Shown here piece after piece: positions 1-64,000 of a stretch of DNA of 64,000 bases. The DNA is from Flavobacterium jumunjinense (lineage in GTDB: Bacteria > Bacteroidota > Bacteroidia > Flavobacteriales > Flavobacteriaceae). The notes below the pieces were generated by a model. The model was not told where the DNA came from. It saw only the letters and a list, made by a program, of their open reading frames with translations, and did no database searches. Location of the stretch: assembly GCF_021650975.2 (NCBI RefSeq), contig NZ_CP091285.1, positions 3,162,001 through 3,226,000 of the forward strand. The letters are read 5' to 3'. Both the position numbers and the translations under genes were made by a program. Each line of letters opens with the position of its first letter. Positions within the stretch are counted from its first letter, which is position 1.

Positions 1-357
1 CCAGTTTCAAACTTCTTGTCTCAAGAAGAGTTAGACAAAGTAGCGGCTTCAACTATGGTTGGTGGTGCAACTTTAACAGGTTTACTAGGTACATCTGCTT
101 GGTATGCTCCAGGTGCATCTGTAGCGTATTTGGTAGACAGTATTTTAAACGATCAAAAACGTATGATTCCTTGTTCAGTAATGTTAGAAGGAGAGTATGG
201 ACAAAGTGATATTTGTATCGGTGTACCTTGTATTATTGGTAAAAACGGTATCGAAGAAATTGTTGATGTAAAATTAAATGATGCAGAAAAAGCATTATTC
301 GCTAAAAGTGCGGAAGCAGTTCGTAATATGAATGCTGATTTAAAATCGGTATTATAA
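1..357 (+). CDS. mdh: Malate dehydrogenase, C-terminal part (cut by window edge)
   Basis: The reading frame is open to the left window edge (it reads PVSNFLSQEEL from base 1), so this is the 3' end of a longer gene; the TTG at 16 is not its start. The visible 118 residues match the C-terminal domain of the Lactobacillus-type/Bacteroidota NAD-dependent malate dehydrogenase, with the STMVGGATLTGLLGTSAWYA and GVPCIIGKNGIEEIV segments. The enzyme interconverts malate and oxaloacetate in the TCA cycle in the cytosol. A strong hairpin terminator follows directly, so this gene ends its transcription unit. Family assignment is from recognition of the conserved C-terminal segments; the nucleotide-binding domain lies outside the window. 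Confidence 0.9.
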   Translation, partial: PVSNFLSQEELDKVAASTMVGGATLTGLLGTSAWYAPGASVAYLVDSILNDQKRMIPCSVMLEGEYGQSDICIGVPCIIGKNGIEEIVDVKLNDAEKALFAKSAEAVRNMNADLKSVL

Positions 358-378
358 TACTTAAAAAAAGAGTACACG

Positions 379-411
379 AAAAACTGTCATATTGCTTGAC
401 AGTTTTTTTTA
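379..411 (+). terminator. Rho-independent terminator after mdh
   Basis: AAACTGTCA (381-389) pairs with TGACAGTTT (397-405) around a 7-nt loop and runs into a T tract. It lies 22 bp after the mdh stop codon. Confidence 0.85.
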
Positions 412-465
412 TATAGTCATCAATAAGATAATAATGAAAAAAACCAGTTTTATTAGGAAATAAAA

Positions 466-496
466 TTGGTTAATCTTATTGTAAATTATATATTTG
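466..496 (+). promoter_or_regulatory. Bacteroidota-type promoter of secDF
   Basis: A TTG at 466-468 and a perfect TAnnTTTG -7 element (TATATTTG, 489-496) are separated by 20 nt, the layout known for the primary sigma factor of Bacteroidota. The secDF start codon lies 39 nt downstream. This is one of the two clearest promoters in the window. Confidence 0.7.
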
Positions 497-535
497 TTCG
501 TTTTTATAAAATAGAATAATTAATTTATAGTAATA

Positions 536-3478
536 ATGCAGAATAAAGGACTAATTAAATTTTTCGCAATTCTTTTCGCGTTGGTTTGTATTTATCAACT
601 TTCTTTCACTTTTGTAGCTACTAAATATAGCAACTTAGCGAAAGAAAAAGCTAAAAATGATTTCACAAAAGAATTAAAATATTTAGATTCGATAGGGAAA
701 GAAGAAGTTTTCTTAGGGAAAACTTACAATGAAGTAAGAGATAATCAATTACAAAAAGGGCTTGACCTTGAGGGAGGATTAAACGTAATCCTTCAAATAT
801 CTGTTAAAGATATTTTAGTTGGTTTATCAAATGAATCTAAAAACTCAGGTTTTCTTAAAGCGCTAAAAGATGCAAAAGAAAATCAAGAAGGAAATCAAGA
901 TTTTATTGATGCTTTCTTTAAAGAAGCAAATGCAGCTAATTTAAAATTGGCAAGTATTGATATCTTTGCAAACAGAAGTCTAGATGAGGATATAAAGTCA
1001 AATATGACTAATGACCAAATTGAGCCAATCATCAAGAAAAAAGTAAATGAATCAGTAGAAAGTGCTTTTGGAGTTCTTAGAAAACGTATTGACCAGTTTG
1101 GTGTAACTCAACCAAATATTCAAATGTTAGGAAGCTCAGGAAGAATTTTAGTTGAATTACCTGGAGCTAAAGATGTAGATCGTATTAAAACGTTATTACA
1201 AGGTACAGCAAAATTAGAATTTTGGGAAACATACAAAATTGAAGAAGTAGCAAATTATTTAATTGCTGCAAACGAAGCATTAAAAGCTACAGAAAAACAA
1301 GAAGTAAAGGCTGAAACTAAAGAAGTTGTTGCTGATTCTACTTCAAATAATTTATCTGAATTATTAACAGATAAGGCAGACACAACTAAAACTGTATTTA
1401 ATCCATTATTTGAAAAATTACAGATTACTCAACAACAAGGTTTTTCTGTTTTAGGATATGCTAAAATTTCTGATACTGCTTTAATTGGTGGATATTTAGG
1501 AAGAAAAGATATAAGAGCAAATTTATCAAACGATATTTCAAATGTTAAATTTGTATGGGGTAAAGCTGATACTAAGAATCCTGAAATTGTTGAACTTTAC
1601 GGTTTAAAAAGAGGTAGAGATGGTAAAGCACCAATTAGTGGTGGTGTAATTGATGATGCAAGAGATACTTTCGATCAACAAGGTAGACCAGCTGTTTCTA
1701 TGCAAATGAATGGAGCTGGAGCACAACAATGGGAAAAACTAACAGGAACAGTTTCTCAACAAGGAAATGCAATTGCTATCGTTTTAGATAATATTGTATA
1801 TTCTGCACCAGGTGTAAGTAGAGGAGCTATTTCAGGTGGTCAATCTGAAATTTCAGGAAGTTTTACAGTTAATGAAACTAAAGATTTAGCTAACGTATTA
1901 AGAGCAGGTAAATTACCAGCTGAAGCTAAAATTGTACAATCTGAAGTTGTTGGTCCATCATTAGGAGCAGAATCAATTAGAAGTGGTATGTTATCATTTA
2001 TTATTGGTTTTTCTTTAGTATTATTATGGATGGTTGTTTATTATGGTAAAGCAGGTTTCTATGCAAACTTAGCTTTGTTAGTAAATATTTTATTCATTTT
2101 TGGAGCACTTGCAAGTTTTGGAGCTGTATTAACATTACCTGGTATTGCGGGTATCGTTTTAACAATTGGTATGGCAGTAGATGCTAACGTAATTATATAC
2201 GAAAGAGCTAAAGAAGAACTAGATTCTGGTAAAACAGTTGAAGAAGCTGTAAATTATGCTTATACTTGGAAAGGTGCAATGTCTTCTATTGTAGATGCTA
2301 ACGTTACAACTTTCATTACTGCTTTAATATTATTTGTTTTAGGAACAGGACCAATTAAAGGTTTTGCAACTACTTTATTAATAGGTATTTTAACTTCATT
2401 AGTTACTGCGATTTTTATTACAAGAATTTTCCTAGACTGGAGTTTAAGTAGAAATGAAAAAATAGAATTTTCAACGTCAATTACTAAAAACTGGTTTAAA
2501 AACTTAAACTTTGATTTCTTAGGAAAACGTAAAATTGCTTATATGATTTCTGGTACATTAATTGTATTAAGTTTAATATCATTATTTACTAAAGGATTAA
2601 ATCAAGGTGTAGATTTTGTTGGAGGTAGAACTTTTCAAGTACGTTTTGAAAAACCAGTCTCCGCTCAAGAAGTAACAAAAGATTTAGTTGCTGTTTTTGA
2701 AAGTGCAGAAGCAAAAATATTTGGTAATGACAAGCAATTGAAAATTACTACTAAATATAGAGTTGATGAAGAAGGTACGGGTGTTGATGCAGAAGTAAAC
2801 ACAATGTTATTTAACGCTCTTAAGAAAAACTTACCAGCTAATATGACTGAAAAAACTTTTGTAAATTCTTACGAAGGTAAAAATGCGGGTATCATGCAAT
2901 CTTCTAAAGTATCGGGAACAATTTCAAAAGATATTAAAACTAACTCTATTTGGGCTGTTTTAGGATCTCTATTTGTAGTTTTCCTTTACTTAATGATGTC
3001 GTTTAGAAAATGGCAGTTTGGTCTTGGTGCTGTTGCTGCTGTTGCACATGATGTTATCATTGTATTAGGTATTTTCTCATTCTTTTATACATTCTTACCA
3101 TTCAACATGGAAATAGATCAAGCATTTATTGCGGCAATCTTAACTGTAATTGGATATTCATTGAATGATACGGTAATTGTATTTGACCGTGTTAGAGAGT
3201 ATTTAGATTATAATTCATCATCAGATTTCAAAGGATTAGTAAATAAAGCATTAAATACTACATTAAGTAGAACAATTAATACATCTGCAACTACATTAGT
3301 AGTATTGCTTGCAATTTTCTTCTTCGGAGGAGATTCAGTAAAAGGATTCGTATTTGCTATCTTAGTGGGTATCTTAGTAGGAACTTATTCCTCTTTATTC
3401 GTTGCAACACCTGTAATGAATGATACTATGAGTGATAAAGAAGCTAAGAAAATGGCTGAGTTTAAAAAAGAAGAATAG
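536..3478 (+). CDS. secDF: Protein translocase SecDF (fused SecD-SecF)
   Basis: This 980-residue protein is a fusion of SecD and SecF, the accessory subunits of the Sec translocon that use the proton gradient to pull exported proteins across the inner membrane. The SecD half has an N-terminal membrane helix, a periplasmic P1 region (GLDLEGGLNVILQ near residue 77; FGVLRKRIDQFGV near 180) and a membrane block with GIAGIVLTIGMAVDANVIIYER. The SecF half starts near 660 (FTKGLNQGVDFVGGRTFQVRF) and carries AAILTVIGYSLNDTVIVFDR. SecDF fusion is usual in Bacteroidota. An insert with many Glu/Lys/Thr residues near 250-290 lies between P1 subdomains. It is a single-gene unit with its own promoter and terminator. 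Confidence 0.97.
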   Translation: MQNKGLIKFFAILFALVCIYQLSFTFVATKYSNLAKEKAKNDFTKELKYLDSIGKEEVFLGKTYNEVRDNQLQKGLDLEGGLNVILQISVKDILVGLSNESKNSGFLKALKDAKENQEGNQDFIDAFFKEANAANLKLASIDIFANRSLDEDIKSNMTNDQIEPIIKKKVNESVESAFGVLRKRIDQFGVTQPNIQMLGSSGRILVELPGAKDVDRIKTLLQGTAKLEFWETYKIEEVANYLIAANEALKATEKQEVKAETKEVVADSTSNNLSELLTDKADTTKTVFNPLFEKLQITQQQGFSVLGYAKISDTALIGGYLGRKDIRANLSNDISNVKFVWGKADTKNPEIVELYGLKRGRDGKAPISGGVIDDARDTFDQQGRPAVSMQMNGAGAQQWEKLTGTVSQQGNAIAIVLDNIVYSAPGVSRGAISGGQSEISGSFTVNETKDLANVLRAGKLPAEAKIVQSEVVGPSLGAESIRSGMLSFIIGFSLVLLWMVVYYGKAGFYANLALLVNILFIFGALASFGAVLTLPGIAGIVLTIGMAVDANVIIYERAKEELDSGKTVEEAVNYAYTWKGAMSSIVDANVTTFITALILFVLGTGPIKGFATTLLIGILTSLVTAIFITRIFLDWSLSRNEKIEFSTSITKNWFKNLNFDFLGKRKIAYMISGTLIVLSLISLFTKGLNQGVDFVGGRTFQVRFEKPVSAQEVTKDLVAVFESAEAKIFGNDKQLKITTKYRVDEEGTGVDAEVNTMLFNALKKNLPANMTEKTFVNSYEGKNAGIMQSSKVSGTISKDIKTNSIWAVLGSLFVVFLYLMMSFRKWQFGLGAVAAVAHDVIIVLGIFSFFYTFLPFNMEIDQAFIAAILTVIGYSLNDTVIVFDRVREYLDYNSSSDFKGLVNKALNTTLSRTINTSATTLVVLLAIFFFGGDSVKGFVFAILVGILVGTYSSLFVATPVMNDTMSDKEAKKMAEFKKEE

Positions 3479-3497
3479 TTTTAACACATTATATATA

Positions 3498-3529
3498 AAA
3501 AAAGACCTGAATTTTCAGGTCTTTTTTTT
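3498..3529 (+). terminator. Rho-independent terminator after secDF
   Basis: The stem AAAAAGACCTGAA / TTCAGGTCTTTTT has a very short loop and ends in a T tract, starting about 20 bp after the secDF stop. Confidence 0.9.
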
Positions 3530-3555
3530 ATATTTATAATTCTAAAATATATAAA

Positions 3556-4017
3556 ATGAATGTATATCGTTATTTAATGCTTGTTGCTTGTTGTTTATTC
3601 TTATCATGTAATAAAAATGTTGTTATTAGTGAGTTTGATAATGACTTTAACGACAATAGATGGCTTACATCTGAAGTTAAATCATTTCATGTAGCATTAG
3701 AAAGTGATGTTGAAAATTCTAATTTACAATTGAATTTTAGTCATATTTATGATTTTCAATTTCAGTATGTTCCATTTGAAGTTACAATAACTTATCCAGA
3801 CGGGAGAAAAGAAGTTGTTCCAATGAATGTGAAAATTAAAGATGATAACGGTAAGGATTTAGCTGATTGTTCAGGTGATATTTGTGATTTGCACACTATT
3901 ATTAAGGAGAATGTCAACTTAAAAAAAGGTGCGTATACATTTGAAATTAAAAATGGATTTAATGGTCAGTTTTTACCTAATGTATTAGGTATTGGAATAC
4001 TTGCTGAGAAAAAATAG
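3556..4017 (+). CDS. gldH: GldH-like gliding motility lipoprotein
   Basis: This 153-residue protein begins with a lipoprotein signal (hydrophobic core then LFLSC, Cys at 18). The mature part has the layout I associate with GldH, a lipoprotein needed for flavobacterial gliding and type IX secretion: an NRW motif near residue 35, a beta-rich core with VTITYPDGRKE, and a KENVNLKKGAYTFEI segment before a C-terminal LGIGILAEKK. Length fits the family (about 150-165). It would sit in the cell envelope on the periplasmic side. It lies alone between secDF and a convergent regulator gene, with no promoter I can define. The call rests on pattern recognition only; a different small envelope lipoprotein remains possible. 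Confidence 0.6.
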   Translation: MNVYRYLMLVACCLFLSCNKNVVISEFDNDFNDNRWLTSEVKSFHVALESDVENSNLQLNFSHIYDFQFQYVPFEVTITYPDGRKEVVPMNVKIKDDNGKDLADCSGDICDLHTIIKENVNLKKGAYTFEIKNGFNGQFLPNVLGIGILAEKK

Positions 4018-4019
4018 TA

Positions 4020-4676
4020 TTATTCTATATTAACAATTTTGTTTTTTATTGCATAAAGGACTAAACCTATTCGAGTTCTTATTTCTAGTTTAGCAAAAAG
4101 ATGCTCTCTATATCCATCTATAGTTTTCGGACTTAGACACATTTCATCTGCAATTTCTTTGTATGTTTTTTCTGTGCAAGCATGTTTTATAAAAATAATT
4201 TCTTTTTCCTTTAATTCAAGTTTGATATTTTTATCATTATCTAATCTGTTAATTAAAAGACCAGAAACTAACTCTGTAAAGAAAAAACCTTTATCGGAAA
4301 CTGTTTTCAAAGCTTCTTCAAAAATTTGTGGGGAAGTATCTTTTAGTAAATAGCCTTTTGCTCCATTTTTCATCATTTTTATAATTGTCTCTTCATCATC
4401 ATTTACAGAAAGGGCAATTACTTTCAATTCTTCTTTGTTAATCTTTATCCATTCCATGGTTTTTAAACCATCCAAAATAGGCATATTAACATCAAGTAAG
4501 ACAATGTCTATAGCATCTAAATCTATCTTATTGGCTGTAACACAATCAATAAAGTCTTTACCATTTTCAAAATTATTAACCACAGTGAAATCTTCGAAAC
4601 TATTAATCAAAAACTTTAGGGATTGTGAAAATAATAAATGATCATCTATTATTATTACTTTGTTTTTAGCTTTCAT
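4020..4676 (-). CDS. NarL/LuxR-family response regulator
   Basis: This 218-residue protein has a receiver domain (residues about 5-125: acidic pair IIDDH near 10-12, phospho-acceptor Asp62 in LLDVNMP, switch region around ALSVNDD, Lys in GYLLKDTSP). A C-terminal LuxR-type helix-turn-helix follows (about 155-215: LKEKEIIFIKHACTEKTYKEIADEMCLSPKTIDGY... pattern). It is a DNA-binding transcription factor controlled by phosphorylation. Its start overlaps the end of the sensor kinase gene by 11 bp, so the two are co-translated partners. Together with the two genes upstream it sits opposite the unusual 6.8-12.8 kb cluster, which it may control; that link is inference. Confidence 0.93.
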   Translation of the reverse strand: MKAKNKVIIIDDHLLFSQSLKFLINSFEDFTVVNNFENGKDFIDCVTANKIDLDAIDIVLLDVNMPILDGLKTMEWIKINKEELKVIALSVNDDEETIIKMMKNGAKGYLLKDTSPQIFEEALKTVSDKGFFFTELVSGLLINRLDNDKNIKLELKEKEIIFIKHACTEKTYKEIADEMCLSPKTIDGYREHLFAKLEIRTRIGLVLYAIKNKIVNIE

Positions 4677-5451
4677 TTTTTTTGTTTAATGTATATTCTA
4701 AAACTAGAATAGTTCCGTTATTGTTTGATTCGATTATTGCATTTGCTCCTATAAGTTTAGCTCTAAATCGAATATTGTTTAGACCTAATCCTTTACTCCC
4801 TTTGTTAACATCAAAACCAACTCCATAGTCTTTCAATTTAATCAATAATTTTTTGTTCTCACAAATAACATCCATTTCTAATTTTTTACTTAATGAATGT
4901 TTTAAACTATTATGTATTGCTTCTTGAAAAATACGATAAAGTATTAACTCATGTTCAACATTAATTTTCGGAAAATTATCTTCATGATTAAAAACACATT
5001 CAATGTTTTTTAACTTTTGAATCCTATCAAAATCATTTTTAATAGATTCTATAAAATTAGTATTAATTAAATTATCTTTATTTATTAATCTCGATAAAAT
5101 TCTAATTTCATCAAGAGATTTTGCTAAAACGTCTTTATGCTCATTTAAATCCTCAACCGTAACTTTATCTTTATCTTTCAAGTAAAGGTTCACTTGCATG
5201 ATAGCAACGGATATTATTTGACCGATATTATCATGTAGTTCTTTACTTATCTCTGTTAGTGTTTGGTCTTTAATTTCAACTCTCGTTTTTATCAGTTCCG
5301 ATTGAAAATGAATTTCTGATTCCATTTTGTCAATAAGAAATTGAGTTTTTTTCTTCTGAAAATAAAAAAATAAAGCAAACAATAATATTAATAATGTAAA
5401 GAATACAATACTAAGGGAAATTACTAATAATTGTATCTCTTCTCTGTCCAT
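4666..5451 (-). CDS. Sensor histidine kinase, NarL-partner type
   Basis: I start this at the ATG at 5451 (MDREEIQLLV), seven codons inside the longest frame, because that leaves a single clean N-terminal membrane helix (residues about 7-31). A short coiled linker leads to a HisKA_3 box with ELHDNIGQI (phospho-His73). An HATPase domain follows with N box (FQEAIHNSLKHS) and G boxes (DYGVGFDV; GLGLNNIRFRAK). Length is 261 residues. There is no sensor domain of its own, so the signal probably comes through the adjacent 7-TM protein, whose gene overlaps this one by 28 bp. The partner is the downstream response regulator. Confidence 0.92.
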   Translation of the reverse strand: MDREEIQLLVISLSIVFFTLLILLFALFFYFQKKKTQFLIDKMESEIHFQSELIKTRVEIKDQTLTEISKELHDNIGQIISVAIMQVNLYLKDKDKVTVEDLNEHKDVLAKSLDEIRILSRLINKDNLINTNFIESIKNDFDRIQKLKNIECVFNHEDNFPKINVEHELILYRIFQEAIHNSLKHSLSKKLEMDVICENKKLLIKLKDYGVGFDVNKGSKGLGLNNIRFRAKLIGANAIIESNNNGTILVLEYTLNKKNES

Positions 5452-6071
5452 ACGAATCCTATTATAAAACAACAGTGCATTAATAAATTTAAAACAAATA
5501 AGACGAAACTATATATAGACTCTACACGTTCAATTAAAAACCAATCAATGGCTAACATAAAAGGTAAAAATGGAAGATGAAACAACAACACTCCAAGTAT
5601 AAACCAAAAATAAATAGAACGTTTAAAGTTTAATATTTTTTCCGAATTAGAAATTTCTATTAAATATAAACAAGATAAAATTAAAACAAAAAACACACCT
5701 AGAGTAAAACTGTTAGTAAAGGTTTGATCTATGTTGTGCTGTATGAGAATGAAATTAATAATGTAAAAAATGATAAATAAAACTAAAAAGCAATTGGCAA
5801 TAACTTTATAAATAATTTTACTTAATAATAATTTTAGTAGGTATATATAATAGAAAAAGCTTATTAATATGTAGAAATTAAAAATGAAATAGTTAATCAT
5901 TCCTGTCCATTTACTGAAATTTATTCCTAAAAATTCAATGACAACAGATAACCAAATCATAATTAAAATAGATTTAGCTTTGTTATTTGGTAGTTTGTGA
6001 TAAAAAAACAAACCAATAATTCCAGATAACAAAGCTAAATAAATAGTATAAAATCTTATGTTTTCTAGCAT
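5424..6071 (-). CDS. Seven-TM membrane protein, likely sensor partner of the kinase
   Basis: I do not recognise a named family. The 215 residues are almost entirely hydrophobic, with about seven membrane helices (near 5-24, 35-50, 60-84, 88-110, 122-142, 150-172, 186-208) and an aromatic-rich composition. There is no catalytic motif. It overlaps the kinase gene and follows a small gene by 3 bp, so it is embedded in a translationally coupled operon. Because the kinase has only one helix and no sensor domain, a role as receptor or membrane anchor for it is plausible, but that is inference from position. Confidence 0.75.
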   Translation of the reverse strand: MLENIRFYTIYLALLSGIIGLFFYHKLPNNKAKSILIMIWLSVVIEFLGINFSKWTGMINYFIFNFYILISFFYYIYLLKLLLSKIIYKVIANCFLVLFIIFYIINFILIQHNIDQTFTNSFTLGVFFVLILSCLYLIEISNSEKILNFKRSIYFWFILGVLLFHLPFLPFMLAIDWFLIERVESIYSFVLFVLNLLMHCCFIIGFVWTEKRYNY

Positions 6072-6074
6072 TTT

Positions 6075-6551
6075 TTAATTTGATGGATAGACCATTTTTG
6101 GAGGGTTTCCCATTGAACCATAGTTCATTGGACTAATTTCATTAATATCATCACTCTGTGCTGAATCATCTTTTGCAACAAAATTTAGTGCTGCACCTTT
6201 CATTGCATCAACCTTTTGACCAGTTGGAGTTAGAAAGATAGTACTTTTTCCAGCTTTTTCAGCATGTTTAGCATCATTAGGATACGAACCAAAATAGAAA
6301 CGAATACCATCAACTTTATAACCTTTTTCATTTCCCTCTTTTTTAATAAAGTTAATATAGTTTTCTAATTCTTCAATAGAATACCAAACCGCATTTGCAT
6401 CATCACTATTTCCATTTTTAGAACTATGATTACTGCTAAGTTGTTTTGCAAAATCTTGTGTTATTAATTGTTTTGGATCTGTCAAGTTAGCATCGAAATC
6501 ATTTAATTGTAGATCAATAGTTTGTAGATCTTCTGATATTAGTTTTTTCAT
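6075..6551 (-). CDS. Conserved hypothetical protein of a flavobacterial two-component cluster
   Basis: The start chosen is the ATG at 6551 (MKKLISEDLQ), preceded by an A-rich leader typical of these genomes. The longer frame adds 20 residues with no ribosome-binding context. The 158-residue protein is soluble, with an Asn/Ser-rich linker around 45-60, then a compact core (YSIEELENYINFIKKEG, YKVDGIRFYFGSYP, TIFLTPTG) and a Pro/Asn-rich tail ending in MNYGSMGNPPKMVYP. I recall similar proteins next to sensor kinases in flavobacteria, but know of no function. It is the first gene of the minus-strand operon that ends with the response regulator. Confidence 0.75.
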   Translation of the reverse strand: MKKLISEDLQTIDLQLNDFDANLTDPKQLITQDFAKQLSSNHSSKNGNSDDANAVWYSIEELENYINFIKKEGNEKGYKVDGIRFYFGSYPNDAKHAEKAGKSTIFLTPTGQKVDAMKGAALNFVAKDDSAQSDDINEISPMNYGSMGNPPKMVYPSN

Positions 6552-6610
6552 AATAGTTTTGATTTTAAATTGATATTGTACAAAAGTATCTCTAAGAAAA
6601 ACGCTATACA

Positions 6611-6740
6611 AGGGGAAAAATACCCTTTTTTTTTAAGTGTTTCCAACTTTTTGTAAGTAGAAATACGATTTACTCCCTTTTTTATATCCTAAAATAAACC
6701 TCGAAATGCCTTGAATAAAAAGGGGTAAAGTACTCTTTTG
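6611..6740. promoter_or_regulatory. Divergent control region with three related pyrimidine motifs
   Basis: The 299-bp gap between the two-component operon and the 6851-12774 cluster holds three similar strings: TACCCTTTTTT (6621-6631), TACTCCCTTTTTT (near 6672-6684) and TACTCTTTT (6731-6739). The first and last are preceded by AGGGG a few bases upstream. They could be operator copies for the neighbouring LuxR-type regulator. I see no perfect TAnnTTTG element here; TATGTTTTG near 6750 is the closest. The role is inferred from repetition and position. Confidence 0.4.
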
Positions 6741-6850
6741 TAGTTTTTTATGTTTTGTCAATTTTACCAAATCAAAATGAGCTCAAAAATTTGATAGGTG
6801 TATCTGAAAAACCTTAAAAGAGTAAGAAAAATTTATTAAGACAATATATT

Positions 6851-7708
6851 ATGAGTTTATATCAAGAAGTTTTTGATGGAGAATCTTTCAGTGAACAAGA
6901 TTATTTTGAAGCAGTTAGATATGTTTTAGGACCTGAATATTCGGATTTAAGTGAGAATGAACTAGAGGATGAATTACTTTCTAGAGTTGATTTAATGTCT
7001 GAAAGTGAAGCAGAAGGTTTTTGGTCAAGTCTTGGAAACGTAGCTAAAAACGTAGGTTCTGGTGTTTTACGCGGTGTTTCTGCAATTGCTCCAATCGCAG
7101 GAACTGCTGTTGGAACCTATTTTGGATCACCTCAAATTGGAGGAGTAGTTGGAGGTTTAGTTGGAAATTTAGCGGGTTCTGCAAGTACAGCTTTGTCTAA
7201 CGTTAACATTCCAAATAGAACACCAAGAAGACAACCAAGACGTTATTCGCATCCTAGACGTCCACAAACACAGCGACCAAATCAATTAGGGCAAACATGG
7301 AGAAACACTACAAACTATCTTGCAAATGCAGGTAGAGCAGTTCTTCCCGCTGTGCAACAATATGCACAAAATAATCCTGTGCGATTGAACCCAAGGACAG
7401 CAAGAGATATCGGACGAGTGCAAGGATTATATAATCAATTAGGAGGTATAATCAATAATCCACAATTTCAAGCTGGTCAGGCACAACAAAATTTAGGAAC
7501 AGCTAGTCCAAATGCACCTATAGAAAGTCATTCATTTGCCGAACTTGTAGAGTCGATTAACTATTTGACTGAGAATATTTTATATGAATATTACAATGAT
7601 GGATTAATTCCAACTGAAGATTATCATATAGATGATTATGGACAGTTTATTGGTTCATATTCTCCTAATAGAATCGATAGAATTGAAAGTGCAATAGCAT
7701 CACTTTAA
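6851..7708 (+). CDS. Acidic / glycine-zipper / arginine-rich protein of unknown function
   Basis: This 285-residue protein has no signal peptide. Residues 1-57 are strongly acidic and end in MSESEAEGFW. Residues about 57-115 form a Gly/Ala/Val-rich stretch with repeated small-xxx-small spacing (VGSGVLRGVSAIAPIAGTAV then GGVVGGLVGNLAGSAS), as in glycine zippers that enter or cross membranes. Residues 120-145 are Arg/Pro/Gln-rich (RRQPRRYSHPRRPQ). The rest is Asn/Gln-rich and ends in an acidic C-terminus. I have a memory of myxobacterial and cyanobacterial proteins with an acidic head, a small helical hydrophobic core and Arg clusters, but no function is known to me. It is the first gene of a cluster that ends with a protease and a hydrolase. 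Confidence 0.75.
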   Translation: MSLYQEVFDGESFSEQDYFEAVRYVLGPEYSDLSENELEDELLSRVDLMSESEAEGFWSSLGNVAKNVGSGVLRGVSAIAPIAGTAVGTYFGSPQIGGVVGGLVGNLAGSASTALSNVNIPNRTPRRQPRRYSHPRRPQTQRPNQLGQTWRNTTNYLANAGRAVLPAVQQYAQNNPVRLNPRTARDIGRVQGLYNQLGGIINNPQFQAGQAQQNLGTASPNAPIESHSFAELVESINYLTENILYEYYNDGLIPTEDYHIDDYGQFIGSYSPNRIDRIESAIASL

Positions 7709-7728
7709 TCTTTTAAAAAAGTATAGTT

Positions 7729-8139
7729 ATGGAAGCGTATATGAAATTATTGAGAGAACAAAACCCTGAAATAGCAAAGTATTTAGATTTAATGCAGCCA
7801 ATGATGGAGAATAAAGAAATTGAAGTTGATGCAATCGTTGAAACTAAAAAAGTAGATCCAGAACTTCAAAATCAAATAAATAAACTCAAAAAGATAAATC
7901 GGAAACTTTTCACAATAGTTGAAGGCTTAAAAGTACAATTAGAATTAGAACTAAATCAAAATGATGATTTGGCAAAAGCTATAGGAGCTTGTCTAGAGTG
8001 TTTTGGGGAAAATTCTGAGTGTTCTGAATGTTTTGGAACAGGAAAACCAGGTGTCGCTATTCCCGATTTTATTTTGTTCAATAAATATATAAATCCTGCT
8101 ATACAAAAATATAATAAACATTATTTCAACAAAAATTAA
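7729..8139 (+). CDS. Small coiled-coil protein with DnaJ-like CxxC pair
   Basis: This 136-residue protein is soluble. A Lys/Glu/Leu-rich coiled-coil segment runs roughly from 43 to 83. Next comes a CX2C-X6-CX2C motif (ACLECFGENSECSECFGTG), whose second half, CxxCFGTGKPG, resembles a DnaJ zinc-finger repeat and probably binds one zinc ion. The C-terminal 30 residues are aromatic and basic. It begins 21 bp after the previous gene and is probably co-transcribed with it. I do not recognise the family. A role in holding or folding the neighbouring low-complexity proteins would fit the DnaJ-like motif, but is a guess. Confidence 0.7.
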   Translation: MEAYMKLLREQNPEIAKYLDLMQPMMENKEIEVDAIVETKKVDPELQNQINKLKKINRKLFTIVEGLKVQLELELNQNDDLAKAIGACLECFGENSECSECFGTGKPGVAIPDFILFNKYINPAIQKYNKHYFNKN

Positions 8140-8169
8140 AAACAATAATAACAATTAAAAATTAAAATT

Positions 8170-8880
8170 ATGTACGAATTTGAAAATTATTTAGACGAAG
8201 ATTTGTTAAATGAAGATCTATTAAGCGAGGATTTATTAGAAAGTTTTGATGAAGATTTCGATGAAGCAAAAAGAAGAGGCGGAAGAAGGTTTGGTAGAAT
8301 TAGACCAACTGTTAGACCACGAGTAAATCAACAATCTAATTTTGGTAAATCATTAAGCGGAAGTGCTCGTGATTTTGCAACAAAGAGCGATTTAAAAAAA
8401 GCATTAGACACTATTTCGAGTGATGTTAATGAGTTGAAAAAAACTTCAATTTCAACAAATAAAGCACTTTCAGCTTTAGATGGAAAACACACAGAATTAG
8501 CAAAATTAGATGCTAGAAAAAATGATAACCAGACCAAGGTACTTCGTAATATGCAAATGATGAATATGATGGGGTCATTATTGAATCAGCCAAAATTGAA
8601 AACAGAGAATTTAGAAATTATTCAAATTAAGGACAAAGAAGGACAAATAATTTCGGAAAAAATTCAAGAAGTGAATGGTAAAAAAGCAATTGAAGTAGAT
8701 CAAACGATGTCGTTAATGTTACCAATGATGACAACAATGGGAGATTCTTCAACTGGTAAATCAGACAATAACATGATGCTACCATTAGTTTTAATGATGA
8801 GTCAAAACAAAGATAATAGCAGTGATAATAACACAATGCTACCTTTAATGATGATGATGATGATGCAAAATCAGAAATAA
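8170..8880 (+). CDS. Acidic-head, methionine-rich-repeat protein of unknown function
   Basis: The 236-residue product has three distinct parts. Residues 1-33 are acidic with a repeated [N/S]EDLL unit (DEDLLNEDLLSEDLLESFDE). An Arg-rich patch follows (AKRRGGRRFGRIRP), echoing the acid-then-arginine layout of the protein from 6851. A middle region of about 65-130 looks like a coiled coil. The C-terminal 60 residues hold three imperfect copies of a Met-rich unit (MSLMLPMMTTMG; NNMMLPLVLMMS; NNTMLPLMMMMMM) spaced by Asp/Ser/Asn runs. There is no signal peptide. Met-rich surfaces can bind Cu(I) or form hydrophobic contacts, but I make no functional claim. A terminator-like hairpin follows. Confidence 0.72.
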   Translation: MYEFENYLDEDLLNEDLLSEDLLESFDEDFDEAKRRGGRRFGRIRPTVRPRVNQQSNFGKSLSGSARDFATKSDLKKALDTISSDVNELKKTSISTNKALSALDGKHTELAKLDARKNDNQTKVLRNMQMMNMMGSLLNQPKLKTENLEIIQIKDKEGQIISEKIQEVNGKKAIEVDQTMSLMLPMMTTMGDSSTGKSDNNMMLPLVLMMSQNKDNSSDNNTMLPLMMMMMMQNQK

Positions 8881-8889
8881 GAAATGTAT

Positions 8890-8925
8890 AAAAAGGGTGA
8901 TAATCTTTTTATTACCCTTTTTTTA
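8890..8925 (+). terminator. Hairpin terminator or attenuator inside the unusual cluster
   Basis: AAAAGGGTGATAA pairs with TTATTACCCTTTT (one G-U pair) and is followed by a T run, directly after the Met-rich gene. All downstream genes are on the same strand, so it probably lowers transcription of the distal genes or marks the end of a three-gene unit. Confidence 0.75.
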
Positions 8926-8948
8926 TTTAATCATAAAAAATAGAAACT

Positions 8949-9458
8949 ATGAATCCAATGAATATGATTATGAACTATCTAATTGCAGAAAGTAGATCGA
9001 AATACTACAATGTAACAGATAAACAAAAAGTTCAAACAACTGCGCTATTAATGGGAGCAATTTCTCAAAATACTATGGTTGATTATTTGATTATTGAAAA
9101 TCAAGCAAAAAGCCTTCAGGCAAAGAACATTGAAGTGGTAGAAGTTATAGATATTTCGGATGGTTCTGGAAATTCAAATACAGATTCAAACGCAAATAAC
9201 TCTACGCAAAACACAGTTAAAATTAAAGAACTAAATGAAAAATTTGAAAAACTAAGAGAAACAATAGAGCAAAATGCAAAACAGGTTACTATGGTAAATA
9301 ATAGCTTAGAAGAAATAAAAAGTAAACTGGTGCATTTAACCGATAAAATCACTTCTAATGAAAGTGAAATAAAGGAAATTTCATTGAGAGTAACTAAGCT
9401 ACACGCTCCTTTAGAAACAACTGTACCTATTGTAAAACCAAAAACTAAAAGAAAATAA
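8949..9458 (+). CDS. Coiled-coil protein of unknown function
   Basis: This 169-residue protein is soluble and carries no signal peptide. Residues 1-55 are Met/Asn/Ile-rich and probably helical. Residues 65-85 are a low-complexity Ser/Asn/Thr linker. Residues about 90-150 form a long amphipathic coiled coil (IKELNEKFEKLRETIEQNA pattern; SLEEIKSKLVHLTDKITS). The tail is basic (KPKTKRK). Such an architecture suits oligomerisation or a structural role. It ends 1 bp before the next start codon, so the two genes are translationally coupled. I do not recognise a family. It opens the distal half of the cluster, after the internal hairpin. Confidence 0.7.
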   Translation: MNPMNMIMNYLIAESRSKYYNVTDKQKVQTTALLMGAISQNTMVDYLIIENQAKSLQAKNIEVVEVIDISDGSGNSNTDSNANNSTQNTVKIKELNEKFEKLRETIEQNAKQVTMVNNSLEEIKSKLVHLTDKITSNESEIKEISLRVTKLHAPLETTVPIVKPKTKRK

Positions 9459-9459
9459 T

Positions 9460-9846
9460 ATGCAAACAGTAGATATAAACATTGAAGATATAAAAAAGCA
9501 AAATGAAAAAATCTTAAAAAAGCTGAATGAAGTTTATCCTGAACTAAAATTAACAGCTAATGCAAAAAGAGAACGAATTAAATTCTTTGATCATTTTTTT
9601 TTAAAATACATAAATATCCTTGAGATTAAAGAAGATATCAAATACATACTTACACATAAAAATAAGGAAGAGCTTTTAACAAAAGAGGAGATTGATGAAG
9701 TTGAAACTATAGAAGCTTTTTTTGAAAGTGATTTTTATGCTGAACTTACAAGAAAATCAACCCGTTTTTTTATGCATAGAGAATTTGTCTTGATACCTAT
9801 AATTATTGGTAATCTGAACACTATTAAGTATAAATTAAAAGAATAA
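9460..9846 (+). CDS. Small charged helical protein of unknown function
   Basis: The 128-residue product is rich in Lys, Glu and Ile and is probably all-helical, without membrane segments or a signal peptide. Features include an N-terminal DINIEDIKKQNEKILKKLNE heptad stretch and aromatic patches (KFFDHFFLKY, RFFMHREFVL). No catalytic motif is visible and I do not recognise it. It is squeezed between the coiled-coil gene (1-bp gap) and the protease gene (3-bp gap), so it is likely made in step with the protease. A chaperone, inhibitor or adaptor role for the protease would be a reasonable test, but the sequence itself does not show it. Confidence 0.68.
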   Translation: MQTVDINIEDIKKQNEKILKKLNEVYPELKLTANAKRERIKFFDHFFLKYINILEIKEDIKYILTHKNKEELLTKEEIDEVETIEAFFESDFYAELTRKSTRFFMHREFVLIPIIIGNLNTIKYKLKE

Positions 9847-9849
9847 ATC

Positions 9850-11526
9850 ATGGATCCAAGACTCAAAATAATACTTTACGGAAACCCAGAGGAAGAGTTG
9901 TCATTATTAATGAGATTGGAAAATCAACAATTTATTCCTCAAAACTGTAAAATCATTTCCCAATTTGATGATATAGTTAGTTGTAGAATTAAAAGAAAGC
10001 ATCTTGATAGTGTTTATAATAGTAAAGAAGTGAAAAGCTTAAAAGCACCAAATGTTGTTCCAGCGGATGATTATTTTAATGACAATCAAATAAAATATAA
10101 TTATAACAACCATAATTCAGAATCAGATAGTATTACCTCTAATGTTGTTTTTGGAGTGATAGATTTTGGTTTTGACTTTACACATGAAGATTTTATTGAT
10201 AATGGTAAATCTAGAATTGAAAAAATATGGGTTCAAACAGGTCAATATACTCAACCTAATAAATATGGTTACGGAAAATACATAAATAAACATCAACTAA
10301 ACGCGGCATTAAAAGATAAATTGCCATTTAAAAAACTTGGATACCATCCTGGAATAACCGATTTGTTTGGTACAGGAACACATGGTACACATGTTTTAGG
10401 AATTGCTTGTAGTAATGGAAAAGTGGCAAAAAAAGGATTTGCTTCTAACTCTCCAATTATTGCAGTAGATATGGGATCAAACTTAGTTAATGGTTCTAAT
10501 TTATCGTTGGGAGATTCTGTGAAATTAGTCGAAGGATTAGATTTTATATTGAATGAAGCTGGAAATAGACCTGTAGTGATTAATATGAGCCTTGGAGGAC
10601 ATGGAGATGCTCATACAGGAAAAACGTTAGTGGAACAAGCAATAGATACTATTCTTATTGAAAGAAAAGGAACCGCAATTGTTCAAAGTACTGGAAATTA
10701 TCATCAGGCTAGAGCACACACTTTTGGAGATATCAAAGAAAATGAAAAAATAAATATTCCATGGTTGTTTAAGAAAAGAGACCAAACACCTAATGAATTA
10801 GAAATTTGGTACGGTGGCAATGATGTAATGACTGTGAATATTATAGACGATAAAGGAGAAATGCTACTAGAATCTATTCCTTTTGAAGATGAAATTATAA
10901 AAAGTAATAATGATGAAGTAGGAATATGTTTGCATCGAGAAAAAGAACCAAATACAGGTAAAAATCACATCAATATTTTAATCAATGGGAAACAAAAATC
11001 TAAATTTTGGACGATTGAATTAGTAGGAAAAAAAATAAAAGACGGAAGGTATCATTGCTACATTGAAAGAGACGATAAAGGGCAATCTATTTTTTTACCC
11101 AATATTGTGCAACAAACACACACTACAAATTCCATTTGTAACTCGAAATACAGTATTGTAGTTGGTGCTTATAATCAATTAGAAAAAGACAAACCAATTC
11201 TACCTTTTAGTAGTTCTGGACCAACAGTAGATGGGAGAATGAAACCAGAACTGATTGCTCCTGGCTATAAAATAAAATCTTCTTGTTCTGCATCTTCAAG
11301 AGACTCAAAAGCGAGTCATAAGTTGACATCTAAGAGTGGCAGTAGTATGGCTGCTCCTTATGTTGCTTCTCTTATTGTGAAAATTTTAGAAAAAGAACCT
11401 CATTTAAACATTCTACAAATTAGAAAGAAATTATTTCATTCTTGTGATCCTTTTCAAGTAAAAGAAAGTCAACTGGAGATATATAGAGCTGGAAATGGAT
11501 ATGTAAATCCAAAGAAAATAATTTAA
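9850..11526 (+). CDS. Subtilisin-like serine protease (S8) without signal peptide
   Basis: This 558-residue S8-family peptidase has a complete catalytic triad: Asp105 in GVIDFGFDFTHEDF, His178 in GTHGTHVLG and Ser499 in SGSSMAAPY, plus oxyanion Asn283 in STGNYH. The N-terminal 70 residues have no secretion signal and start MDPRLKIILYGNPEEEL, resembling a short propeptide-like domain. An insert of about 60 residues between Asp and His, and a domain of about 140 residues between Asn283 and the SSSGPTVDGRMKPE segment, make it longer than plain subtilisin. It is predicted to be cytosolic or released by a non-Sec route. It lies 3 bp after the small helical gene and 15 bp before the SGNH hydrolase gene, which suggests a shared task. 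Confidence 0.9.
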   Translation: MDPRLKIILYGNPEEELSLLMRLENQQFIPQNCKIISQFDDIVSCRIKRKHLDSVYNSKEVKSLKAPNVVPADDYFNDNQIKYNYNNHNSESDSITSNVVFGVIDFGFDFTHEDFIDNGKSRIEKIWVQTGQYTQPNKYGYGKYINKHQLNAALKDKLPFKKLGYHPGITDLFGTGTHGTHVLGIACSNGKVAKKGFASNSPIIAVDMGSNLVNGSNLSLGDSVKLVEGLDFILNEAGNRPVVINMSLGGHGDAHTGKTLVEQAIDTILIERKGTAIVQSTGNYHQARAHTFGDIKENEKINIPWLFKKRDQTPNELEIWYGGNDVMTVNIIDDKGEMLLESIPFEDEIIKSNNDEVGICLHREKEPNTGKNHINILINGKQKSKFWTIELVGKKIKDGRYHCYIERDDKGQSIFLPNIVQQTHTTNSICNSKYSIVVGAYNQLEKDKPILPFSSSGPTVDGRMKPELIAPGYKIKSSCSASSRDSKASHKLTSKSGSSMAAPYVASLIVKILEKEPHLNILQIRKKLFHSCDPFQVKESQLEIYRAGNGYVNPKKII

Positions 11527-11541
11527 TAAACAAAATGAAAC

Positions 11542-12774
11542 ATGGAAAATTATAGTATACAATCAACACAAGAAAATCAAAAGTCATATAATAAACAAAG
11601 AACAACTTCTATAAGTAATAGTGTTGGAATCAATGCAGTAAATAACTCAAATGACGTTGCAATAATTCAAAGATTATTAATAAACAAAGGATATTCTCTT
11701 AGTGAAAATGGTCATATTAACGCCATTCAATCTGATCCTACAATAGTATCCATTTTAAACTTTCAATCGAATAACAGTTTAAGGATTACGGGTAATATCT
11801 ATCCAAATGACGATACATTTAAACATCTGAATTTGAATCATAATCCACAAAATAGTACAGAAAGTGATGATGAATCGGTACATCAACCATTTGCAACTAA
11901 TGCTTTTTTCTTCAGACGAAAAGCAAATAATGCAAATACTTTGAATGTTATTTTTGAAGGAGATTCTTGGTTAGATTATCCAGTACCAAGAGTTTTAGAT
12001 TTATATGATACAATAAGTGATAGGAACCAACGATTAAATTTAAATACACTTCATTTAGCTAAATTTGGAGAGACTACTTCAGATATGTATAGAGATAGAT
12101 CAAATTTTATACAATATATTTCGAATTATAGAATTGATAGAATCTATTTCAGTGGTGGTGGAAATGACGTTTTTCCTAAATTAGATAGAATTGTTAAAAG
12201 TACGCACACAACTTTTCAAGACAATTTCTTTACAAATGCATCTAAATTAGCAGAATTGAGAACACTTTCTGGAGATGCTCTAAAAAGAAAATGCATACAG
12301 TATAGAAGGTATTTAAATACAACAGTGTTTGATAATGCAATATTTAACAGAACAAACTTAAATTCAATTTTCGGAAGTGTGTACCAAAACTATATGTCTT
12401 TTGGAGCAATTGTTAACGCCCACACAAGTGAGAGAACACGTTTTTATATGCACACTTACGATTATCCAATGTTTAAACTAGGAGTCAAGCCTTCTCTAGC
12501 GGGTGTTAGTCTACCATTAGGTCCTTGGGTACAACCTGTTTTTGATCAATATCGAATTACAGATGACATTTTGAAAGCGTATATTATCATTCGATTATTA
12601 GATAAATTCTATTACTTATTACGATATATTAAAAGTAAATTCAGTGAAAGATTTCGTTTTCAGACAGAAATTATAAACTTTAGAGGTGTTTTAAATGATT
12701 CTCGCTATTGGAGAGACGAAATTCATCCAAATTCTGATGGGGCTAGAAGATTAGCTACACGCGTTAATTTTTAG
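11542..12774 (+). CDS. Peptidoglycan-binding domain + SGNH/GDSL hydrolase
   Basis: This 410-residue protein has an N-terminal peptidoglycan-binding-1-like domain (about 30-95: NDVAIIQRLLINKGYSL...ILNFQSNNSLRITG pattern). An SGNH hydrolase domain follows, with block I GDSW (Ser142), block III GGGND (Asn208) and block V DEIHP (Asp392, His395). SGNH enzymes hydrolyse ester bonds, for example acetyl groups on glycans or lipids; cell wall or surface glycan is a natural substrate given the binding domain. There is no signal peptide. It is the last gene of the cluster and is followed by a strong terminator. Co-occurrence with an unsecreted protease suggests release by lysis or by an unusual exporter; that is inference. 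Confidence 0.85.
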   Translation: MENYSIQSTQENQKSYNKQRTTSISNSVGINAVNNSNDVAIIQRLLINKGYSLSENGHINAIQSDPTIVSILNFQSNNSLRITGNIYPNDDTFKHLNLNHNPQNSTESDDESVHQPFATNAFFFRRKANNANTLNVIFEGDSWLDYPVPRVLDLYDTISDRNQRLNLNTLHLAKFGETTSDMYRDRSNFIQYISNYRIDRIYFSGGGNDVFPKLDRIVKSTHTTFQDNFFTNASKLAELRTLSGDALKRKCIQYRRYLNTTVFDNAIFNRTNLNSIFGSVYQNYMSFGAIVNAHTSERTRFYMHTYDYPMFKLGVKPSLAGVSLPLGPWVQPVFDQYRITDDILKAYIIIRLLDKFYYLLRYIKSKFSERFRFQTEIINFRGVLNDSRYWRDEIHPNSDGARRLATRVNF

Positions 12775-12785
12775 AATAATTTAGA

Positions 12786-12827
12786 AATGTCAATTAATAC
12801 TTTTGTTAATTGACATTCTCATTTTTT
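12786..12827 (+). terminator. Rho-independent terminator closing the unusual cluster
   Basis: AATGTCAATTAA (12786-12797) pairs with TTAATTGACATT (12806-12817) around an 8-nt loop, followed by a T-rich tail. Confidence 0.85.
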
Positions 12828-12914
12828 ACTTATTTAATTTTAGTAACTGAATTCGCATAATAATTTAATTTCATGTATTTTTCAATTATATTTGTTAAAA
12901 ATATAGAATTGATT

Positions 12915-13697
12915 ATGAGTTATAAGATTAATGAAAAAATAGAAAAAGGGTATAGTTTAGATTTAGGAAAAGTGATAGACGATAGTTTTGAAATATTCAA
13001 AAAAACGTTTCTAATTTCTGGATTAGGCTATTTGCTTGTAGGGATAGTGATGGCTGTTTTATATTTTTTTCTATTTATAGTTGTTTTTGGTGTTGCTGAC
13101 ATGGCAAATTTTGTAGTTGAGTTAGAAGTTATGAAGACTACTTCAGCCTATATTGTAGGAATGTTAGGTTTTACAGTTGTTTACACAGCATTAATAGCAC
13201 CATTGAACGCAGGTTTTCTTAAGTTATGTTATTTAGCAAAAAAGAATCAAACATTAGAAATCGGTGCAATTTTTGAATATTATAAAGGAAAGTATGCTAA
13301 AGATATAATTGTTGGTTCTATAATAATATCATTTGCAACAGTTGGTTTATCAACTTTATTTGAATTAGTCGGTTTGTCGTTTTTAGGATTTATTGTTCAA
13401 ATAATATTATCTTGGTTTACAATATTATTTTTACCCTTAGTTATTTTTGGAAATCAAAATTTTGGTGAAGCTATTGAAAAAAGTGTTAAATTAGTAGTTA
13501 AACAACCTTTTCATATATTAGCAGCATTAGTGATAGCTTTTATTGGAGCTCTATTGGGTTTTATAGCATTATGTATTGGGATTCTTTTTACAATACCATA
13601 TTGGCCAGCAATGACTTTTGCTTTATATGATAACATAATTGGTGTTGAAGAAAAAAGTATTATTGATGAAATTGGAACATCTGAATTTAAACTTTAA
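12915..13697 (+). CDS. Multi-pass membrane protein of unknown function
   Basis: I use the ATG at 12915 (MSYKINEKIEKGYSLDLGKV), because the longer frame adds only a 14-residue AT-rich leader. The 260-residue protein starts with an amphipathic segment ahead of about six membrane helices (for example GLGYLLVGIVMAVLYFFLFI and AALVIAFIGALLGFIALCIG). It ends in a short acidic cytosolic tail. The layout resembles the DUF975/YciC-like group of membrane proteins that are often misnamed beta-carotene monooxygenases. No active-site motif is visible. It lies 13 bp before the metallopeptidase gene, so the two are likely co-transcribed. Confidence 0.75.
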   Translation: MSYKINEKIEKGYSLDLGKVIDDSFEIFKKTFLISGLGYLLVGIVMAVLYFFLFIVVFGVADMANFVVELEVMKTTSAYIVGMLGFTVVYTALIAPLNAGFLKLCYLAKKNQTLEIGAIFEYYKGKYAKDIIVGSIIISFATVGLSTLFELVGLSFLGFIVQIILSWFTILFLPLVIFGNQNFGEAIEKSVKLVVKQPFHILAALVIAFIGALLGFIALCIGILFTIPYWPAMTFALYDNIIGVEEKSIIDEIGTSEFKL

Positions 13698-13710
13698 AAA
13701 GATATAATTT

Positions 13711-14571
13711 ATGAAATGGCAAGGAAGAAGACAAAGTGATAATGTAGAAGACAGAAGAGGAATGTCTTCAAAAGGGAAAGTAGTAGCTGGTGGTGGAATT
13801 ATTGGTATTATTGTATTGTTATTGCAAGTTTTTGGAGGTGATACTGGAAAAATGGTTGCTCCAATGTTAGAACAAATGAATCAAGGGCAAGCAACAGAAC
13901 AAACTACAGAACAAAGAGCACTAACTCCAGAAGAAATTGAGTTAGGGGGTTTTGCTAAAACTGTTTTTGCTGATACAGAAGACATTTGGACAAAGATTTT
14001 TAGGGATAATCAAATCGGTACATACGAAAAACCAAAAATGGTATTGTTTACAGATGCTGTTCAAACCGCTTGTGGTAGTGCAACTGCTGCTTCGGGACCA
14101 TTTTACTGTCCAGCTGATAAAAAAGTATACATGGATTTGCGATTTTTCGAAGAATTACGCACACGTTTTGGAGCAAAAGGAGGCGATTTTGCCATTGCCT
14201 ATGTAATTGCTCATGAAGTAGGTCACCATGTTCAAACATTATTAGGAACTTCTCAAAAAGTAAGACAACAACAGCAAAACCTAAGCAAAGTTGATGGGAA
14301 TAAATTATCGGTATGTTTAGAATTACAAGCCGATTTTTATGCAGGTCTTTGGGCTCATTATAATAAAAAATATTTAGAAGAAGGAGACATTGAAGAAGCA
14401 TTAAGTGCAGCACATGCAGTAGGAGATGATGCCATTCAAAGTAAAATGCAAGGACATGTTGTTCCCGATTCTTTTACTCATGGAACGTCAAAACAACGTA
14501 TGAAATGGTTTATGAAAGGTTACAACTCTGGAGATATTAATTTACACGATACTTTCAAAGAAGAATTATAA
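13711..14571 (+). CDS. Neutral zinc metallopeptidase, YpfJ family
   Basis: This 286-residue protein matches the YpfJ/putative neutral zinc metallopeptidase family. It has an N-terminal MKWQGRRQSDNVEDRRG motif, one membrane helix (about 26-42), a Gln/Thr/Glu-rich linker, and a catalytic domain with the zinc motif HEVGHH (His168, Glu169, His172). A conserved LELQADFYAGLWAH segment holds the likely third zinc ligand. It is anchored in the membrane with the catalytic part probably outside the cytoplasm. Its substrates are unknown. It follows the membrane protein by 13 bp and is closed by a strong terminator, making a two-gene unit. Confidence 0.93.
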   Translation: MKWQGRRQSDNVEDRRGMSSKGKVVAGGGIIGIIVLLLQVFGGDTGKMVAPMLEQMNQGQATEQTTEQRALTPEEIELGGFAKTVFADTEDIWTKIFRDNQIGTYEKPKMVLFTDAVQTACGSATAASGPFYCPADKKVYMDLRFFEELRTRFGAKGGDFAIAYVIAHEVGHHVQTLLGTSQKVRQQQQNLSKVDGNKLSVCLELQADFYAGLWAHYNKKYLEEGDIEEALSAAHAVGDDAIQSKMQGHVVPDSFTHGTSKQRMKWFMKGYNSGDINLHDTFKEEL

Positions 14572-14589
14572 AATATAAAGAATTATATA

Positions 14590-14633
14590 AAATACCCCAA
14601 AAAGTGAAATACTGTTTTGGGGTATTTTTTTTT
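14590..14633 (+). terminator. Rho-independent terminator after the metallopeptidase gene
   Basis: AATACCCCAAAA pairs with TTTTGGGGTATT, followed by a T run of about nine. The right arm ends about 20 bp before the next start codon. Confidence 0.9.
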
Positions 14634-14646
14634 AAATTATATAAAT

Positions 14647-15216
14647 ATGAAAAAGAATAGTTTAAAATATTTAATATTAACGCTAATTGGTTTATTGTGG
14701 CTTAAAATATTTTTCCCTTTTGGCGACTATTGTTCAGGTCTTTTAGATGGCTTAATGATGTTATTCTTTGGAGGGATTTTTACGTTATTATTCATTATTT
14801 TATTCTTTGTAAACATATTCCATGTGAATAAACAAAACAGAAAATTCGATTATATTTTAGTTTTAATTTTTCTTTTTTTTAGTTTTTTCTTTTTCATCAT
14901 GATAAATTTAAAACAAGATAAATTTTGGACAAGAATAATTTGGGAAGGTGACATGGATGTGAATAAAAACTACGATATAGGAAATTTAAAGCTATATAAG
15001 AATAATACTTTTGAAGCAATTTATGAAGAAGGATGTTATAAATGTGTAGCTGTTGGGGATTTCAAAATGAAACACGACACACTATATCTATTAAGAAAAG
15101 ATATAGTTCAGAAAACAGATAGTGTATTCACAGATAAATATTTATTTAATAAAAATAAAACAAGGCTACTATCTATTCAAAACTCTTTTATAAGTTTAAA
15201 AAAAGTAGAATATTAA
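14647..15216 (+). CDS. Small three-TM membrane protein with an exported C-terminal domain
   Basis: The start is the ATG at 14647 (MKKNSLKYLIL); the longer frame runs back into the preceding terminator. The 189-residue protein has three membrane helices (about 5-22, 32-56, 68-88). A C-terminal soluble domain of about 95 residues follows (MDVNKNYDIGNLKLYKNNTF), with a CYKC pair and a beta-rich pattern ending FISLKKVEY. This tail resembles the small lipocalin-like domains that are common in Bacteroidota, but I cannot name the family. It converges with the nonulosonic acid operon, whose last gene ends 6 bp away. Confidence 0.7.
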   Translation: MKKNSLKYLILTLIGLLWLKIFFPFGDYCSGLLDGLMMLFFGGIFTLLFIILFFVNIFHVNKQNRKFDYILVLIFLFFSFFFFIMINLKQDKFWTRIIWEGDMDVNKNYDIGNLKLYKNNTFEAIYEEGCYKCVAVGDFKMKHDTLYLLRKDIVQKTDSVFTDKYLFNKNKTRLLSIQNSFISLKKVEY

Positions 15217-15222
15217 AAAAGA

Positions 15223-16698
15223 TTATTTCTTGTTATTAAAAAACCTTTTTAACTCACTAGTAATACGGTTCGCTTTTATTTTTTTTCCTTTGTATGTTCC
15301 TTTAGATATGTTGATTGGCTTATATTTTTGATATTTAATACCAAAGTTTTCATTCCAATAGCCATATTTTAAAGTCTCTTCACTATCAATTTTTGGAAAT
15401 ACAAAAGTAGAATTCGTTATTGCATTTATAGTTTCTTCATGAGATGTTGGAATATAAAAACAATTCAATTTCTCATATGCAGCTCTTCCTAATAGAATCA
15501 CATTTTTGCCAGCAAACGCTGCTTCTGCACCAACCGTAGAACCAAATACAACTATAATATCACTTTTGTTGATTAAAGCATAAGTATCTACGCTATCTTC
15601 TGCTCCAATAATTTCTATACTATCAATTGTCTTTAATTCTTCTTTTATAAATTTATTCTGAGCATTATCAATACCTTTTAAATTAGGATGTATCCTAAGA
15701 TATAGTTTTATATTTTCATGAGCTGAAAGAGATTGGGCAATCTGTTTAATTCCTAAATTATCGTTTTCATAAAAATAAGGACCAAACCCTTCTAAACCTT
15801 CATATTCATCTAATGAAGAATTAAAAATAGTGATGACTTTTTTACCTTCATTATGTTTAAAACTTTCAGGTAGTCGACCTTCTTGCTGCTCTTTTGTGAA
15901 TGAATACCAAGCGTCTTCAACACGTTCTATTCTATTGGTATAAAAGCGTTTTCCGATCTCATTTTTATCATCTTCTGCGTTTTTCCATAAAGATTCCATT
16001 TCCTTACTTACAGTTTCAATTGAATGCGGAATTGAATTTTCTCTAAATAAGAAAGTATTTAATTTACCACCTCTTTCATGAGTAGCATATTTAATATTAT
16101 TTTGTTGACAAGTACGTAATAATGGACGATTTTCAACAAAACGACCATTAAAAAAGATTACTAAATCTGGATTAATGCTTTTCGTTATTGTATTAAAAGT
16201 TTCAAACAAATAAGCTCCCGTTTTAATACCATCTGCAATAAAATTTTGATGATTATCTAATTTAGGTTCATGATCTCTAGTAAATGATACTAAAGAAGAA
16301 GCTGTTGCCATACCTAAATCATAATCATTATAAGAGTAACTTTTTAATTCTTGAATAGATTTGAAATCAAGTTTTAAATTTTGTTTCGATACATATTCTT
16401 CAAACTTTAAATAATTTGAATATTCAATAATAATTAAATTTTCTGGATTTTTAGCGTTTTTTTTAACTTCTTGAATTCCCTTTTTTTCTCTAGAAATACA
16501 AACATTACAAATCCATTTATCATGTGTAGGATTGTTAAAACAGACTTTGAAATCTTTCTTACAAACTAACCAATAGATGGTATTGTTTTGTGCTAATAAT
16601 CGTTCTGCAATTTCCATTTCCGTTTCTAAATGTGGAGTAGGGTGGAAAGAACTTTGTATTAGTATGGTTTGATTGTGTATCGTATCGAGTGGATTCAT
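15223..16698 (-). CDS. Capsule/LPS-type glycosyltransferase, candidate nonulosonic acid transferase
   Basis: This 491-residue protein has no signal peptide. The C-terminal half shows a GT-B-like nucleotide-sugar-binding pattern as in capsule polysaccharide biosynthesis proteins (YLRIHPNLKG near 325; SDIIVVFGSTVGAEAAFAGK near 375-395). The N-terminal half has WLVCKKDFKVCF and CNVCIS cysteine pairs. Being the last gene of an operon that makes a CMP-activated nonulosonic acid, it is a good candidate for the enzyme that transfers that sugar to a surface glycan. That role is inferred from position only. It starts 3 bp after pseI ends, so expression is coupled. Confidence 0.75.
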   Translation of the reverse strand: MNPLDTIHNQTILIQSSFHPTPHLETEMEIAERLLAQNNTIYWLVCKKDFKVCFNNPTHDKWICNVCISREKKGIQEVKKNAKNPENLIIIEYSNYLKFEEYVSKQNLKLDFKSIQELKSYSYNDYDLGMATASSLVSFTRDHEPKLDNHQNFIADGIKTGAYLFETFNTITKSINPDLVIFFNGRFVENRPLLRTCQQNNIKYATHERGGKLNTFLFRENSIPHSIETVSKEMESLWKNAEDDKNEIGKRFYTNRIERVEDAWYSFTKEQQEGRLPESFKHNEGKKVITIFNSSLDEYEGLEGFGPYFYENDNLGIKQIAQSLSAHENIKLYLRIHPNLKGIDNAQNKFIKEELKTIDSIEIIGAEDSVDTYALINKSDIIVVFGSTVGAEAAFAGKNVILLGRAAYEKLNCFYIPTSHEETINAITNSTFVFPKIDSEETLKYGYWNENFGIKYQKYKPINISKGTYKGKKIKANRITSELKRFFNNKK

Positions 16699-16700
16699 TT

Positions 16701-17738
16701 TTATTGTATAAAGTCTAAAGACATTGGTGTTCCTTTTTCTAATTTTTGATTGGCTTTTTTTCCTAAAATGCCATTGAAATGCTTAGGATGTAAACCAAAA
16801 CCAGGACGAACAGAACGCAAATTACTTTCTGTAAACACTTCTCCTTCAGTAATATTTTCTGCAATGTATAAAGAACGGCTAAAGTCTTTTCCTTTAGCTT
16901 GTTTTTCTGTTAAAGTATAATCAACATTTCCTACAGCTTTTTCAGCCTCACGAACAGCTTTAACCATTGCTGTGAATTCTTCTTCGTTCATTGAAAAAGA
17001 AGCATCTGGTCCACCAATACTTCTATCCAGAATAAAATGTTTTTCAATAATTTTTCCACCTAAAGCTGTTGCCACAATTGGAACAGTTGCGCCCATAGTA
17101 TGATCGGATAAACCAGAAATGACATTAAATCGTTCTGCTAAATCTTTTATCATACTCATATTTGCTTCTTCAACAGGAGCTGGATAACTTGACGTACATT
17201 TTAATAACGCAATATCATGATTGCCAACGCGCTTACAAGCTTCAACAGCTAGCTCAATATCAGCCAATTCAGCTATTCCTGTAGATATAATAATAGGCTT
17301 CATTTTAGAAGCTGCATATTCAATCAAAGGAATATCAGTTATCTCGAAAGATGCAATTTTATAAGCAGGAGTATTCAAGTTTTCTAAATAATCGACAGCT
17401 GTTTTGTCAAAAGGAGATGAAAAACAAATTAAGCCTTCAGCTTCAGCCGCTTTGTAAATTTGTTCATGCCATTCCCAAGGCGTATATGCTTCTTTGTATA
17501 AATCGTATAGTTTTCTTCCATCCCAAATTGTACCTTTAATTACAAAATCAGGTTTGTCAGAATCTAGTGTAATAGTTTCGGCAGTATAGGTTTGCAATTT
17601 TATACAGTTGGCACCAGCTCTTTTTGCTGCTTTTACAGTTTCTAAAGCGGTTTCTAAACTTCCGTTATGATTGGCTGACAATTCTGCAATAATGAATACT
17701 GGAGAATTTTTATGTATTTCGAAATTTGCTATTTTCAT
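16701..17738 (-). CDS. pseI: Pseudaminic acid synthase (NeuB/PseI family)
   Basis: The 345-residue protein has the NeuB-family TIM barrel (residues about 1-280: IIAELSANHNGS near the N-terminus; NCIKLQTYT; SDHTMGATVP; IIEKHFILDRS) and a C-terminal antifreeze-like SAF domain (about 285-345: RSLYIAENITEGEVF, RSVRPGFGLHPKHF). It condenses phosphoenolpyruvate with a 2,4-diacetamido-hexose to form the nine-carbon sugar acid. The context of PseB, PseC and a PseH-like acetyltransferase favours pseudaminic acid over sialic or legionaminic acid. Its start overlaps the end of the GNAT gene by 4 bp (ATGA). Confidence 0.92.
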   Translation of the reverse strand: MKIANFEIHKNSPVFIIAELSANHNGSLETALETVKAAKRAGANCIKLQTYTAETITLDSDKPDFVIKGTIWDGRKLYDLYKEAYTPWEWHEQIYKAAEAEGLICFSSPFDKTAVDYLENLNTPAYKIASFEITDIPLIEYAASKMKPIIISTGIAELADIELAVEACKRVGNHDIALLKCTSSYPAPVEEANMSMIKDLAERFNVISGLSDHTMGATVPIVATALGGKIIEKHFILDRSIGGPDASFSMNEEEFTAMVKAVREAEKAVGNVDYTLTEKQAKGKDFSRSLYIAENITEGEVFTESNLRSVRPGFGLHPKHFNGILGKKANQKLEKGTPMSLDFIQ

Positions 17739-18751
17739 TTTTTAAATATATAATGATAACTAGTATGATTTTGATATTCCAAAACAATATCTAATTGATA
17801 ACCTGCTTTTTTAAAAGACTTTTCTGAAGCTTTATTTTCTAATTTAATATAAGCACTAATGGTATAATTTGGATTCTCTTCTATAAATTGTTTTGAAGCG
17901 ATTGCTAACATTTCATTCGCATATCCTTTTCCTCTATGATCTTTATCGTTTGAAATTCCGATTATAGCAATTTTATCGTCTTGTTTTTGAATACGAACTT
18001 GACCAATTGGTTGCTTCAAATGATTTTCAAATACATACATAGCACAAGAATCGTCTTTTATTTTAGCTAAAAACCATTTGCTATGATTTTCTAACGAAAT
18101 AACTTCTGATTGATAAGAATTTTCTCTAACCGAAGTATCGTTTGTCCAATCAAAATATAACATTAAATCATCTGTATTCGCTTTTCTTAAGCTAACATTA
18201 CGGTTCATTTTAGCATGATAAACAACATCTAAATGCTTTCCATTAAAAAAACAATGCTCCTTTAATCGCGCTTCTTCTTTAAATCCGCAACTTTCTAAAG
18301 TTTCATATAAATGCGGTCGTAAATCAAATGCATAAGTAAATATTTTATGAAAATTTAAAGTTTCAAACGCTATTTTTTCAAGTAAATTAAGATAATTAGA
18401 CCAATATTTTGAAAAATGTTCTTTTTCCAATTCAGTTTTCATTACAAATGAAATCTCTGCATTTTTATCAATCCAATTGATATGTACTAAACCACCATAA
18501 CCTATAAATTCATTGTTTTCAAAAAATGAGAACAATAATTGACTTGGTTTTTCAACTTCAAATAAAGCAGAAATAACAGTAGAAAAATATTGTTCTTGTT
18601 TCTCTTTGGTTAAAGGTTCAGTTTGTCTTAAATGAAATAATTGTGAGTTACGAATGTCTAAAATAGCGTATTTGTCTTCATCACGAATGGGTTCGATATG
18701 AAAACCATCCGCGTGAAAAAGGTTGTTTGTTAAACATTTGTATTTTCTCAT
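17735..18751 (-). CDS. Two-domain GNAT acetyltransferase (PseH-like C-terminus)
   Basis: The 338-residue protein contains two GNAT-type acyltransferase domains in tandem. The first (about 12-175) resembles the RimJ/RimL group. The second (about 182-338: SLRKANTDDLMLYFDWTNDT, QPIGQVRIQKQ, acetyl-CoA loop DHRGKGYANEML) resembles PseH, which acetylates the 4-amino group of the altrosamine intermediate. The operon position between the cytidylyltransferase fusion and pseI fits. The extra N-terminal GNAT domain occupies the place where some organisms have a PseG-PseH fusion, but it shows no PseG (GT-B hydrolase) motif. Its acceptor is unknown and could be a second amino group. Confidence 0.85.
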   Translation of the reverse strand: MRKYKCLTNNLFHADGFHIEPIRDEDKYAILDIRNSQLFHLRQTEPLTKEKQEQYFSTVISALFEVEKPSQLLFSFFENNEFIGYGGLVHINWIDKNAEISFVMKTELEKEHFSKYWSNYLNLLEKIAFETLNFHKIFTYAFDLRPHLYETLESCGFKEEARLKEHCFFNGKHLDVVYHAKMNRNVSLRKANTDDLMLYFDWTNDTSVRENSYQSEVISLENHSKWFLAKIKDDSCAMYVFENHLKQPIGQVRIQKQDDKIAIIGISNDKDHRGKGYANEMLAIASKQFIEENPNYTISAYIKLENKASEKSFKKAGYQLDIVLEYQNHTSYHYIFKK

Positions 18752-18752
18752 T

Positions 18753-20846
18753 TTATAACAACTTTCTAAATACAGCTTTTGCTGGACTTCCTTTTAATAA
18801 ACCTTCGTATCCTTCTTTTAGGGCTTGTTGGTACACTTTGATACTTTCGCTAAATGCCTTTGCAAAATAATAAATATCTTCTTCGGTATGAGAAAAACAA
18901 GGAACAAAAACACCTTGAAATAGTATACCACGACGAATCATTTCTTGTAAAAATAACGTTCTAAATCCTTGACATGCTTGCTTGTTTTGATCTTTGAATA
19001 CGAAAACAGGCATCCACACAGAAGGCATAATATTGATATAATCGTTAAGATTATTTTCCTGAATTAATTGGCTACATAAATCAATTAATTTTTTACCTAA
19101 AGCGTGATTGTGTTCGATTACATTATTGTTTTTAAACACATCAATTGTAGCAATTGCAGCAGAAAGTCCGTGGGTTTCTCCCCCATGAGTAGTTGAGATT
19201 AAAAATACTTTTTCTTCACCTTCACGAGTAATTCCACCTAATTCCATGATTTCTTTTTTACCTGTTAAGGCACAAAATGAAAATCCGTTGGCAATTCCTT
19301 TTCCCCATGTTGCCATATCTGGTGTAATTCCATATTTTGTAATTGTTCCAGGAAATTCAGTTTTGAATCCTGTTACCATTTCATCTGCAATAAATAAAGC
19401 TCCATTAGCATGACACAGTTCGATAGCTTGTTTTAAGTACTCTTCATTAGTATTCTCACAAGTACAATTCGCACATTGATTCTTTTCTGGTTCAGAAATT
19501 ACACAAGCAATTTGGTCTGGATATTTTTCAAATAGCTCTTTTAATGATTGAATACTACAACCTTTAAAAGTTACTGATAATTCGGAAATTTCATCTGGAA
19601 CTCCTTTATTACAAGCCGTTTTACCAATAAACCAATCATCATAGCTATAAAAAGGATGATCTCCAGGGAAGGCTACCAATTTTCTACCGGTATGTGCTCT
19701 TGCTAATTTAACTGCAGCAGTTGTTACGATAGATCCGTTTTTGGAAAACTTAATCATATCATGACCTGGAACTAAATCTAAGAATTTTTCTGCAATTTCT
19801 TTTTCTAAATGAGAAGGTCTTTGAAAATTGACACCATTGTTTAATTCGCTTTTTACAGCTTCTACAACAGAATCATACGCATGACCTAAACTTACACTTG
19901 TTAATCCCATAGAACAATCTAAAAATTGATTGTCATCTACATCCCAAACGTAAGCTCCTTTTCCTTTTACGATAGCTGCTGGAGAAAGAATTGGGAATTG
20001 GTCATCACCTTTAGAATAGGTATGACATCCACCAGGAATTAATTGATGAATCGTTTTTCTATATTCGTCTGAAGCAACAAAATTAGTAATGTTGCGTAGT
20101 TTTATTTCTTCAAATTTACTTTTCATATAACCTTGATTTCTAATTATAGAACCATTTATTTCTTTTATTTTTGGATTATTTAAAATATAATCCGCATATA
20201 TTTCCCAAGATTGATTTGCTCCTAAAGTTTCAATTAAGTGCTCAATTACATTAAAATCTAAAACTTCATCAACTGTAATTCTTATTTTTGAATACTTTTC
20301 ATCGATTAAATCATTTGAATATTGAGATAAATCTACTTTTCGTCTGATATAAGGTGTAACATGTTCTCTATCTGCTTTTAAAATCGCATTTTCCCAAGCT
20401 TCTTCAAGCTTTTTAAAAGAAAAAACTTCAACATCTAATCCGTCAGGGTATTTATCTTCAAAGACATTAGAAAAATAATCTAATTTATTAGAAATACAAA
20501 ATTGAACCGTTTCATCAATTAATGTAGCATCAATCAAAGGACAATCGGAAGTTACTCTTACCACATAATCTGCATTTTCATCTTTTACAGCTTGATAAAA
20601 ACGATCTAATACATCGTCTAAACTTCCTTTATAAAATTGCAAATTTACTTTGGTTGCAATATCACAAATAGCATCCGATTCTGCTTCATTTGTTGTAGCA
20701 ACTATCCAGTTATTAACGAATTGCGATTGTTTAATTCGTTCTAAATGATACTCTAAAAGTGTTTTATCTTTAATTTTAAGTAACACTTTTTTAGGTAATC
20801 TTGATGAACCTATTCTTGCTTGTGTTATGCCAACTATTTTTACCAA
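18753..20846 (-). CDS. Fusion: SpsF-like CMP-sugar cytidylyltransferase + glutamate-1-semialdehyde-type aminotransferase
   Basis: The 697-residue product joins two enzymes. Residues 1-245 are an SpsF-type nucleotidyltransferase (GITQARIGSSRLPKKVLLKI; VVRVTSDCPLIDATLID). It would activate the nonulosonic acid with CMP, the PseF role. Residues about 260-697 are a class III PLP aminotransferase of the glutamate-1-semialdehyde 2,1-aminomutase group (GGCHTYSKGDD, SMGLTSVSLGHA, IADEMVTGFKTEFPG, PLP-Lys in MATWGKGIANGFSF, and a CANCTC insert near 455). The aminotransferase implies an extra amination beyond canonical pseudaminic acid synthesis. It overlaps the aldo/keto reductase gene by 7 bp. Confidence 0.88.
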   Translation of the reverse strand: MVKIVGITQARIGSSRLPKKVLLKIKDKTLLEYHLERIKQSQFVNNWIVATTNEAESDAICDIATKVNLQFYKGSLDDVLDRFYQAVKDENADYVVRVTSDCPLIDATLIDETVQFCISNKLDYFSNVFEDKYPDGLDVEVFSFKKLEEAWENAILKADREHVTPYIRRKVDLSQYSNDLIDEKYSKIRITVDEVLDFNVIEHLIETLGANQSWEIYADYILNNPKIKEINGSIIRNQGYMKSKFEEIKLRNITNFVASDEYRKTIHQLIPGGCHTYSKGDDQFPILSPAAIVKGKGAYVWDVDDNQFLDCSMGLTSVSLGHAYDSVVEAVKSELNNGVNFQRPSHLEKEIAEKFLDLVPGHDMIKFSKNGSIVTTAAVKLARAHTGRKLVAFPGDHPFYSYDDWFIGKTACNKGVPDEISELSVTFKGCSIQSLKELFEKYPDQIACVISEPEKNQCANCTCENTNEEYLKQAIELCHANGALFIADEMVTGFKTEFPGTITKYGITPDMATWGKGIANGFSFCALTGKKEIMELGGITREGEEKVFLISTTHGGETHGLSAAIATIDVFKNNNVIEHNHALGKKLIDLCSQLIQENNLNDYINIMPSVWMPVFVFKDQNKQACQGFRTLFLQEMIRRGILFQGVFVPCFSHTEEDIYYFAKAFSESIKVYQQALKEGYEGLLKGSPAKAVFRKLL

Positions 20847-21688
20847 TTTGCAGGATTTAATAATTCTTTATTTGTAACCTTAATAGCACTTATTGCTTCA
20901 AAAATGGAGTTATCTAAATTCCAATTATTAACAGCATTGATATTGTCTGTCAGTTGTTTTTCATTTTCAACACCTATAACTACTTTGTCGATGTTTTTAT
21001 TCAAACAGGCAAAGTTTAGCGCTAAATCGGCTATGCTTATTTTATACTGATTTGCAATTTCTTTTAGCTGATTTAATTCTGCTTTTAAAGGTATTAATTT
21101 TTCTGGTAAGGATTCTGTATTTAAAAAATATAAACCTTGTAAAAAGACAGAACGACAATGTATTTCAATATTTTTATTCTTTAACTCCTCAAAATATGGA
21201 GTGAACTTTTGATCTAATAGACTAAAAGGAATTTGAATGATATCTGGAATTAAATCCAATTGTAATAATGCCTCTAATTGTTTTGGAGTATATAAAGAAT
21301 AACCTATTTTCTGTACTTTATTCTTTTCTTTAAAATTAACTAAAGTTTCCCATAATTTCAGATTTTCAATTAAAAAATCACCATTATGAGCCATAAAACC
21401 ATATAAACGATCTTGTTTTAATCTTATGATGGAACGTTCTATGTTTTCTTTTAATTCTGAATTTGAACTATATTTTGGGAATTTAGAAATAATTTGAGCT
21501 TCATTAGGTAAAAAATCAGCAATTCGTTCTTCTGCATTACCATAAGCAATTGCAGTATCGAAAGTGAGTATATTGTTTTTTACAGCAGTTTCAAAAATTT
21601 GTGATACATCCAAATCCGTAGGAACTCCTTTGGTATTAGAAATTCCATATTGTAAGCCAAACTGAACGGTTCCTAAGGCAAGTTTCAA
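20840..21688 (-). CDS. Aldo/keto reductase of the nonulosonic acid operon
   Basis: This 282-residue protein is an aldo/keto reductase. The catalytic tetrad is visible as Asp and Tyr in FDTAIAYGNAEE, Lys in IISKFPKYS and His in YGFMAHNGDF. The NADPH-binding end (IADLALNFACLNKNIDKVVIGVENEKQL) is typical. The family reduces carbonyls with NADPH. In Sps-like clusters it accompanies the SpsF/aminotransferase gene, so it may reduce or epimerise a sugar intermediate. It lies 2 bp after pseC and overlaps the fusion gene by 7 bp. The substrate is not deducible from sequence. Confidence 0.87.
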   Translation of the reverse strand: MKLALGTVQFGLQYGISNTKGVPTDLDVSQIFETAVKNNILTFDTAIAYGNAEERIADFLPNEAQIISKFPKYSSNSELKENIERSIIRLKQDRLYGFMAHNGDFLIENLKLWETLVNFKEKNKVQKIGYSLYTPKQLEALLQLDLIPDIIQIPFSLLDQKFTPYFEELKNKNIEIHCRSVFLQGLYFLNTESLPEKLIPLKAELNQLKEIANQYKISIADLALNFACLNKNIDKVVIGVENEKQLTDNINAVNNWNLDNSIFEAISAIKVTNKELLNPANW

Positions 21689-21689
21689 A

Positions 21690-22874
21690 TTATTTATAAA
21701 AATTAAGAATGGTTGCTATTACAAAATCTTGTTCTGTTTCGGTTAAAGTAGGATACATAGGTAAACTAATACAATTTTTATAATAGTTTTCCGCAATTGG
21801 TTGATTTCCTTCTTTATTACCTTGTGCTTTATAAAAAGGCATCAAATGGCATGGGATATAATGAATTTGTGCGAAAATTTTGTTTTCACGCAAATGATTG
21901 TATAATCCTAATCTGTTTTCAACTTCAATAATATAAAGATGATAAGCGTGTCCTTCAATTACACCAGATTGTCCTTTGATGAATGATGAATTTTGAAAAG
22001 CCTCATTGTATCTTTTAGCAATAGCTCTTCTTTTCTCAATGCCAGTTTTAGCCTTCTCTAATTGGCTAATTCCTAGTGCCGCTTGAAAGTCGGTAAAACG
22101 ATAATTATATCCTAAAGTTTGCATTTCCATGTACCAACCTGGATAATTTCCATTGTGCTTATCTGTTCCATTAGCTAGTTCTAAAGAATTCTCGAATACA
22201 TTAGTATCCCTTGTAATACCATGCGTACGAAGCATTAATAACTTTTTATATAACTCTTCATCGTTCGTCGTTATCATTCCACCTTCTCCTGTAGCAATAT
22301 GCTTTACAGGATGAAATGAAAAAATAGCTAAATCAGCAAAATTACCATTTCCGCAATTTTGTTGTACTCCTTTACTATCTATAAAATAACCTCCTGGAGA
22401 ATGACAAGAGTCTTCAATGATCCAAAGATTATATTCATCAGCAATTTTTTTAAGTTCTTCAAGGTTTACAGCTCTTCCTGCAAAATCGACAGGAACAATT
22501 CCTGAAAACGTACCTTTTGGTTGACTTTCCAATAATTGTTTAATTTTTGGAATATCAATTAGATAGGTTTCTTTGTCTATATCTGAAAAAACAACTTCAC
22601 CACCACAATATTTAATACAATTTGCAGAAGCTGCAAATGTAATGGGTGTTGTAATTACTTTTGAATTTTCATTTACATCTAGTGCTAAAGCACACAAATG
22701 TAGAGCAGCAGTTCCATTAGCGACAGCTACACTATATTTACAACCAATATAAGTTGAGAATTTTTGTTCAAATTCTAATATAGTTGGTCCTTGGGTAAGA
22801 AAATCACATTTCAAAGCATTGGTAACTGCTAAGATGTCTTCTTCTGTGATATTTTGTTTTCCGTATGGTATCAT
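21690..22874 (-). CDS. pseC: UDP-4-amino-4,6-dideoxy-N-acetyl-altrosamine transaminase
   Basis: The 394-residue protein is a DegT/DnrJ/EryC1-type PLP aminotransferase. It has an N-terminal MIPYGKQNITEEDI segment typical of PseC, a substrate-binding VAVANGTAALHLCALAL motif, ITFAASANCI, and the PLP lysine in FSFHPVKHIATGEGG. It converts the 4-keto product of PseB to the 4-amino sugar using glutamate as donor. The gene lies 5 bp after pseB and 2 bp before the reductase gene. Length and motifs are complete. Confidence 0.93.
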   Translation of the reverse strand: MIPYGKQNITEEDILAVTNALKCDFLTQGPTILEFEQKFSTYIGCKYSVAVANGTAALHLCALALDVNENSKVITTPITFAASANCIKYCGGEVVFSDIDKETYLIDIPKIKQLLESQPKGTFSGIVPVDFAGRAVNLEELKKIADEYNLWIIEDSCHSPGGYFIDSKGVQQNCGNGNFADLAIFSFHPVKHIATGEGGMITTNDEELYKKLLMLRTHGITRDTNVFENSLELANGTDKHNGNYPGWYMEMQTLGYNYRFTDFQAALGISQLEKAKTGIEKRRAIAKRYNEAFQNSSFIKGQSGVIEGHAYHLYIIEVENRLGLYNHLRENKIFAQIHYIPCHLMPFYKAQGNKEGNQPIAENYYKNCISLPMYPTLTETEQDFVIATILNFYK

Positions 22875-22878
22875 TTAA

Positions 22879-23889
22879 TTAAGCTTCAAAATCTGGATAT
22901 AAATGCTCTTTTATTAAACTTCTTAAAGTTTCGACAGTTTCCCATTCTTCATTATCTCCAGAGTTATAATTGAATCCTACAGGTACTTTTTTTGCATTAA
23001 AAGTTTTGATGTATTCTTCCATGTTCCAATTGGTAACTTGTGGTAGAATTACATAGTATTTGCCTAAATCGTAGGTTGTAAACGAATCAGATGAAGTAAT
23101 CATTTCTTCATGTATTTTTTCACCTGGACGAATTCCAACTATTTCTTGCTTACAGTTTGGACCAACTGCGTCTGCAACATCTGTAATTTTATAAGAAGGT
23201 ATTTTTGGAACATATAATTCACCACCCCAAGCCTCATCTAACGCATGAAGCACCATATCAACACCACCTTTAAGTGAGATGTTAAAACGAGTCATATTAG
23301 GATCTGTAATAGGCAGAACTCCTCCTGCTTTTTTATTCATGAAAAATGGAATTACAGAACCATTAGATCCCATTACATTACCATAGCGAACGACAGAAAA
23401 TTTAATATCTTGTTTCCCTCTAATATTATTTGCAGCAATAAACAATTTATCTGAAGTTAATTTTGTAGCTCCATATAAATTAATCGGTGCACATGCTTTA
23501 TCTGTTGAAAGAGCTACTACTCTAGAAACATTGGAAGTTAAACAAGCTTTTATTACATTTTCGGCACCACCAATATTTGTTTTTACACATTCATCTGGGT
23601 TATATTCCGCAATATGTACATGTTTCATAGCAGCAGCATGAATTACATAATCAATATCTGTAAAGGCTCTTTTTAATCTTTCTAAGTCTCTAACATCACC
23701 AATAAAATAACGTATTGCAGGATATTTTGATTCAGGAAATTCTTGCGCCATTTGAAATTGTTTTTGTTCATCTCTTGAATAGATGACTAACCTTTTCACA
23801 TTTGGCCATTTTTCTAAAATAGCTTTAGTTAATTCTTTTCCTAAAGAACCAGTCCCTCCTGTAATTAAAATTGATTTATTGTTCAGCAT
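22879..23889 (-). CDS. pseB: UDP-N-acetylglucosamine 4,6-dehydratase (inverting)
   Basis: This is a 336-residue extended SDR protein with the Rossmann motif ITGGTGSLG near the N-terminus, IYSRDEQKQFQMAQEF (hallmark of PseB/FlaA1), AALSTDKACAPINLYGATK-type active-site region (Tyr-x3-Lys in YGATK), and RYGNVMGSNGSVIPFF. It dehydrates and 5-epimerises UDP-GlcNAc, the first committed step to pseudaminic acid. It is the first gene of a tight seven-gene operon. The intergenic region upstream is shared with the divergent sua5-like gene. Confidence 0.94.
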   Translation of the reverse strand: MLNNKSILITGGTGSLGKELTKAILEKWPNVKRLVIYSRDEQKQFQMAQEFPESKYPAIRYFIGDVRDLERLKRAFTDIDYVIHAAAMKHVHIAEYNPDECVKTNIGGAENVIKACLTSNVSRVVALSTDKACAPINLYGATKLTSDKLFIAANNIRGKQDIKFSVVRYGNVMGSNGSVIPFFMNKKAGGVLPITDPNMTRFNISLKGGVDMVLHALDEAWGGELYVPKIPSYKITDVADAVGPNCKQEIVGIRPGEKIHEEMITSSDSFTTYDLGKYYVILPQVTNWNMEEYIKTFNAKKVPVGFNYNSGDNEEWETVETLRSLIKEHLYPDFEA

Positions 23890-23951
23890 GTCTTATTTTT
23901 TCTAACTGCAAATATATGAAGTCTAATTTTATTTTCTTTTTATTATTATAA

Positions 23952-23959
23952 TATCTTTG
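23952..23959 (+). promoter_or_regulatory. TAnnTTTG -7 element before the sua5-like gene
   Basis: TATCTTTG is a perfect match to the Bacteroidota -7 consensus, 18 bp before the ATG. The -33 region is only T-rich, without a clear TTG. Confidence 0.5.
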
Positions 23960-23977
23960 TCAAATAATTTATAAATA

Positions 23978-24544
23978 ATGGATGTAAACAAAGAAATTCA
24001 TAATGCTTTCGAAGTTATAGCGAATGGAGGTATTATTCTTTACCCTACAGATACGGTTTGGGGTATAGGTTGCGATGCTACAAATGAAGAGGCGATTAAG
24101 AAGATTTATGCTTTAAAACAAAGAGAAGAAAGTAAAAGTATGATTGTTTTGGTTAACGGAGAGAGGATGATGCATCAGGTGTTTAATGAAATTCCTGAAG
24201 TGGCATGGCAAATTCTTGATTTTGCAGAAAAACCAACTACGCTTATCTTAGACAAACCAAGAAATGTTGCTAAAAACATTATTGCAGAAGATAATTCTTT
24301 AGCTGTTAGAATGGTTAATGAGCCATTTTGTTTTAAATTAATGGAAAGAATGAAAAAACCATTGGTTTCTACTTCGGCTAATGTTTCAGGTATGTTTACA
24401 CCTAAAACTTTTAAAGAAATTAGTCCAGAAATTTTAAAAGGTGTTGACTATGTAGTAAATTTACAACGTGATAAAATTTGCAAAAACCCTTCTTGTATTA
24501 TAAAATTAGGATTAGATAGCCAAGTGAAAGTAATCAGAAAATAA
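23978..24544 (+). CDS. Sua5/YciO/YrdC-family threonylcarbamoyl-AMP synthase-like protein
   Basis: The 188-residue protein is a compact YrdC-type domain. It shows the nucleotide-binding signature YPTDTVWGIGCDA near residue 22, the KQREESKSMIVLV loop, and the STSANVSGM motif near 132. TsaC/Sua5 enzymes make threonylcarbamoyl-AMP from threonine, bicarbonate and ATP for the t6A modification of tRNA position 37. The KQRxxxKxM pattern fits YrdC/YciO. Its small size and lack of the extra Sua5 domain make TsaC or YciO the closer match. The gene stands alone, divergent from pseB and followed by 262 bp of non-coding DNA in which I see only a weak ATTATAAA/TTTATAAT inverted repeat and no gene. Confidence 0.88.
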   Translation: MDVNKEIHNAFEVIANGGIILYPTDTVWGIGCDATNEEAIKKIYALKQREESKSMIVLVNGERMMHQVFNEIPEVAWQILDFAEKPTTLILDKPRNVAKNIIAEDNSLAVRMVNEPFCFKLMERMKKPLVSTSANVSGMFTPKTFKEISPEILKGVDYVVNLQRDKICKNPSCIIKLGLDSQVKVIRK

Positions 24545-24806
24545 AATTCTTTAAAAGGGAAATGAATTAGCAATAAACTATGAAATTATAAATGTCAAGT
24601 TGATTTTGTAGTTTATAATTGAATTATATTAGAAATAAAAACAGTAGATTGTTTTAATAATTGTCATTATAATAAATGTCTAAATTATTTAAAAATATCT
24701 GAAAATAAATTAGCAATCTTAGCAAATTTTAACTTGTTATTACTTGAATATAAGTATGTATCAGTTATGAAAAAAAATAATTTTAAAATTTGCGGTAATT
24801 AGAAAT

Positions 24807-26222
24807 ATGAATTATAAAAAACATTTAGAACATAAAATATTTGAAATAATTTCTCAAGCAGCCAAAGAATTAAACTTAGAATGTTATGTTATTGGTGGCT
24901 TTGTTAGAGATATATTATTAGATAGAAACCATAAAAAAGATATCGATATCGTTGCTGTTGGAAGTGGTATTGAATTAGCAGAAAAAGTGGCTAAATTAAT
25001 ACCAAATCAACCTAAGGTTCAGGTTTTTAAAAATTATGGAACAGCAATGTTACGTTTTGAAGATATGGATATTGAGTTTGTAGGAGCACGAAAAGAATCA
25101 TACAATAGAGATAGTCGAAATCCAATAGTCGAAAATGGAACACTAAAAGATGATCAAGATAGGAGAGATTTTACTATAAACGCATTAGCTTTTTCTTTAA
25201 ACGAATCTTCTTTTGGTAACCTTGTGGACCCTTTTAATGGAGTTGAAGATTTGAAGAAAAAGATTATTCGTACACCTTTAGATTCTGATATAACCTATTC
25301 TGATGATCCATTACGAATGCTACGTGCAATTCGTTTCGCGAGTCAATTGCATTTTGAAATTGAAATAAAATCACTTCAAGCGATTGTAAGGAATAAAGAA
25401 CGAATTAAAATAATTTCGGGTGAACGTATAGTAGATGAATTAAATAAAATACTTCAATCAGAAAAACCTTCTGTAGGTTTTTTATTGCTTTATGAAACAG
25501 GACTTTTGGATATTATTTTACCAGAGCTCACTGCGTTAAATCAAGTTGAAGAAATTGAAGGACATACCCATAAAAATAATTTTTATCATTCATTAGAAGT
25601 TGTCGATAATATTTGCCCAAATACAGATGATGTTTGGTTGCGTTGGGCTGCTTTGTTGCATGATATTGGTAAAGCACCAACAAAGAAATTTAATAAAAAA
25701 CAAGGTTGGACATTTCATGGACATGAGTTTCTAGGAGGGAAAATGGTGAAGAAAATATTTGAACGTTTACACATGCCATTAAATCAAAAAATGAAATTTG
25801 TTCAAAAAATGGTTGCTATGAGTTCAAGGCCAATTGTTTTAGCACAAGATATTGTTACAGATTCTGCTGTGCGTCGTCTAGTTTTTGATGCAGGTGAAGA
25901 TGTAGAGAATTTAATGACACTTTGTGAGGCAGATATTACAACTAAAAACCCTAAGAAATTTAATAAATACCATCATAATTTTAAAATTGTACGTGAAAAA
26001 ATTGTTGAAGTAGAAGAGCGCGACCAAGTACGTAATTTTCAGCCACCAATTTCAGGCGAAGAGATTATGGAATTATTTGGATTAAAACCATGTAGAGAAA
26101 TTGGGACATTGAAAGAAGCTGTTAAAGAAGCAATTTTAGAAGGAGAAATACCAAATGAATATGAAGCAGCTTTGACTTTTGTTTTAATGAGAGCAAAGAA
26201 AATGGGATTAAATAAAGTTTAA
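24807..26222 (+). CDS. cca: CCA tRNA nucleotidyltransferase with HD domain
   Basis: The 471-residue class II tRNA nucleotidyltransferase has the polymerase-head motifs [11 protein letters not shown] and DIDIVAVG (metal-binding aspartates), [11 protein letters not shown], and the [15 protein letters not shown] motif. An HD phosphohydrolase domain follows ([12 protein letters not shown] near 290). It adds or repairs the 3' CCA end of tRNAs; the HD part can act as a phosphatase or phosphodiesterase. The gene is monocistronic or leads into the heme A synthase gene 62 bp downstream. A TTTGCGG string 15-21 bp upstream resembles the end of a -7 element. Confidence 0.95.
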
Positions 26223-26284
26223 CTATTGTTATAGAACATTCTGTTTTACAAAACTTAATTTTACAATTTGAAAAAGAAATCAAA

Positions 26285-27304
26285 ATGAGAAACAACAAAT
26301 CAGTAGTATATTGGCTTTTATTGGGCTGTGTTTTACTTTTCGTTATGGTTATGGTTGGTGGAATTACTCGTTTAACAAATTCTGGATTATCAATGACCGA
26401 TTGGCATTTGGTAACCGATACTTTTCCTCCTTTAACTGATGAAAAATGGGTTGATGCGTTTGAAGAATATAAGAAATTTCCAGAATATCAAAAAATTAAT
26501 ATTCATAACGATTTTACACTTTCTGACTATAAATTTATTTATTTTTGGGAATGGTTTCACCGTTTTATAGGAAGAATTATAGGAATCGTTTTCATTGTTC
26601 CTTTTATTTATTTTTTGATTAAAAAACAATTAAATAGTGAAACAATAAAGAAATGTTTTGTGCTACTTTTAATGGGTGGATTTCAAGGTTTTCTAGGTTG
26701 GTATATGGTTAAAAGTGGATTGATTGATAATCCGGATGTGAGTCATTTTCGTTTGGCATTGCATTTAACTTTTGCATTCATAACTTTTGCCTATACACTT
26801 TGGGTTGCCTTAGATATTATTTATCCTGAAAGAAAACCAGCTGTAAAATCTCTGCAAAGAATTGCTCAGATAGCTCTTGTTGTGTTAATTATTCAAATTA
26901 TTTATGGAGGTTTTGTTGCAGGATTAAACGCTGGATTAGTACATAATCATTGGCCTTTAATGAGCGATGGACAGTTTTTTCATGAAAGTATTACAATAGA
27001 GCAATCAACACTTTTAAAATCGTTTACAGAAGGTAGGAGTGGTGTTCAATTTATACATAGGACATTTGCTTATGTAGTCGTTTTCATGATGATGATGTTG
27101 TACTTTAAAAGCAAAAAAAACCGTTTAAATAGAATTCAAAAGAAAGGTGTTAAAAGTTTAATTTTAATTGTTTTTATACAATTTGCATTAGGAGTATTTA
27201 CAATTTTATTTCATGTTCCTTTATGGTTAGGTTTAGCACATCAATTAGTTGCTTTTGTCTTATTATCTGCAATGGTGTTTACATTGCATAGACTTTCAAA
27301 ATAA
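26285..27304 (+). CDS. ctaA: Heme A synthase (COX15/CtaA)
   Basis: This is a 339-residue integral membrane protein with about eight helices. It has an N-terminal VVYWLLLGCVLLFVMVMVGG helix and GGITRLTNSGLSMTDW motif typical of COX15. Four heme-ligand-type histidines are visible (EWFHRFIGR, ALHLTFAF, QFIHRTFAY, LGLAHQLVAF). It oxidises the C8 methyl group of heme O to make heme A for aa3-type terminal oxidases. The larger alphaproteobacterial/mitochondrial-type length (about 340) is normal for Bacteroidota. It implies an aerobic respiratory chain with a heme-A oxidase elsewhere in the genome. Confidence 0.95.
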   Translation: MRNNKSVVYWLLLGCVLLFVMVMVGGITRLTNSGLSMTDWHLVTDTFPPLTDEKWVDAFEEYKKFPEYQKINIHNDFTLSDYKFIYFWEWFHRFIGRIIGIVFIVPFIYFLIKKQLNSETIKKCFVLLLMGGFQGFLGWYMVKSGLIDNPDVSHFRLALHLTFAFITFAYTLWVALDIIYPERKPAVKSLQRIAQIALVVLIIQIIYGGFVAGLNAGLVHNHWPLMSDGQFFHESITIEQSTLLKSFTEGRSGVQFIHRTFAYVVVFMMMMLYFKSKKNRLNRIQKKGVKSLILIVFIQFALGVFTILFHVPLWLGLAHQLVAFVLLSAMVFTLHRLSK

Positions 27305-27360
27305 AAGACTATTTTTACAACCCGACTATATTGTCACAGATTATTGTATTATAATTTTAA

Positions 27361-28131
27361 ATGTCAAAATTAAATAAGGAAGATAAATTTTTAGATTTAT
27401 CAGACTATGGACGTTCTTTCGGTAGAGTTTTAGCTTATCAATTAAAAGAAACACGATTTACTCCCATACATGTTACACTACTTTTTGGAATAGTTGGATT
27501 AATTGCAACTTATTTTATTTGGAGCAATCATTATATCTTAGCAAGTATCTTTATCCTTCTTAAATCTGGAATAGATGCTGCCGATGGAGAATTAGCTCGG
27601 TTAAAAAAAACACCTTCATATTCTGGTAGATATTTAGATAGTATTTTTGATATTATTTTAAATTTTATTTTTTTAATGATAATTTGCTATGTATCTGAAA
27701 CATCGTTTTGGCTAACATTACTTGCTTTTTTTTGTATTCAACTGCAAGGAACGTTGTATAATTATTATTATGTTATTCTCAGAAATAGATCTTTTGGTGG
27801 AGATACTACGAGTAAAGTTTTTGAATATAAAACACCAAAAGCACTTCCTGGAGAAAGTCAGAAAACAGTAACAATTCTTTTTAAATTGTATTCGGTTTTA
27901 TATGGTAAATTTGATAAAATTATTCATTTCCTAGATGCAGATGCATATAAGGTAAAATCATTCCCAAATTGGTTTATGACCTGTCTTTCAGTATATGGTT
28001 TAGGTTTTCAATTATTAATTATTGCTATCATGCTACCTTTAGGTTTGATAGAGTTCATTATTCCATTTTTTATCGTATCAAGCATATTAATTGTCTTTTT
28101 GATAAGTATAAGGAAAAAATATTTTCATTAA
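27361..28131 (+). CDS. CDP-alcohol phosphatidyltransferase family membrane protein
   Basis: This 256-residue membrane protein has the complete CDP-alcohol phosphatidyltransferase signature near residues 75-100 (DAADGELARLKKTP, then G-x3-D-x3-D in SGRYLDSIFD). About six helices surround it. The family transfers a phosphoalcohol from a CDP-alcohol to a lipid or sugar-alcohol acceptor during membrane lipid synthesis. The acceptor cannot be told from the sequence; phosphatidylinositol-type or glycan-linked acceptors are possible because of the long C-terminal part. It stands alone after ctaA and converges with the aspartyl protease gene. Confidence 0.88.
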   Translation: MSKLNKEDKFLDLSDYGRSFGRVLAYQLKETRFTPIHVTLLFGIVGLIATYFIWSNHYILASIFILLKSGIDAADGELARLKKTPSYSGRYLDSIFDIILNFIFLMIICYVSETSFWLTLLAFFCIQLQGTLYNYYYVILRNRSFGGDTTSKVFEYKTPKALPGESQKTVTILFKLYSVLYGKFDKIIHFLDADAYKVKSFPNWFMTCLSVYGLGFQLLIIAIMLPLGLIEFIIPFFIVSSILIVFLISIRKKYFH

Positions 28132-28160
28132 TTTATAACAGAAGAAGTGATTTATGATTA

Positions 28161-29477
28161 TTACAATAGTTTTTCTAATTCAAATTTAACTTCAATTACA
28201 GTATCATCTCTTTCAATTAGCATTTTGATAATTTTTCCTTCTTCAGATTGAAATAGATTGGTTATTTTTTGAATGGTATAATTATAGGCTTTTCTTCCAT
28301 TAATAGATAAAATCATATCGCCTTTTTTAAGACCCGCTAATTGAGCAGGCGAGTTTTCTCTTACAGAGTATATTTCAAACACAGGTTGAAGTGAAAATTT
28401 ATAATTAAAATCGTGTTCCTTATCATAAACAAACGTTTTGGAATTTGTATTCGTAAATGTGCTGAAGTTTAATTTTTCAGAAACCCAAGTTGAACCAGCA
28501 TGTTGCACTTCAATTCCTGACATATTATAATTGAATGAATCATTAAAATTTGTATTTTTTTTAAAATAGAATGTTTCATTTTTATAATCTAAAATCCAAT
28601 TAAATCGTTTTATTATTTCACCTCCTAATGAACCGTTTCTTCCTTTTACAAAGTCTAATTGATTAAATGAAATCGTGTCTGGGTAAGATACTAATGCTTC
28701 TTTGAGGATTAATTCATTCAATTCTAATTTTTTAACTCTAGATTTTTTACCCTCAATATCTCCACCTAGACCTTTTCCAAGAAGATCATTAAAAAAAAGT
28801 GTTCCGCATTTAATACTATCGTTTTCAAAAAGCCATAACCCATCTCCAAGTCCAGTATCCATTAATAATTTAATGTCCATTTTTTTAGTGTTATTAATGT
28901 CGGTAATCATTTTTAAATAAGGCTTACCATCAATAACTTCAACTTTTTTACTTTTGTATCTTCTTAGTTTTTTAGTAATAGACTTTTTATGTTCTTTATG
29001 AAGAATCACTTTTTTACTTTGATAGTTAATTTCTACTAAATAATCTTTAAAAAAGGAAGAGCCAATTATTCCATTAATTGGAACACCAAGTTTATTAACT
29101 AAACTAATGTCTCGATCAGTTATTAAGAGTACTTCAAAGTCTTCGTCTAAATAATCTTTGACTTTTAGTTTGTTTTCTCTTGAAATAATAGCTTCTAATG
29201 ATTCTCCATTTCCTAAACCATTAATCTTTATTTTTCGAGTATCATAAAACAAAATACTATCATTTTCGGGAAAACTAAATAAAAGATTTTTATCTGAACC
29301 AGTATCTAAAAGCATGTTAAGTTTTACATCGTTAACTTCAGTTTCAATAATTATAAGGTTATGTGTTAATTCAAAAGGAATAACAATTTTATTCCTTTTA
29401 GACAACCATGAAGTTTGGCTAAAAACAGATACATAAACAAATAAAAAGGAAAGTATAGCAGGTATTTTTCTATTCAT
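28161..29477 (-). CDS. Secreted retropepsin-like aspartyl protease with C-terminal PDZ domain
   Basis: I start at the ATG at 29477, which gives a clean signal peptide (MNRKIPAILSFLFVYVSVFSQ). The 438-residue protein has two pepsin-type motifs, LLDTGSDKN near 55 and LLMDTGLGDG near 205. This is the tandem retropepsin arrangement of Bacteroidota aspartyl proteases of the clan AA group. A PDZ domain occupies the C-terminus (VRENSPAQLAGLKKGDMILSINGRK). It is predicted to act in the periplasm or on the surface, with PDZ binding peptide C-termini. No partner genes are adjacent. Confidence 0.88.
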   Translation of the reverse strand: MNRKIPAILSFLFVYVSVFSQTSWLSKRNKIVIPFELTHNLIIIETEVNDVKLNMLLDTGSDKNLLFSFPENDSILFYDTRKIKINGLGNGESLEAIISRENKLKVKDYLDEDFEVLLITDRDISLVNKLGVPINGIIGSSFFKDYLVEINYQSKKVILHKEHKKSITKKLRRYKSKKVEVIDGKPYLKMITDINNTKKMDIKLLMDTGLGDGLWLFENDSIKCGTLFFNDLLGKGLGGDIEGKKSRVKKLELNELILKEALVSYPDTISFNQLDFVKGRNGSLGGEIIKRFNWILDYKNETFYFKKNTNFNDSFNYNMSGIEVQHAGSTWVSEKLNFSTFTNTNSKTFVYDKEHDFNYKFSLQPVFEIYSVRENSPAQLAGLKKGDMILSINGRKAYNYTIQKITNLFQSEEGKIIKMLIERDDTVIEVKFELEKLL

Positions 29478-29607
29478 AGAGATAGTATTTATCTTAAAAA
29501 TAAGAAAATTATTTGATATCTGTAACAATCTTTATTATTTTAAAAAGAAAACTTTATAAAAATTTGAGAAAAAAAGTGCAATTTTGCATTTTAAAAAACA
29601 AACAACA

Positions 29608-30801
29608 ATGCCAAAAATATCTCTAAAAGGCTTACAAATGCCTGAATCACCAATTAGAAAGTTAGTCCCTTATGCTGAAATAGCAAAGAAAAAAGGACAT
29701 AATGTATACCATTTAAATATAGGTCAGCCAGATATAAAAACACCTCAAGTAGCTTTAGATGCTGTTAAAAACGCAAATATAGAAGTGTTAGAGTATAGTC
29801 ATTCAGCTGGTTTTGATAGTTATAGAGAAAAATTATCTAGCTATTATAAAAATCAAAATCTTCCAATAGATAAGCAAGATATTATAATTACTACAGGTGG
29901 TTCTGAAGCATTGCTTTTTGCATTAGGGAGTACTATGGACTCAGATGATGAAGTTATTATTCCTGAGCCATTTTATGCTAATTATAATGGTTTTGCAGTA
30001 GCATCGGGTGTTAAAGTTGTACCAGTAATTTCAAGTATTGAAACAGGTTTTGCTTTACCTCCAATTGAGGATTTTGAAAAACTGATTACTTCAAAAACAA
30101 AAGCAATCTTAATTTGTAATCCTGGAAACCCAACTGGATATTTATATTCTGAGGACGAAATTAACCAATTGGCAAAAATTGTAAAAAAGCACGATTTATT
30201 TTTAATTGCTGATGAAGTATATAGAGAGTTTACATATGACGGATTTAAACATAATTCTATTATGACAGTTGATGGTTTAGAAAATCATGCAATCATGATA
30301 GATTCTGTTTCTAAACGTTTTAGTATGTGTGGAGCAAGAATTGGTTGCATCGTTTCTAAAAACAGAGAAGTTATGACTGCTGCAATGAAATTTGCACAAG
30401 CAAGATTAAGTCCGCCTACTTATGCTCAAATTGCAAGTGAGGCTGCCTTAGATACTCCACAAAGTTATTTTGATGAAGTTATCACCGAATATAAAGAGAG
30501 AAGAGATATTTTAATTGCAGAATTAAATAAAATTGAAGGTGTACAAGTTGCAACACCAAAAGGGGCTTTCTATTGTATTGCTAAATTACCAATTAAAGAT
30601 GCAAACAATTTTGCACAGTGGCTTTTAGAGACTTATGATTTAGATGGAGAAACTATTATGGTTGCACCTGCAGCTGGATTTTATTCTTCTCCGAATGTAG
30701 GTTTAGATGAAGTTAGAATTGCTTATGTTTTGAAAAAAGAAGCATTAGTTCGTTCTGTAGAAATTCTAAAAGAAGCTTTGATTGCTTATAATAAATTATA
30801 A
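29608..30801 (+). CDS. Class I/II pyridoxal-phosphate aminotransferase
   Basis: The start is the ATG at 29608 (MPKISLKGLQMPESPIRKL), 25 bp after a TTTTGC -7-like string; the longer frame begins before it. The 397-residue enzyme is a fold-type I aminotransferase of the aspartate aminotransferase superfamily: NIGQPDIKTP near 40, ICNPGNPTGYLYS near 170, IADEVYREFTYD, PLP-lysine in DSVSKRFSMCGARIGC. It likely transaminates an amino acid with 2-oxoglutarate; aspartate, or an aromatic or branched-chain substrate, cannot be distinguished from sequence alone. It is a single-gene unit closed by a terminator. Confidence 0.92.
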   Translation: MPKISLKGLQMPESPIRKLVPYAEIAKKKGHNVYHLNIGQPDIKTPQVALDAVKNANIEVLEYSHSAGFDSYREKLSSYYKNQNLPIDKQDIIITTGGSEALLFALGSTMDSDDEVIIPEPFYANYNGFAVASGVKVVPVISSIETGFALPPIEDFEKLITSKTKAILICNPGNPTGYLYSEDEINQLAKIVKKHDLFLIADEVYREFTYDGFKHNSIMTVDGLENHAIMIDSVSKRFSMCGARIGCIVSKNREVMTAAMKFAQARLSPPTYAQIASEAALDTPQSYFDEVITEYKERRDILIAELNKIEGVQVATPKGAFYCIAKLPIKDANNFAQWLLETYDLDGETIMVAPAAGFYSSPNVGLDEVRIAYVLKKEALVRSVEILKEALIAYNKL

Positions 30802-30819
30802 GATTTTATATAATAAATG

Positions 30820-30858
30820 AAAAAGGTTGTCTATATATTATAGGTAACCTTTTTTTTA
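30820..30858 (+). terminator. Terminator between the aminotransferase and a convergent glycosyltransferase gene
   Basis: AAAAAGGTTGTCTATA pairs with TATAGGTAACCTTTTT with two G-U pairs, followed by more T. It sits between two convergent genes and may serve both. Confidence 0.8.
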
Positions 30859-30879
30859 TGTTTTCAATTCGTGAATTAT

Positions 30880-31875
30880 TTAGAATTGACATTTAAAATA
30901 AAAAATAATTTTGTCAAGAAAACTAATCTTATTAAAATAACCAGAATCATTTTTTACATACTTAAAAAAAGTAGTATTATGATCTTTAGAGTTGCGTATT
31001 GTTCTAATAATCATTCTATCAATATGTTCACAAAAAATAGCTTGATTATAAACTTTTAATTTATCATTTTTTTGTTTTAAAACTTTAGAAGCTTCTATGG
31101 TTTTAATAATGTCTTCTGCATTCTGTTTTCTTTTTAATGAAACAGCATTAACGTAATATGAGCTATTTTCATCGTTTGAATCTATTTCTAAACGCTCTAA
31201 TTGTCTTTTTTTAATTGCAACTTCTGCAATTCTTAGGTTTTCTTCTTTTGTTTGGCTAATATTTCCAGGATGCCAACGATACCTTACTAATGATTCTGGA
31301 ATATTATAAAATTCTGATTTCGCTATAAACTCACTCCATAATCCGTAATCTTCTGCAGGTACATATTGATGTTCAAAACGTAAATCACCAATCATAGACT
31401 TTCTAAACATTACGGTAGAATTTCCTAAACCGCAACTATGCAAAAATTGTACTTTTAAATCTTCATGCTTTTCAGAATGTTTAAGTACTTTTTCTTTTTT
31501 ATCACCAAAAATAGTAAACCATGTACCACAAAGTCCTAAACTAGGATTAGTATCAAGTATGTTTATTTGTTTTTCAAAACGTGTAGGCATAGCAATATCA
31601 TCAGCGTCTAGGAGCGCAACATATTCTGTTTTAGCCATTTCAATACCTTCATTTCTCAAGTTTGCAGGACCTTCGTTTTTAGTTTTGTTTATTAAAATAA
31701 TTCGATTGTCTTTTTCTCTTATTTTTTCAATTATTGCAACAGTACCATCTGAAGAATTATCATTTAAAATAATTAAATCAAAATCGGTAAATGTTTGATT
31801 AACGATACTATTAATAGCTTCTTCAATATATAGTTCACCATTATAAACTGGCATTATTACAGATAATTTTTTCAT
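30880..31875 (-). CDS. GT2-family glycosyltransferase
   Basis: The 331-residue protein starts with the classic GT-A/GT2 opening (MKKLSVIMPVYNGELYIEEA). It has NDNSSDGT near 40, the LLDADDIAMPTRFEKQ DxD-type metal and nucleotide-sugar site near 90, and the ED acceptor motif (PAEDYGLWSEF near 180). A C-terminal helical extension of about 110 residues is Lys/Asn/Ile-rich. It transfers a sugar from a nucleotide donor to a surface glycan on the cytosolic face. It is the first member of a scattered LPS/surface-glycan region reaching to 38.6 kb, and is divergent from the next gene. Confidence 0.9.
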   Translation of the reverse strand: MKKLSVIMPVYNGELYIEEAINSIVNQTFTDFDLIILNDNSSDGTVAIIEKIREKDNRIILINKTKNEGPANLRNEGIEMAKTEYVALLDADDIAMPTRFEKQINILDTNPSLGLCGTWFTIFGDKKEKVLKHSEKHEDLKVQFLHSCGLGNSTVMFRKSMIGDLRFEHQYVPAEDYGLWSEFIAKSEFYNIPESLVRYRWHPGNISQTKEENLRIAEVAIKKRQLERLEIDSNDENSSYYVNAVSLKRKQNAEDIIKTIEASKVLKQKNDKLKVYNQAIFCEHIDRMIIRTIRNSKDHNTTFFKYVKNDSGYFNKISFLDKIIFYFKCQF

Positions 31876-31937
31876 TTTAGATTGCTATTTTTAGATATGA
31901 TGGCAAATGTAAGATTTAATTAAGAAAAATTTAACCT

Positions 31938-31945
31938 TATATTTG
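31938..31945 (+). promoter_or_regulatory. TAnnTTTG -7 element before a glycosyltransferase-like gene
   Basis: TATATTTG, perfect -7 consensus, ends 13 bp before the ATG at 31959, implying a very short leader. No clear -33 TTG. Confidence 0.5.
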
Positions 31946-31958
31946 CAAAAAAAAACGC

Positions 31959-32819
31959 ATGAGTAAAATTCAAGTTGGATTTTTAGTTTCCTATGATTAT
32001 GAGCTTTTAAAATTTGCAATACCTCCAATTTATGAGGATTCAGACACTATTTTTTTAGCGATAGATAAAAACAGAAAAACTTGGAATGGATCGGATATAC
32101 AAATTGATAGTAGTTTTTTTGAATGGATAAAAACGTTTGACACTCAAAATAAAATTGAAATCTATGAAGATGAATTTTATGTGTCGGGCTTAACAACTAT
32201 GGAATGTGAAATTCGTGAAAGAAAACTTTTGGCAGAAAAAATGGGAATTGGGAATTGGTTGATTCAATTAGATTCTGATGAGTATTTTTTCGATTTTAAA
32301 TCATTTACAAAATATCTAATAGCTAATAATCACTACCTAACAAGTAAAAAACAAATTCAAATATGTTGTTTTAAAATTAACTTATACAAAAATGTAAAAG
32401 GAGGAGTCTTATATGTTGATAAGTTTGACAAATTCATGGTGGCAACAAATATTCCTAATTATAAAGTAGGTCGTCATGGTAAATGTCGTTCTATATATGT
32501 ATCTTCAATTGCTTTGCATGATTGTTTATCTAGAGAAAGAGAGGATCTCATTAAAAAACTTGATAACTGGGGACATAATGGAGATATTGATAAAGAAAGT
32601 TTTATGAAAAAATGGGACACTGTAAATGAAACAAACTATAAAGATCATGAAGGTTTCTTTTATTTGGAACCAATGCATTGGAAAACGTTACAATTCATGA
32701 AAGGAAATTCTTTAAGTGAAATTTTAAATAATTTTAAAAATGATAAATCAATGAGGATAAGCGATTTGTTTTTAAAGATGAAGAACTTTGGTCAATGGTT
32801 TAAATTTTTATTCAAATAG
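31959..32819 (+). CDS. Glycosyltransferase-like protein (GT-A fold)
   Basis: The 286-residue protein has a GT2-like core: an N-terminal VGFLVSYDYELLKFAIPPIY, a metal-binding WLIQLDSDEYFFDF motif near 107 (DSD), and an acceptor-like region around HGKCRSIYVSSIALHDC. Length and lack of membrane helices fit a soluble inner-face transferase. It differs from typical GT2 proteins by lacking the VIxxYN start, so it may belong to one of the small GT-A families found in LPS core clusters. It stands alone between a divergent GT2 and a convergent GT4 gene, closed by a shared palindromic terminator. Confidence 0.75.
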   Translation: MSKIQVGFLVSYDYELLKFAIPPIYEDSDTIFLAIDKNRKTWNGSDIQIDSSFFEWIKTFDTQNKIEIYEDEFYVSGLTTMECEIRERKLLAEKMGIGNWLIQLDSDEYFFDFKSFTKYLIANNHYLTSKKQIQICCFKINLYKNVKGGVLYVDKFDKFMVATNIPNYKVGRHGKCRSIYVSSIALHDCLSREREDLIKKLDNWGHNGDIDKESFMKKWDTVNETNYKDHEGFFYLEPMHWKTLQFMKGNSLSEILNNFKNDKSMRISDLFLKMKNFGQWFKFLFK

Positions 32820-32827
32820 ATATAAAG

Positions 32828-32869
32828 TTTAAAAGAGGATGTTTAAGTACTTAAACATCCTCTTTTAAA
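32828..32869. terminator. Perfect 42-nt palindrome, bidirectional terminator
   Basis: The 21-nt left arm (TTTAAAAGAGGATGTTTAAG then T) is exactly complementary to the right arm. It lies between two convergent genes, and A/T runs at both ends let it terminate transcription on both strands. The right arm reaches to 1 bp before the stop codon of the minus-strand gene. Confidence 0.85.
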
Positions 32870-33928
32870 TTATGAACTATATAACTCTAAATACTCTTTC
32901 GCTGCTTTTTCCCAAGAAAAGAAATCAGCTCGTTCTCTGATTTTTGGAGCGTAAAATGATTTATTATTATTAAAATCTTCAAGTTTAGACAATAAAAAAT
33001 CTTTCATATACTTAGCATCGAAATTATCCCAATAAAAGGCTGCATCGCCACCAATTTCTGGTAGTGAAGTTAGATTAGAAAGGAAAACTGGTTTCTCAAA
33101 CTTCATTGCTTCAATTGGAGGTAAACCAAAGCCCTCTCTTATAGAAGGAAATAAAAAAGCAGTACAGTTTTCTAAATAATATTGTTTTGCTTCATCACTC
33201 ACTTTACCCGTTAAAATTACACGGTCTTGTAAGTTATTATCCTTAACATATTTTTCAATTTCATAACCATATTCTTTATTTCTGTTTCCAGAAATAATAA
33301 GCACATAATCTTCTATTGTTTCCATCATTTTCACAATTGAAAGGAAGTTTTTTCTTGGGATAAAATCGCCAATAGAGTAGAAGAAAGGCTTCTCTAAGTT
33401 GAAAGAAGGTAGGAAAGTATTGTTTTCTATTCTTTTTTCAGAAGGATTACCATTATATATGATATGTTCAGGAACATTTGGAACATTAAAATAACGATGT
33501 GTTTGTTGTTTTGCGAATTCAGAAATATACGTAATTATGTCTGCACGATTTAATTTTTCAATAAATCTTTTATTGACTTTGTGCTTCATGTCTGAAGAGA
33601 TTTCTTCAACAAAATTGACATCATGAATGGTTAAAATGTACTTCTTAGGTTTGAAGAAAGGCTCAACTTTAGTATTCTGATTTAAACTATGCCAAACATC
33701 ATATTTTTTCTTTTTACGAAATAGAAAATGACGTTCTAAACTAGTGTATTTTGAATATTTAAAAATATTTCCAAACTCATTTTCTAGTTTTTCTGGATAT
33801 TTTGCATTCAGTGTTATCGTTTTATTCGAAATATCCAGTTTTGAAATGGCTTTAATGACTTGATAATTAAAGGTTCCTAAGCCACCAGCTTTATTGTTTA
33901 TGTTGTGAGACTCTAAAAAAATGTTCAT
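32870..33928 (-). CDS. GT4-family glycosyltransferase
   Basis: This 352-residue GT-B glycosyltransferase of family 4 has an N-terminal acceptor domain (NNKAGGLGTFNYQVIKAISK near 10) and a donor domain. The donor domain includes GDFIPRKNFLSIVKMMET (near 195), ILTGKVSDEAKQYYL, and the E-x7-E nucleotide-sugar motif in FLFPSIREGFGLPPIEAMKF near 265. Retaining GT4 enzymes commonly add mannose or glucose to LPS or capsule. It is a single minus-strand gene between a convergent gene and the divergent WaaP-like kinase gene. Confidence 0.92.
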   Translation of the reverse strand: MNIFLESHNINNKAGGLGTFNYQVIKAISKLDISNKTITLNAKYPEKLENEFGNIFKYSKYTSLERHFLFRKKKKYDVWHSLNQNTKVEPFFKPKKYILTIHDVNFVEEISSDMKHKVNKRFIEKLNRADIITYISEFAKQQTHRYFNVPNVPEHIIYNGNPSEKRIENNTFLPSFNLEKPFFYSIGDFIPRKNFLSIVKMMETIEDYVLIISGNRNKEYGYEIEKYVKDNNLQDRVILTGKVSDEAKQYYLENCTAFLFPSIREGFGLPPIEAMKFEKPVFLSNLTSLPEIGGDAAFYWDNFDAKYMKDFLLSKLEDFNNNKSFYAPKIRERADFFSWEKAAKEYLELYSS

Positions 33929-33983
33929 GAAATAAATTTCAGTAAAAATAAGATATGTTTCTAAATAATTAAACAGATATCCT

Positions 33984-33991
33984 TATTTTTG
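33984..33991 (+). promoter_or_regulatory. TAnnTTTG -7 element before the WaaP-like gene
   Basis: TATTTTTG matches the -7 consensus and ends 10 bp before the ATG at 34002, so the transcript would have almost no leader. Confidence 0.45.
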
Positions 33992-34001
33992 AAAAAAAAA
34001 G

Positions 34002-34763
34002 ATGTTAAGCATTTTTCCTACTTATATCAACTTCAAATCAATAATAACTTCTAGTATAGAAAATTTTCATACTACAGGAGAACTATTTGTAGCAGGTAAA
34101 AGAAATACAATTAAATTATTTAAAGTAGATGAAACTTTAACTTTAAACATTAAGTCGTTTAGAAAGCCAATACTAATTAATAGAATCATATATAAATACT
34201 TCCGAAAATCTAAAGCAAGAAGATCCTATGAGTATGCTACTGTTTTGTTAGAAAATGGAATTGGAACTCCAAAGCCAATTGCTTTCAAGGAGAATTCTAA
34301 TGGTATTGGGTTAAAAGATAGTTATTATGTTTGTGAACATATTTTTTGTGACTTAACATATAGGGAATTAGTAGAAACGGATTACCCAGATGGAGAAAAT
34401 ATTTTACGTCAGTTTGTTCATTTTACTTATAAAATGCATAAAAACGGTATTGAATTTAGAGATCATTCACCTGGGAATACTTTGATTAGTAATAATAATG
34501 ATGGAACTTATGCGTTCTACTTGGTCGATTTAAATAGGATGAATTTTCATGAAGTAATGAGTTTTGAAGCAAGAATGAAGAATCTTTCTAAGATTACTCC
34601 TAAAAAAGAAATGATTGAAATAATGAGTAATGAATATGCGAAAATTTCCGGTGAGAATGAAACAGATGTTTTTAAAACAATGTGGCAATTCACTGAAGAT
34701 TTTCAATATAGATTTCATAGAAAAAAAAGACTAAAAAAGAAATTAAAGTTTTGGAAAAAGTAG
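34002..34763 (+). CDS. WaaP/Kdo-kinase-like lipopolysaccharide kinase
   Basis: The 253-residue protein has a small kinase fold of the lipopolysaccharide kinase (Kdo/WaaP/InaA) group. It has a Lys/Arg-rich N-lobe, a catalytic loop FRDHSPGNTL (Asp154, Asn159) and a DFG-like YLVDLNRM (Asp176). These enzymes phosphorylate heptose or Kdo in the inner core of LPS, adding negative charge that stabilises the outer membrane. It sits among LPS glycosyltransferase genes, next to a heptosyltransferase-like gene, which fits. The C-terminal RKKRLKKKLKFWKK tail is strongly basic and could bind the inner leaflet. Confidence 0.87.
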   Translation: MLSIFPTYINFKSIITSSIENFHTTGELFVAGKRNTIKLFKVDETLTLNIKSFRKPILINRIIYKYFRKSKARRSYEYATVLLENGIGTPKPIAFKENSNGIGLKDSYYVCEHIFCDLTYRELVETDYPDGENILRQFVHFTYKMHKNGIEFRDHSPGNTLISNNNDGTYAFYLVDLNRMNFHEVMSFEARMKNLSKITPKKEMIEIMSNEYAKISGENETDVFKTMWQFTEDFQYRFHRKKRLKKKLKFWKK

Positions 34764-34876
34764 TATTTTCAATTGTTTGTACTATTTTTGTCGGAATTGC
34801 TACAAGGCGTTTATATTAATCTATTTAATGTCTAAAAAGTATAATATAAAAAGACATTTTACCCTTTTATTTTTGA

Positions 34877-35689
34877 ATGAAGTTATCTGTAATAATTACT
34901 ACTTACAATTCCGAAGAATGGCTTAAAAAAGTTCTCATTGGTTATGAAAACCAAACTGAGGATGATTTTGAGGTAGTTATTGCTGATGACGGTTCTACAG
35001 ATGCAACCGAAAAAATAATTAAACATTTTTCGAATAAATTTAAATATCCAATTGTTCATGTTTGGCAAGAAGATAATGGTTTTCAAAAATGTAAAATTTT
35101 AAATAAAGCCATCTTAAAATCAAATTCAGATTATATTTTGTTTACAGACGGAGATTGTATTCCGAGAGAAGATTTTGTTGGAGCACATTTAAAATATAAA
35201 GAGAAGGGCTATTTCCTTTCAGGAGGGTATTTTAAATTGCCTTTAAAAACATCACTATCAATTTCAGAATCTGATATTTTTTCTAAAAACTGTTTTAATC
35301 CTTTTTGGTTATCTAAAAATAGAGTAAACAAGAATTTTAAATTGGCTAAATTAATACGATTTAAGCCTTTTACTTTGTTTATGAATTGGTTTACACCTAC
35401 AAAAAAATCATTTAACGGACATAATACTTCTTGTTTTAAAGAAGATTTAATTGCTGTGAATGGTTTTAATGAAGATATGAAATATGGTGGTTTAGATAGA
35501 GAGATAGGTGAAAGAATGTTTAATAATGGAATTTTATCCAAACAAATACGCTACTCTGCAATTTGTTTACATTTAGACCATGCAAGAGGGTATTTCAGTC
35601 AAGAAGAATGGAATAAAAATCTAAAAATTAGATCTAACAATATTAAGAACAAAATAGTTAAAACTAAAAACGGAATTCTTAAACTTTAG
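34877..35689 (+). CDS. GT2-family glycosyltransferase
   Basis: The 270-residue GT2 enzyme has the full N-terminal set: VIITTYNSEEWLKKVL, IADDGSTDATEKII near 35, and DGD in ILFTDGDCIP near 92. A C-terminal GalNAc/galactosyltransferase-type domain follows (NGFNEDMKYGGLDREIGERM near 195). A TATTTTTG -7-like string ends 1 bp before the ATG, so the promoter or the start needs checking. Its 3' end overlaps the convergent GT9 gene by 11 bp. Confidence 0.9.
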   Translation: MKLSVIITTYNSEEWLKKVLIGYENQTEDDFEVVIADDGSTDATEKIIKHFSNKFKYPIVHVWQEDNGFQKCKILNKAILKSNSDYILFTDGDCIPREDFVGAHLKYKEKGYFLSGGYFKLPLKTSLSISESDIFSKNCFNPFWLSKNRVNKNFKLAKLIRFKPFTLFMNWFTPTKKSFNGHNTSCFKEDLIAVNGFNEDMKYGGLDREIGERMFNNGILSKQIRYSAICLHLDHARGYFSQEEWNKNLKIRSNNIKNKIVKTKNGILKL

Positions 35690-36740
35690 TATCTAGAAAC
35701 TTTTTTAAGTTCGTTAAAAGTAAATTGGGTTCAAATAAATTATAATATTTTAAAGCTTTTCCTTTTAACTCTTTTTCAGTTTTCCCTTCAAATATTTCTG
35801 GAAGAAAATCTTTTAAATGAACAGAAGTATGGTTTATTCCATCTTCAAAAGTGGCCCATATTTTCTTTTCAATCCACGGAGAAAAAATAATAAAAGATGA
35901 TTTGCCTAATGCCTTTGCCATATTAATAGCTCCACCATCATTACCAATAATTAATTCACAATTATTCATTAAGCCCATATAGTCTCTCAAACTATCTCCA
36001 AATAAATCAAAGTATATTTTAGATTGTGTTTCAAGTGAACAAGAATTGTATACCTTTCTAGCTTGTTCTAATTGTTTAGGAAAGTAATTAAATAAAATAT
36101 TAACATTGTAGTTTGTTCCAATATAATCTACAACTTTAGATATAAAATCTAATGGATACGTTTTTATTTCTTCACTTCCCAAAAGACTAATCATAATAGT
36201 TTTTCGAGAACTATCTATTTTATGTTCTATAAAGGCCTCATTTGCTTTTTCAATTTCATCTGACGAAAGATATAGTTTTGGAGTTGTCTCTTTGTCTAGT
36301 GTTAATTTTAATGGCTCTAGAAGCGATAAACGTCTTTCAATTGCTAATCCTAAATAAGTTTCTGGTGAATCAGCAAAAGGAACAGTATCTGTATAAATAA
36401 ACGCTCTACCTTTTTTTCTATAGGATATTTTTTGCTTGGCTCCACTTAAAAAAGAAACAACCCAACTTTGTAGTTTAGAATAAGCATCTATAACTAAATC
36501 ATAGTTATTTTTTCTAATTTTAATAGCAAATTTTAGAAGTTCCCAAATGCTTTTTTGTTTATTACCATCAAAAATTACTATGTTGTTTATGTTCGGGTTT
36601 CCTTTTAAAATATCTACAGTATTGTTATTCACCAAATAATCAATTTCAGCATTAGGATAAGCTTTTCTAAGGTTATCACAAATGATACTACTCACTAAAA
36701 CATCACCAATCATTTTATGTTGAATAACTAAAATTTTCAT
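35679..36740 (-). CDS. GT9-family (heptosyltransferase-like) glycosyltransferase
   Basis: The 353-residue protein is a GT9 GT-B enzyme: an N-terminal QHKMIGDVLVSSIICDNLRK motif, a central IMISLLGSEEIKTYP donor-site segment near 185, and the GNDGGAINMAKALGKSSF motif near 265. It is related to WaaC/WaaF, which add ADP-heptose to the LPS inner core. Flavobacteria may use a different sugar. It starts 1 bp after the sulfatase-fold gene ends, so both form a two-gene unit. Its 3' end overlaps the convergent GT2 gene by 11 bp. Confidence 0.9.
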   Translation of the reverse strand: MKILVIQHKMIGDVLVSSIICDNLRKAYPNAEIDYLVNNNTVDILKGNPNINNIVIFDGNKQKSIWELLKFAIKIRKNNYDLVIDAYSKLQSWVVSFLSGAKQKISYRKKGRAFIYTDTVPFADSPETYLGLAIERRLSLLEPLKLTLDKETTPKLYLSSDEIEKANEAFIEHKIDSSRKTIMISLLGSEEIKTYPLDFISKVVDYIGTNYNVNILFNYFPKQLEQARKVYNSCSLETQSKIYFDLFGDSLRDYMGLMNNCELIIGNDGGAINMAKALGKSSFIIFSPWIEKKIWATFEDGINHTSVHLKDFLPEIFEGKTEKELKGKALKYYNLFEPNLLLTNLKKFLDTKV

Positions 36741-36741
36741 G

Positions 36742-38607
36742 CTACAAAACTAATTTATTATTTATTAAGCGTGTATTAAACGATTGTATATAAGCCTTAA
36801 TAAAGTTTTCCATTTTAGTAGATATTTCTTTTTCAGATTGTAAAAGATTGGTTTTTAATAATTCATCTTTTTTAAAATTATATAATCCAATTGCTTTTTT
36901 TCCATCGAAAGCCATATAATAATCGCCATCAATATAATGATAAATATTATCTAAATAGTAAACTACAAAATCCTTTTCAGATTTGTAAGGTTTTCCAAAA
37001 GTAATCATTTTTGTCTTTATATTTAACAAATCAATGATAGAAGGAGTAATGTCAATTTGTTGCATATTTCTATAGCTCAAACCACCAAAAGTTTTATCAC
37101 CTGGATTAAAAAACAAAATTGGAATTCTAAACTTACCAACATTGGTTTTGAATTTGTCTTCAATTTGTTCAGAAGAAGTGTGATCTGAAGTTAAAACAAA
37201 CAAAGTATTATTATACCAATCTTGTTTTTTAGCACTTTCGAAAAATAGTCTTAAAGCATAATCTGCATATGCTACACTTTCATCAATTTTTGTAAGTCCT
37301 TTTGGGAATTTACCTTTGTGTTTTTCAGGAATTGTATAAGGATTATGTGAGGAAATGCTAAAAATAGTAGTAAAAAAAGGTTCTTTAAACGTTCCCATTT
37401 TTTTACAATAAAATTGAAAAAAATCTTCATCAAATACGCCCCATGTACCATCAAAAGATTCTGGTCCATCATATTCATCTTTTCCAAAATAGTTATCGAA
37501 GCCAGCAACTTTACAATATTGATCAAAATTTTGGCTTCCATTAAAAGCACCATGAAAGAATGAAGTGTTGTAGCCGTTATCTTTAAGTATTTTTGGTAAT
37601 CCGTAGATCTCGTTAATAGAGTAACTAGACGTAATGAGTGAATGATTCATTAAACTTGGAATACTCGAAAGTGTTGAAGGAACTGCATCTATAGATAGTT
37701 TTCCATTGGCAAAACCATTTTCAAAATATAACGATTTCGTAATTAAAGAATCTAAAAAAGGAGTTTGACCACGTTGAATATTTTCTCTTCCAAAACTCTC
37801 AAGAATAATAATTGCTACATTTTTTTTTGTAGCATCTTCTTTGGGATTGTTTTCAAAAACAGGATTGAAATAAGCATTTAATTCTTCTTCAGAATAAAAA
37901 TTAGGTATTTCTAATGTTTCCTTTTTACCAATTGTTTTTAAGATACAAAAAGGAGTGTTTAATACAAAAGCAGATTGATTAATTGAACCATAATTTACAG
38001 CATCAACAATTTTTATAGGCTTCTTTTGAAATCCGCCTCTTCCGAAAAGAAAGACAACACCCATTAGAAGGATGAAAACTCCAGATTGTTTTAAAATCTG
38101 GAGCTTATTATTACTTTGTTCAGTACTTAACTTTAAATTAGGTATCACTTTCCAAAATAGAACAGCTAATACAATGGCGATTATCGGTAAGTGCCAAAAT
38201 TCAGCTAAAAACGAAAAAATTAAACCACCAATTTCATTCTCCATTCCGCTAGCAGTAATCATTCCGTAAGTACTTCTTCTTCCTGTAAATTTATAATATT
38301 CAAAATCTACAAAATTGGTAAGTATAAAAACAAGGTTTACAATAAAAAAACTAATTTTTAATACCTTTTGATATCTTGGTTTATTTTTAAAATTACCAGG
38401 AATGAAATGAAAAAGAGCAAATAATAAATTAATATAACCAATGGCAGATAAATCAAAATGTAGACCTCCTAAAGTGCTTTTCAGACTAATGTCATTAAAA
38501 TTATTTCGATTGAAGAAGAGAAAAAGTCCTCGACAAACTTGATAAATAATTAAAACAATAAGAAAACGTTTAAAAAAAAGTTTTACACTTTGTAGGTAAT
38601 TTTGCAT
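36742..38607 (-). CDS. LTA synthase-like sulfatase-fold transferase
   Basis: This 621-residue membrane protein has five N-terminal helices (residues about 10-190) followed by an extracytoplasmic alkaline-phosphatase/sulfatase domain. The domain shows the NVAIIILESFGRENI metal site near 265, SIDAVPSTLSSIPSLM (likely catalytic Thr) near 305, and FVLTSDHTSSEQ near 485. The family transfers phosphoglycerol or phosphoethanolamine to glycans or lipids. In this Gram-negative LPS context, decoration of a surface glycan with such a group is the natural reading. It is the first gene of a unit with the GT9 gene, and a short gap separates it from dapD. Confidence 0.9.
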   Translation of the reverse strand: MQNYLQSVKLFFKRFLIVLIIYQVCRGLFLFFNRNNFNDISLKSTLGGLHFDLSAIGYINLLFALFHFIPGNFKNKPRYQKVLKISFFIVNLVFILTNFVDFEYYKFTGRRSTYGMITASGMENEIGGLIFSFLAEFWHLPIIAIVLAVLFWKVIPNLKLSTEQSNNKLQILKQSGVFILLMGVVFLFGRGGFQKKPIKIVDAVNYGSINQSAFVLNTPFCILKTIGKKETLEIPNFYSEEELNAYFNPVFENNPKEDATKKNVAIIILESFGRENIQRGQTPFLDSLITKSLYFENGFANGKLSIDAVPSTLSSIPSLMNHSLITSSYSINEIYGLPKILKDNGYNTSFFHGAFNGSQNFDQYCKVAGFDNYFGKDEYDGPESFDGTWGVFDEDFFQFYCKKMGTFKEPFFTTIFSISSHNPYTIPEKHKGKFPKGLTKIDESVAYADYALRLFFESAKKQDWYNNTLFVLTSDHTSSEQIEDKFKTNVGKFRIPILFFNPGDKTFGGLSYRNMQQIDITPSIIDLLNIKTKMITFGKPYKSEKDFVVYYLDNIYHYIDGDYYMAFDGKKAIGLYNFKKDELLKTNLLQSEKEISTKMENFIKAYIQSFNTRLINNKLVL

Positions 38608-38630
38608 GCTCTTACTCAGGGATTAATATT

Positions 38631-39446
38631 TTAAACTGCTACATTATATTCACGTAAAGCATCATTTAATGATGTTTTTAAATCGGTTGAAGGCTTTCTT
38701 TTTCCAATGATTAATGCACATGGAACTTGATAGTCTCCTGCTGGGAATTTTTTGGTATAACTTCCTGGAATTACTACACAACGTGCTGGAACAATTCCTT
38801 TATATTCTACTGGTTCTTCACCTGTTACGTCAATGATTTTTGTAGAACCTGTTAGTACAACGTTGGCTCCTAAAACAGCTTCTTTTTCTACGCGAACTCC
38901 TTCAACAACAATACAACGAGAACCAATGAATGCACCATCTTCGATAATAACTGGAGCTGCTTGTAACGGTTCTAAAACACCACCAATACCAACACCACCA
39001 GACAAATGAACGTTTTTACCAATTTGTGCACAGCTTCCTACTGTAGCCCAAGTGTCAACCATTGTTCCTTCATCAACATAAGCACCTATGTTTACATAAC
39101 TAGGCATTAAAATTACACCTTTAGAGATATAAGCACCATGACGAGCAACTGCATTTGGTACAACGCGAATTCCCTTTTCTGCATAACCTCTTTTTAAAGG
39201 CATTTTATCATGATATTCAAAAATACCAGCTTCTAATGTTTCCATTTTTTGAATAGGGAAATACATTACTACAGCTTTTTTTACCCATTCATTAACTTGC
39301 CAACCGTTTTCAGTTGGTTCTGCAACTCTAAGTCTTCCAGCGTCTAAAAGTTCAATAACTTCTCTAATCGTTTTTTGAGTAGATTCTTCTTGTAGCAAAG
39401 CTCTGTTTTCCCAAGCTTTTTCTATTGTAGATTGTAAATGTGTCAT
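38631..39446 (-). CDS. dapD: Tetrahydrodipicolinate N-succinyltransferase
   Basis: The 271-residue enzyme has the N-terminal helical domain and the left-handed beta-helix made of hexapeptide repeats (residues about 100-225, for example ISKGVILMPSYVNIGAYV, GTMVDTWATVGSCAQIGKN, HLSGGVGIGGVLEP, IEDGAFIGSRCIVVEG) of DapD. It adds succinyl from succinyl-CoA to tetrahydrodipicolinate in lysine and meso-diaminopimelate synthesis, feeding peptidoglycan. Active-site Glu and Asp residues lie in VDEGTMVDTWATVG. Length matches the family (about 270-275). A 282-bp non-coding gap follows upstream. Confidence 0.97.
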   Translation of the reverse strand: MTHLQSTIEKAWENRALLQEESTQKTIREVIELLDAGRLRVAEPTENGWQVNEWVKKAVVMYFPIQKMETLEAGIFEYHDKMPLKRGYAEKGIRVVPNAVARHGAYISKGVILMPSYVNIGAYVDEGTMVDTWATVGSCAQIGKNVHLSGGVGIGGVLEPLQAAPVIIEDGAFIGSRCIVVEGVRVEKEAVLGANVVLTGSTKIIDVTGEEPVEYKGIVPARCVVIPGSYTKKFPAGDYQVPCALIIGKRKPSTDLKTSLNDALREYNVAV

Positions 39447-39658
39447 TGTAAAAAATTTGTCGCAAAGATAATTCGATTTTTTTTAAATAGGCTTTGTTTT
39501 TAGTTACATATTTATTGTTTCAACATTTTAATGTGTGTTTTGTAAGTATTAATAATATGTTAAATTGTTATATTATTTCTGTAAACTTTTTCCTCGTATA
39601 ACTAATATTAGTTGTATTAAAACTGATTTTTATCAGGTTTTAAAAATCTATGTTTTTA

Positions 39659-39666
39659 TAATTTTG
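39659..39666 (+). promoter_or_regulatory. TAnnTTTG -7 element before the PAS gene
   Basis: TAATTTTG (followed by CGGG) matches the -7 consensus 62 bp before the ATG. No clear -33 TTG. The rest of the 282-bp gap upstream (39447-39728) shows no gene. Confidence 0.5.
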
Positions 39667-39728
39667 CGGGAAGATTAAAGCTGTTAGAAACCAGAATTAA
39701 TTAGTAATAAAATATTTAAAAAAATAAA

Positions 39729-40337
39729 ATGAATTTAGACAGTCAAGCTTCAAACAGACCAGTATTAATCGATAAGGAAGTTTCTTGGGACAAAACTCAA
39801 ATAATCATGAGTAAAACCAATCCAAGAGGAATCATAGAATATGCAAATGAAGTTTTTGTAGATGTTTGTGGGTATGAAGATTATGAATTAATGGGGCAAC
39901 CACATAATATTATTAGACATCCAGATATGCCAAAAGTTATTTTTAAAGTACTTTGGGAGAAACTTAAAAGCGGAGAAAACTTTCATGCTATAGTTAAAAA
40001 TTTAGCGAAATCAGGGAGGTATTATTGGGTAATTACCGATTTTGAAATTGCAAAAAATGAAAATGGAGAAATATCGAATTATTTTGCAAGGAGAAGAGCA
40101 ATACCACAAGAAGTAATAACAAATCATATAGAGCCTTTGTATAAAAAACTACTACAAATTGAATCAGCAAGCGGAATAGAATATAGTGAAAAGTATTTAA
40201 ATGGCTTTTTAGAAGAAAAAAGTAAAACTTATGTTCAATATATTATGGAATTGATATATGAACAAGAAAAAATAAATAATAAATCGACCAAAGTGGATGA
40301 GGAAAAAGGATTTTTTAGCAGATTCTTTGGGAAATAA
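39729..40337 (+). CDS. Stand-alone PAS domain protein, Aer-like
   Basis: The 202-residue protein contains one PAS domain (about 22-135) with the aerotaxis-receptor signature GQPHNIIRHPDMP near 57, NPRGIIEYANEVFV and RYYWVITDFEI. Aer PAS domains bind FAD and sense redox or oxygen. Here there is no HAMP or methyl-accepting domain; the C-terminal 60 residues form a helical segment with an EKGFFSRFFGK tail. It may be a soluble redox sensor that acts on a partner encoded elsewhere. It is a single-gene unit with a hairpin terminator. Confidence 0.85.
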   Translation: MNLDSQASNRPVLIDKEVSWDKTQIIMSKTNPRGIIEYANEVFVDVCGYEDYELMGQPHNIIRHPDMPKVIFKVLWEKLKSGENFHAIVKNLAKSGRYYWVITDFEIAKNENGEISNYFARRRAIPQEVITNHIEPLYKKLLQIESASGIEYSEKYLNGFLEEKSKTYVQYIMELIYEQEKINNKSTKVDEEKGFFSRFFGK

Positions 40338-40370
40338 CAATTGTTTTTTGTTTTTATAGTTATGGTTAGA

Positions 40371-40408
40371 AGCACACTTGTTTTTTATAGCAGGTGTGTT
40401 TTTATTTT
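40371..40408 (+). terminator. Terminator after the PAS gene
   Basis: AGCACACTTG pairs with CAGGTGTGTT (two G-U pairs) around a 10-nt loop, with a T-rich tail. The rest of the 309-bp gap before mqo holds a TATCTTTG -7 element (40593-40600) and no gene. Confidence 0.75.
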
Positions 40409-40592
40409 AAAGTGTCATTTTTCCACAATTGTAGGCCTTATTTGTTATTTACTTAATTAATATATTCTTTTTGTGTACATTATTAAAGAGTATACATTTT
40501 ACAAAATAAAACACTGTTAATTGTGTAACAAAATAATGTATTTAGGATACTTTTTTGAGTTTTCAATTCATCCATCGAGTCGTTGTTATAAC

Positions 40593-40600
40593 TATCTTTG
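40593..40600 (+). promoter_or_regulatory. TAnnTTTG -7 element before mqo
   Basis: TATCTTTG matches the -7 consensus 46 bp before the ATG at 40647. The -33 region is not distinct. Confidence 0.5.
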
Positions 40601-40646
40601 TATCACAAACTAGGTAAGAGTTAAGTGAATTAAAAGAAGTATTGAA

Positions 40647-42125
40647 ATGGAAGAACCAGATGTTATTTTAATTGGAGCAGGAATAATGAGTGCAACATTA
40701 GGGATTTTAATCAAAGAGTTAGATCCAAATTGCAAAATTGAAATTTATGAGCGCATGTCTGAAGCTGCATCAGAAAGTAGCGATGCGTGGAATAATGCAG
40801 GAACAGGTCATGCTGCTTTCTGTGAATTGAATTATACGCCCGAAAAGGAAGATGGTTCAATAGATATTTCTAAAGCATTGAAGATTTCGGAAGCGTATGA
40901 AGTTTCAAGACAGTTTTGGAGTTATTTGGTACAAAAAGAAATTATTAAAAATCCAGAAGATTTCATTCACTCTATTCCTCATGTTAGTTTCGTTTGGGGA
41001 GATGATAATGTTCGTTTTTTAAAGAAAAGACATGATGCATTAACTGAAAAAAGTTTATTTAAAAGAATGCTTTTCAGTACAGACAAAGATTTGCTAAACA
41101 ATTGGATTCCTTTGGTTGTTAAGAATAGAGATGAAAACATTCCAGTTGCGGCCACTTATATGCCTATTGGTACCGATGTGAATTTTGGTTCACTTACTCG
41201 TTTACTTTTCGAATATTTAAAAAACCAAGAAGGAGTTTCGTTATATTTTCAAACGGAAGTAGAGAAGTTAAAAAAACAAGATGACGGAAAGTGGAAAGTA
41301 AAAGTGAGAGATTTAGCTACAAAAAAATCTAGAAAAATAAAATCACCATTTGTTTTCATTGGAGCAGGAGGAGGATCATTACGATTACTAGAGAAAGCAG
41401 CAATTGAAGAAGGAGATGGTTTTGGAGGTTTTCCAATTAGCGGACAATGGTTGCGTTGTATGAATCCAGATATTATTAAACAGCACAATGCAAAAGTATA
41501 TGGGAAAGCAGCTGTCGGTTCACCACCAATGTCTGTACCTCATATCGATACAAGAATGATAGATGGGAAACAAGAATTGCTTTTCGGACCGTATGCTGGT
41601 TTTACAACAAAATTCTTAAAAAATGGTTCGTATCTTGATTTAATAAAATCCATTCAAACCGATAATATTGTGCCAATGCTTTCAGCTGGAGTAAATAATA
41701 TTCCATTGACAAAATATCTTATAGAACAAGTAATGCAATCGCAAGGAGATAGAATGGAAGCTTTAAAGAATTATTTTCCAAATGCAAAAGCAGAAGATTG
41801 GGTATTAGAAACTGCTGGAAAACGTGTTCAAGTTATTAAGAAAGATAAAAATGGTAAAGGAGTTTTAGAATTTGGAACAGAAGTAGTCAATGATGATGAT
41901 GGTTCATTAGCCGTTTTATTGGGTGCTTCTCCTGGTGCATCAACATCGGTTTCAATTATGATTGAAGTGATTAGTAGATGTTTTCCAAATAAATACAATT
42001 CAGAAGAGTGGCAAGCAAAATTGAAAGAAATGATTCCTGCTTTTGGTGAAACATTAAATGATAATGAAGCGTTGTGTACCCAAATTAGAACCATGACTAG
42101 TAAAATATTGAAGTTGGTCAACTAA
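40647..42125 (+). CDS. mqo: Malate:quinone oxidoreductase
   Basis: The 492-residue flavoprotein opens with the FAD-binding motif VILIGAGIMSATLGILIKEL and continues with SSDAWNNAGTGHAAFCELNYTP, KALKISEAYEVSRQFWSYL, and a C-terminal VLLGASPGASTSVSIMIEV motif, all characteristic of MQO. It oxidises malate to oxaloacetate and passes electrons to the quinone pool at the inner membrane, bypassing NAD-dependent malate dehydrogenase. Length matches the family. A long-stem hairpin follows. The genome also carries an NAD-type malate dehydrogenase (left window edge). Confidence 0.96.
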   Translation: MEEPDVILIGAGIMSATLGILIKELDPNCKIEIYERMSEAASESSDAWNNAGTGHAAFCELNYTPEKEDGSIDISKALKISEAYEVSRQFWSYLVQKEIIKNPEDFIHSIPHVSFVWGDDNVRFLKKRHDALTEKSLFKRMLFSTDKDLLNNWIPLVVKNRDENIPVAATYMPIGTDVNFGSLTRLLFEYLKNQEGVSLYFQTEVEKLKKQDDGKWKVKVRDLATKKSRKIKSPFVFIGAGGGSLRLLEKAAIEEGDGFGGFPISGQWLRCMNPDIIKQHNAKVYGKAAVGSPPMSVPHIDTRMIDGKQELLFGPYAGFTTKFLKNGSYLDLIKSIQTDNIVPMLSAGVNNIPLTKYLIEQVMQSQGDRMEALKNYFPNAKAEDWVLETAGKRVQVIKKDKNGKGVLEFGTEVVNDDDGSLAVLLGASPGASTSVSIMIEVISRCFPNKYNSEEWQAKLKEMIPAFGETLNDNEALCTQIRTMTSKILKLVN

Positions 42126-42139
42126 TTAGTTATTAAGAT

Positions 42140-42204
42140 TTACCGTAAATTCGCAAATTAAAAGAATCAATAGTTTTAATTAATTTGCGAATTTGCGGTT
42201 TTAA
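42140..42204 (+). terminator. Long-stem hairpin after mqo
   Basis: ACCGTAAATTCGCAAATTA (42142-42160) pairs with TAATTTGCGAATTTGCGGT (42181-42199) with one G-U pair, a 19-bp stem with a T-containing tail. The loop is 20 nt, longer than usual. Confidence 0.65.
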
Positions 42205-42239
42205 TACTAAGTGAGAAATGAAACTATTTTTACTTTCCG

Positions 42240-42247
42240 TATCTTTG
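42240..42247 (+). promoter_or_regulatory. TAnnTTTG -7 element before ruvX
   Basis: TATCTTTG matches the -7 consensus and ends 17 bp before the ATG. Confidence 0.5.
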
Positions 42248-42264
42248 TTTCATAAAACAAAACT

Positions 42265-42678
42265 ATGCCCAGAATACTTTCCATTGATTATGGTTTAAAA
42301 CGAACTGGAATTGCGGTTACCGATGAAATGCAAATCATTGCTTCGGGTTTGACCACAATTGCTTCTGATACTTTAGTTGTTTTCTTAAAAGAGTATTTTT
42401 CGAAAGAAAATGTAGAAAAAGTAATTATTGGAGAGCCCAAACAAATGGATGGAACTCCTTCTGAAAGTGCAGCAATCATTGAAAAATTCATAAAAATTTT
42501 CCAAAAAGAATTTCCTGAAATGAAATTGGATAGAGTAGACGAGCGTTTTACTTCAAAAATGGCATTTCAAACGATGATTGATAGTGGTTTGAAGAAAAAC
42601 CAACGTAAAAATAAAGCTTTAATAGATGAAATTGCAGCAACCATTATGCTACAAGATTATTTGCAATATAAAAGATAG
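42265..42678 (+). CDS. ruvX: Putative Holliday junction resolvase YqgF/RuvX
   Basis: The 137-residue RNase H-fold protein has the family motifs: ILSIDYGLKRTGIAVTD at the N-terminus, IIGEPKQMDGTPSESA near 57, DERFTSKMA near 94, and the KNKALIDEIAATIMLQDYL C-terminal acidic site. The family acts on nucleic acid, as a Holliday junction resolvase or in 16S rRNA 5'-end processing. Its start codon is 17 bp after a -7 element. The RDD-family gene follows by 5 bp, so both are probably co-transcribed. Confidence 0.93.
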   Translation: MPRILSIDYGLKRTGIAVTDEMQIIASGLTTIASDTLVVFLKEYFSKENVEKVIIGEPKQMDGTPSESAAIIEKFIKIFQKEFPEMKLDRVDERFTSKMAFQTMIDSGLKKNQRKNKALIDEIAATIMLQDYLQYKR

Positions 42679-42683
42679 TTATT

Positions 42684-43103
42684 ATGAAAGATAATATTTT
42701 AGGAAAAAGTGTAGTTGCTTCATTAATAGATTACTTTATGATTTTTATTTTATTTTTAATAATTTCATCTGTCTATTTATTATTCTCTAATGTTTTAAAA
42801 TTTAAAATTGACCATATTGAAATCATTATCATAGCAATACTTTGGTTTACTTTTCTGGTAATTCCTGAATTTAAATTTGGAAAAACTTTAGGGAAAAAAA
42901 TTATTGGAATAAAACTGATTTCTACTGAAAACAATAAATTATTATTTCGTCAAGTACTTATCAGGAGAGTTTTTGATATAATCGATATTTTTGCTTTAGG
43001 ATTAGTTTCAATAATTATGTTATCAAATAATAACCAAAGATTTGGTGATAAGTTTGCTAAAGTATTCGTAGTAGATAAGAATTTCGAATTTAATGCTATT
43101 TAA
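42684..43103 (+). CDS. RDD-family membrane protein
   Basis: This 139-residue protein has three or four membrane helices and an RDD-type pattern. SVVASLIDYFMIFILFLIIS opens the domain (its Asp is the second key residue), GKTLGKKIIGIKLIS is the loop, and LIRRVFDIIDIFALGLVS closes it. RDD proteins are found widely in small membrane contexts, sometimes as ion antiporters, and have no single known function. It lies 5 bp after ruvX and 2 bp before the Lrp-type regulator gene, making a three-gene unit. Confidence 0.8.
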   Translation: MKDNILGKSVVASLIDYFMIFILFLIISSVYLLFSNVLKFKIDHIEIIIIAILWFTFLVIPEFKFGKTLGKKIIGIKLISTENNKLLFRQVLIRRVFDIIDIFALGLVSIIMLSNNNQRFGDKFAKVFVVDKNFEFNAI

Positions 43104-43105
43104 AA

Positions 43106-43579
43106 ATGAAAGATCAGATAGACACCAAAGACCAATTAATATTAGAAATTCTTCAGAATGATTCCACCATTTCTGTTAAAGATATTGGTGAAAAAATCGG
43201 ACTTTCGTTTACACCAACATACGAGCGAATCAAAAATTTAGAACGAAATGGTGTCATAAAAAAATATGTCGCTTTGGTGGACCGATTTAAAATTGGTGTT
43301 GAAATTGTAGTCTATTGTAATGTTACTTTAAAAGAACAATCAAAAGAAGCTTTAGACGAATTTGAGCGAACGATTACACCTATTCCACAAGTTTTAGATG
43401 TAATAAGTCTATCTGGAAATTACGATTATATGCTTAAAATTGTAGCCCACGACATTAGAAGTTATAATGATTTTGTAGTGGATGTGATTTCAAATATTCC
43501 AAATATTGGTCAATATCACAGTAGTATTGTAATGAATGAATGTAAAAAGGAAACAGCTTATCCTTTGAAGGTGAAGTAG
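43106..43579 (+). CDS. Lrp/AsnC-family transcription regulator
   Basis: The 157-residue protein has an N-terminal AsnC-type winged helix (about 8-60: DQLILEILQNDSTISVKDIGE then a recognition helix FTPTYERIKNLERNGVIKKY). A C-terminal RAM ligand-binding domain follows (about 70-150: EIVVYCNVTLKEQSKEAL, ISLSGNYDYMLKIVAHDIRS). Lrp-type regulators sense amino acids and control amino-acid metabolism as octamers. It is 2 bp after the RDD gene. The arginine operon lies 0.9 kb downstream on the opposite strand, but nothing here proves a regulatory link. Confidence 0.92.
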   Translation: MKDQIDTKDQLILEILQNDSTISVKDIGEKIGLSFTPTYERIKNLERNGVIKKYVALVDRFKIGVEIVVYCNVTLKEQSKEALDEFERTITPIPQVLDVISLSGNYDYMLKIVAHDIRSYNDFVVDVISNIPNIGQYHSSIVMNECKKETAYPLKVK

Positions 43580-43631
43580 TTTTTTAAATATTTAAGTGAT
43601 TGATTAAGAACTAAATTAATTTGTTAAAAAG

Positions 43632-44045
43632 ATGAAAAATATATTTTTAATTATTCCATTTTTGATTTTAATCTCTTGCAAGGAAAACTCAGAGAAATTT
43701 GAAATTCAATCTAATAATAGATTTGAAATTTTTAAGAAAAATTTTTCTAATTCTGAAATTCTTTCAATTGATATAGTTGAAATCGACCATCCAATGCTAG
43801 GTGGAATAATTGAAACCGTAAAACTTAGCGAATCTCAAAAAAAGAGATTTCTAAATGATTTAGATCATTTAAAGAAAAAAGGAATGTTAAAATGCGGAGC
43901 AAAATATGTAGTTAGGTTAAATATGAAATTAGACACTTTAAGACTTAAAGTTTGTGGAACTAATGTAGCAAATAGATTTAACGATTTTTATTATGTATTG
44001 GAAAATGATAAAAACATAATTGATGAATACATAAAAATCAAATAA
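43632..44045 (+). CDS. Small lipoprotein of unknown function
   Basis: The 137-residue protein has a lipoprotein signal (MKNIFLIIPFLILISCKEN, lipobox Cys at 16). The mature part begins with an Asn/Glu/Phe-rich stretch, then a beta-rich domain containing a conserved-looking ESQKKRFLNDLDHLKKKGMLKCGAKYVV-type segment and a CGT motif. I do not recognise the family. It would be anchored in the cell envelope. Its stop codon overlaps the first base of an inverted repeat shared with the convergent neighbour. Confidence 0.7.
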   Translation: MKNIFLIIPFLILISCKENSEKFEIQSNNRFEIFKKNFSNSEILSIDIVEIDHPMLGGIIETVKLSESQKKRFLNDLDHLKKKGMLKCGAKYVVRLNMKLDTLRLKVCGTNVANRFNDFYYVLENDKNIIDEYIKIK

Positions 44046-44077
44046 CCTTTGTCAAAGTTTAAAACTTTGACAAAGGT
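44045..44077. repeat. Perfect 16-bp inverted repeat between convergent genes (terminator-like)
   Basis: ACCTTTGTCAAAGTTT (44045-44060), one A, then AAACTTTGACAAAGGT (44062-44077). It is perfect and self-complementary, between two convergent stop codons. I recall similar ACCTTTGTCAAAG-type palindromes scattered in flavobacterial genomes, so it may be a dispersed element as well as a terminator. Confidence 0.75.
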
Positions 44078-44080
44078 CAA

Positions 44081-44401
44081 CTATGACAAACTTTCAACTA
44101 TATCATTAATATAATTTTGATTCTTTTCTTTAAGAAAAATTATTTTTATATGTAGTGAACTTGGTATTTTATCTTCTTTTTGCTCATTTATAAAAATTTG
44201 ATAATTTGAATAATATTCTGCAAAATCAATTTTCTCAGTACCTACTTCTGTAATATAAGTCATGACAATTATTGCATGGTCAAAAATTACGTTACAATTT
44301 AATGCAGTATTGGAAGTCATCGTTAAGCAGTCAAATGTTCTATTATTATCCTTACTGTAACATTTGTCATTTATATCCTCTATACTCTTTATTTTAGTCA
44401 T
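44081..44401 (-). CDS. Small hypothetical protein
   Basis: The 106-residue product has no signal peptide or membrane helix. It is rich in Asn, Ile and acidic residues; a DHAIIVMTYITEVGTEKIDFAEYY segment gives a mixed alpha/beta look, and the C-terminus is KEKNQNYINDIVESLS. I do not recognise it. Both ends fit a real gene: the stop lies 3 bp from an inverted repeat shared with the convergent gene, and the start is followed upstream by an AT-rich stretch of 60 bp before argH ends. Confidence 0.55.
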   Translation of the reverse strand: MTKIKSIEDINDKCYSKDNNRTFDCLTMTSNTALNCNVIFDHAIIVMTYITEVGTEKIDFAEYYSNYQIFINEQKEDKIPSSLHIKIIFLKEKNQNYINDIVESLS

Positions 44402-44461
44402 ATTTAAATCTCTTTAAAATTACTACGAATATATAAAATAAATTACGTTTACTTAACTATC

Positions 44462-45772
44462 TTAAATAAACCTACTCTTCACTTCCTTAAAATTTTCAAC
44501 AATCAAATCATTTCTTAGATTACCAATACTTCCTTCGTGTGAATGTTGTACGTTATAATTAGGTTCAAAGGTATTGTTTTCTATGGCTAAGCCGATGTTT
44601 TTATAAGCATCTCTAAACGCAATTCCTTCTAATACTTGTTGGTTTACATTTTCTACACTAAACATGTACTTGTATTTCTCGTCTTTTACAATTTCTGGTT
44701 TAATTTGAATGTGTGCCAACATGAAATCGAACATTTCCAAACATTCTTTTAAAGAGATAATCGCAGGAAAGAGAATTTCTTTAGTCAATTGCACATCTCT
44801 ATGATAACCAGAAGGTAAATTATTGGTAACCAATATTAATTCGTTTGGAACCGCTTGAATTCTATTGCATTTGGCTCTCATAATTTCAAAAACATCTGGA
44901 TTTTTTTTATGAGGCATAATGCTACTTCCAGTAGTTAGCGAATCGGGAAAAGAAATAAATCCAAAATTTTGATTCAAATACAAACACATATCAAAAGCAA
45001 ACTTGCTCAATGTTCCAGCCATAGTAGCTAAAGCCATTGCAATAGCCTTCTCCGATTTTCCTCTAGTCATTTGAGCATATACAGCATTCACATTTAGGGT
45101 TTTAAAACCTAATAGTTTAGTAGTTAGGGTTCTGTTTAGTGGAAAGGAAGTACCATATCCAGCTCCAGAACCTAATGGGTTTTTATTGACGATGTTATGG
45201 GCGGCTAAAAACAATTCTAAATCGTCAATTAAACTTTCTGCATACGCGCCAAACCAAAGTCCGAATGAAGAAGGCATCGCAATTTGTAAGTGTGTGTATC
45301 CTGGCAAAAGGATGTCTTTATGTTGGTTGCTTAGTTGTATTAAGGTGTTGAAAAGTGTTTCTGTAAGGGAAACAATTGCTGAAATTTCAGCTTTGAAATA
45401 TAATTTTAAATCGGTTAAAACTTGATCGTTTCTAGAACGACCACTATGGATTTTTTTACCAATGTCACCAATTCGCTGAATCAATAAGTGTTCTACCTGA
45501 GAATGTACATCTTCAATTCCTGCTTCAATTTCGAAATTTCCGTTTTCAATTTCTGTAGCAATATTTTTTAATTCTTTTTGGATGACCAACCACTCTTCAT
45601 TGGTTAACAAACCGATAGAATTTAACATTTCACAATGCGCTAACGAACCTTGGACATCATATTTTGCTAATTTATAATCAAAAATAATATCGTTACCAAC
45701 TGTAAATTGCTCTACAATAGAAGCGTGTTCTTGATTGGAGCTTTCTTTTTTCTGCCAAATTTTAGTTGCCAT
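44462..45772 (-). CDS. argH: Argininosuccinate lyase
   Basis: The 436-residue enzyme belongs to the fumarase/aspartase superfamily, with the signature GSSIMPHKKNPDVFEIMR near 282. Other motifs are HSGRSRNDQVLTDLKL near 108, GYTHLQIAMPSSFG near 158 and NPLGSGAGYGTSFPL. It splits argininosuccinate into arginine and fumarate, the last step of arginine synthesis. It is the last gene of the arginine operon, 1 bp after argE. Length is slightly shorter than the usual 450-470 residues, normal for Bacteroidota. Confidence 0.95.
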   Translation of the reverse strand: MATKIWQKKESSNQEHASIVEQFTVGNDIIFDYKLAKYDVQGSLAHCEMLNSIGLLTNEEWLVIQKELKNIATEIENGNFEIEAGIEDVHSQVEHLLIQRIGDIGKKIHSGRSRNDQVLTDLKLYFKAEISAIVSLTETLFNTLIQLSNQHKDILLPGYTHLQIAMPSSFGLWFGAYAESLIDDLELFLAAHNIVNKNPLGSGAGYGTSFPLNRTLTTKLLGFKTLNVNAVYAQMTRGKSEKAIAMALATMAGTLSKFAFDMCLYLNQNFGFISFPDSLTTGSSIMPHKKNPDVFEIMRAKCNRIQAVPNELILVTNNLPSGYHRDVQLTKEILFPAIISLKECLEMFDFMLAHIQIKPEIVKDEKYKYMFSVENVNQQVLEGIAFRDAYKNIGLAIENNTFEPNYNVQHSHEGSIGNLRNDLIVENFKEVKSRFI

Positions 45773-45773
45773 T

Positions 45774-46859
45774 TTAAAGTATTTGGGTTAAAATTGAAAT
45801 ATGAATTTGAATGGCTTCCTTAATTTCATCTAAATAAATAAATTCATCACTACTATGCGAACGAGTCGATAAACCTGGACCCATTTTTAAAGAAGGGCAA
45901 GGAATTACAGCTTGATCGGATGAAGTTGGAGAACCATAATACGTTCTTCCAATAGCTAGACCTGCTTTTACATAAGGATGATCCATTGGAATAGAAGAGG
46001 AGTTCAATCGTAAAGAACGAGCCGTTACTTTTGAATTCACGTTTTCTTGAACTAAATGATACACTTCTTCATTAGAATATAATTCGTTTGTACGAACATC
46101 CACAGTAAACGAACACGAATTTGGAACCACATTATGTTGGGAACCACTATTAATAATGGTTGGTGTCATTTTAACTTCCCCAAGAATTGGAGATACTTTA
46201 TCAAATTTATATTGGGTAAACCAATGGATATCTTTTACAGCATTTAAAATGGCATTATCATCATTAGGATGTGCAGCATGTGAAGAAGTTCCAGAAGCTT
46301 CGCAATCTAAAACCAACAATCCTTTTTCGGCTATAGCCAAATTCATTTCCGTTGGTTCACCTACAATTGCAAAATCAATTTTCCCTAATTGTTTATAAAT
46401 CGATTCTACACCATTTACACCAGAAATTTCTTCTTCGGCTGTTGCAGTTATGATGATGTTGTAATTCAAGTTCTCTTTTTCGTAGAAATATAAAAAAGCA
46501 CAAATTAAACTTACTAATGGTCCACCAGCATCATTACTACCTAATCCATAAAGTTTCCCATCTTTTTCAATTGGTTCAAAAGGATCTAATGTATAACCTG
46601 TATTTGGCTTCACGGTATCGTGATGGGAATTCAGTAAAATTGTTGGTTTGGAAGCGTCATAATATTTGTTGTAAGCCCAAATATTATTCATACTTCTATT
46701 TGTTGGAATTTCATGAGATTTAAAAAAATCTTCAATGATAATTGCTGTTTTGTCTTCACTTTTGCTAAAGGAAGGCGTGGCTATTAAATTTTTTAGTAGC
46801 GAAAGTGTCTTTTCATATAAATCAGTAACAGTATTATTCGATAATTGTTGTGTATTCAT
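45774..46859 (-). CDS. argE: M20 acylornithine/acylcitrulline deacylase (ArgE-like)
   Basis: The 361-residue zinc peptidase of family M20 has the metal-site motifs ILLNSHHDTVKPNTG near 75, GLGSNDAGGPLVSLI near 107 and ATAEEEISGVNGVES near 140, with a dimerisation domain in the middle. In the arginine operon, and given the carbamoyltransferase type, it most likely deacylates N-succinyl- or N-acetyl-citrulline rather than acetylornithine. Its first 26 bp overlap the end of argB, and argH starts 1 bp after it. Confidence 0.9.
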   Translation of the reverse strand: MNTQQLSNNTVTDLYEKTLSLLKNLIATPSFSKSEDKTAIIIEDFFKSHEIPTNRSMNNIWAYNKYYDASKPTILLNSHHDTVKPNTGYTLDPFEPIEKDGKLYGLGSNDAGGPLVSLICAFLYFYEKENLNYNIIITATAEEEISGVNGVESIYKQLGKIDFAIVGEPTEMNLAIAEKGLLVLDCEASGTSSHAAHPNDDNAILNAVKDIHWFTQYKFDKVSPILGEVKMTPTIINSGSQHNVVPNSCSFTVDVRTNELYSNEEVYHLVQENVNSKVTARSLRLNSSSIPMDHPYVKAGLAIGRTYYGSPTSSDQAVIPCPSLKMGPGLSTRSHSSDEFIYLDEIKEAIQIHISILTQIL

Positions 46860-47634
46860 GGGTTGTTTTGTTTAAAAAGCCTAACAAATTAGTGGCTTTT
46901 AAGATTCCTATTGCTGAAACTCCGTTTTGTAAGGCATTAAAACAATTATCTAATTTAGGTAACATTCCTTTTGAAATTGTACCATCGTTTTTTAATTGTT
47001 CGTATTGTTGATGATTCAAAGTTTTAATTACTGAATCATCATTACTGGGGTCTAATAAAACTCCCTTTTTTTCAAAACAATAGAGCAAAGACACTTCATA
47101 TTTTGAAGATAAACTAACCGCTAAAGCATTAGCAATAGAATCGGCATTTGTATTTAATAATAGACCATTACCATCGTGCGTTATTGCGTTCACAACTGGT
47201 GTTAAGCCAAAATTTATTATATTTTCTAGAAAATCTGTGTTCACGCTTTCAGCATTTAAATCACCTACAAATCCATAGTCGATTGTTGGATGAATTCTTT
47301 TAGTTGTTTTAATCAAATTAGCATCAGCACCAGACAAACCCAAACTGTTTTTATTGTTTTTTTGTAATAATGCCACAATGTTTTTATTGATATAACCAGC
47401 ATAAACCATAGTTGCTATTTTAATGGTTTCTGCATCTGTAATTCTTCTGCCATCAATCAATTGCTGAGGAATGTTTAGTTTTTCAGCTAAATCAGTGGCT
47501 AACTTTCCTCCTCCATGAACGAGAATAAAAGGTGTATTAATGGTGGCAATAGTCTCTAAAAATTGTGCTAATTCAAACTTATTGTCGATACTATTACCAC
47601 CTATTTTAATAATTAATAACTTTTGGTTATTCAT
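46834..47634 (-). CDS. argB: N-acyl-glutamate kinase (ArgB)
   Basis: The 266-residue amino-acid kinase has KIGGNSIDNK near the N-terminus, the LVHGGGKLATDLAEKLNI motif near 38, RRITDAETIKIATMVYAG near 63, and an ADANLIK/NADSIANALA C-terminal lobe. It phosphorylates N-acetyl- or N-succinyl-glutamate. It overlaps argF' by 8 bp and argE by 26 bp, so translation is coupled. The succinyl form is likelier given the neighbouring carbamoyltransferase. Confidence 0.93.
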   Translation of the reverse strand: MNNQKLLIIKIGGNSIDNKFELAQFLETIATINTPFILVHGGGKLATDLAEKLNIPQQLIDGRRITDAETIKIATMVYAGYINKNIVALLQKNNKNSLGLSGADANLIKTTKRIHPTIDYGFVGDLNAESVNTDFLENIINFGLTPVVNAITHDGNGLLLNTNADSIANALAVSLSSKYEVSLLYCFEKKGVLLDPSNDDSVIKTLNHQQYEQLKNDGTISKGMLPKLDNCFNALQNGVSAIGILKATNLLGFLNKTTHEYTTIIE

Positions 47635-48580
47635 TGTTTTCTAGAATTTTTTGTATTACAATTTGTGCTGCAAAAGTTCTATTATAAGCTTGTTGATAAA
47701 CCAATGAGTTTTCGCTGTCAAGTACTTCATCACTAATTTCAACATTTCTTCTAACAGGTAAACAGTGCATTATTTTGGCATTATTACTTCCTTTTAATTT
47801 CTCATTGGTCAATAACCAATCTTCTTCTACTGGAACCAATTTTCCATAATTTTTAAAAGAAGACCAATTTTTCACATATACAAAATCGGCATTTTCTAAC
47901 GCTTTTTCTTGGTTATATTCAATTGTTGCCTCTTTAGTAAATTCGGTATCTAATTCATATCCTTCTGGATGTGTTATTACAAACTCATAATCACTTGCAT
48001 TCATCCATTGTGCAAAGGAATTTCCAACAGCTTGCGGAATGGGTTTTATATGTGGTGCCCAAGTTAAAACGACTTTTGGCTTTTTATCTTTTGGTAAATT
48101 TTCTTCAATTGTAATACAATCGGCTAAACTTTGTAAAGGATGCAAAGTCGCAGATTCTAAAGATATTACAGGAACTTTCGCATATTTTTCAAATAATTTG
48201 TACACTTTTTCAGAAACATCATCTTCTTTATTAGTTAAACCCGCAAAACAACGAATCCCAATAATATCGCAATACTGACTCAACACGTTTGCTGCATCTT
48301 TTACGTGTTCAACTGTGTTCCCATTCATAATTGCACCGTCTTCATATTCCCAAGTCCAAGCTTCTTGAGCAGCATTTAATAAAATAGTATACAAACCTAA
48401 GTTATGAGCCGCTTTTTGAGTACTTAATCTTGTACGTAAACTCGAGTTTAGAAATACTAAACCTATTGTTTTCCCTTTACCAAGGTGAATATTTTGCTGA
48501 GGTGCTTTTTTTAAAGCAATTGCCTCCTTTATAGTTGCTTGTAAATCTGTTATGTCATTAACAGAGAAGAATCTTTTCAT
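47627..48580 (-). CDS. argF': N-succinylornithine carbamoyltransferase (SOTCase-type ArgF')
   Basis: The 317-residue protein is of the acylornithine transcarbamylase group. It has the carbamoyl-phosphate loop FLNSSLRTRLSTQ near 44, GAIMNGNTVEHVKDAANVL near 82-100, HPLQSLADC near 153, and the MHCLPVRRN motif. At the specificity position (residue 90) it has Val. Published work on this family placed Glu92 in the N-acetyl enzyme of Xanthomonas and Pro90 in the N-succinyl enzyme of Bacteroides, and I recall that Val at this site also gives N-succinyl specificity. So carbamoylation of N-succinylornithine is expected. It follows an exact tandem repeat that separates it from argD. Confidence 0.9.
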   Translation of the reverse strand: MKRFFSVNDITDLQATIKEAIALKKAPQQNIHLGKGKTIGLVFLNSSLRTRLSTQKAAHNLGLYTILLNAAQEAWTWEYEDGAIMNGNTVEHVKDAANVLSQYCDIIGIRCFAGLTNKEDDVSEKVYKLFEKYAKVPVISLESATLHPLQSLADCITIEENLPKDKKPKVVLTWAPHIKPIPQAVGNSFAQWMNASDYEFVITHPEGYELDTEFTKEATIEYNQEKALENADFVYVKNWSSFKNYGKLVPVEEDWLLTNEKLKGSNNAKIMHCLPVRRNVEISDEVLDSENSLVYQQAYNRTFAAQIVIQKILENNE

Positions 48581-48612
48581 CTCTTAAACTCTTGTTTATT
48601 AATTTAATTTTG

Positions 48613-48668
48613 CACTAATCACTAATCACTAATCACTAATCACTAATCACTAATCACTAATCACTAAT
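48613..48668. repeat. Eight exact copies of a heptanucleotide (CACTAAT) between argD and argF'
   Basis: CACTAAT occurs eight times in exact register (56 bp; ATTAGTG as read on the coding strand of the operon). The last T is also the first base of the argD stop triplet (48668-48670). It lies in the argD-argF' intergenic part of one operon, so copy-number change alters only the spacing, not a reading frame. Confidence 0.95.
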
Positions 48669-49846
48669 TATGTTAGTACCGTTTTTCTGTTTTGGTTTAC
48701 TTCTTCTTTTTTTGCATTTAATCTTGCAATTGTTCGAAAAGCACTTATAAAAATGTCTAATTCTTTTTTAGTAATATTTAAGGCAGGTAAAATTCTTAAA
48801 GTATTTGGACAAGAAGCGTTACCTGTTAAGATTCTAAAATCTTTTAGTAGCTGATTTCTAAAAGGAGCACAAGGTGTTTTTAATTCGATACCAAACATTA
48901 ACCCTATATATCTTATTTCTTTTATGCTTTCATTATCTTTTAATTGTTCGTAAAGATAATCGCCCATTTCTTGAGCATTTTGCATCAATTTTTCAGATTC
49001 GATTACTTCTAAAACGGCTTTTGAAGCTGCACAAGCTAAATAGTTTCCACCAAATGTGGTTCCTAGTAAACCATGTCTTGCTTCTATTTTGGGAGAAATA
49101 ATGACACCACCCACAGGAAATCCATTACCCATTCCTTTTGCAACCGTAATAATATCTGCTTGTACGTTTGCATGTTGGTGTGCAAAGAATTTACCAGTTC
49201 TTCCATAACCCGATTGAATTTCGTCAGCAATGAATAATGATTCATAACGGTCACATAAAACTCTAATTTTTTGTAAAAAAGCGGTTGATGGGATTTGAAC
49301 ACCGCCAACACCTTGAATACCTTCAATAATAACGGCTGCAATTTCATTTGATTTAAATGTGTTATCTAAAGCTTCAATGTCATTGAATGGCAAAAAGATA
49401 AAGTTGTCTGTTTCATTTATAGGTGCAATAATCTTTTTATTATCAGTTGCTGCAACTGCTGCAGCTGTTCTTCCGTGAAATGCTTTTGTGAAACAAATTA
49501 CTTTTTTTCTGTTAGTATGAAAAGAAGCTAATTTTAAGGCATTTTCATTGGCTTCAGCTCCAGAATTACACATAAAAAATTCGTAAGTATCATAACCACT
49601 AGCTTTACCTAATAATTTGGCTACTTCTTCTTGAATAGGAATGCGAACAGAATTCGAATAAAATCCAATATTATGCAATTGTCGCGTAATCATTTTTACA
49701 TACGTTGGATGGCTGTGACCAATAGAAATCACAGCATGACCTCCATATAAATCTAAATATTTTTCGTTTTTATCACTCCACAAATAGCTGCCTTCAGCTT
49801 CAACGAAGTTTAAATCGAATAACGGATATACATCAAATAATTTCAT
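48668..49846 (-). CDS. argD: Acylornithine aminotransferase (ArgD)
   Basis: The 392-residue class III PLP aminotransferase has LYGGHAVISIGHSHPTYV near the N-terminus, FMCNSGAEANENALKLA near 95, CFTKAFHGRTAAAVAATD, FIADEIQSGYGRTGKFF near 215, and the PLP lysine in ITVAKGMGNGFPVGG near 245. It aminates the acyl-glutamate semialdehyde to acyl-ornithine. Its stop codon overlaps the tandem repeat. It is 22 bp after argC in the operon. Confidence 0.94.
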   Translation of the reverse strand: MKLFDVYPLFDLNFVEAEGSYLWSDKNEKYLDLYGGHAVISIGHSHPTYVKMITRQLHNIGFYSNSVRIPIQEEVAKLLGKASGYDTYEFFMCNSGAEANENALKLASFHTNRKKVICFTKAFHGRTAAAVAATDNKKIIAPINETDNFIFLPFNDIEALDNTFKSNEIAAVIIEGIQGVGGVQIPSTAFLQKIRVLCDRYESLFIADEIQSGYGRTGKFFAHQHANVQADIITVAKGMGNGFPVGGVIISPKIEARHGLLGTTFGGNYLACAASKAVLEVIESEKLMQNAQEMGDYLYEQLKDNESIKEIRYIGLMFGIELKTPCAPFRNQLLKDFRILTGNASCPNTLRILPALNITKKELDIFISAFRTIARLNAKKEEVNQNRKTVLT

Positions 49847-49868
49847 TTGTCGAATATTAATTGTTTTT

Positions 49869-50843
49869 TTAAAATGCGGAAGCTTTTAATTTCAAGCCTA
49901 ATGTAGGTTCCCAACCCAACATTAAATTCATATTTTGAATCGCTTGACCAGAAGCTCCCTTTACTAAATTGTCTATTATAGAGTGAACAACAACTTGTTC
50001 CCCTTGTTTTTCTATATGAATCAAACACTTATTTGTGTTAACTACTTGTTTTAAATCGATAGTATTTCTAGAAACAAACACAAACGGATTCCCTTTATAA
50101 AAGGCTTCATAAATAGCATAAATTGATTCCATTGATAAATGAGATTCTAATGTTGAACTTGTAAAAATTCCTCTTGTAAAATCACCTCTCCAAGGCACAA
50201 ATTCTAATTTTACTTTTTCTTTATTTAGGCTTTCCAAAGTTTGACAAATTTCAGGAACGTGCTGATGATTCAAGGTTTTGTAGGCAGAAATATTATTAGT
50301 TCTCCAACTAAAATGTGATGTTGGTTGTAATTGTTGACCAGCTCCAGTTGCTCCTGTAATTCCAGTAGTATATACTTTGTTCAATAATTTTTCTTTTGCC
50401 AATGGAAGCAGAGCCAATTGAATAGCTGTTGCAAAACAACCAGGATTCGCTATATAATTTGCTTTTTTAATCGCTTCTTCATTGGTTTCGGATAATCCAT
50501 AGATGAATTCACCTTGACTGAAATTTCCGTCTAATCTGAAATCATTTCCTAAATCAATTATTTTTATTGGGTTGGAAACCGAATTATTTTCAATCCAAAC
50601 TTTACTTTCTTTATGAGGCAAACACAAGAATAATAGGTCTACATTGTTAGCATATTCATTGGTAAACTCTAAATTAGTTTCTCCAAACAAATCGGCATGA
50701 ACCGTATACACTGGTTTATTTGCATTGCTTCTACTTAAAGCAAAACCAATTTCAACATTTGGATGATTTAATAACAAACGAATCAATTCTCCACCTGTAT
50801 AACCTGCTGCACCAACTATTCCAACTTTTATTTTAGTTTGCAT
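49869..50843 (-). CDS. argC: N-acyl-gamma-glutamyl-phosphate reductase (ArgC)
   Basis: The 324-residue protein has the NADPH-binding VGIVGAAGYTGGELIRLLLN at the N-terminus, the catalytic NPGCFATAIQLALLPL (active Cys near 134), and a conserved TGATGAGQQLQPTSHFSWR segment. It reduces acyl-glutamyl phosphate to the semialdehyde. Its start overlaps the end of argG by 11 bp. The length and motifs are complete. Confidence 0.94.
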   Translation of the reverse strand: MQTKIKVGIVGAAGYTGGELIRLLLNHPNVEIGFALSRSNANKPVYTVHADLFGETNLEFTNEYANNVDLLFLCLPHKESKVWIENNSVSNPIKIIDLGNDFRLDGNFSQGEFIYGLSETNEEAIKKANYIANPGCFATAIQLALLPLAKEKLLNKVYTTGITGATGAGQQLQPTSHFSWRTNNISAYKTLNHQHVPEICQTLESLNKEKVKLEFVPWRGDFTRGIFTSSTLESHLSMESIYAIYEAFYKGNPFVFVSRNTIDLKQVVNTNKCLIHIEKQGEQVVVHSIIDNLVKGASGQAIQNMNLMLGWEPTLGLKLKASAF

Positions 50844-52050
50844 CTACTTCTGTTTGATTAGCATTAACTTTATGATAAATTGAAAGCGAATTACTAATAA
50901 TTTTTGAATATCCTTTTACATCTTCGCCTGACCAACCTAAATTCATTTCTCCATAACTACCAAATTTTGCATTCATTAAGTCATTATCCGATTCAATTCC
51001 GTTAAGGATAAAACGATAGGGAAGTAGCGTGATAAAAACTTTTCCATTTACTTTATCTTGAGTGTTTTCAAAAAAGACTTCAATATCTCTCATGGCTGGA
51101 TCTAAAAATAAGCCTTCGTGCAACCAACTTCCATACCAATCTGCTAATTGCGATTTTAGGTTTAATTGGAATTTAGATAAAGTGTGTTTTTCAAGTAAAT
51201 GATGTGCTTTTAAAATTAAAATAGCAGCAGCTGCTTCAAAACCGACTCTTCCTTTAATACCAACAATAGTATCACCTACGTGAATGTCTCTACCTATTGC
51301 ATATGGAGTTGCAATACTTTCGAGATATTGAATGGCTTTTACAGGATTTGAAAACGTTTTGTTATTAATACCTTGTATTTCTCCCTTCTTAAAGTGAAGT
51401 GTTAGTTCGGTAGAAGTAGCTGCTGTATTTTCTAATTGTGAAGGAAAGGCACTTTCTGGCAAATAGCCATGTGAAGTCAAGGTTTCTTTTCCTCCTACAG
51501 ATGTTCCCCAAAGTCCTTTATTTATGGAATATTGTGCTTTCTCAAAGTTAATTTCAAAACCATTTTCAGCTAAAAATTGAATTTCAGCCTCTCTAGATAA
51601 TTTTAAATCTCTAATAGGAGTTATAATTTCAACTTTTGGACATAGAATATTAAATATAACATCAAAACGTACTTGATCATTTCCAGCACCTGTACTTCCA
51701 TGAGCTACTGCGTCTGCATTTACTTCAATAGCATATTCTGCAATTGATTTTGCCTGAATAGTTCTTTCTGCACTTACTGAAAGGGGATAAGTATTGTTTT
51801 TTAAAACATTCCCATAGATTAAGTATTTTACGCAAGAAGTGTAATAAGCTTCTGTTGCATCGATACATGTGTAAGAGTAAACACCCAATTCATAAGCACG
51901 TTTTTCTATTGCTGTTATTTCTTCTTCTGAAAAACCACCTGTATTGATGGTAACAGCATGAACTTCGTAATCTAGTTTTTTTGATAAATATACAGCACAG
52001 AATGAAGTATCTAAACCACCACTATAGGCTAAAACTAATTTCTTTTTCAT
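50833..52050 (-). CDS. argG: Argininosuccinate synthase
   Basis: I use the ATG at 52050 (MKKKLVLAYSGGLDTSFCAV), which follows an AAAAGA leader; the longer frame adds only MKFKR. The 405-residue ATP-PPase has the AYSGGLDTSFC P-loop-like motif, GSTGAGNDQVRFD near 120, GLWGTSVGGKETLTS and GRDIHVGDTIVGIKGRVGFE. It condenses citrulline with aspartate using ATP. The family branch is the Bacteroidota/Xanthomonas form adjacent to acylornithine carbamoyltransferase operons. It comes second in the operon, after the GNAT gene. Confidence 0.93.
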   Translation of the reverse strand: MKKKLVLAYSGGLDTSFCAVYLSKKLDYEVHAVTINTGGFSEEEITAIEKRAYELGVYSYTCIDATEAYYTSCVKYLIYGNVLKNNTYPLSVSAERTIQAKSIAEYAIEVNADAVAHGSTGAGNDQVRFDVIFNILCPKVEIITPIRDLKLSREAEIQFLAENGFEINFEKAQYSINKGLWGTSVGGKETLTSHGYLPESAFPSQLENTAATSTELTLHFKKGEIQGINNKTFSNPVKAIQYLESIATPYAIGRDIHVGDTIVGIKGRVGFEAAAAILILKAHHLLEKHTLSKFQLNLKSQLADWYGSWLHEGLFLDPAMRDIEVFFENTQDKVNGKVFITLLPYRFILNGIESDNDLMNAKFGSYGEMNLGWSGEDVKGYSKIISNSLSIYHKVNANQTEVDAN

Positions 52051-52066
52051 TCTTTTAAATTTCATT

Positions 52067-52738
52067 TTAACTGTTTTTAAAAAAGGTTTTACTTTTTCTC
52101 TTAAATTTTAAGGATATGATTTTAAGTAAAGAATGTTTCTTCTTCATTCGACTCAATCGTTCTTTTATCAAAATCTTTTCTTCCTTTTGCCTTTTTTGTA
52201 ATACATCATTATTTTTGTCATACATCATTGCTGTGCATAAACAATTTTTTCTGTTTTTTGAGATTAAAATATCATAGTTAACACAACTTTTACATCCTTC
52301 CCAAAATTTTTCATCTTGTGTAATTTCTGAATAGGTTATTGGTTCATAGCCCAATTCACTATTAATTTTCATAACAGCTAAACCTGTGGTTAAACCAAAA
52401 ATTTTAGCATTTGGAAACTTTTGTCGTGACAATTTGAAAATCTCTTTTTTTATTTTCCGTGCTAATCCTAGTTCCCTGTATTGGGGAGCTACAATTAGCC
52501 CAGAGTTGACGACAAATTTTTCTTCACTCCATGTTTCAATATAGCAGAAACCAGCCCATTCATTTTGCTCTGTAAGTGCAATGATAGCATTACCTTCTGT
52601 TATTTTTTTATTTACATATTCTATGGAACGCTTAGCGATTCCAGTACCTCTAACTTTAGCAGAACTTTCCATTTCTGTAATAATTGCTTCACAAAATATA
52701 GAATGTTCGATGTTAGTTTGCTCAATTTTGATCACCAT
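52067..52738 (-). CDS. GNAT acyltransferase heading the arginine operon (ArgA-like role)
   Basis: The start is the ATG at 52738 (MVIKIEQTNIEHS), 17 bp after a strong -7 element; the longer frame runs through the promoter. The 223-residue protein has a GNAT core (about 20-135: VNSGLIVAPQYRELGLARKIKK acetyl-CoA loop). A cysteine-containing segment (GCKSCVNYDI, NCLCTAM) follows, then a very basic tail of about 50 residues (Lys/Arg-rich, ending SKTFFKNS). GNAT proteins at the head of Bacteroidota arginine operons are taken to make N-acyl-glutamate, the first step, since no classical argA/argJ is present. Substrate (acetyl- or succinyl-CoA) is not shown by the sequence. Confidence 0.82.
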   Translation of the reverse strand: MVIKIEQTNIEHSIFCEAIITEMESSAKVRGTGIAKRSIEYVNKKITEGNAIIALTEQNEWAGFCYIETWSEEKFVVNSGLIVAPQYRELGLARKIKKEIFKLSRQKFPNAKIFGLTTGLAVMKINSELGYEPITYSEITQDEKFWEGCKSCVNYDILISKNRKNCLCTAMMYDKNNDVLQKRQKEEKILIKERLSRMKKKHSLLKIISLKFKRKSKTFFKNS

Positions 52739-52754
52739 TATACCAAATTTTCGA

Positions 52755-52786
52755 CAAATGTAAATTAAATATTTGTTTAAAAACAA
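52755..52786 (-). promoter_or_regulatory. Promoter of the arginine operon
   Basis: On the minus strand, TTG (complement of CAA, 52784-52786) and a perfect -7 element TACATTTG (52755-52762) are 21 nt apart. The GNAT start codon lies 17 bp downstream. It is the second clearest promoter in the window. Confidence 0.7.
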
Positions 52787-52819
52787 ATAAAAAGATAAAA
52801 TAACTTAAAATAATTTTAA

Positions 52820-52838
52820 AAAAGATAAATTATCTTTT
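52820..52838. repeat. Small perfect inverted repeat in the arg-def intergenic region
   Basis: AAAAGATA and TATCTTTT flank a 3-nt spacer. It lies between the divergent arg and def genes and could be an operator or a small structural element; no function is shown. Confidence 0.4.
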
Positions 52839-52908
52839 TAGATTTTATAAAAGACAGCAGTAATTTAGAATGTTTTGCTTTTAAGTTATTTTTAAGAAAT
52901 ATTTTGCT

Positions 52909-52916
52909 TAATTTTG
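52909..52916 (+). promoter_or_regulatory. TAnnTTTG -7 element before def
   Basis: TAATTTTG (followed by CG) matches the -7 consensus and ends 18 bp before the ATG at 52935. No clear -33 TTG. Confidence 0.5.
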
Positions 52917-52934
52917 CGTTCTAAATTTTTGAAG

Positions 52935-53522
52935 ATGATTTTACCGATATATGGCTATGGCGAGCCGGTTTTGAGAAAAGTAAGTGAAGAAATAACGAAA
53001 GATTATCCTAATTTAAAGGAGACAATTGCCGACATGTTTGAAACAATGTATCAAGCATATGGTTTAGGTTTAGCTGCTCCACAGGTAGGAATGCCTATTC
53101 GTTTATTTGTAATTGATACAGAACCATTAGCAGATAGCGATGAAGTTTCAAAAGAAGAAGCAGAAGAATTAAAGACATTTAAGCAAGCGTTTATTAATGC
53201 TAAAATAGTGAAGGAAGAAGGAGATGTTTGGGGATTTAATGAAGGGTGCTTGAGTATTCCAGATGTGAGAGAAGATGTTTTTCGTCATGAAACAATTACA
53301 ATTGAATATTATGATGAAGATTTTATTAAAAAAACAGAAGTATTTTCAGGCTTGAGAGCTCGTGTAATACAACACGAATATGATCATATTGAAGGTATAT
53401 TGTTTACAGATCATTTATCAATGTTAAAGAAAAAAATTATTGGTAAAAAGCTAATGAACATTATGGAAGGGAAAACAAAGCCTGACTATAGAATGAAATT
53501 TGTTAACAAGAAAGGAAGATAA
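52935..53522 (+). CDS. def: Peptide deformylase
   Basis: I use the ATG at 52935 (MILPIYGYGEPVLRKV), since the longer frame begins inside the -7 element. The 195-residue metalloenzyme has the three deformylase motifs: GLGLAAPQVG near 43, EGCLSIP near 104 (metal Cys) and QHEYDHIEGILF near 145 (HExxH, metal His). It removes the formyl group from the first methionine of new proteins. An acidic insert (SDEVSKEEAEELK) near 75 is typical of Bacteroidota deformylases. Confidence 0.96.
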   Translation: MILPIYGYGEPVLRKVSEEITKDYPNLKETIADMFETMYQAYGLGLAAPQVGMPIRLFVIDTEPLADSDEVSKEEAEELKTFKQAFINAKIVKEEGDVWGFNEGCLSIPDVREDVFRHETITIEYYDEDFIKKTEVFSGLRARVIQHEYDHIEGILFTDHLSMLKKKIIGKKLMNIMEGKTKPDYRMKFVNKKGR

Positions 53523-53599
53523 GTAAAAGGGGTTAGTAATTAATGTTATACTATTTTGAACTTTCGACTTTTTAGCTTTTAAACTTTAAACTAAAATTA

Positions 53600-53607
53600 T
53601 ATATTTG
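53600..53607 (+). promoter_or_regulatory. TAnnTTTG -7 element before the DUF5606-type gene
   Basis: TATATTTG matches the -7 consensus, 23 bp before the ATG. The -33 region is T-rich with no clear TTG. Confidence 0.5.
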
Positions 53608-53630
53608 CCAACCTTAAATAAAAAAGAAAA

Positions 53631-54062
53631 ATGAGCATTCAAAAAATATTAGCTATTTCTGGGAAACCAGGTTTATTCGAATTAAAGATTCAAACACGTA
53701 CTGGTTTTGTGGCAGAAGCATTATTAGATGGTAAAAGAATTACTGTTGGAATGAGAAGTAACGTTAGTTTATTATCTGAAATTGCAGTCTATACTTATAC
53801 AGAAGAAATTCGTTTGGCAGAAGTTTTCAAAGCAATTGCTGTAAAAGAAAATGATGGACTTGCAATTTCTCACAAAGAAGACGATACTAAATTAAAAGCT
53901 TATTTTAGAGAAGTATTACCCGAATTTGATGAAGATAGAGTATATACATCAGATATTAAGAAAATCTTAAACTGGTATAATACTTTACAACCTAAAGGAT
54001 TCGTTTCGGTTGAAGCTTTATCTAAAGAAGAAACAGAAGAAGTAGACGAGACAGCTGAATAA
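53631..54062 (+). CDS. DUF5606/DUF6852-type conserved protein
   Basis: The 143-residue protein is conserved in Bacteroidota and I recognise it as the DUF5606 type: an N-terminal domain (about 1-50: SIQKILAISGKPGLFELKIQ, VAEALLDGKRITVG), a segment around EIRLAEVFKAIAVKENDGL, and a C-terminal helical part (LPEFDEDRVYTSDIKKILNWYNTL). The acidic tail is typical. Function is unknown. It is commonly found next to peptide deformylase in flavobacteria, as here (108 bp apart), but with its own promoter. Confidence 0.85.
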   Translation: MSIQKILAISGKPGLFELKIQTRTGFVAEALLDGKRITVGMRSNVSLLSEIAVYTYTEEIRLAEVFKAIAVKENDGLAISHKEDDTKLKAYFREVLPEFDEDRVYTSDIKKILNWYNTLQPKGFVSVEALSKEETEEVDETAE

Positions 54063-54083
54063 TTAGCTAAAAGTATATATTTT

Positions 54084-54112
54084 AAAAAGTCCTCAATTTT
54101 GAGGACTTTTTT
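54084..54112. terminator. Terminator after the DUF5606-type gene, next to the IS insertion
   Basis: AAAAAGTCCTCAA (54084-54096) pairs with TTGAGGACTTTTT (54099-54111). A/T runs on both sides make it usable in both directions; before the IS inserted it probably also served the convergent minus-strand gene. Confidence 0.85.
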
Positions 54113-54163
54113 GTTTTTAAATATGTCCCGTCCTGAAATAAGTTGACATAAAATCGACTTATT

Positions 54164-54556
54164 ATGAATAAATCAGAAAACAGGCCAGCAAAGCGTAGTC
54201 AACGCGATTATAATCTGGGCTTTAAATTAGCTGTTATTTCTCAAGTAGAAAAAGGCGAACTTACCTATAAGCAAGCTCAAAAGAAGTATGGAATTCAAGG
54301 TAGAAGTACAGTTTTGGTTTGGTTAAGAAAATTTGGTAATTTAGATTGGAGTAACCCCAAGCTTTTGTTTATGGTCAAATCTAAAGAAACTCCAGCCCAA
54401 AGCATTAAAAGATTAGAGAAAGAATTAGCTGATGAGAAGCTTAAAAACACAGTGCTAAACACCATGATTGATATCTCAGATAGTCAATACGGTACTCAAA
54501 TTAGAAAAAAGTTTTCACCCAAACCATCCGACGCATCCAACAAGAAGAAGGCATAA
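54164..54556 (+). CDS. IS3-family transposase OrfA
   Basis: The 130-residue protein has an N-terminal helix-turn-helix for terminal repeat binding (about 15-60: FKLAVISQVEKGELTYKQAQ, GIQGRSTVLVWLRKFG) and a Leu/Lys/Glu-rich oligomerisation segment (SIKRLEKELADEKLKNTVLN). It is the regulatory and DNA-binding half of the transposase. The A AAA AAG site at 54505-54511 lies in its frame near codon 115, allowing a -1 shift to OrfB. It alone terminates at 54556. Confidence 0.92.
   Translation: MNKSENRPAKRSQRDYNLGFKLAVISQVEKGELTYKQAQKKYGIQGRSTVLVWLRKFGNLDWSNPKLLFMVKSKETPAQSIKRLEKELADEKLKNTVLNTMIDISDSQYGTQIRKKFSPKPSDASNKKKA
54505..54511 (+). other. Programmed -1 ribosomal frameshift site (A AAA AAG)
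   Basis: In the OrfA frame the codons read AAA-AAG at 54506-54511, the exact zero-frame layout of the A6G slippery heptamer used by IS3-family elements. After a -1 slip the frame continues open through VFTQTIRRIQQEEGIS into the OrfB start without a stop, giving an OrfAB protein of about 410 residues. Confidence 0.85.
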
Positions 54557-54558
54557 GT

Positions 54559-55395
54559 ATGTCCAGAACTTGTAGATTGTTTGGGGTAAGCCGACAAGCT
54601 ATTTATCAGCAGGAAGCACGTTGTTTAGAACGAGAGAAAGAATTATTAATAGTAAAGCAACTCGTTGAAAAACAAAGAAGAATTATGCCTCGATTAGGCA
54701 CAAGAAAACTTTATTTTTTACTAGAACAATCTTTTGTTGAAAATAGAATTAAAATCGGGAGAGATGCATTTTTTGCTTATTTGAAAAGAGAAAAAATGCT
54801 AGTTAAACCAATGAAAAATTACACAAAAACCACCTTTTCTAAACACTGGTTACGTAAGTACCCCAATTTATTTAAAGATATCGATATCAACAGAATAGAA
54901 CAGGTTTTTGTTAGTGACATAACTTATATAAAATCTAATAAAAGAACTCATTATCTATCATTAGTTACAGATGTTTTTAGCAGAAAAATAGTTGGTTATC
55001 ATTTGAGTGATGACATGAGTGCAGAAAGTGTGGTTAAGGCCTTAAGAATGGCAGTAAAAAACAGAAAAACAAACCTTCAATTAATACATCACTCAGACAG
55101 AGGTTTACAATATTGTTCTAAAATTTATCAAAATGAATTAACCAAAAACAATATTATTGCTTCTATGACCGATGGCTATGATTGTTATCAAAATGCTCTA
55201 GCGGAAAGAATAAATGGTATTCTAAAACAAGAATTCCTCATATACAAATGTAAATCAGGTGATGAACTTAACCTTTTAGTTAGAGAGTCTGTGGAATGCT
55301 ATAATAGTAAAAGACCTCATTTGAGTTTAAATATGAAAACACCTAACTTTGTATATGAAAAAACCAGTGAAGTTAACTTCACTGGTTTTAATTAA
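54559..55395 (+). CDS. IS3-family transposase OrfB (catalytic domain)
   Basis: The 278-residue protein has an HTH_21-like start (about 25-75) and the rve integrase core with a complete DDE set: Asp in VFVSDITYIKSN near 117, Asp in IHHSDRGLQYCS near 180, Glu in ALAERINGILKQEFL near 215. It catalyses strand transfer of the element. It probably works mainly as the C-terminal part of the OrfAB frameshift product; the ATG at 54559 may also be used. It ends 39 bp before the right element end. Confidence 0.93.
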   Translation: MSRTCRLFGVSRQAIYQQEARCLEREKELLIVKQLVEKQRRIMPRLGTRKLYFLLEQSFVENRIKIGRDAFFAYLKREKMLVKPMKNYTKTTFSKHWLRKYPNLFKDIDINRIEQVFVSDITYIKSNKRTHYLSLVTDVFSRKIVGYHLSDDMSAESVVKALRMAVKNRKTNLQLIHHSDRGLQYCSKIYQNELTKNNIIASMTDGYDCYQNALAERINGILKQEFLIYKCKSGDELNLLVRESVECYNSKRPHLSLNMKTPNFVYEKTSEVNFTGFN

Positions 55396-55421
55396 TTTAT
55401 TGTAAAACTCGTCAACTTATT

Positions 55422-55940
55422 TTAGGACGACTCAATATGCTTATTAAATTCGACAATTCCGTTTTTATATTCTTCAAAATTATAATGAATGTGATCAAAA
55501 CCTTTATTGATAGTCCATTTATTATCTTTATATAAAAAAGAGATAAATGACCAAAGTATTGGTCTTACTTTAAAACGATATTGTTTATTTGTATATTCTA
55601 GGTGCATCCAAATCATATCATTCTCTTTAGGTAAATAATCAAAATCAAAAACATTTTTTGAATTAAGAATCGGAAGTATATTTTCAGTAGTTAATTCATC
55701 ATAATTTAATTCTTTAGCAGATGATTGATGGTGCCAATCTAGACCATTATAAATATAGTCACCAGAATATTTTCTAAGTCTCCAATAGATTGTTTTAGTT
55801 TCATAATTTTTTTCATTCCAAACTTCTTTTATTTTATTTCGTCTTGAGTTTTTATTATGAATAACAGGTTTAGGTTCCAAGTTGGAATTGATCAAAGGTT
55901 CAATAGTTATGAATTTTATTGTGAAATTTGAATGTGCCAT
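55422..55940 (-). CDS. Hypothetical protein; IS insertion altered its last codons
   Basis: The 172-residue protein has no signal peptide. It is rich in Asn, Trp and Tyr (IYWRLRKYSGDYIYNG, DMIWMHLEYTNKQYRF, PILWSFISFLYKDNKW), which suggests a compact beta-rich domain. I do not recognise it. The IS element ends inside this frame: the last three codons (Glu-Ser-Ser) and the stop come from IS DNA. Removing the element and one ATA copy restores NKHI followed directly by TAA, so the native protein was 169 residues and the insertion is nearly neutral. Confidence 0.65.
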   Translation of the reverse strand: MAHSNFTIKFITIEPLINSNLEPKPVIHNKNSRRNKIKEVWNEKNYETKTIYWRLRKYSGDYIYNGLDWHHQSSAKELNYDELTTENILPILNSKNVFDFDYLPKENDMIWMHLEYTNKQYRFKVRPILWSFISFLYKDNKWTINKGFDHIHYNFEEYKNGIVEFNKHIESS

Positions 55941-56042
55941 TTTTAGGTTTTTAAAAGAAGTAATAAAAATGATTTCTGTTACCAGCTGGTTTTTACTCTG
56001 TTCTATATTTTTTACATTCCTTTATTGGAATCGGTTCATATT

Positions 56043-56352
56043 TTATTTTTTTACAATATGAGTAAATTCAGTCAGAATTTTTTCTAATTCTTGAATTGAG
56101 TTCAACCGTTCTTTCTTTGTATTTGCCTGATACCCAAAAACAATTAATATTCAAAATAATTAGGAGCTATAATTGGAATCTAAGTATTTTCGGCAGGTCC
56201 ATATTCAATAAAAACTTTTGCTCTTTCATTGATGCGTCTAAAGACATATCTGTTATTAGATTCCTTAGTCAAAACATTTCTTATCAGATATACGCACAGC
56301 AAATATGTTCTACTGATATATTTTATGTATTTAACTCAATTAACTGTTCCAT
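56043..56352 (-). pseudogene. Degraded YoaP-like GNAT acetyltransferase
   Basis: No single frame is open, but the minus strand read across frames gives consecutive pieces in the order of a YoaP-type GNAT protein: MEQLIELNT, then VEHICCAY, then KESNNRYVFRRINERAKVFI with EYGPAENT, then APNYFEY, then (one T removed) CFWVSGKYKE. It ends LEKILTEFTHIVKK and stop. Several frameshifts and stops, and the absence of the rest of the acetyl-CoA domain, show decay. It begins 1 bp after the permease stop, so it was the second gene of an operon. The plus-strand frame across it is not a gene. Confidence 0.72.
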
Positions 56353-56353
56353 T

Positions 56354-57658
56354 TTATTTCAGTTCTTTGTTGGGCACAGTTTTTTTCTTTTCTGACTTTT
56401 TATAAATCCATTCCAATAAAAAACAAAATCCAATAATGGCTATTGAAATTATAACACCAATAGTATTGGAAGCGTATTGTTGTTTTATCAAAATTATGGT
56501 AGCTGTTATACATAAAACAAATCCAACTAAGGGAATTATTTTATTACTATTTGTTTCTTTAGATAATCGATATCCAACAAGATTAACAAAACCAAAAATG
56601 AGTAAAAAACCAACACTTCCTGCAGTTGATATGCTTTCTAGCTGAAGTAGATTGACTAAAATTAATGTAGCTATCGCTGTAATCAATAAACCAATTGGCT
56701 GATTCCAAACTTTTGCTAAAAAGTGATGCGGTAGTTCATCGTCCTCGGCGATTTCATAATTGACTTTACTTCCTCCATAAAGAGAAGCGTTAATTGCAGA
56801 AAACGTTGAAATTAAGGCAGCAACTGTAATGATAGAAAAACCAATTTTTCCTAACATCGGTTTAGCCGCTTCTGCCAAAACATAATCTTGTGCTGTTGCA
56901 ATTTTTGCGAATGGAAGTGATCCTACAGTTACGAGCGCAATAATAATATATAGCACAATCACGAAAATCACAGAATAGTAATAGGCTTTTGGTATGTTCT
57001 TTTCAGGATTTATTATATCAGGTGCAGCGTTTGCAATAAGTTCAAAGCCTTCATAAGCAACAAAAATAACCATTCCGCCTGCAAATAATTTAATAGGTGC
57101 TTCCCATTGTGAAATTGCTAATTGCGCTACATTTGGATTGCCAATCAATCCATAAGCACCAATAAAAATAAAGGAAATTAGAATTACTAATTTGATAATT
57201 ACTGCGTAAGACTCTATTTTACCAACTACAGCAATACTATAATAGTTAATAGCTGTAGCTAAAATAATAATTGCACTAGCATAAATGTGCGAATCAATTA
57301 TTATGTCGTGCGTTAATTCTAAAAGGTTTGGTGCGTAAGACCCAAATGCCGAAGCATAAAGTGAAAGCATAATAATGTAGCTTATCCACAATAGATTATT
57401 AATTCCACCACTAAAAATTGTTTTTCCGAAACCTTGGTTAATAAATTTAACGGTTCCACCACTATCAGGATACTTTTTTGATAGCTTCACATAACTGTAA
57501 GATGTTATTAACGCTAAAATCCCAGCAAACAAAAAGGCAATTGGTGTTCCTCCTTTGGCAAGCGATACTGCAAGTCCAAGGACTGCAAAAATCCCACCAC
57601 CAACCATTCCGCCAATTCCGATAGAAATAGCTTCTTTCAAATCTATTTTTTTATTCAT
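56354..57658 (-). CDS. APC-superfamily amino acid permease
   Basis: This 434-residue membrane protein has about 12 helices and the APC amino-acid permease start (IGIGGMVGGGIFAVLGLAV near 12-30, the unwound helix-1 GxG substrate motif) and VAYEGFELIANAAPDI (helix 6). Length is on the short side of the family but complete. It takes up an amino acid, polyamine or related compound with protons; the substrate is not predictable. It is linked to a dead GNAT gene downstream. Confidence 0.9.
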   Translation of the reverse strand: MNKKIDLKEAISIGIGGMVGGGIFAVLGLAVSLAKGGTPIAFLFAGILALITSYSYVKLSKKYPDSGGTVKFINQGFGKTIFSGGINNLLWISYIIMLSLYASAFGSYAPNLLELTHDIIIDSHIYASAIIILATAINYYSIAVVGKIESYAVIIKLVILISFIFIGAYGLIGNPNVAQLAISQWEAPIKLFAGGMVIFVAYEGFELIANAAPDIINPEKNIPKAYYYSVIFVIVLYIIIALVTVGSLPFAKIATAQDYVLAEAAKPMLGKIGFSIITVAALISTFSAINASLYGGSKVNYEIAEDDELPHHFLAKVWNQPIGLLITAIATLILVNLLQLESISTAGSVGFLLIFGFVNLVGYRLSKETNSNKIIPLVGFVLCITATIILIKQQYASNTIGVIISIAIIGFCFLLEWIYKKSEKKKTVPNKELK

Positions 57659-57845
57659 ATGGTGTTTTTTACAAATTATTCCAAACGTGTTGCCGTTTGA
57701 TGCAGTTGCGTAAATTTATAACAAAAGATTACAAGTAAAAAACGCCTCATAGAATTTTTGGAGACTCGAGCACTATGTGCGAACTAGCGAAGCAAAATTT
57801 TGAACACAAACGAAGCTTATAAATTACTACAAATGGCTGTACTTG

Positions 57846-57971
57846 TTGCACAACTAATAAATTTAAATTGAATACTGATTTTATGATTTTTATAAATATC
57901 AGAATAATAACGTTTTTAGTTTTTTAAAATGATTAAAAAATAAGAATCATAGCCTTTAATTAGTTGTACAA
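57846..57971. repeat. 126-bp AT-rich segment with near-perfect terminal inverted repeats
   Basis: TTGCACAACTAATAAA at the left and TTTAATTAGTTGTACAA at the right are inverted with 14 of 16 bases matching. The interior has no reading frame. It could be a MITE-like or other non-autonomous element. The related string TTGCACAACT occurs again at 62914-62923. The rest of the 339-bp gap after the permease start (57659-57997) shows no gene or RNA that I can support. Confidence 0.4.
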
Positions 57972-57997
57972 TAGTCATATATGTTAGCAGTTGCTTT

Positions 57998-58396
57998 TTA
58001 ATCTATTTTTATTAAAGTGAATTCAGTTTCCTCTATATTACCCATTTTGCATTTTACTTTGACGGCTTTTCGTTCGGTTTCTATAATTTTAGAGGTTAAA
58101 ATTTCTCCAACTTTCACAGGATAATCTGGAATTGTAACTTCAATAACCGTTGATTTATATTCACAATCAGTTATAAATTCTATTTTACATTTTACATAAT
58201 ATTTTCCGTTAGAAATATACTCTGTTTGGATACCGTCTTCAATTATCATATAGTAATCATTTTGATCATATAATAAACTTAGAAATTTTCCATTCAACAT
58301 TATTTTACAATTTGGTTCTGAATCAGGTTCTGTAAAAATAGTTTGTGCATTGAGAGAAGTAGAGAATAATAAAAATAGAATTATGTATTTTTTCAT
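57998..58396 (-). CDS. Small secreted protein of unknown function
   Basis: The 132-residue protein has a short signal peptide (MKKYIILFLLFSTSLNAQ) typical of flavobacteria. The mature part of about 115 residues is beta-rich with four cysteines (NCKIML, VKCKIEF, DCEYK, KVKCKMG) that could form two disulfides. I do not recognise it. It lies alone in the accessory region, with 286 bp of non-coding AT-rich DNA upstream in which I see no clear promoter or RNA. Confidence 0.65.
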   Translation of the reverse strand: MKKYIILFLLFSTSLNAQTIFTEPDSEPNCKIMLNGKFLSLLYDQNDYYMIIEDGIQTEYISNGKYYVKCKIEFITDCEYKSTVIEVTIPDYPVKVGEILTSKIIETERKAVKVKCKMGNIEETEFTLIKID

Positions 58397-58682
58397 TTTA
58401 GCTGTACCTTAATATTTAGTCAAATTTACTGATAAATTGTTTATATACTTAGTTTTTTATTCTTCAGTTGAATATATGTAATGTGTATTGATTTACTTAA
58501 CTAGTATTGCGTACTTTTTAAATATATAAATAATTAAATGTAATCGGATATGTAATCGGTTTACTTCACTAAAATCCACTTTTATTCATGTTCAATGATT
58601 ATAAAACGACCCACGTTGTGATGAAGAATACAAAAAAACAATAGAAGCAAATGAATAAATCTTTAGTTGTTTTGTAGCTTTT

Positions 58683-59033
58683 TTATCTCAATAAACTGTC
58701 AAGTAGTATCGTCAAAATCATTATTATAAGCATAATTCCAGCAACTTTAAAATACATTTTTTGAATTTTTTTTTCGTCACGATAATCAGAAATAAAGATG
58801 GTTTCTGTATGCGCTATTATTTCATTTTTGATGAAAATTTCATCAAGCTTTATTCGGTCAATATCTTGAATGAAATATCTAATTCCATTTTCAAACATTG
58901 ACTGATTCTCAATATCGCAATAATATTCAACTTTCTGTTTTACAAGTTCACTTTCAAACCTTATTTTGTCTTTAGGTAAAACATATATTTTGAAATGTTT
59001 TTTGAATAATATTTTAGGATTATTTTCTTGCAC
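58683..59033 (-). CDS. Small C-terminally anchored membrane protein
   Basis: The 116-residue product has a soluble N-terminal part of about 90 residues with a mixed alpha/beta pattern (KHFKIYVLPKDKIRFESEL; CDIENQSMFENGIRYFIQD). One C-terminal membrane helix (about 95-113, VAGIMLIIMILTILLDSLL) follows, so it is probably a tail-anchored inner-membrane protein. I do not recognise a family. The start is the first Met of the frame, with a TTACTATT-type gap upstream. It is one of several same-strand unknowns in this region. Confidence 0.6.
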   Translation of the reverse strand: MQENNPKILFKKHFKIYVLPKDKIRFESELVKQKVEYYCDIENQSMFENGIRYFIQDIDRIKLDEIFIKNEIIAHTETIFISDYRDEKKIQKMYFKVAGIMLIIMILTILLDSLLR

Positions 59034-59164
59034 TTGGTTACTATTAAAATTGACTATAAAGGTTTTTTATAAAATTAAGCACTTGATTTAGTTGATGAAA
59101 ATAGAATGGATTTTCGTAAGTAGGCGAGTAGGTACATTTTTTTGTAGATTTTTAAACGCAGACT

Positions 59165-59812
59165 TTATTTTTCTTTCAGATTTTCTTTTCCTTTAAATAC
59201 ATTACTTATTTCAAAATAATAAACTTTCTTTTCTCCGTTTTTATCTATAACTTCCATTTGATCACAGATTCCACCAGCTATCTTTTGTGTATCTAATTCA
59301 ACATTAAGCATATTTAAAATAAAATATTCTTCAGATATTTGAATTACAGACCAACCATTTTCACATGATTTTCCGTCTCCATTATTTATTATCGATTTTA
59401 AAAGTCCAAATTGAATTGTTTTATATTTTTTTGCATTTAAAGTATCTCCAACAATTGTATAAGTTTGCCTTAATATTTTATGAGCAATCATGCTTGTGTA
59501 GTCAATACTCAACATCTTTTTTGTTGTAGTAATAATACTATCGTATTTTGATTCAGACATTTGTCGATACATTTCTTTTTCTAATTCTCTAAATTTACTA
59601 CTTTTTTTAGATGCGATTTTGAATTGTTTACTTTCTATAAAACTTTCTCTGAATGATTTATAATCGATGTCAGTTTTTCCACTTTCAAGTATTTGTACGG
59701 TTTTACTATAATTATCATCAAATTTAGGAACCTTTACTTCCATTTCAGTCTGTCCAATTACATTGTTGAGATTGAAAAACAATGTTAAGGTTATTAAGAG
59801 GAGTTTAATCAT
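59165..59812 (-). CDS. Secreted DUF4919-like protein
   Basis: The 215-residue protein has a signal peptide (MIKLLLITLTLFFNLNNVIGQ) and a helical repeat-like middle (TPR-like pairing around 70-130: YRQMSESKYDSIITTTKKML, HKILRQTYTIVGDTLNAKKY). A C-terminal segment KIAGGICDQMEVIDKNG then KKVYYFEISNVFKG follows. The layout and ending match the DUF4919 family of Bacteroidota as I recall it. Function is unknown. It belongs to the run of minus-strand exported proteins at 58-63 kb. Confidence 0.68.
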   Translation of the reverse strand: MIKLLLITLTLFFNLNNVIGQTEMEVKVPKFDDNYSKTVQILESGKTDIDYKSFRESFIESKQFKIASKKSSKFRELEKEMYRQMSESKYDSIITTTKKMLSIDYTSMIAHKILRQTYTIVGDTLNAKKYKTIQFGLLKSIINNGDGKSCENGWSVIQISEEYFILNMLNVELDTQKIAGGICDQMEVIDKNGEKKVYYFEISNVFKGKENLKEK

Positions 59813-59908
59813 AACAGTTATAATTGTTATTTATATTGAAAGTTACGTGTTTCTCAACATTGCTTTAGCTAAAAACAGCAATTTTTATATATATTTTTGT
59901 GTAATGTT

Positions 59909-60613
59909 TTATTTTTCTTTTAAAGGTTTGTTTTTTATTCTATTTAGTATTGATTTTAAGTCAATTTTCTTTTCTTTTTTGTCTATAAATTGAGTAATTT
60001 CAATTAATGTTTCAGAAAGACTCTTCGATGCTGATTTCTTTATGTATAAAAATGGTAAAGATTCCATTTTCTTAAACGTTTCATAAAGGAAATATTTCTT
60101 GTAATTAATGTAGTCGTTTGGATTGATTTTAAGCTTTTCATTATAATAATATTCCTCATTCATTTTGAATACTTTTCCTTTATAGGGTAGTTCGTATTCT
60201 GTTAATAATAGGTTTAATTTTTCATTGTTTATTAACGTATCGTTTCTAGTTTTTACTAAAACTTTAAAATTATTAGCTCCGTTTAGGTTTGTGGTATTTT
60301 CCCAATATAAAGTATCGTTGTAATTATATTTTGTATACTTAATATTTTTCTTTTTTATATATAACTGAAAATCCAATCCAATAGAATCTTCTCCTTTATA
60401 ATCTCTAAAGTAGTTTCCTCTTTTATGATATTCTACAAAATATTGACCAAATTCTCTTTTTGAATATTCACTATAATTCAGATTAACTTCATTGTTTTCA
60501 TCATATAAATTTGATTCAAAACGATATGTAATTGTTCCTTCGAAGTATTTAGAAGAACTACATGAAACTAGAAAAAATAGTATCAGTAAAATTAAGGTGT
60601 ATTTTATTTTCAT
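59909..60613 (-). CDS. Lipoprotein of unknown function
   Basis: The 234-residue protein has a lipoprotein signal (MKIKYTLILLILFFLVSCSSS, Cys at 18). The mature part begins KYFEGTITYRFESN, a pattern seen in Bacteroidota lipoproteins with a DUF4412/GLPGLI-like beta-sandwich. It is followed by Tyr/Asn-rich strands and a Lys-rich helical C-terminus (KKEKKIDLKSILNRIKNKPLK). Function is unknown. Its start lies just downstream of the 92-bp repeat copy at 60631, so the repeat supplies its upstream region. Confidence 0.65.
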   Translation of the reverse strand: MKIKYTLILLILFFLVSCSSSKYFEGTITYRFESNLYDENNEVNLNYSEYSKREFGQYFVEYHKRGNYFRDYKGEDSIGLDFQLYIKKKNIKYTKYNYNDTLYWENTTNLNGANNFKVLVKTRNDTLINNEKLNLLLTEYELPYKGKVFKMNEEYYYNEKLKINPNDYINYKKYFLYETFKKMESLPFLYIKKSASKSLSETLIEITQFIDKKEKKIDLKSILNRIKNKPLKEK

Positions 60614-60630
60614 TCTGTTTTTTAATGTGT

Positions 60631-60722
60631 TGTCCTAATAATTCTTGGATGTTCCAGAAAATGAATTAAACCAATTTGAAGAGAAAGCTCCGTCAGTTTC
60701 TGTCGGAATCGTCTACTCGACT
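60631..60722 (-). repeat. 92-bp dispersed repeat, copy A (with integrase-like fragment)
   Basis: This copy matches copy B (63112-63203) over the same length with scattered differences, from TGTCCTAATAATTCTT to GTCTACTCGACT. Read on the minus strand it ends in WNIQELLGQ, the start of the tyrosine-recombinase C-terminal motif, then passes straight into the leader of the lipoprotein gene. No more of the recombinase is present here. Confidence 0.7.
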
Positions 60723-60734
60723 ACCAGTAGTTTT

Positions 60735-61514
60735 TTATTCTATGCTGAATTTTTTTTCAAAAGGTATGTCGATTTTACCTTCTCGTTCATAATATCTTAA
60801 TGTACCATTTAAATGATATGTACCTTTTTTCAAAGAGTCAAATTTTATATCGGCAAAAGAATAATTGTCTTCTATTTTATATTTTAGTTTACTTTCTTTA
60901 CCGTTTAAAATTAAATTGTTTATTAGAATATGTCTGTTTTCTCTATCTATTTGCCCATTTTTGGAAGTAAGTGTTAGTTTTACACCTTTTTTATATTTTG
61001 ATGACATAATACTGTCAATTTCTACAAGAATTAATCCATCACATGAAATTGTTTTTAAACTTGCATATTCAAATGCATATGACATTGAGATTACAAGTTT
61101 GTTTTTTAAATAATTTAATCGAACTTCATCAGATTCTAATTTTAGATAATCCAATTTATCGTACTCAGTTGTCAAATAATCTTTCCTATTATTTACTATT
61201 TTAGTCAATTTTTGTAATAATTCTTTGCTTTTTGACAAAATCAATTTATTACTTGATTTTTTTTTAGACTTCTCAATTTCAAAAATTAAGTTAATAAATA
61301 TAGAATCTAATTCATTTATTTTTTCTATTTTTCGTGAAGGATTGTCTGAAATTAGATTGTAATAAGTTGCTTTATGTTTATTTAGAACTCTATTATTAAA
61401 TTCATAATTAGTTTGTAAAAAAGAATTCAATTCATCTATTTCAATCTGATTTTTTTTACATGAAAAAAAAGATAATATCAAGATTATAAATAAAATATAG
61501 TTTTTTATATTCAT
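60735..61514 (-). CDS. Lipoprotein of unknown function (GldM-like layout)
   Basis: The 259-residue protein has a lipoprotein signal (MNIKNYILFIILILSFFSCKK, Cys at 19). A long helical region (about 25-140, rich in Lys/Leu/Glu/Asn) is followed by a beta-rich C-terminal domain (ISCDGLILVEIDSIMSSKYK; KKGTYHLNGTLRYYEREGKI). A helical N-terminal part followed by Ig-like strands loosely recalls GldM, but there is no membrane helix or other GldM motif, so I do not assign it. The stop is 13 bp past the end of repeat copy A. Upstream lies a truncated group II intron on the opposite strand. Confidence 0.65.
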   Translation of the reverse strand: MNIKNYILFIILILSFFSCKKNQIEIDELNSFLQTNYEFNNRVLNKHKATYYNLISDNPSRKIEKINELDSIFINLIFEIEKSKKKSSNKLILSKSKELLQKLTKIVNNRKDYLTTEYDKLDYLKLESDEVRLNYLKNKLVISMSYAFEYASLKTISCDGLILVEIDSIMSSKYKKGVKLTLTSKNGQIDRENRHILINNLILNGKESKLKYKIEDNYSFADIKFDSLKKGTYHLNGTLRYYEREGKIDIPFEKKFSIE

Positions 61515-61671
61515 TTTTTTTAAATTACTTGCAACGTCAGTCAGTTTGTTTAAAAACCTCCGTTTATTTTAATTTGTGTTATAAATTGAAGTAAAAATAA
61601 CTGATTTAAGCTACACAAAAAACTTTTTTGGATGTAATGTTTCATGATTACAAAAAATAAATTTTCATAAT

Positions 61672-62018
61672 AAAACCCAACGAGCAATACAGGATTTAGC
61701 TAAATTGTTGAATCCTAAGTTACGAGGATGGATAAATTATTATGCAAAAATAAGTAAGAGGAGTTTATATCCTGTGTTTTATTATCTACATCAAAGAATG
61801 ATAAAATGGATAACCAATAAATACAAAAGGTTTAAATGGAGCAAAATTAAAGCAGTAAAAAGGTTTCGAGAAATTGTAAAATCCTATCCAAACTTATTTT
61901 ATCATTGGGAACTAGGCTACAAATTAGTTTAATAAAGAAGGCTAAATCGACTGCATAATAAGAACCGTATGAATTGAGAGGTTCATGTACGGTTCTGTGA
62001 GAGGTAAGGGGGACGTAT
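61672..62018 (+). mobile_element. 5'-truncated group II intron (maturase C-terminus plus domain V region)
   Basis: The frame reads TQRAIQDLAKL then LNPKLRGWINYYAKISK, the start of the maturase-specific GIIM domain, and continues to ELGYKLV* at 61932 (75 residues from the TTG at 61705). After it, AGAACCGTA and TACGGTTCT form the helix typical of the group II intron domain V region, followed by GTGAGAGG. Everything upstream (reverse transcriptase and domains I-IV) is absent, and a stop lies just before 61672. The right end is close to the 3' end of the next gene. The element is dead. Confidence 0.8.
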
Positions 62019-62894
62019 TTATTCCTCTAACTTGGCATATAAATCTAGAATTAACTTCTTTTTTGATATATTATAAAGAAAAATTTTATCACTGAATATG
62101 GTCTCTATGGTAATGTATTTTCGTCCTAATGATCTGATTTCATATGGTCTAAAACCATGTTCCCACTCTGACTGAAAGTCAAATTTCATTGTTTCCGATA
62201 TTGTTTTATACTCAGTACCGTCATATTTATAATCCGCTTTTATGATGGTTAAGGAATTTATGTCTGTGAAAATAAAAAGCAAATTATAGATTGGAATTTC
62301 AAATTGTAAAATCTTGTCTACTTGTGCAACTTCTGTCACGCTTCGATTTTGATGAGTTAAAATATGATAAATTCCATTTTCATAGAAGTAATCAAATGAA
62401 TAATCAAAAGAACTAGGATATTCAATTTCTGGTACATCATTTGGCCTATACATCTTGTTCAAATGGATTGTTTTTACAATTTCTGAAGGATCTGAATTGT
62501 ACCATGTTAAAAGCTTGTTTCTTTTTTTATCAAGTGATTTTTGATTTGTAATAATAGTTTCAACTAAACTCAAAGTTTTTGAAATATTAGTTTCAAATTC
62601 AGGAATCCATATATTCAAAATTTTTTGTTGACTTTCTTCACTTCCAAAATAAGCTTTAAATTTCAGTTCTCTATTTGGCCAAAGATATAGATTAATAGAG
62701 TCTTTGTGTCCAAGTTCATTGAGAAGTAATTCAACATATTTTGCAGTTATTATGTTTTTGTTTATGTCTTCTGTGTAATAAGGCGTAGAAGAAATGAGAT
62801 TAACATTTCCATATGATTTTTGGAACATTACATTTTTATGTGCATAAATTAAACTGCAGGTAAAAAGTAGTAATATGTTTAGAAATTTCGTCAT
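62019..62894 (-). CDS. Secreted protein of unknown function
   Basis: The 291-residue protein has a signal peptide (MTKFLNILLLFTCSLIYAHK). The mature part is beta-rich with many aromatic residues (YGNVNLISSTPYYTEDI; SFDYSFDYFYENGIYHIL; FDFQSEWEHGFRPYEIRS). I do not recognise it. The intron-like remnant on the other strand ends where this frame ends (last codons KLEE, stop at 62019-62021), so the intron may have inserted at the 3' end of this gene; the true C-terminus could differ by a few residues. Confidence 0.65.
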   Translation of the reverse strand: MTKFLNILLLFTCSLIYAHKNVMFQKSYGNVNLISSTPYYTEDINKNIITAKYVELLLNELGHKDSINLYLWPNRELKFKAYFGSEESQQKILNIWIPEFETNISKTLSLVETIITNQKSLDKKRNKLLTWYNSDPSEIVKTIHLNKMYRPNDVPEIEYPSSFDYSFDYFYENGIYHILTHQNRSVTEVAQVDKILQFEIPIYNLLFIFTDINSLTIIKADYKYDGTEYKTISETMKFDFQSEWEHGFRPYEIRSLGRKYITIETIFSDKIFLYNISKKKLILDLYAKLEE

Positions 62895-63027
62895 TTTTTA
62901 CGGTTTGGATATTATGTTGCACAACTCGTTTATATGTATGACTCTGTCATGCATATATGTACAAAAATGGTTGTATATGTATGATAAATGTCCTATTTTA
63001 TTTTTTTCAAATATATTATTTTTCTCC

Positions 63028-63203
63028 TTACAAATCATCTAAAGGACTTTAACCTGTTGTAAGTTTTTAGTTCTTATGCGTGTATAAATTTCTATAGTTT
63101 TACTACTGCTCTGTCCTAATAATTCTTATATATCCTAGAAAATGTATTGAACCAATTTGAAGAGCAAAGACTGTTAGTTACAGAAAGAGTTGTCTACTCG
63201 ACT
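63028..63203 (-). pseudogene. Tyrosine recombinase C-terminal remnant, with 92-bp repeat copy B
   Basis: On the minus strand, broken frames give IFxDIxELLGQSSSKTIEIY then TRIRTKNLQQVK and, after a shift, PLDDL and stop. This is the C-terminal signature of flavobacterial tyrosine recombinases (ELLGHSSSKTTEIYTHV then KNPLDDL), with the active-site Tyr kept, the LGH histidine changed to Gln, and stops upstream. Bases 63112-63203 are repeat copy B. The rest of the gap 62895-63215 shows no gene. Confidence 0.75.
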
Positions 63204-63215
63204 GGCAAATTGTTT

Positions 63216-64000
63216 TCATTCTTTCAATTGGTTATAAATTTCTTTTAAACCCTTTTCCATAACTCCTGAGTACTCGAAATATTTAGGAATGAATAGAATT
63301 GATTTGAAGTAAATTTCACCCATTTTTGCAGTTTCTTTTTTTTCCACAAATACAGATAAGTAAGCATTAACTGATTGGAAAACATTTCCAATATTTATTT
63401 GTTTATAGGATTCTGTTTTGTCATAACCAATCCAATCAAAGTCCTTAAAATCAAACGATGTGTATTCGTAATATGGTTTTCCATTAAAGGTTGGTAATTT
63501 ATCTGCAAATTCTAATAGTTTATCATAATTTTTAAGCATTTGTAAAACCTTAAATCTTTGTGTCATAGCATCTGTTAAAGCAAAGTAGAGTATTGCCCTT
63601 TCAGTTTCATTTTTTAATCCATAATCATTAACGTCAAAGTTATATTTACTTAAATCAGCAGCATTGAATATTTTTACAATTCCACCTCGAATGTGATAAT
63701 AATAATTATTTAATAGCCATCTTTCGTCAATTTCTCTTTTGAGTACTTCTTTTGCAACAATATTGTTAGGTCTAGGTTCGTGTTCACTTGATACGTTATT
63801 GTAATGAATTTCTCGGATAACATACCAATATTTTAATTCAAGTTCATTTGGTCTTGAAAGAAACTCCTTTGTCAAAAGTTTCTTGTCTTGTTTTTCAACT
63901 GCAATCATACAGTCAATTATATGGTCAAGATTTGATGTTCTTAATTTTTCAACCGAATTTTTAAATTCATCACCAGTTGCGTTGAAACTTTTTGAATAAA
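63216..64000 (-). CDS. Hypothetical protein, N-terminal end beyond the window
   Basis: The frame stays open to the right window edge, with protein-like sequence (YSKSFNATGDEFKNSVEKLR, then TSNLDHIIDC) before the ATG at 63908, so the real start is probably outside. At least 260 residues are visible. The visible part is helical with many charged and aromatic residues (ELKYWYVIREIHYNN; RGGIVKIFNAADLSKYNF; YYEYTSFDFKDFDWIGYD) and no membrane helix. I do not recognise a family; it may be an immunity-type or other accessory protein, but nothing shows this. It ends 12 bp from repeat copy B. Confidence 0.55.
   Translation of the reverse strand, partial: YSKSFNATGDEFKNSVEKLRTSNLDHIIDCMIAVEKQDKKLLTKEFLSRPNELELKYWYVIREIHYNNVSSEHEPRPNNIVAKEVLKREIDERWLLNNYYYHIRGGIVKIFNAADLSKYNFDVNDYGLKNETERAILYFALTDAMTQRFKVLQMLKNYDKLLEFADKLPTFNGKPYYEYTSFDFKDFDWIGYDKTESYKQINIGNVFQSVNAYLSVFVEKKETAKMGEIYFKSILFIPKYFEYSGVMEKGLKEIYNQLKE

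Follow-up and report, generated by a model that had tools for sequence, protein, structure and literature searches.

A patchy Flavobacterium gene cassette, with a Csp-like protease and candidate peptidoglycan-directed cargo, whose regulators appear to be shared with some eCIS operons

Seven genes in a 64-kb stretch (hereafter the window) of a 4.67-Mb contig form a cassette that, judged from sequence, appears to be a new kind of system, lying outside the eCIS, phage and defence classes; its mechanism is a proposal. We give about even odds (a probability of roughly 0.5) to the reading that this is a signal-triggered cassette whose products, lacking signal peptides, build a cytoplasmic package directed against peptidoglycan, and that it is regulated like an eCIS and built otherwise. 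By cassette genes, the host's nearest relatives are Flavobacterium. The seven reading frames (g1 to g7, window positions 6851 to 12774) and the compositions given to them in the original prediction were confirmed in place, and we add an eighth gene, orph, which faces g1 (Table 1). A search confined to open-access papers found no description of the cassette.

Table 1. Features of the cassette, its promoter region and the facing regulatory genes, in window positions.
Feature	Position	Strand	Description
Response regulator	4020..4676	-	end of LuxR type, judged by eye; closes the module; 16/16 loci; 65-72% identical in 5 further module loci
Sensor histidine kinase, HisKA_3	4666..5472	-	Pfam 7.7e-07, over cut-off; 16/16 loci
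7-TM-like membrane protein	5424..6071	-	probable sensor; ~7 segments; 62 hydropathy windows >1.6; 15/16 loci
orph	6075..6551	-	158 aa; no named family; module marker; 15/16 loci
Inverted repeat AAGGGGAAAAATACCCTT	6610..6627		putative operator; sole match in window, 0.00 expected
Second conserved promoter block GGGGTAAAGTACTCTTTTGTAG	6722..6743	+	from alignment of 17 promoters
g1	6851..7708	+	285 aa; starts acidic, then Gly/Ala-rich, then an Arg-rich stretch; putative scaffold protein; 16/16 loci
g2	7729..8139	+	136 aa; helical start, CxxC-CxxC zinc-finger-like end; best core marker; 42 relatives
g3	8170..8880	+	236 aa; starts acidic, then an Arg-rich stretch and a coiled coil; Met/Leu-rich towards its end; 16/16 loci
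g4	8949..9458	+	169 aa; conserved first part (16/16 loci) and coiled coil
g5	9460..9846	+	128 aa; small charged protein, lineage-specific; tblastn match in 1/16 loci
g6	9850..11526	+	558 aa; Csp-like S8 protease, Asp105/His178/Ser499; Pfam 1.2e-32; Csp proteases are top PDB matches
g7	11542..12774	+	410 aa; cargo enzyme: PG-binding ~25-100, acidic linker 107-116, SGNH esterase 131-410

Ten proteins were compared with Pfam, and two of them exceeded its cut-offs, g6 (Peptidase_S8) and the kinase; g1 to g5 match no named family above cut-off in libraries that include Pfam, NCBIfam and PHROGs. The g1 protein has a net charge of -15 over residues 1-60 and +10 over residues 118-175, the g2 motif is CxxCxG...CxxCxGxG, and methionine makes up 22 of the 236 residues of g3. 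The predicted structure of g1 (pLDDT 47.6) is too poor to be suited to structure search. Low-complexity matches to ATG16, SMC, tape measure, LeoB and LmuB proteins were attributed to sequence composition and coiled coils, and set aside. By a crude hydropathy test, in which no 19-residue window of g1 to g7 exceeds a Kyte-Doolittle value of 1.6, none of the seven has a Sec or transmembrane signal, in agreement with what had been predicted, and a hydrophobic start is absent from 120 relatives of the S8 protease.

A scan of species genomes with an SGNH profile yielded 16 loci, 15 of them named Flavobacterium and one [Flexibacter] sp. Species that carry the cassette include Flavobacterium aquidurense and F. 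resistens. When the window proteins were used in tblastn searches, g1, g2, g3, g6 and g7 were found in all 16 loci at 62-76% identity, and are therefore more than chance neighbours. The cassette faces the same regulators throughout the 16 Flavobacterium loci fetched, and a gene resembling apt (named by eye) lies no more than two genes from 13 of 17 cassettes when the window is counted, the exceptions being the window, L010, L020 and L021. Distribution is patchy, with the SGNH gene present in 4 of 150 relatives, host included. Among 299 family genomes g1 occurs in five (three strong matches, one of them the host's own, plus two near 5e-4), and among 296 phylum genomes in six, all weak except the host. 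Over 395 phylum genomes, both g2 and a g6 search at 1e-40 recovered the host alone. An empty-site comparison identified no cassette-free site, relatives of the downstream gene being at most 38% identical. As far as these comparisons go, the cassette block is patchy and relocating. In L015 a VgrG-like gene, recognized by eye, follows the cassette end (downstream of 11240).

The catalytic triad of the protease, originally described as intact, shows no change in 120 of 121 aligned sequences, and the remaining one is gapped at this point. By sequence, the closest solved relatives are Csp germination proteases (3.7e-22 to 2.1e-21). Two matches bear on whether g6 might have the jellyroll insert found inside the Csp protease domain: that to 9pr8 is continuous over 87-482 and so takes in the stretch from His to Ser, and that to 4i0w is interrupted between 302 and 435. 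Scores against the NCBIfam models CspBA (110.7 bits, cut-off 1250) and CspC (90.4 bits, cut-off 675) both fall far below threshold. One study (PMC3567191) reports that the cortex hydrolase SleC cannot be cleaved efficiently without CspB activity, and that the Csp prodomain remains bound and blocks the active site. The cassette resembles the Csp/SleC pair in that a soluble, sequence-related S8 protease accompanies a PG-binding cell-wall enzyme, but the host is by its genus not a spore former, and an SGNH esterase takes the place of SleC. We know of no counterpart of g1 to g5 in the Csp/SleC system of Clostridium spores.

Although g7 matches PG_binding_1 and GDSL only below the Pfam threshold, its identification as an SGNH hydrolase held up. 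The GDS, G, N and DxxH blocks of SGNH/GDSL enzymes are all present in g7 and are kept in 68, 68, 68 and 66-67 of 68 sequences (Ser142, Gly176 and Asn208 in every one, Asp392 in 66 and His395 in 67), and a model with mean pLDDT 73 gives residues 131-410 an SGNH/GDSL esterase fold. Among SGNH/GDSL esterases this domain stands apart as a sequence subfamily of its own, below the Pfam cut-off and joined to a PG-binding domain, a DUF2272 domain or both; six relatives carry DUF2272. The LPS deacylase AOAH is among the fold matches of the model, and substrates of SGNH enzymes include lipids and other sugars.

The original prediction listed the SGNH gene among the seven; comparison across loci places it, like g5, outside the core. 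L034 has proteins with sub-threshold PG_binding matches; in Cupriavidus a PG_binding domain is fused to the S8 protease; Amidase_2, PF11860 or trypsin domains occur in four S8 relatives among the matches listed; and the Neptunitalea-like locus L035 has no cargo enzyme. Searches of solved structures with g2 and the L034 cargo proteins returned only a match of PG-binding length to 4nso. On this comparative evidence, the SGNH gene is optional cargo, and elsewhere other proteins, often of predicted peptidoglycan-directed function, adjoin the protease or are fused to it.

The core consists of g1, g2, the S8 protease and usually g3, and is found in four phyla in total: it is carried on Cupriavidus, Gemmatirosa and Streptomyces plasmids and by two other Flavobacteriaceae, apparently Flaviramulus sp. 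BrNp1-15 and Neptunitalea lumnitzerae. Identities in these two are 46 and 43% for g1, 35 and 32% for g2, 50 and 47% for g3, and 53% in both for S8, with related regulators opposite and no SGNH gene at either locus. The conserved co-occurrence proposed as a check on the prediction was thereby found in 16 of 16 loci, two more genera and three plasmids from three other phyla.

For the plasmid survey, which covered 16 S8 loci, HMMs were trained on Flavobacteriaceae rows only. The g2 HMM detected three loci, in Cupriavidus (1e-19), Gemmatirosa (5e-16) and Streptomyces (6e-10), and these are exactly the three of 16 in which the S8 match begins at residue 1 or 2 of the query. The g3 HMM matched in Cupriavidus (1.8e-11) and Streptomyces (2.5e-5), and the g1 HMM matched weakly in all three (1.8e-6 to 6.5e-3); in Cupriavidus this g1 match is a second, separate copy, and the g1-like gene next to g2 was matched by eye and by profile comparison. 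Shuffled decoys in an earlier HMM run gave no g1, g2 or g3 matches. Profile comparison of near with far rows gave 98.6% for g2, 97.2% for g3 and 96.2% for g1, the last over 49 columns only. The relatives of g2 in a large protein set comprise 31 close and 11 far sequences. HMMs for g4 and g5 found no far relatives, and g4 resembles, by eye only, the gene that precedes S8 in Cupriavidus and Streptomyces.

Several other gene groups came to light in these searches. Weak g1 matches in other Bacteroidota were rejected as cassettes, since g2 and g3 are absent there by HMM, and the clusters concerned are kept as a lead only. They encode acidic "EFE" proteins with a Gly-rich stretch (L037 9140-9853, L038 9131-11031, L039 9186-9989), accompanied by a HEVGHQ metalloprotease-like protein and an amidohydrolase; a sigma-54 activator is found in L037 and L039, and an eCIS core domain in L039. 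These loci are perhaps another undescribed cluster. The Streptomyces S8 protein (L043 8992-11946) has a C-terminal part that matches no Pfam family and looks beta-rich by eye. S8 genes on rhizobial plasmids (L068-L077) adjoin phospholipase D-like or MBL-fold, caspase and CHAT genes.

The genes facing the cassette were originally regarded as a private histidine kinase, response regulator and 7-TM operon, and this part of the claim fell: in five of five relatives examined that have the module without the SGNH gene, other payloads accompany it. The orph reading frame, which extends to 6611 (178 aa) if a TTG start is used, is present in 6 of 60 relatives, host included, and all five non-host genomes have orph, 7-TM protein, kinase and regulator together at 42-72% identity. 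Among the 16 cassette loci, L010 alone lacks the 7-TM and orph genes, and its regulator and kinase are 46% and 33% identical to those of the window. What adjoins the module differs between genomes. In G006 it is a protein 86% identical to the PG_binding and Muramidase protein of G015; in G015, that protein itself (Muramidase 1.4e-63) with proteins of 671 and 717 aa; in G032, a caspase (6.1e-31), a trypsin-like protein, two proteins of 515 and 582 aa and, at 62%, a muramidase relative; and in G013, a relative of the 515-aa protein (87%), a 589-aa protein and an Amidase_2 and SH3 protein. In G024 the module lies on the same strand as an eCIS operon and ~125 bp after it, an operon with sheath, CIS_TMP (6.3e-93), eCIS_core (6.9e-33) and AAA ATPase genes. 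By these neighbourhoods the regulators are a portable module, shared in Flavobacterium with one eCIS operon. In G006 and G015 the module sits, by eye, between the apt-like gene and, farther away, a gene that flanks 11 of 17 cassettes, and these flanks, shared with the cassettes, indicate one chromosomal place with different payloads. The 515-aa (87% alike) and 582/589-aa proteins make up an unnamed payload family (L088 10517-16990 and L090 10211-15719), accompanied by caspase, trypsin-like, muramidase or amidase genes.

Alignment of cassette promoters revealed an inverted repeat, AAGGGG-N5/6-[A/C]CCCTT, in 15 of 17, the promoters of L010 and L020 being those without it. When 14 chosen genomes were scanned, 23 rows were returned that represent 17 distinct sites, because palindromes are counted twice, against 3 for a reversed control pattern. 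Thirteen of the 17 sites are at a module or an eCIS operon (two each in the host, G006 and G024, and one each in G053, G054, G075, G015, G032, G013 and G344). Elsewhere, G006 has a further site 73 bp before a patatin-like gene (2e-21), and the sites on G013 C4, G015 C1 and G344 C2 have no assigned payload. G323 has a cassette and no site; G010, G036 and G045 have no repeat, and G010 and G036 also lack orph.

Both repeat copies in the host genome lie beside modules. The second fronts a diverged module (L092 7911-13792; C1 near 2849100) that comprises regulator and kinase at 43% and 28% identity, two orph-like genes and a membrane-like gene; opposite, across the repeat, are a DUF2589 gene (6.4e-25) and two genes without a name. 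By eye, it occupies the chromosomal place of the L010 cassette. The G024 eCIS site, identical to the cassette site of L011, lies ~120 bp upstream of a gene that is itself followed by the sheath gene. The G006 counterpart stands 160 bp upstream of a Pvc16_N gene (6.6e-35), after which come sheath and baseplate genes. Among the five sheath loci of G000, G024 and G006, two have the repeat nearby and three do not. The N5 spacer was admitted after the G024 eCIS site had been seen, and the G006 eCIS site was found later; with a fixed 22-base pattern, the G024 eCIS promoter scored no better than shuffles (26/100). The repeat is probably an operator common to the cassette and some eCIS operons in Flavobacterium.

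We propose that the membrane proteins and the kinase sense an envelope cue, upon which the regulator would act through the repeat on the divergent promoter, and likewise on the eCIS operons that carry it. The acidic, basic, Gly-rich and coiled-coil parts of g1, g3 and g4 could, together with g2, form a scaffold. The protease might be restrained by its own N-terminal part until a trigger leads it to cut either the scaffold or the cargo, the acidic linker ahead of the SGNH domain being one possible site. Once free, the cargo enzyme would hold on through its PG-binding domain and de-esterify or open peptidoglycan. Exit from the cell might be by lysis or through a breach made by the package. The target could be neighbours or the producer; we lean toward neighbours, with a few producers lysing to reach them. 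In this scheme the binding of the regulator, the assembly of the parts, the cutting of cargo, the release and the target are all inferred from sequence. No immunity gene was recognized by family, and g5 and orph remain candidates.

Rival readings differ chiefly in what is attacked, if anything. The envelope alarm might instead lead the producer to open its own wall, releasing other goods or stopping an infection, as the lack of an export signal in any of the proteins and the caspase, trypsin-like protein and muramidases beside the G032 module would allow. However, a membrane lies between cytoplasm and wall, so peptidoglycan enzymes that are not exported need a holin-like step, and none was identified; we regard self-directed lysis or cell death as unlikely, though the strongest of the rivals. 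A harmless internal assembly, or a wall-remodelling stress response of the producer, would kill nothing. Two-component control and low-complexity proteins suit a stress granule or storage body, and the want of a recognized immunity gene fits as well, but exchangeable cargo, patchiness (4/150), and a switch and sites common to eCIS are unusual for housekeeping, which makes this account improbable.

We think it very improbable that the products serve as accessory effectors of an eCIS or T6SS whose genes lie elsewhere and which would take them up. The module and repeat are common to eCIS operons, and the host has a CIS-like cluster (L078 755-10645; C1 about 2346755-2356645) with a sheath match (2.2e-7) and tube-, PAAR- and gp25-like genes by eye. 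That cluster has no repeat, and among six cassette genomes the sheath family occurs in one and VipB in none. Slightly less probable again is anti-phage defence using a subtilase: g6 matches the PADLOC "subtilase" (3.8e-21) and, weakly, IetS (1.4e-4), matches attributable to its S8 domain, but g2, g3, g7, orph and the 7-TM protein have no PADLOC match at 0.01, those of g1, g4 and g5 are weak, and the block contains no ATPase partner. Generic subtilase and weak IetS or coiled-coil matches were all that PADLOC returned, with no complete gene set. A phage or prophage remnant, to which a single weak PHROG tape-measure match of g1 (3.9e-4) might point, or a chance neighbourhood, we count as refuted by the preservation of the block in all 16 loci. 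Searches of 50,697 phage records gave nothing for g1 and the SGNH protein and, for S8, partial matches of 25-32% in five; a scan of viral contigs with S8 found none.

The expectation that the content would match no phage tail or eCIS was likewise sustained, there being no phage relative of g1 or the SGNH protein and no eCIS structural family. The likeness to eCIS lies in the module beside one eCIS operon, the repeat before two, and the absence of signal peptides; unlike an eCIS, g1 to g7 match no family for a sheath, a tube or a baseplate when compared with Pfam, NCBIfam and PHROGs, weak matches of g1 and g4 aside. Polymorphic toxin and effector systems have a conserved carrier with variable fused or adjacent toxin domains; here S8 would be the carrier and the variable domains beside or fused to it candidate toxins, but the cassette has no recognized immunity gene, and its cargo is mostly wall-directed or unnamed. 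That the system is undescribed still stands as regards its unnamed g1 to g5 and their co-occurrence elsewhere, and needs amending as regards the regulators, which are not private, and the SGNH gene, which is replaceable.

More tentatively than the central proposal, we suggest a class of contact-free weapon or lysis machine that is not derived from a phage tail, in which a scaffold of g1 to g4 would carry a Csp-like protease and exchangeable peptidoglycan enzymes; in Flavobacterium the switch, operator and chromosomal site would be interchangeable with those of eCIS, caspase/muramidase and DUF2589 payloads, as one envelope-alarm regulon. If so, four phyla or more possess a wall-attacking system not made from a phage tail, and the site on the DNA together with its sensor module marks when Flavobacterium may turn on eCIS-type payloads. 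The repeat could also serve as a simple genome search for more unknown payloads.

Elsewhere in the window are genes, identified by eye, for synthesis of sialic-type sugars for surface glycans (15223-23889) and a two-ORF look-alike of an IS3-type transposase (54164-55395), together with an Rfam group II intron match at 61960-62036 (47.4 bits, cut-off 40).
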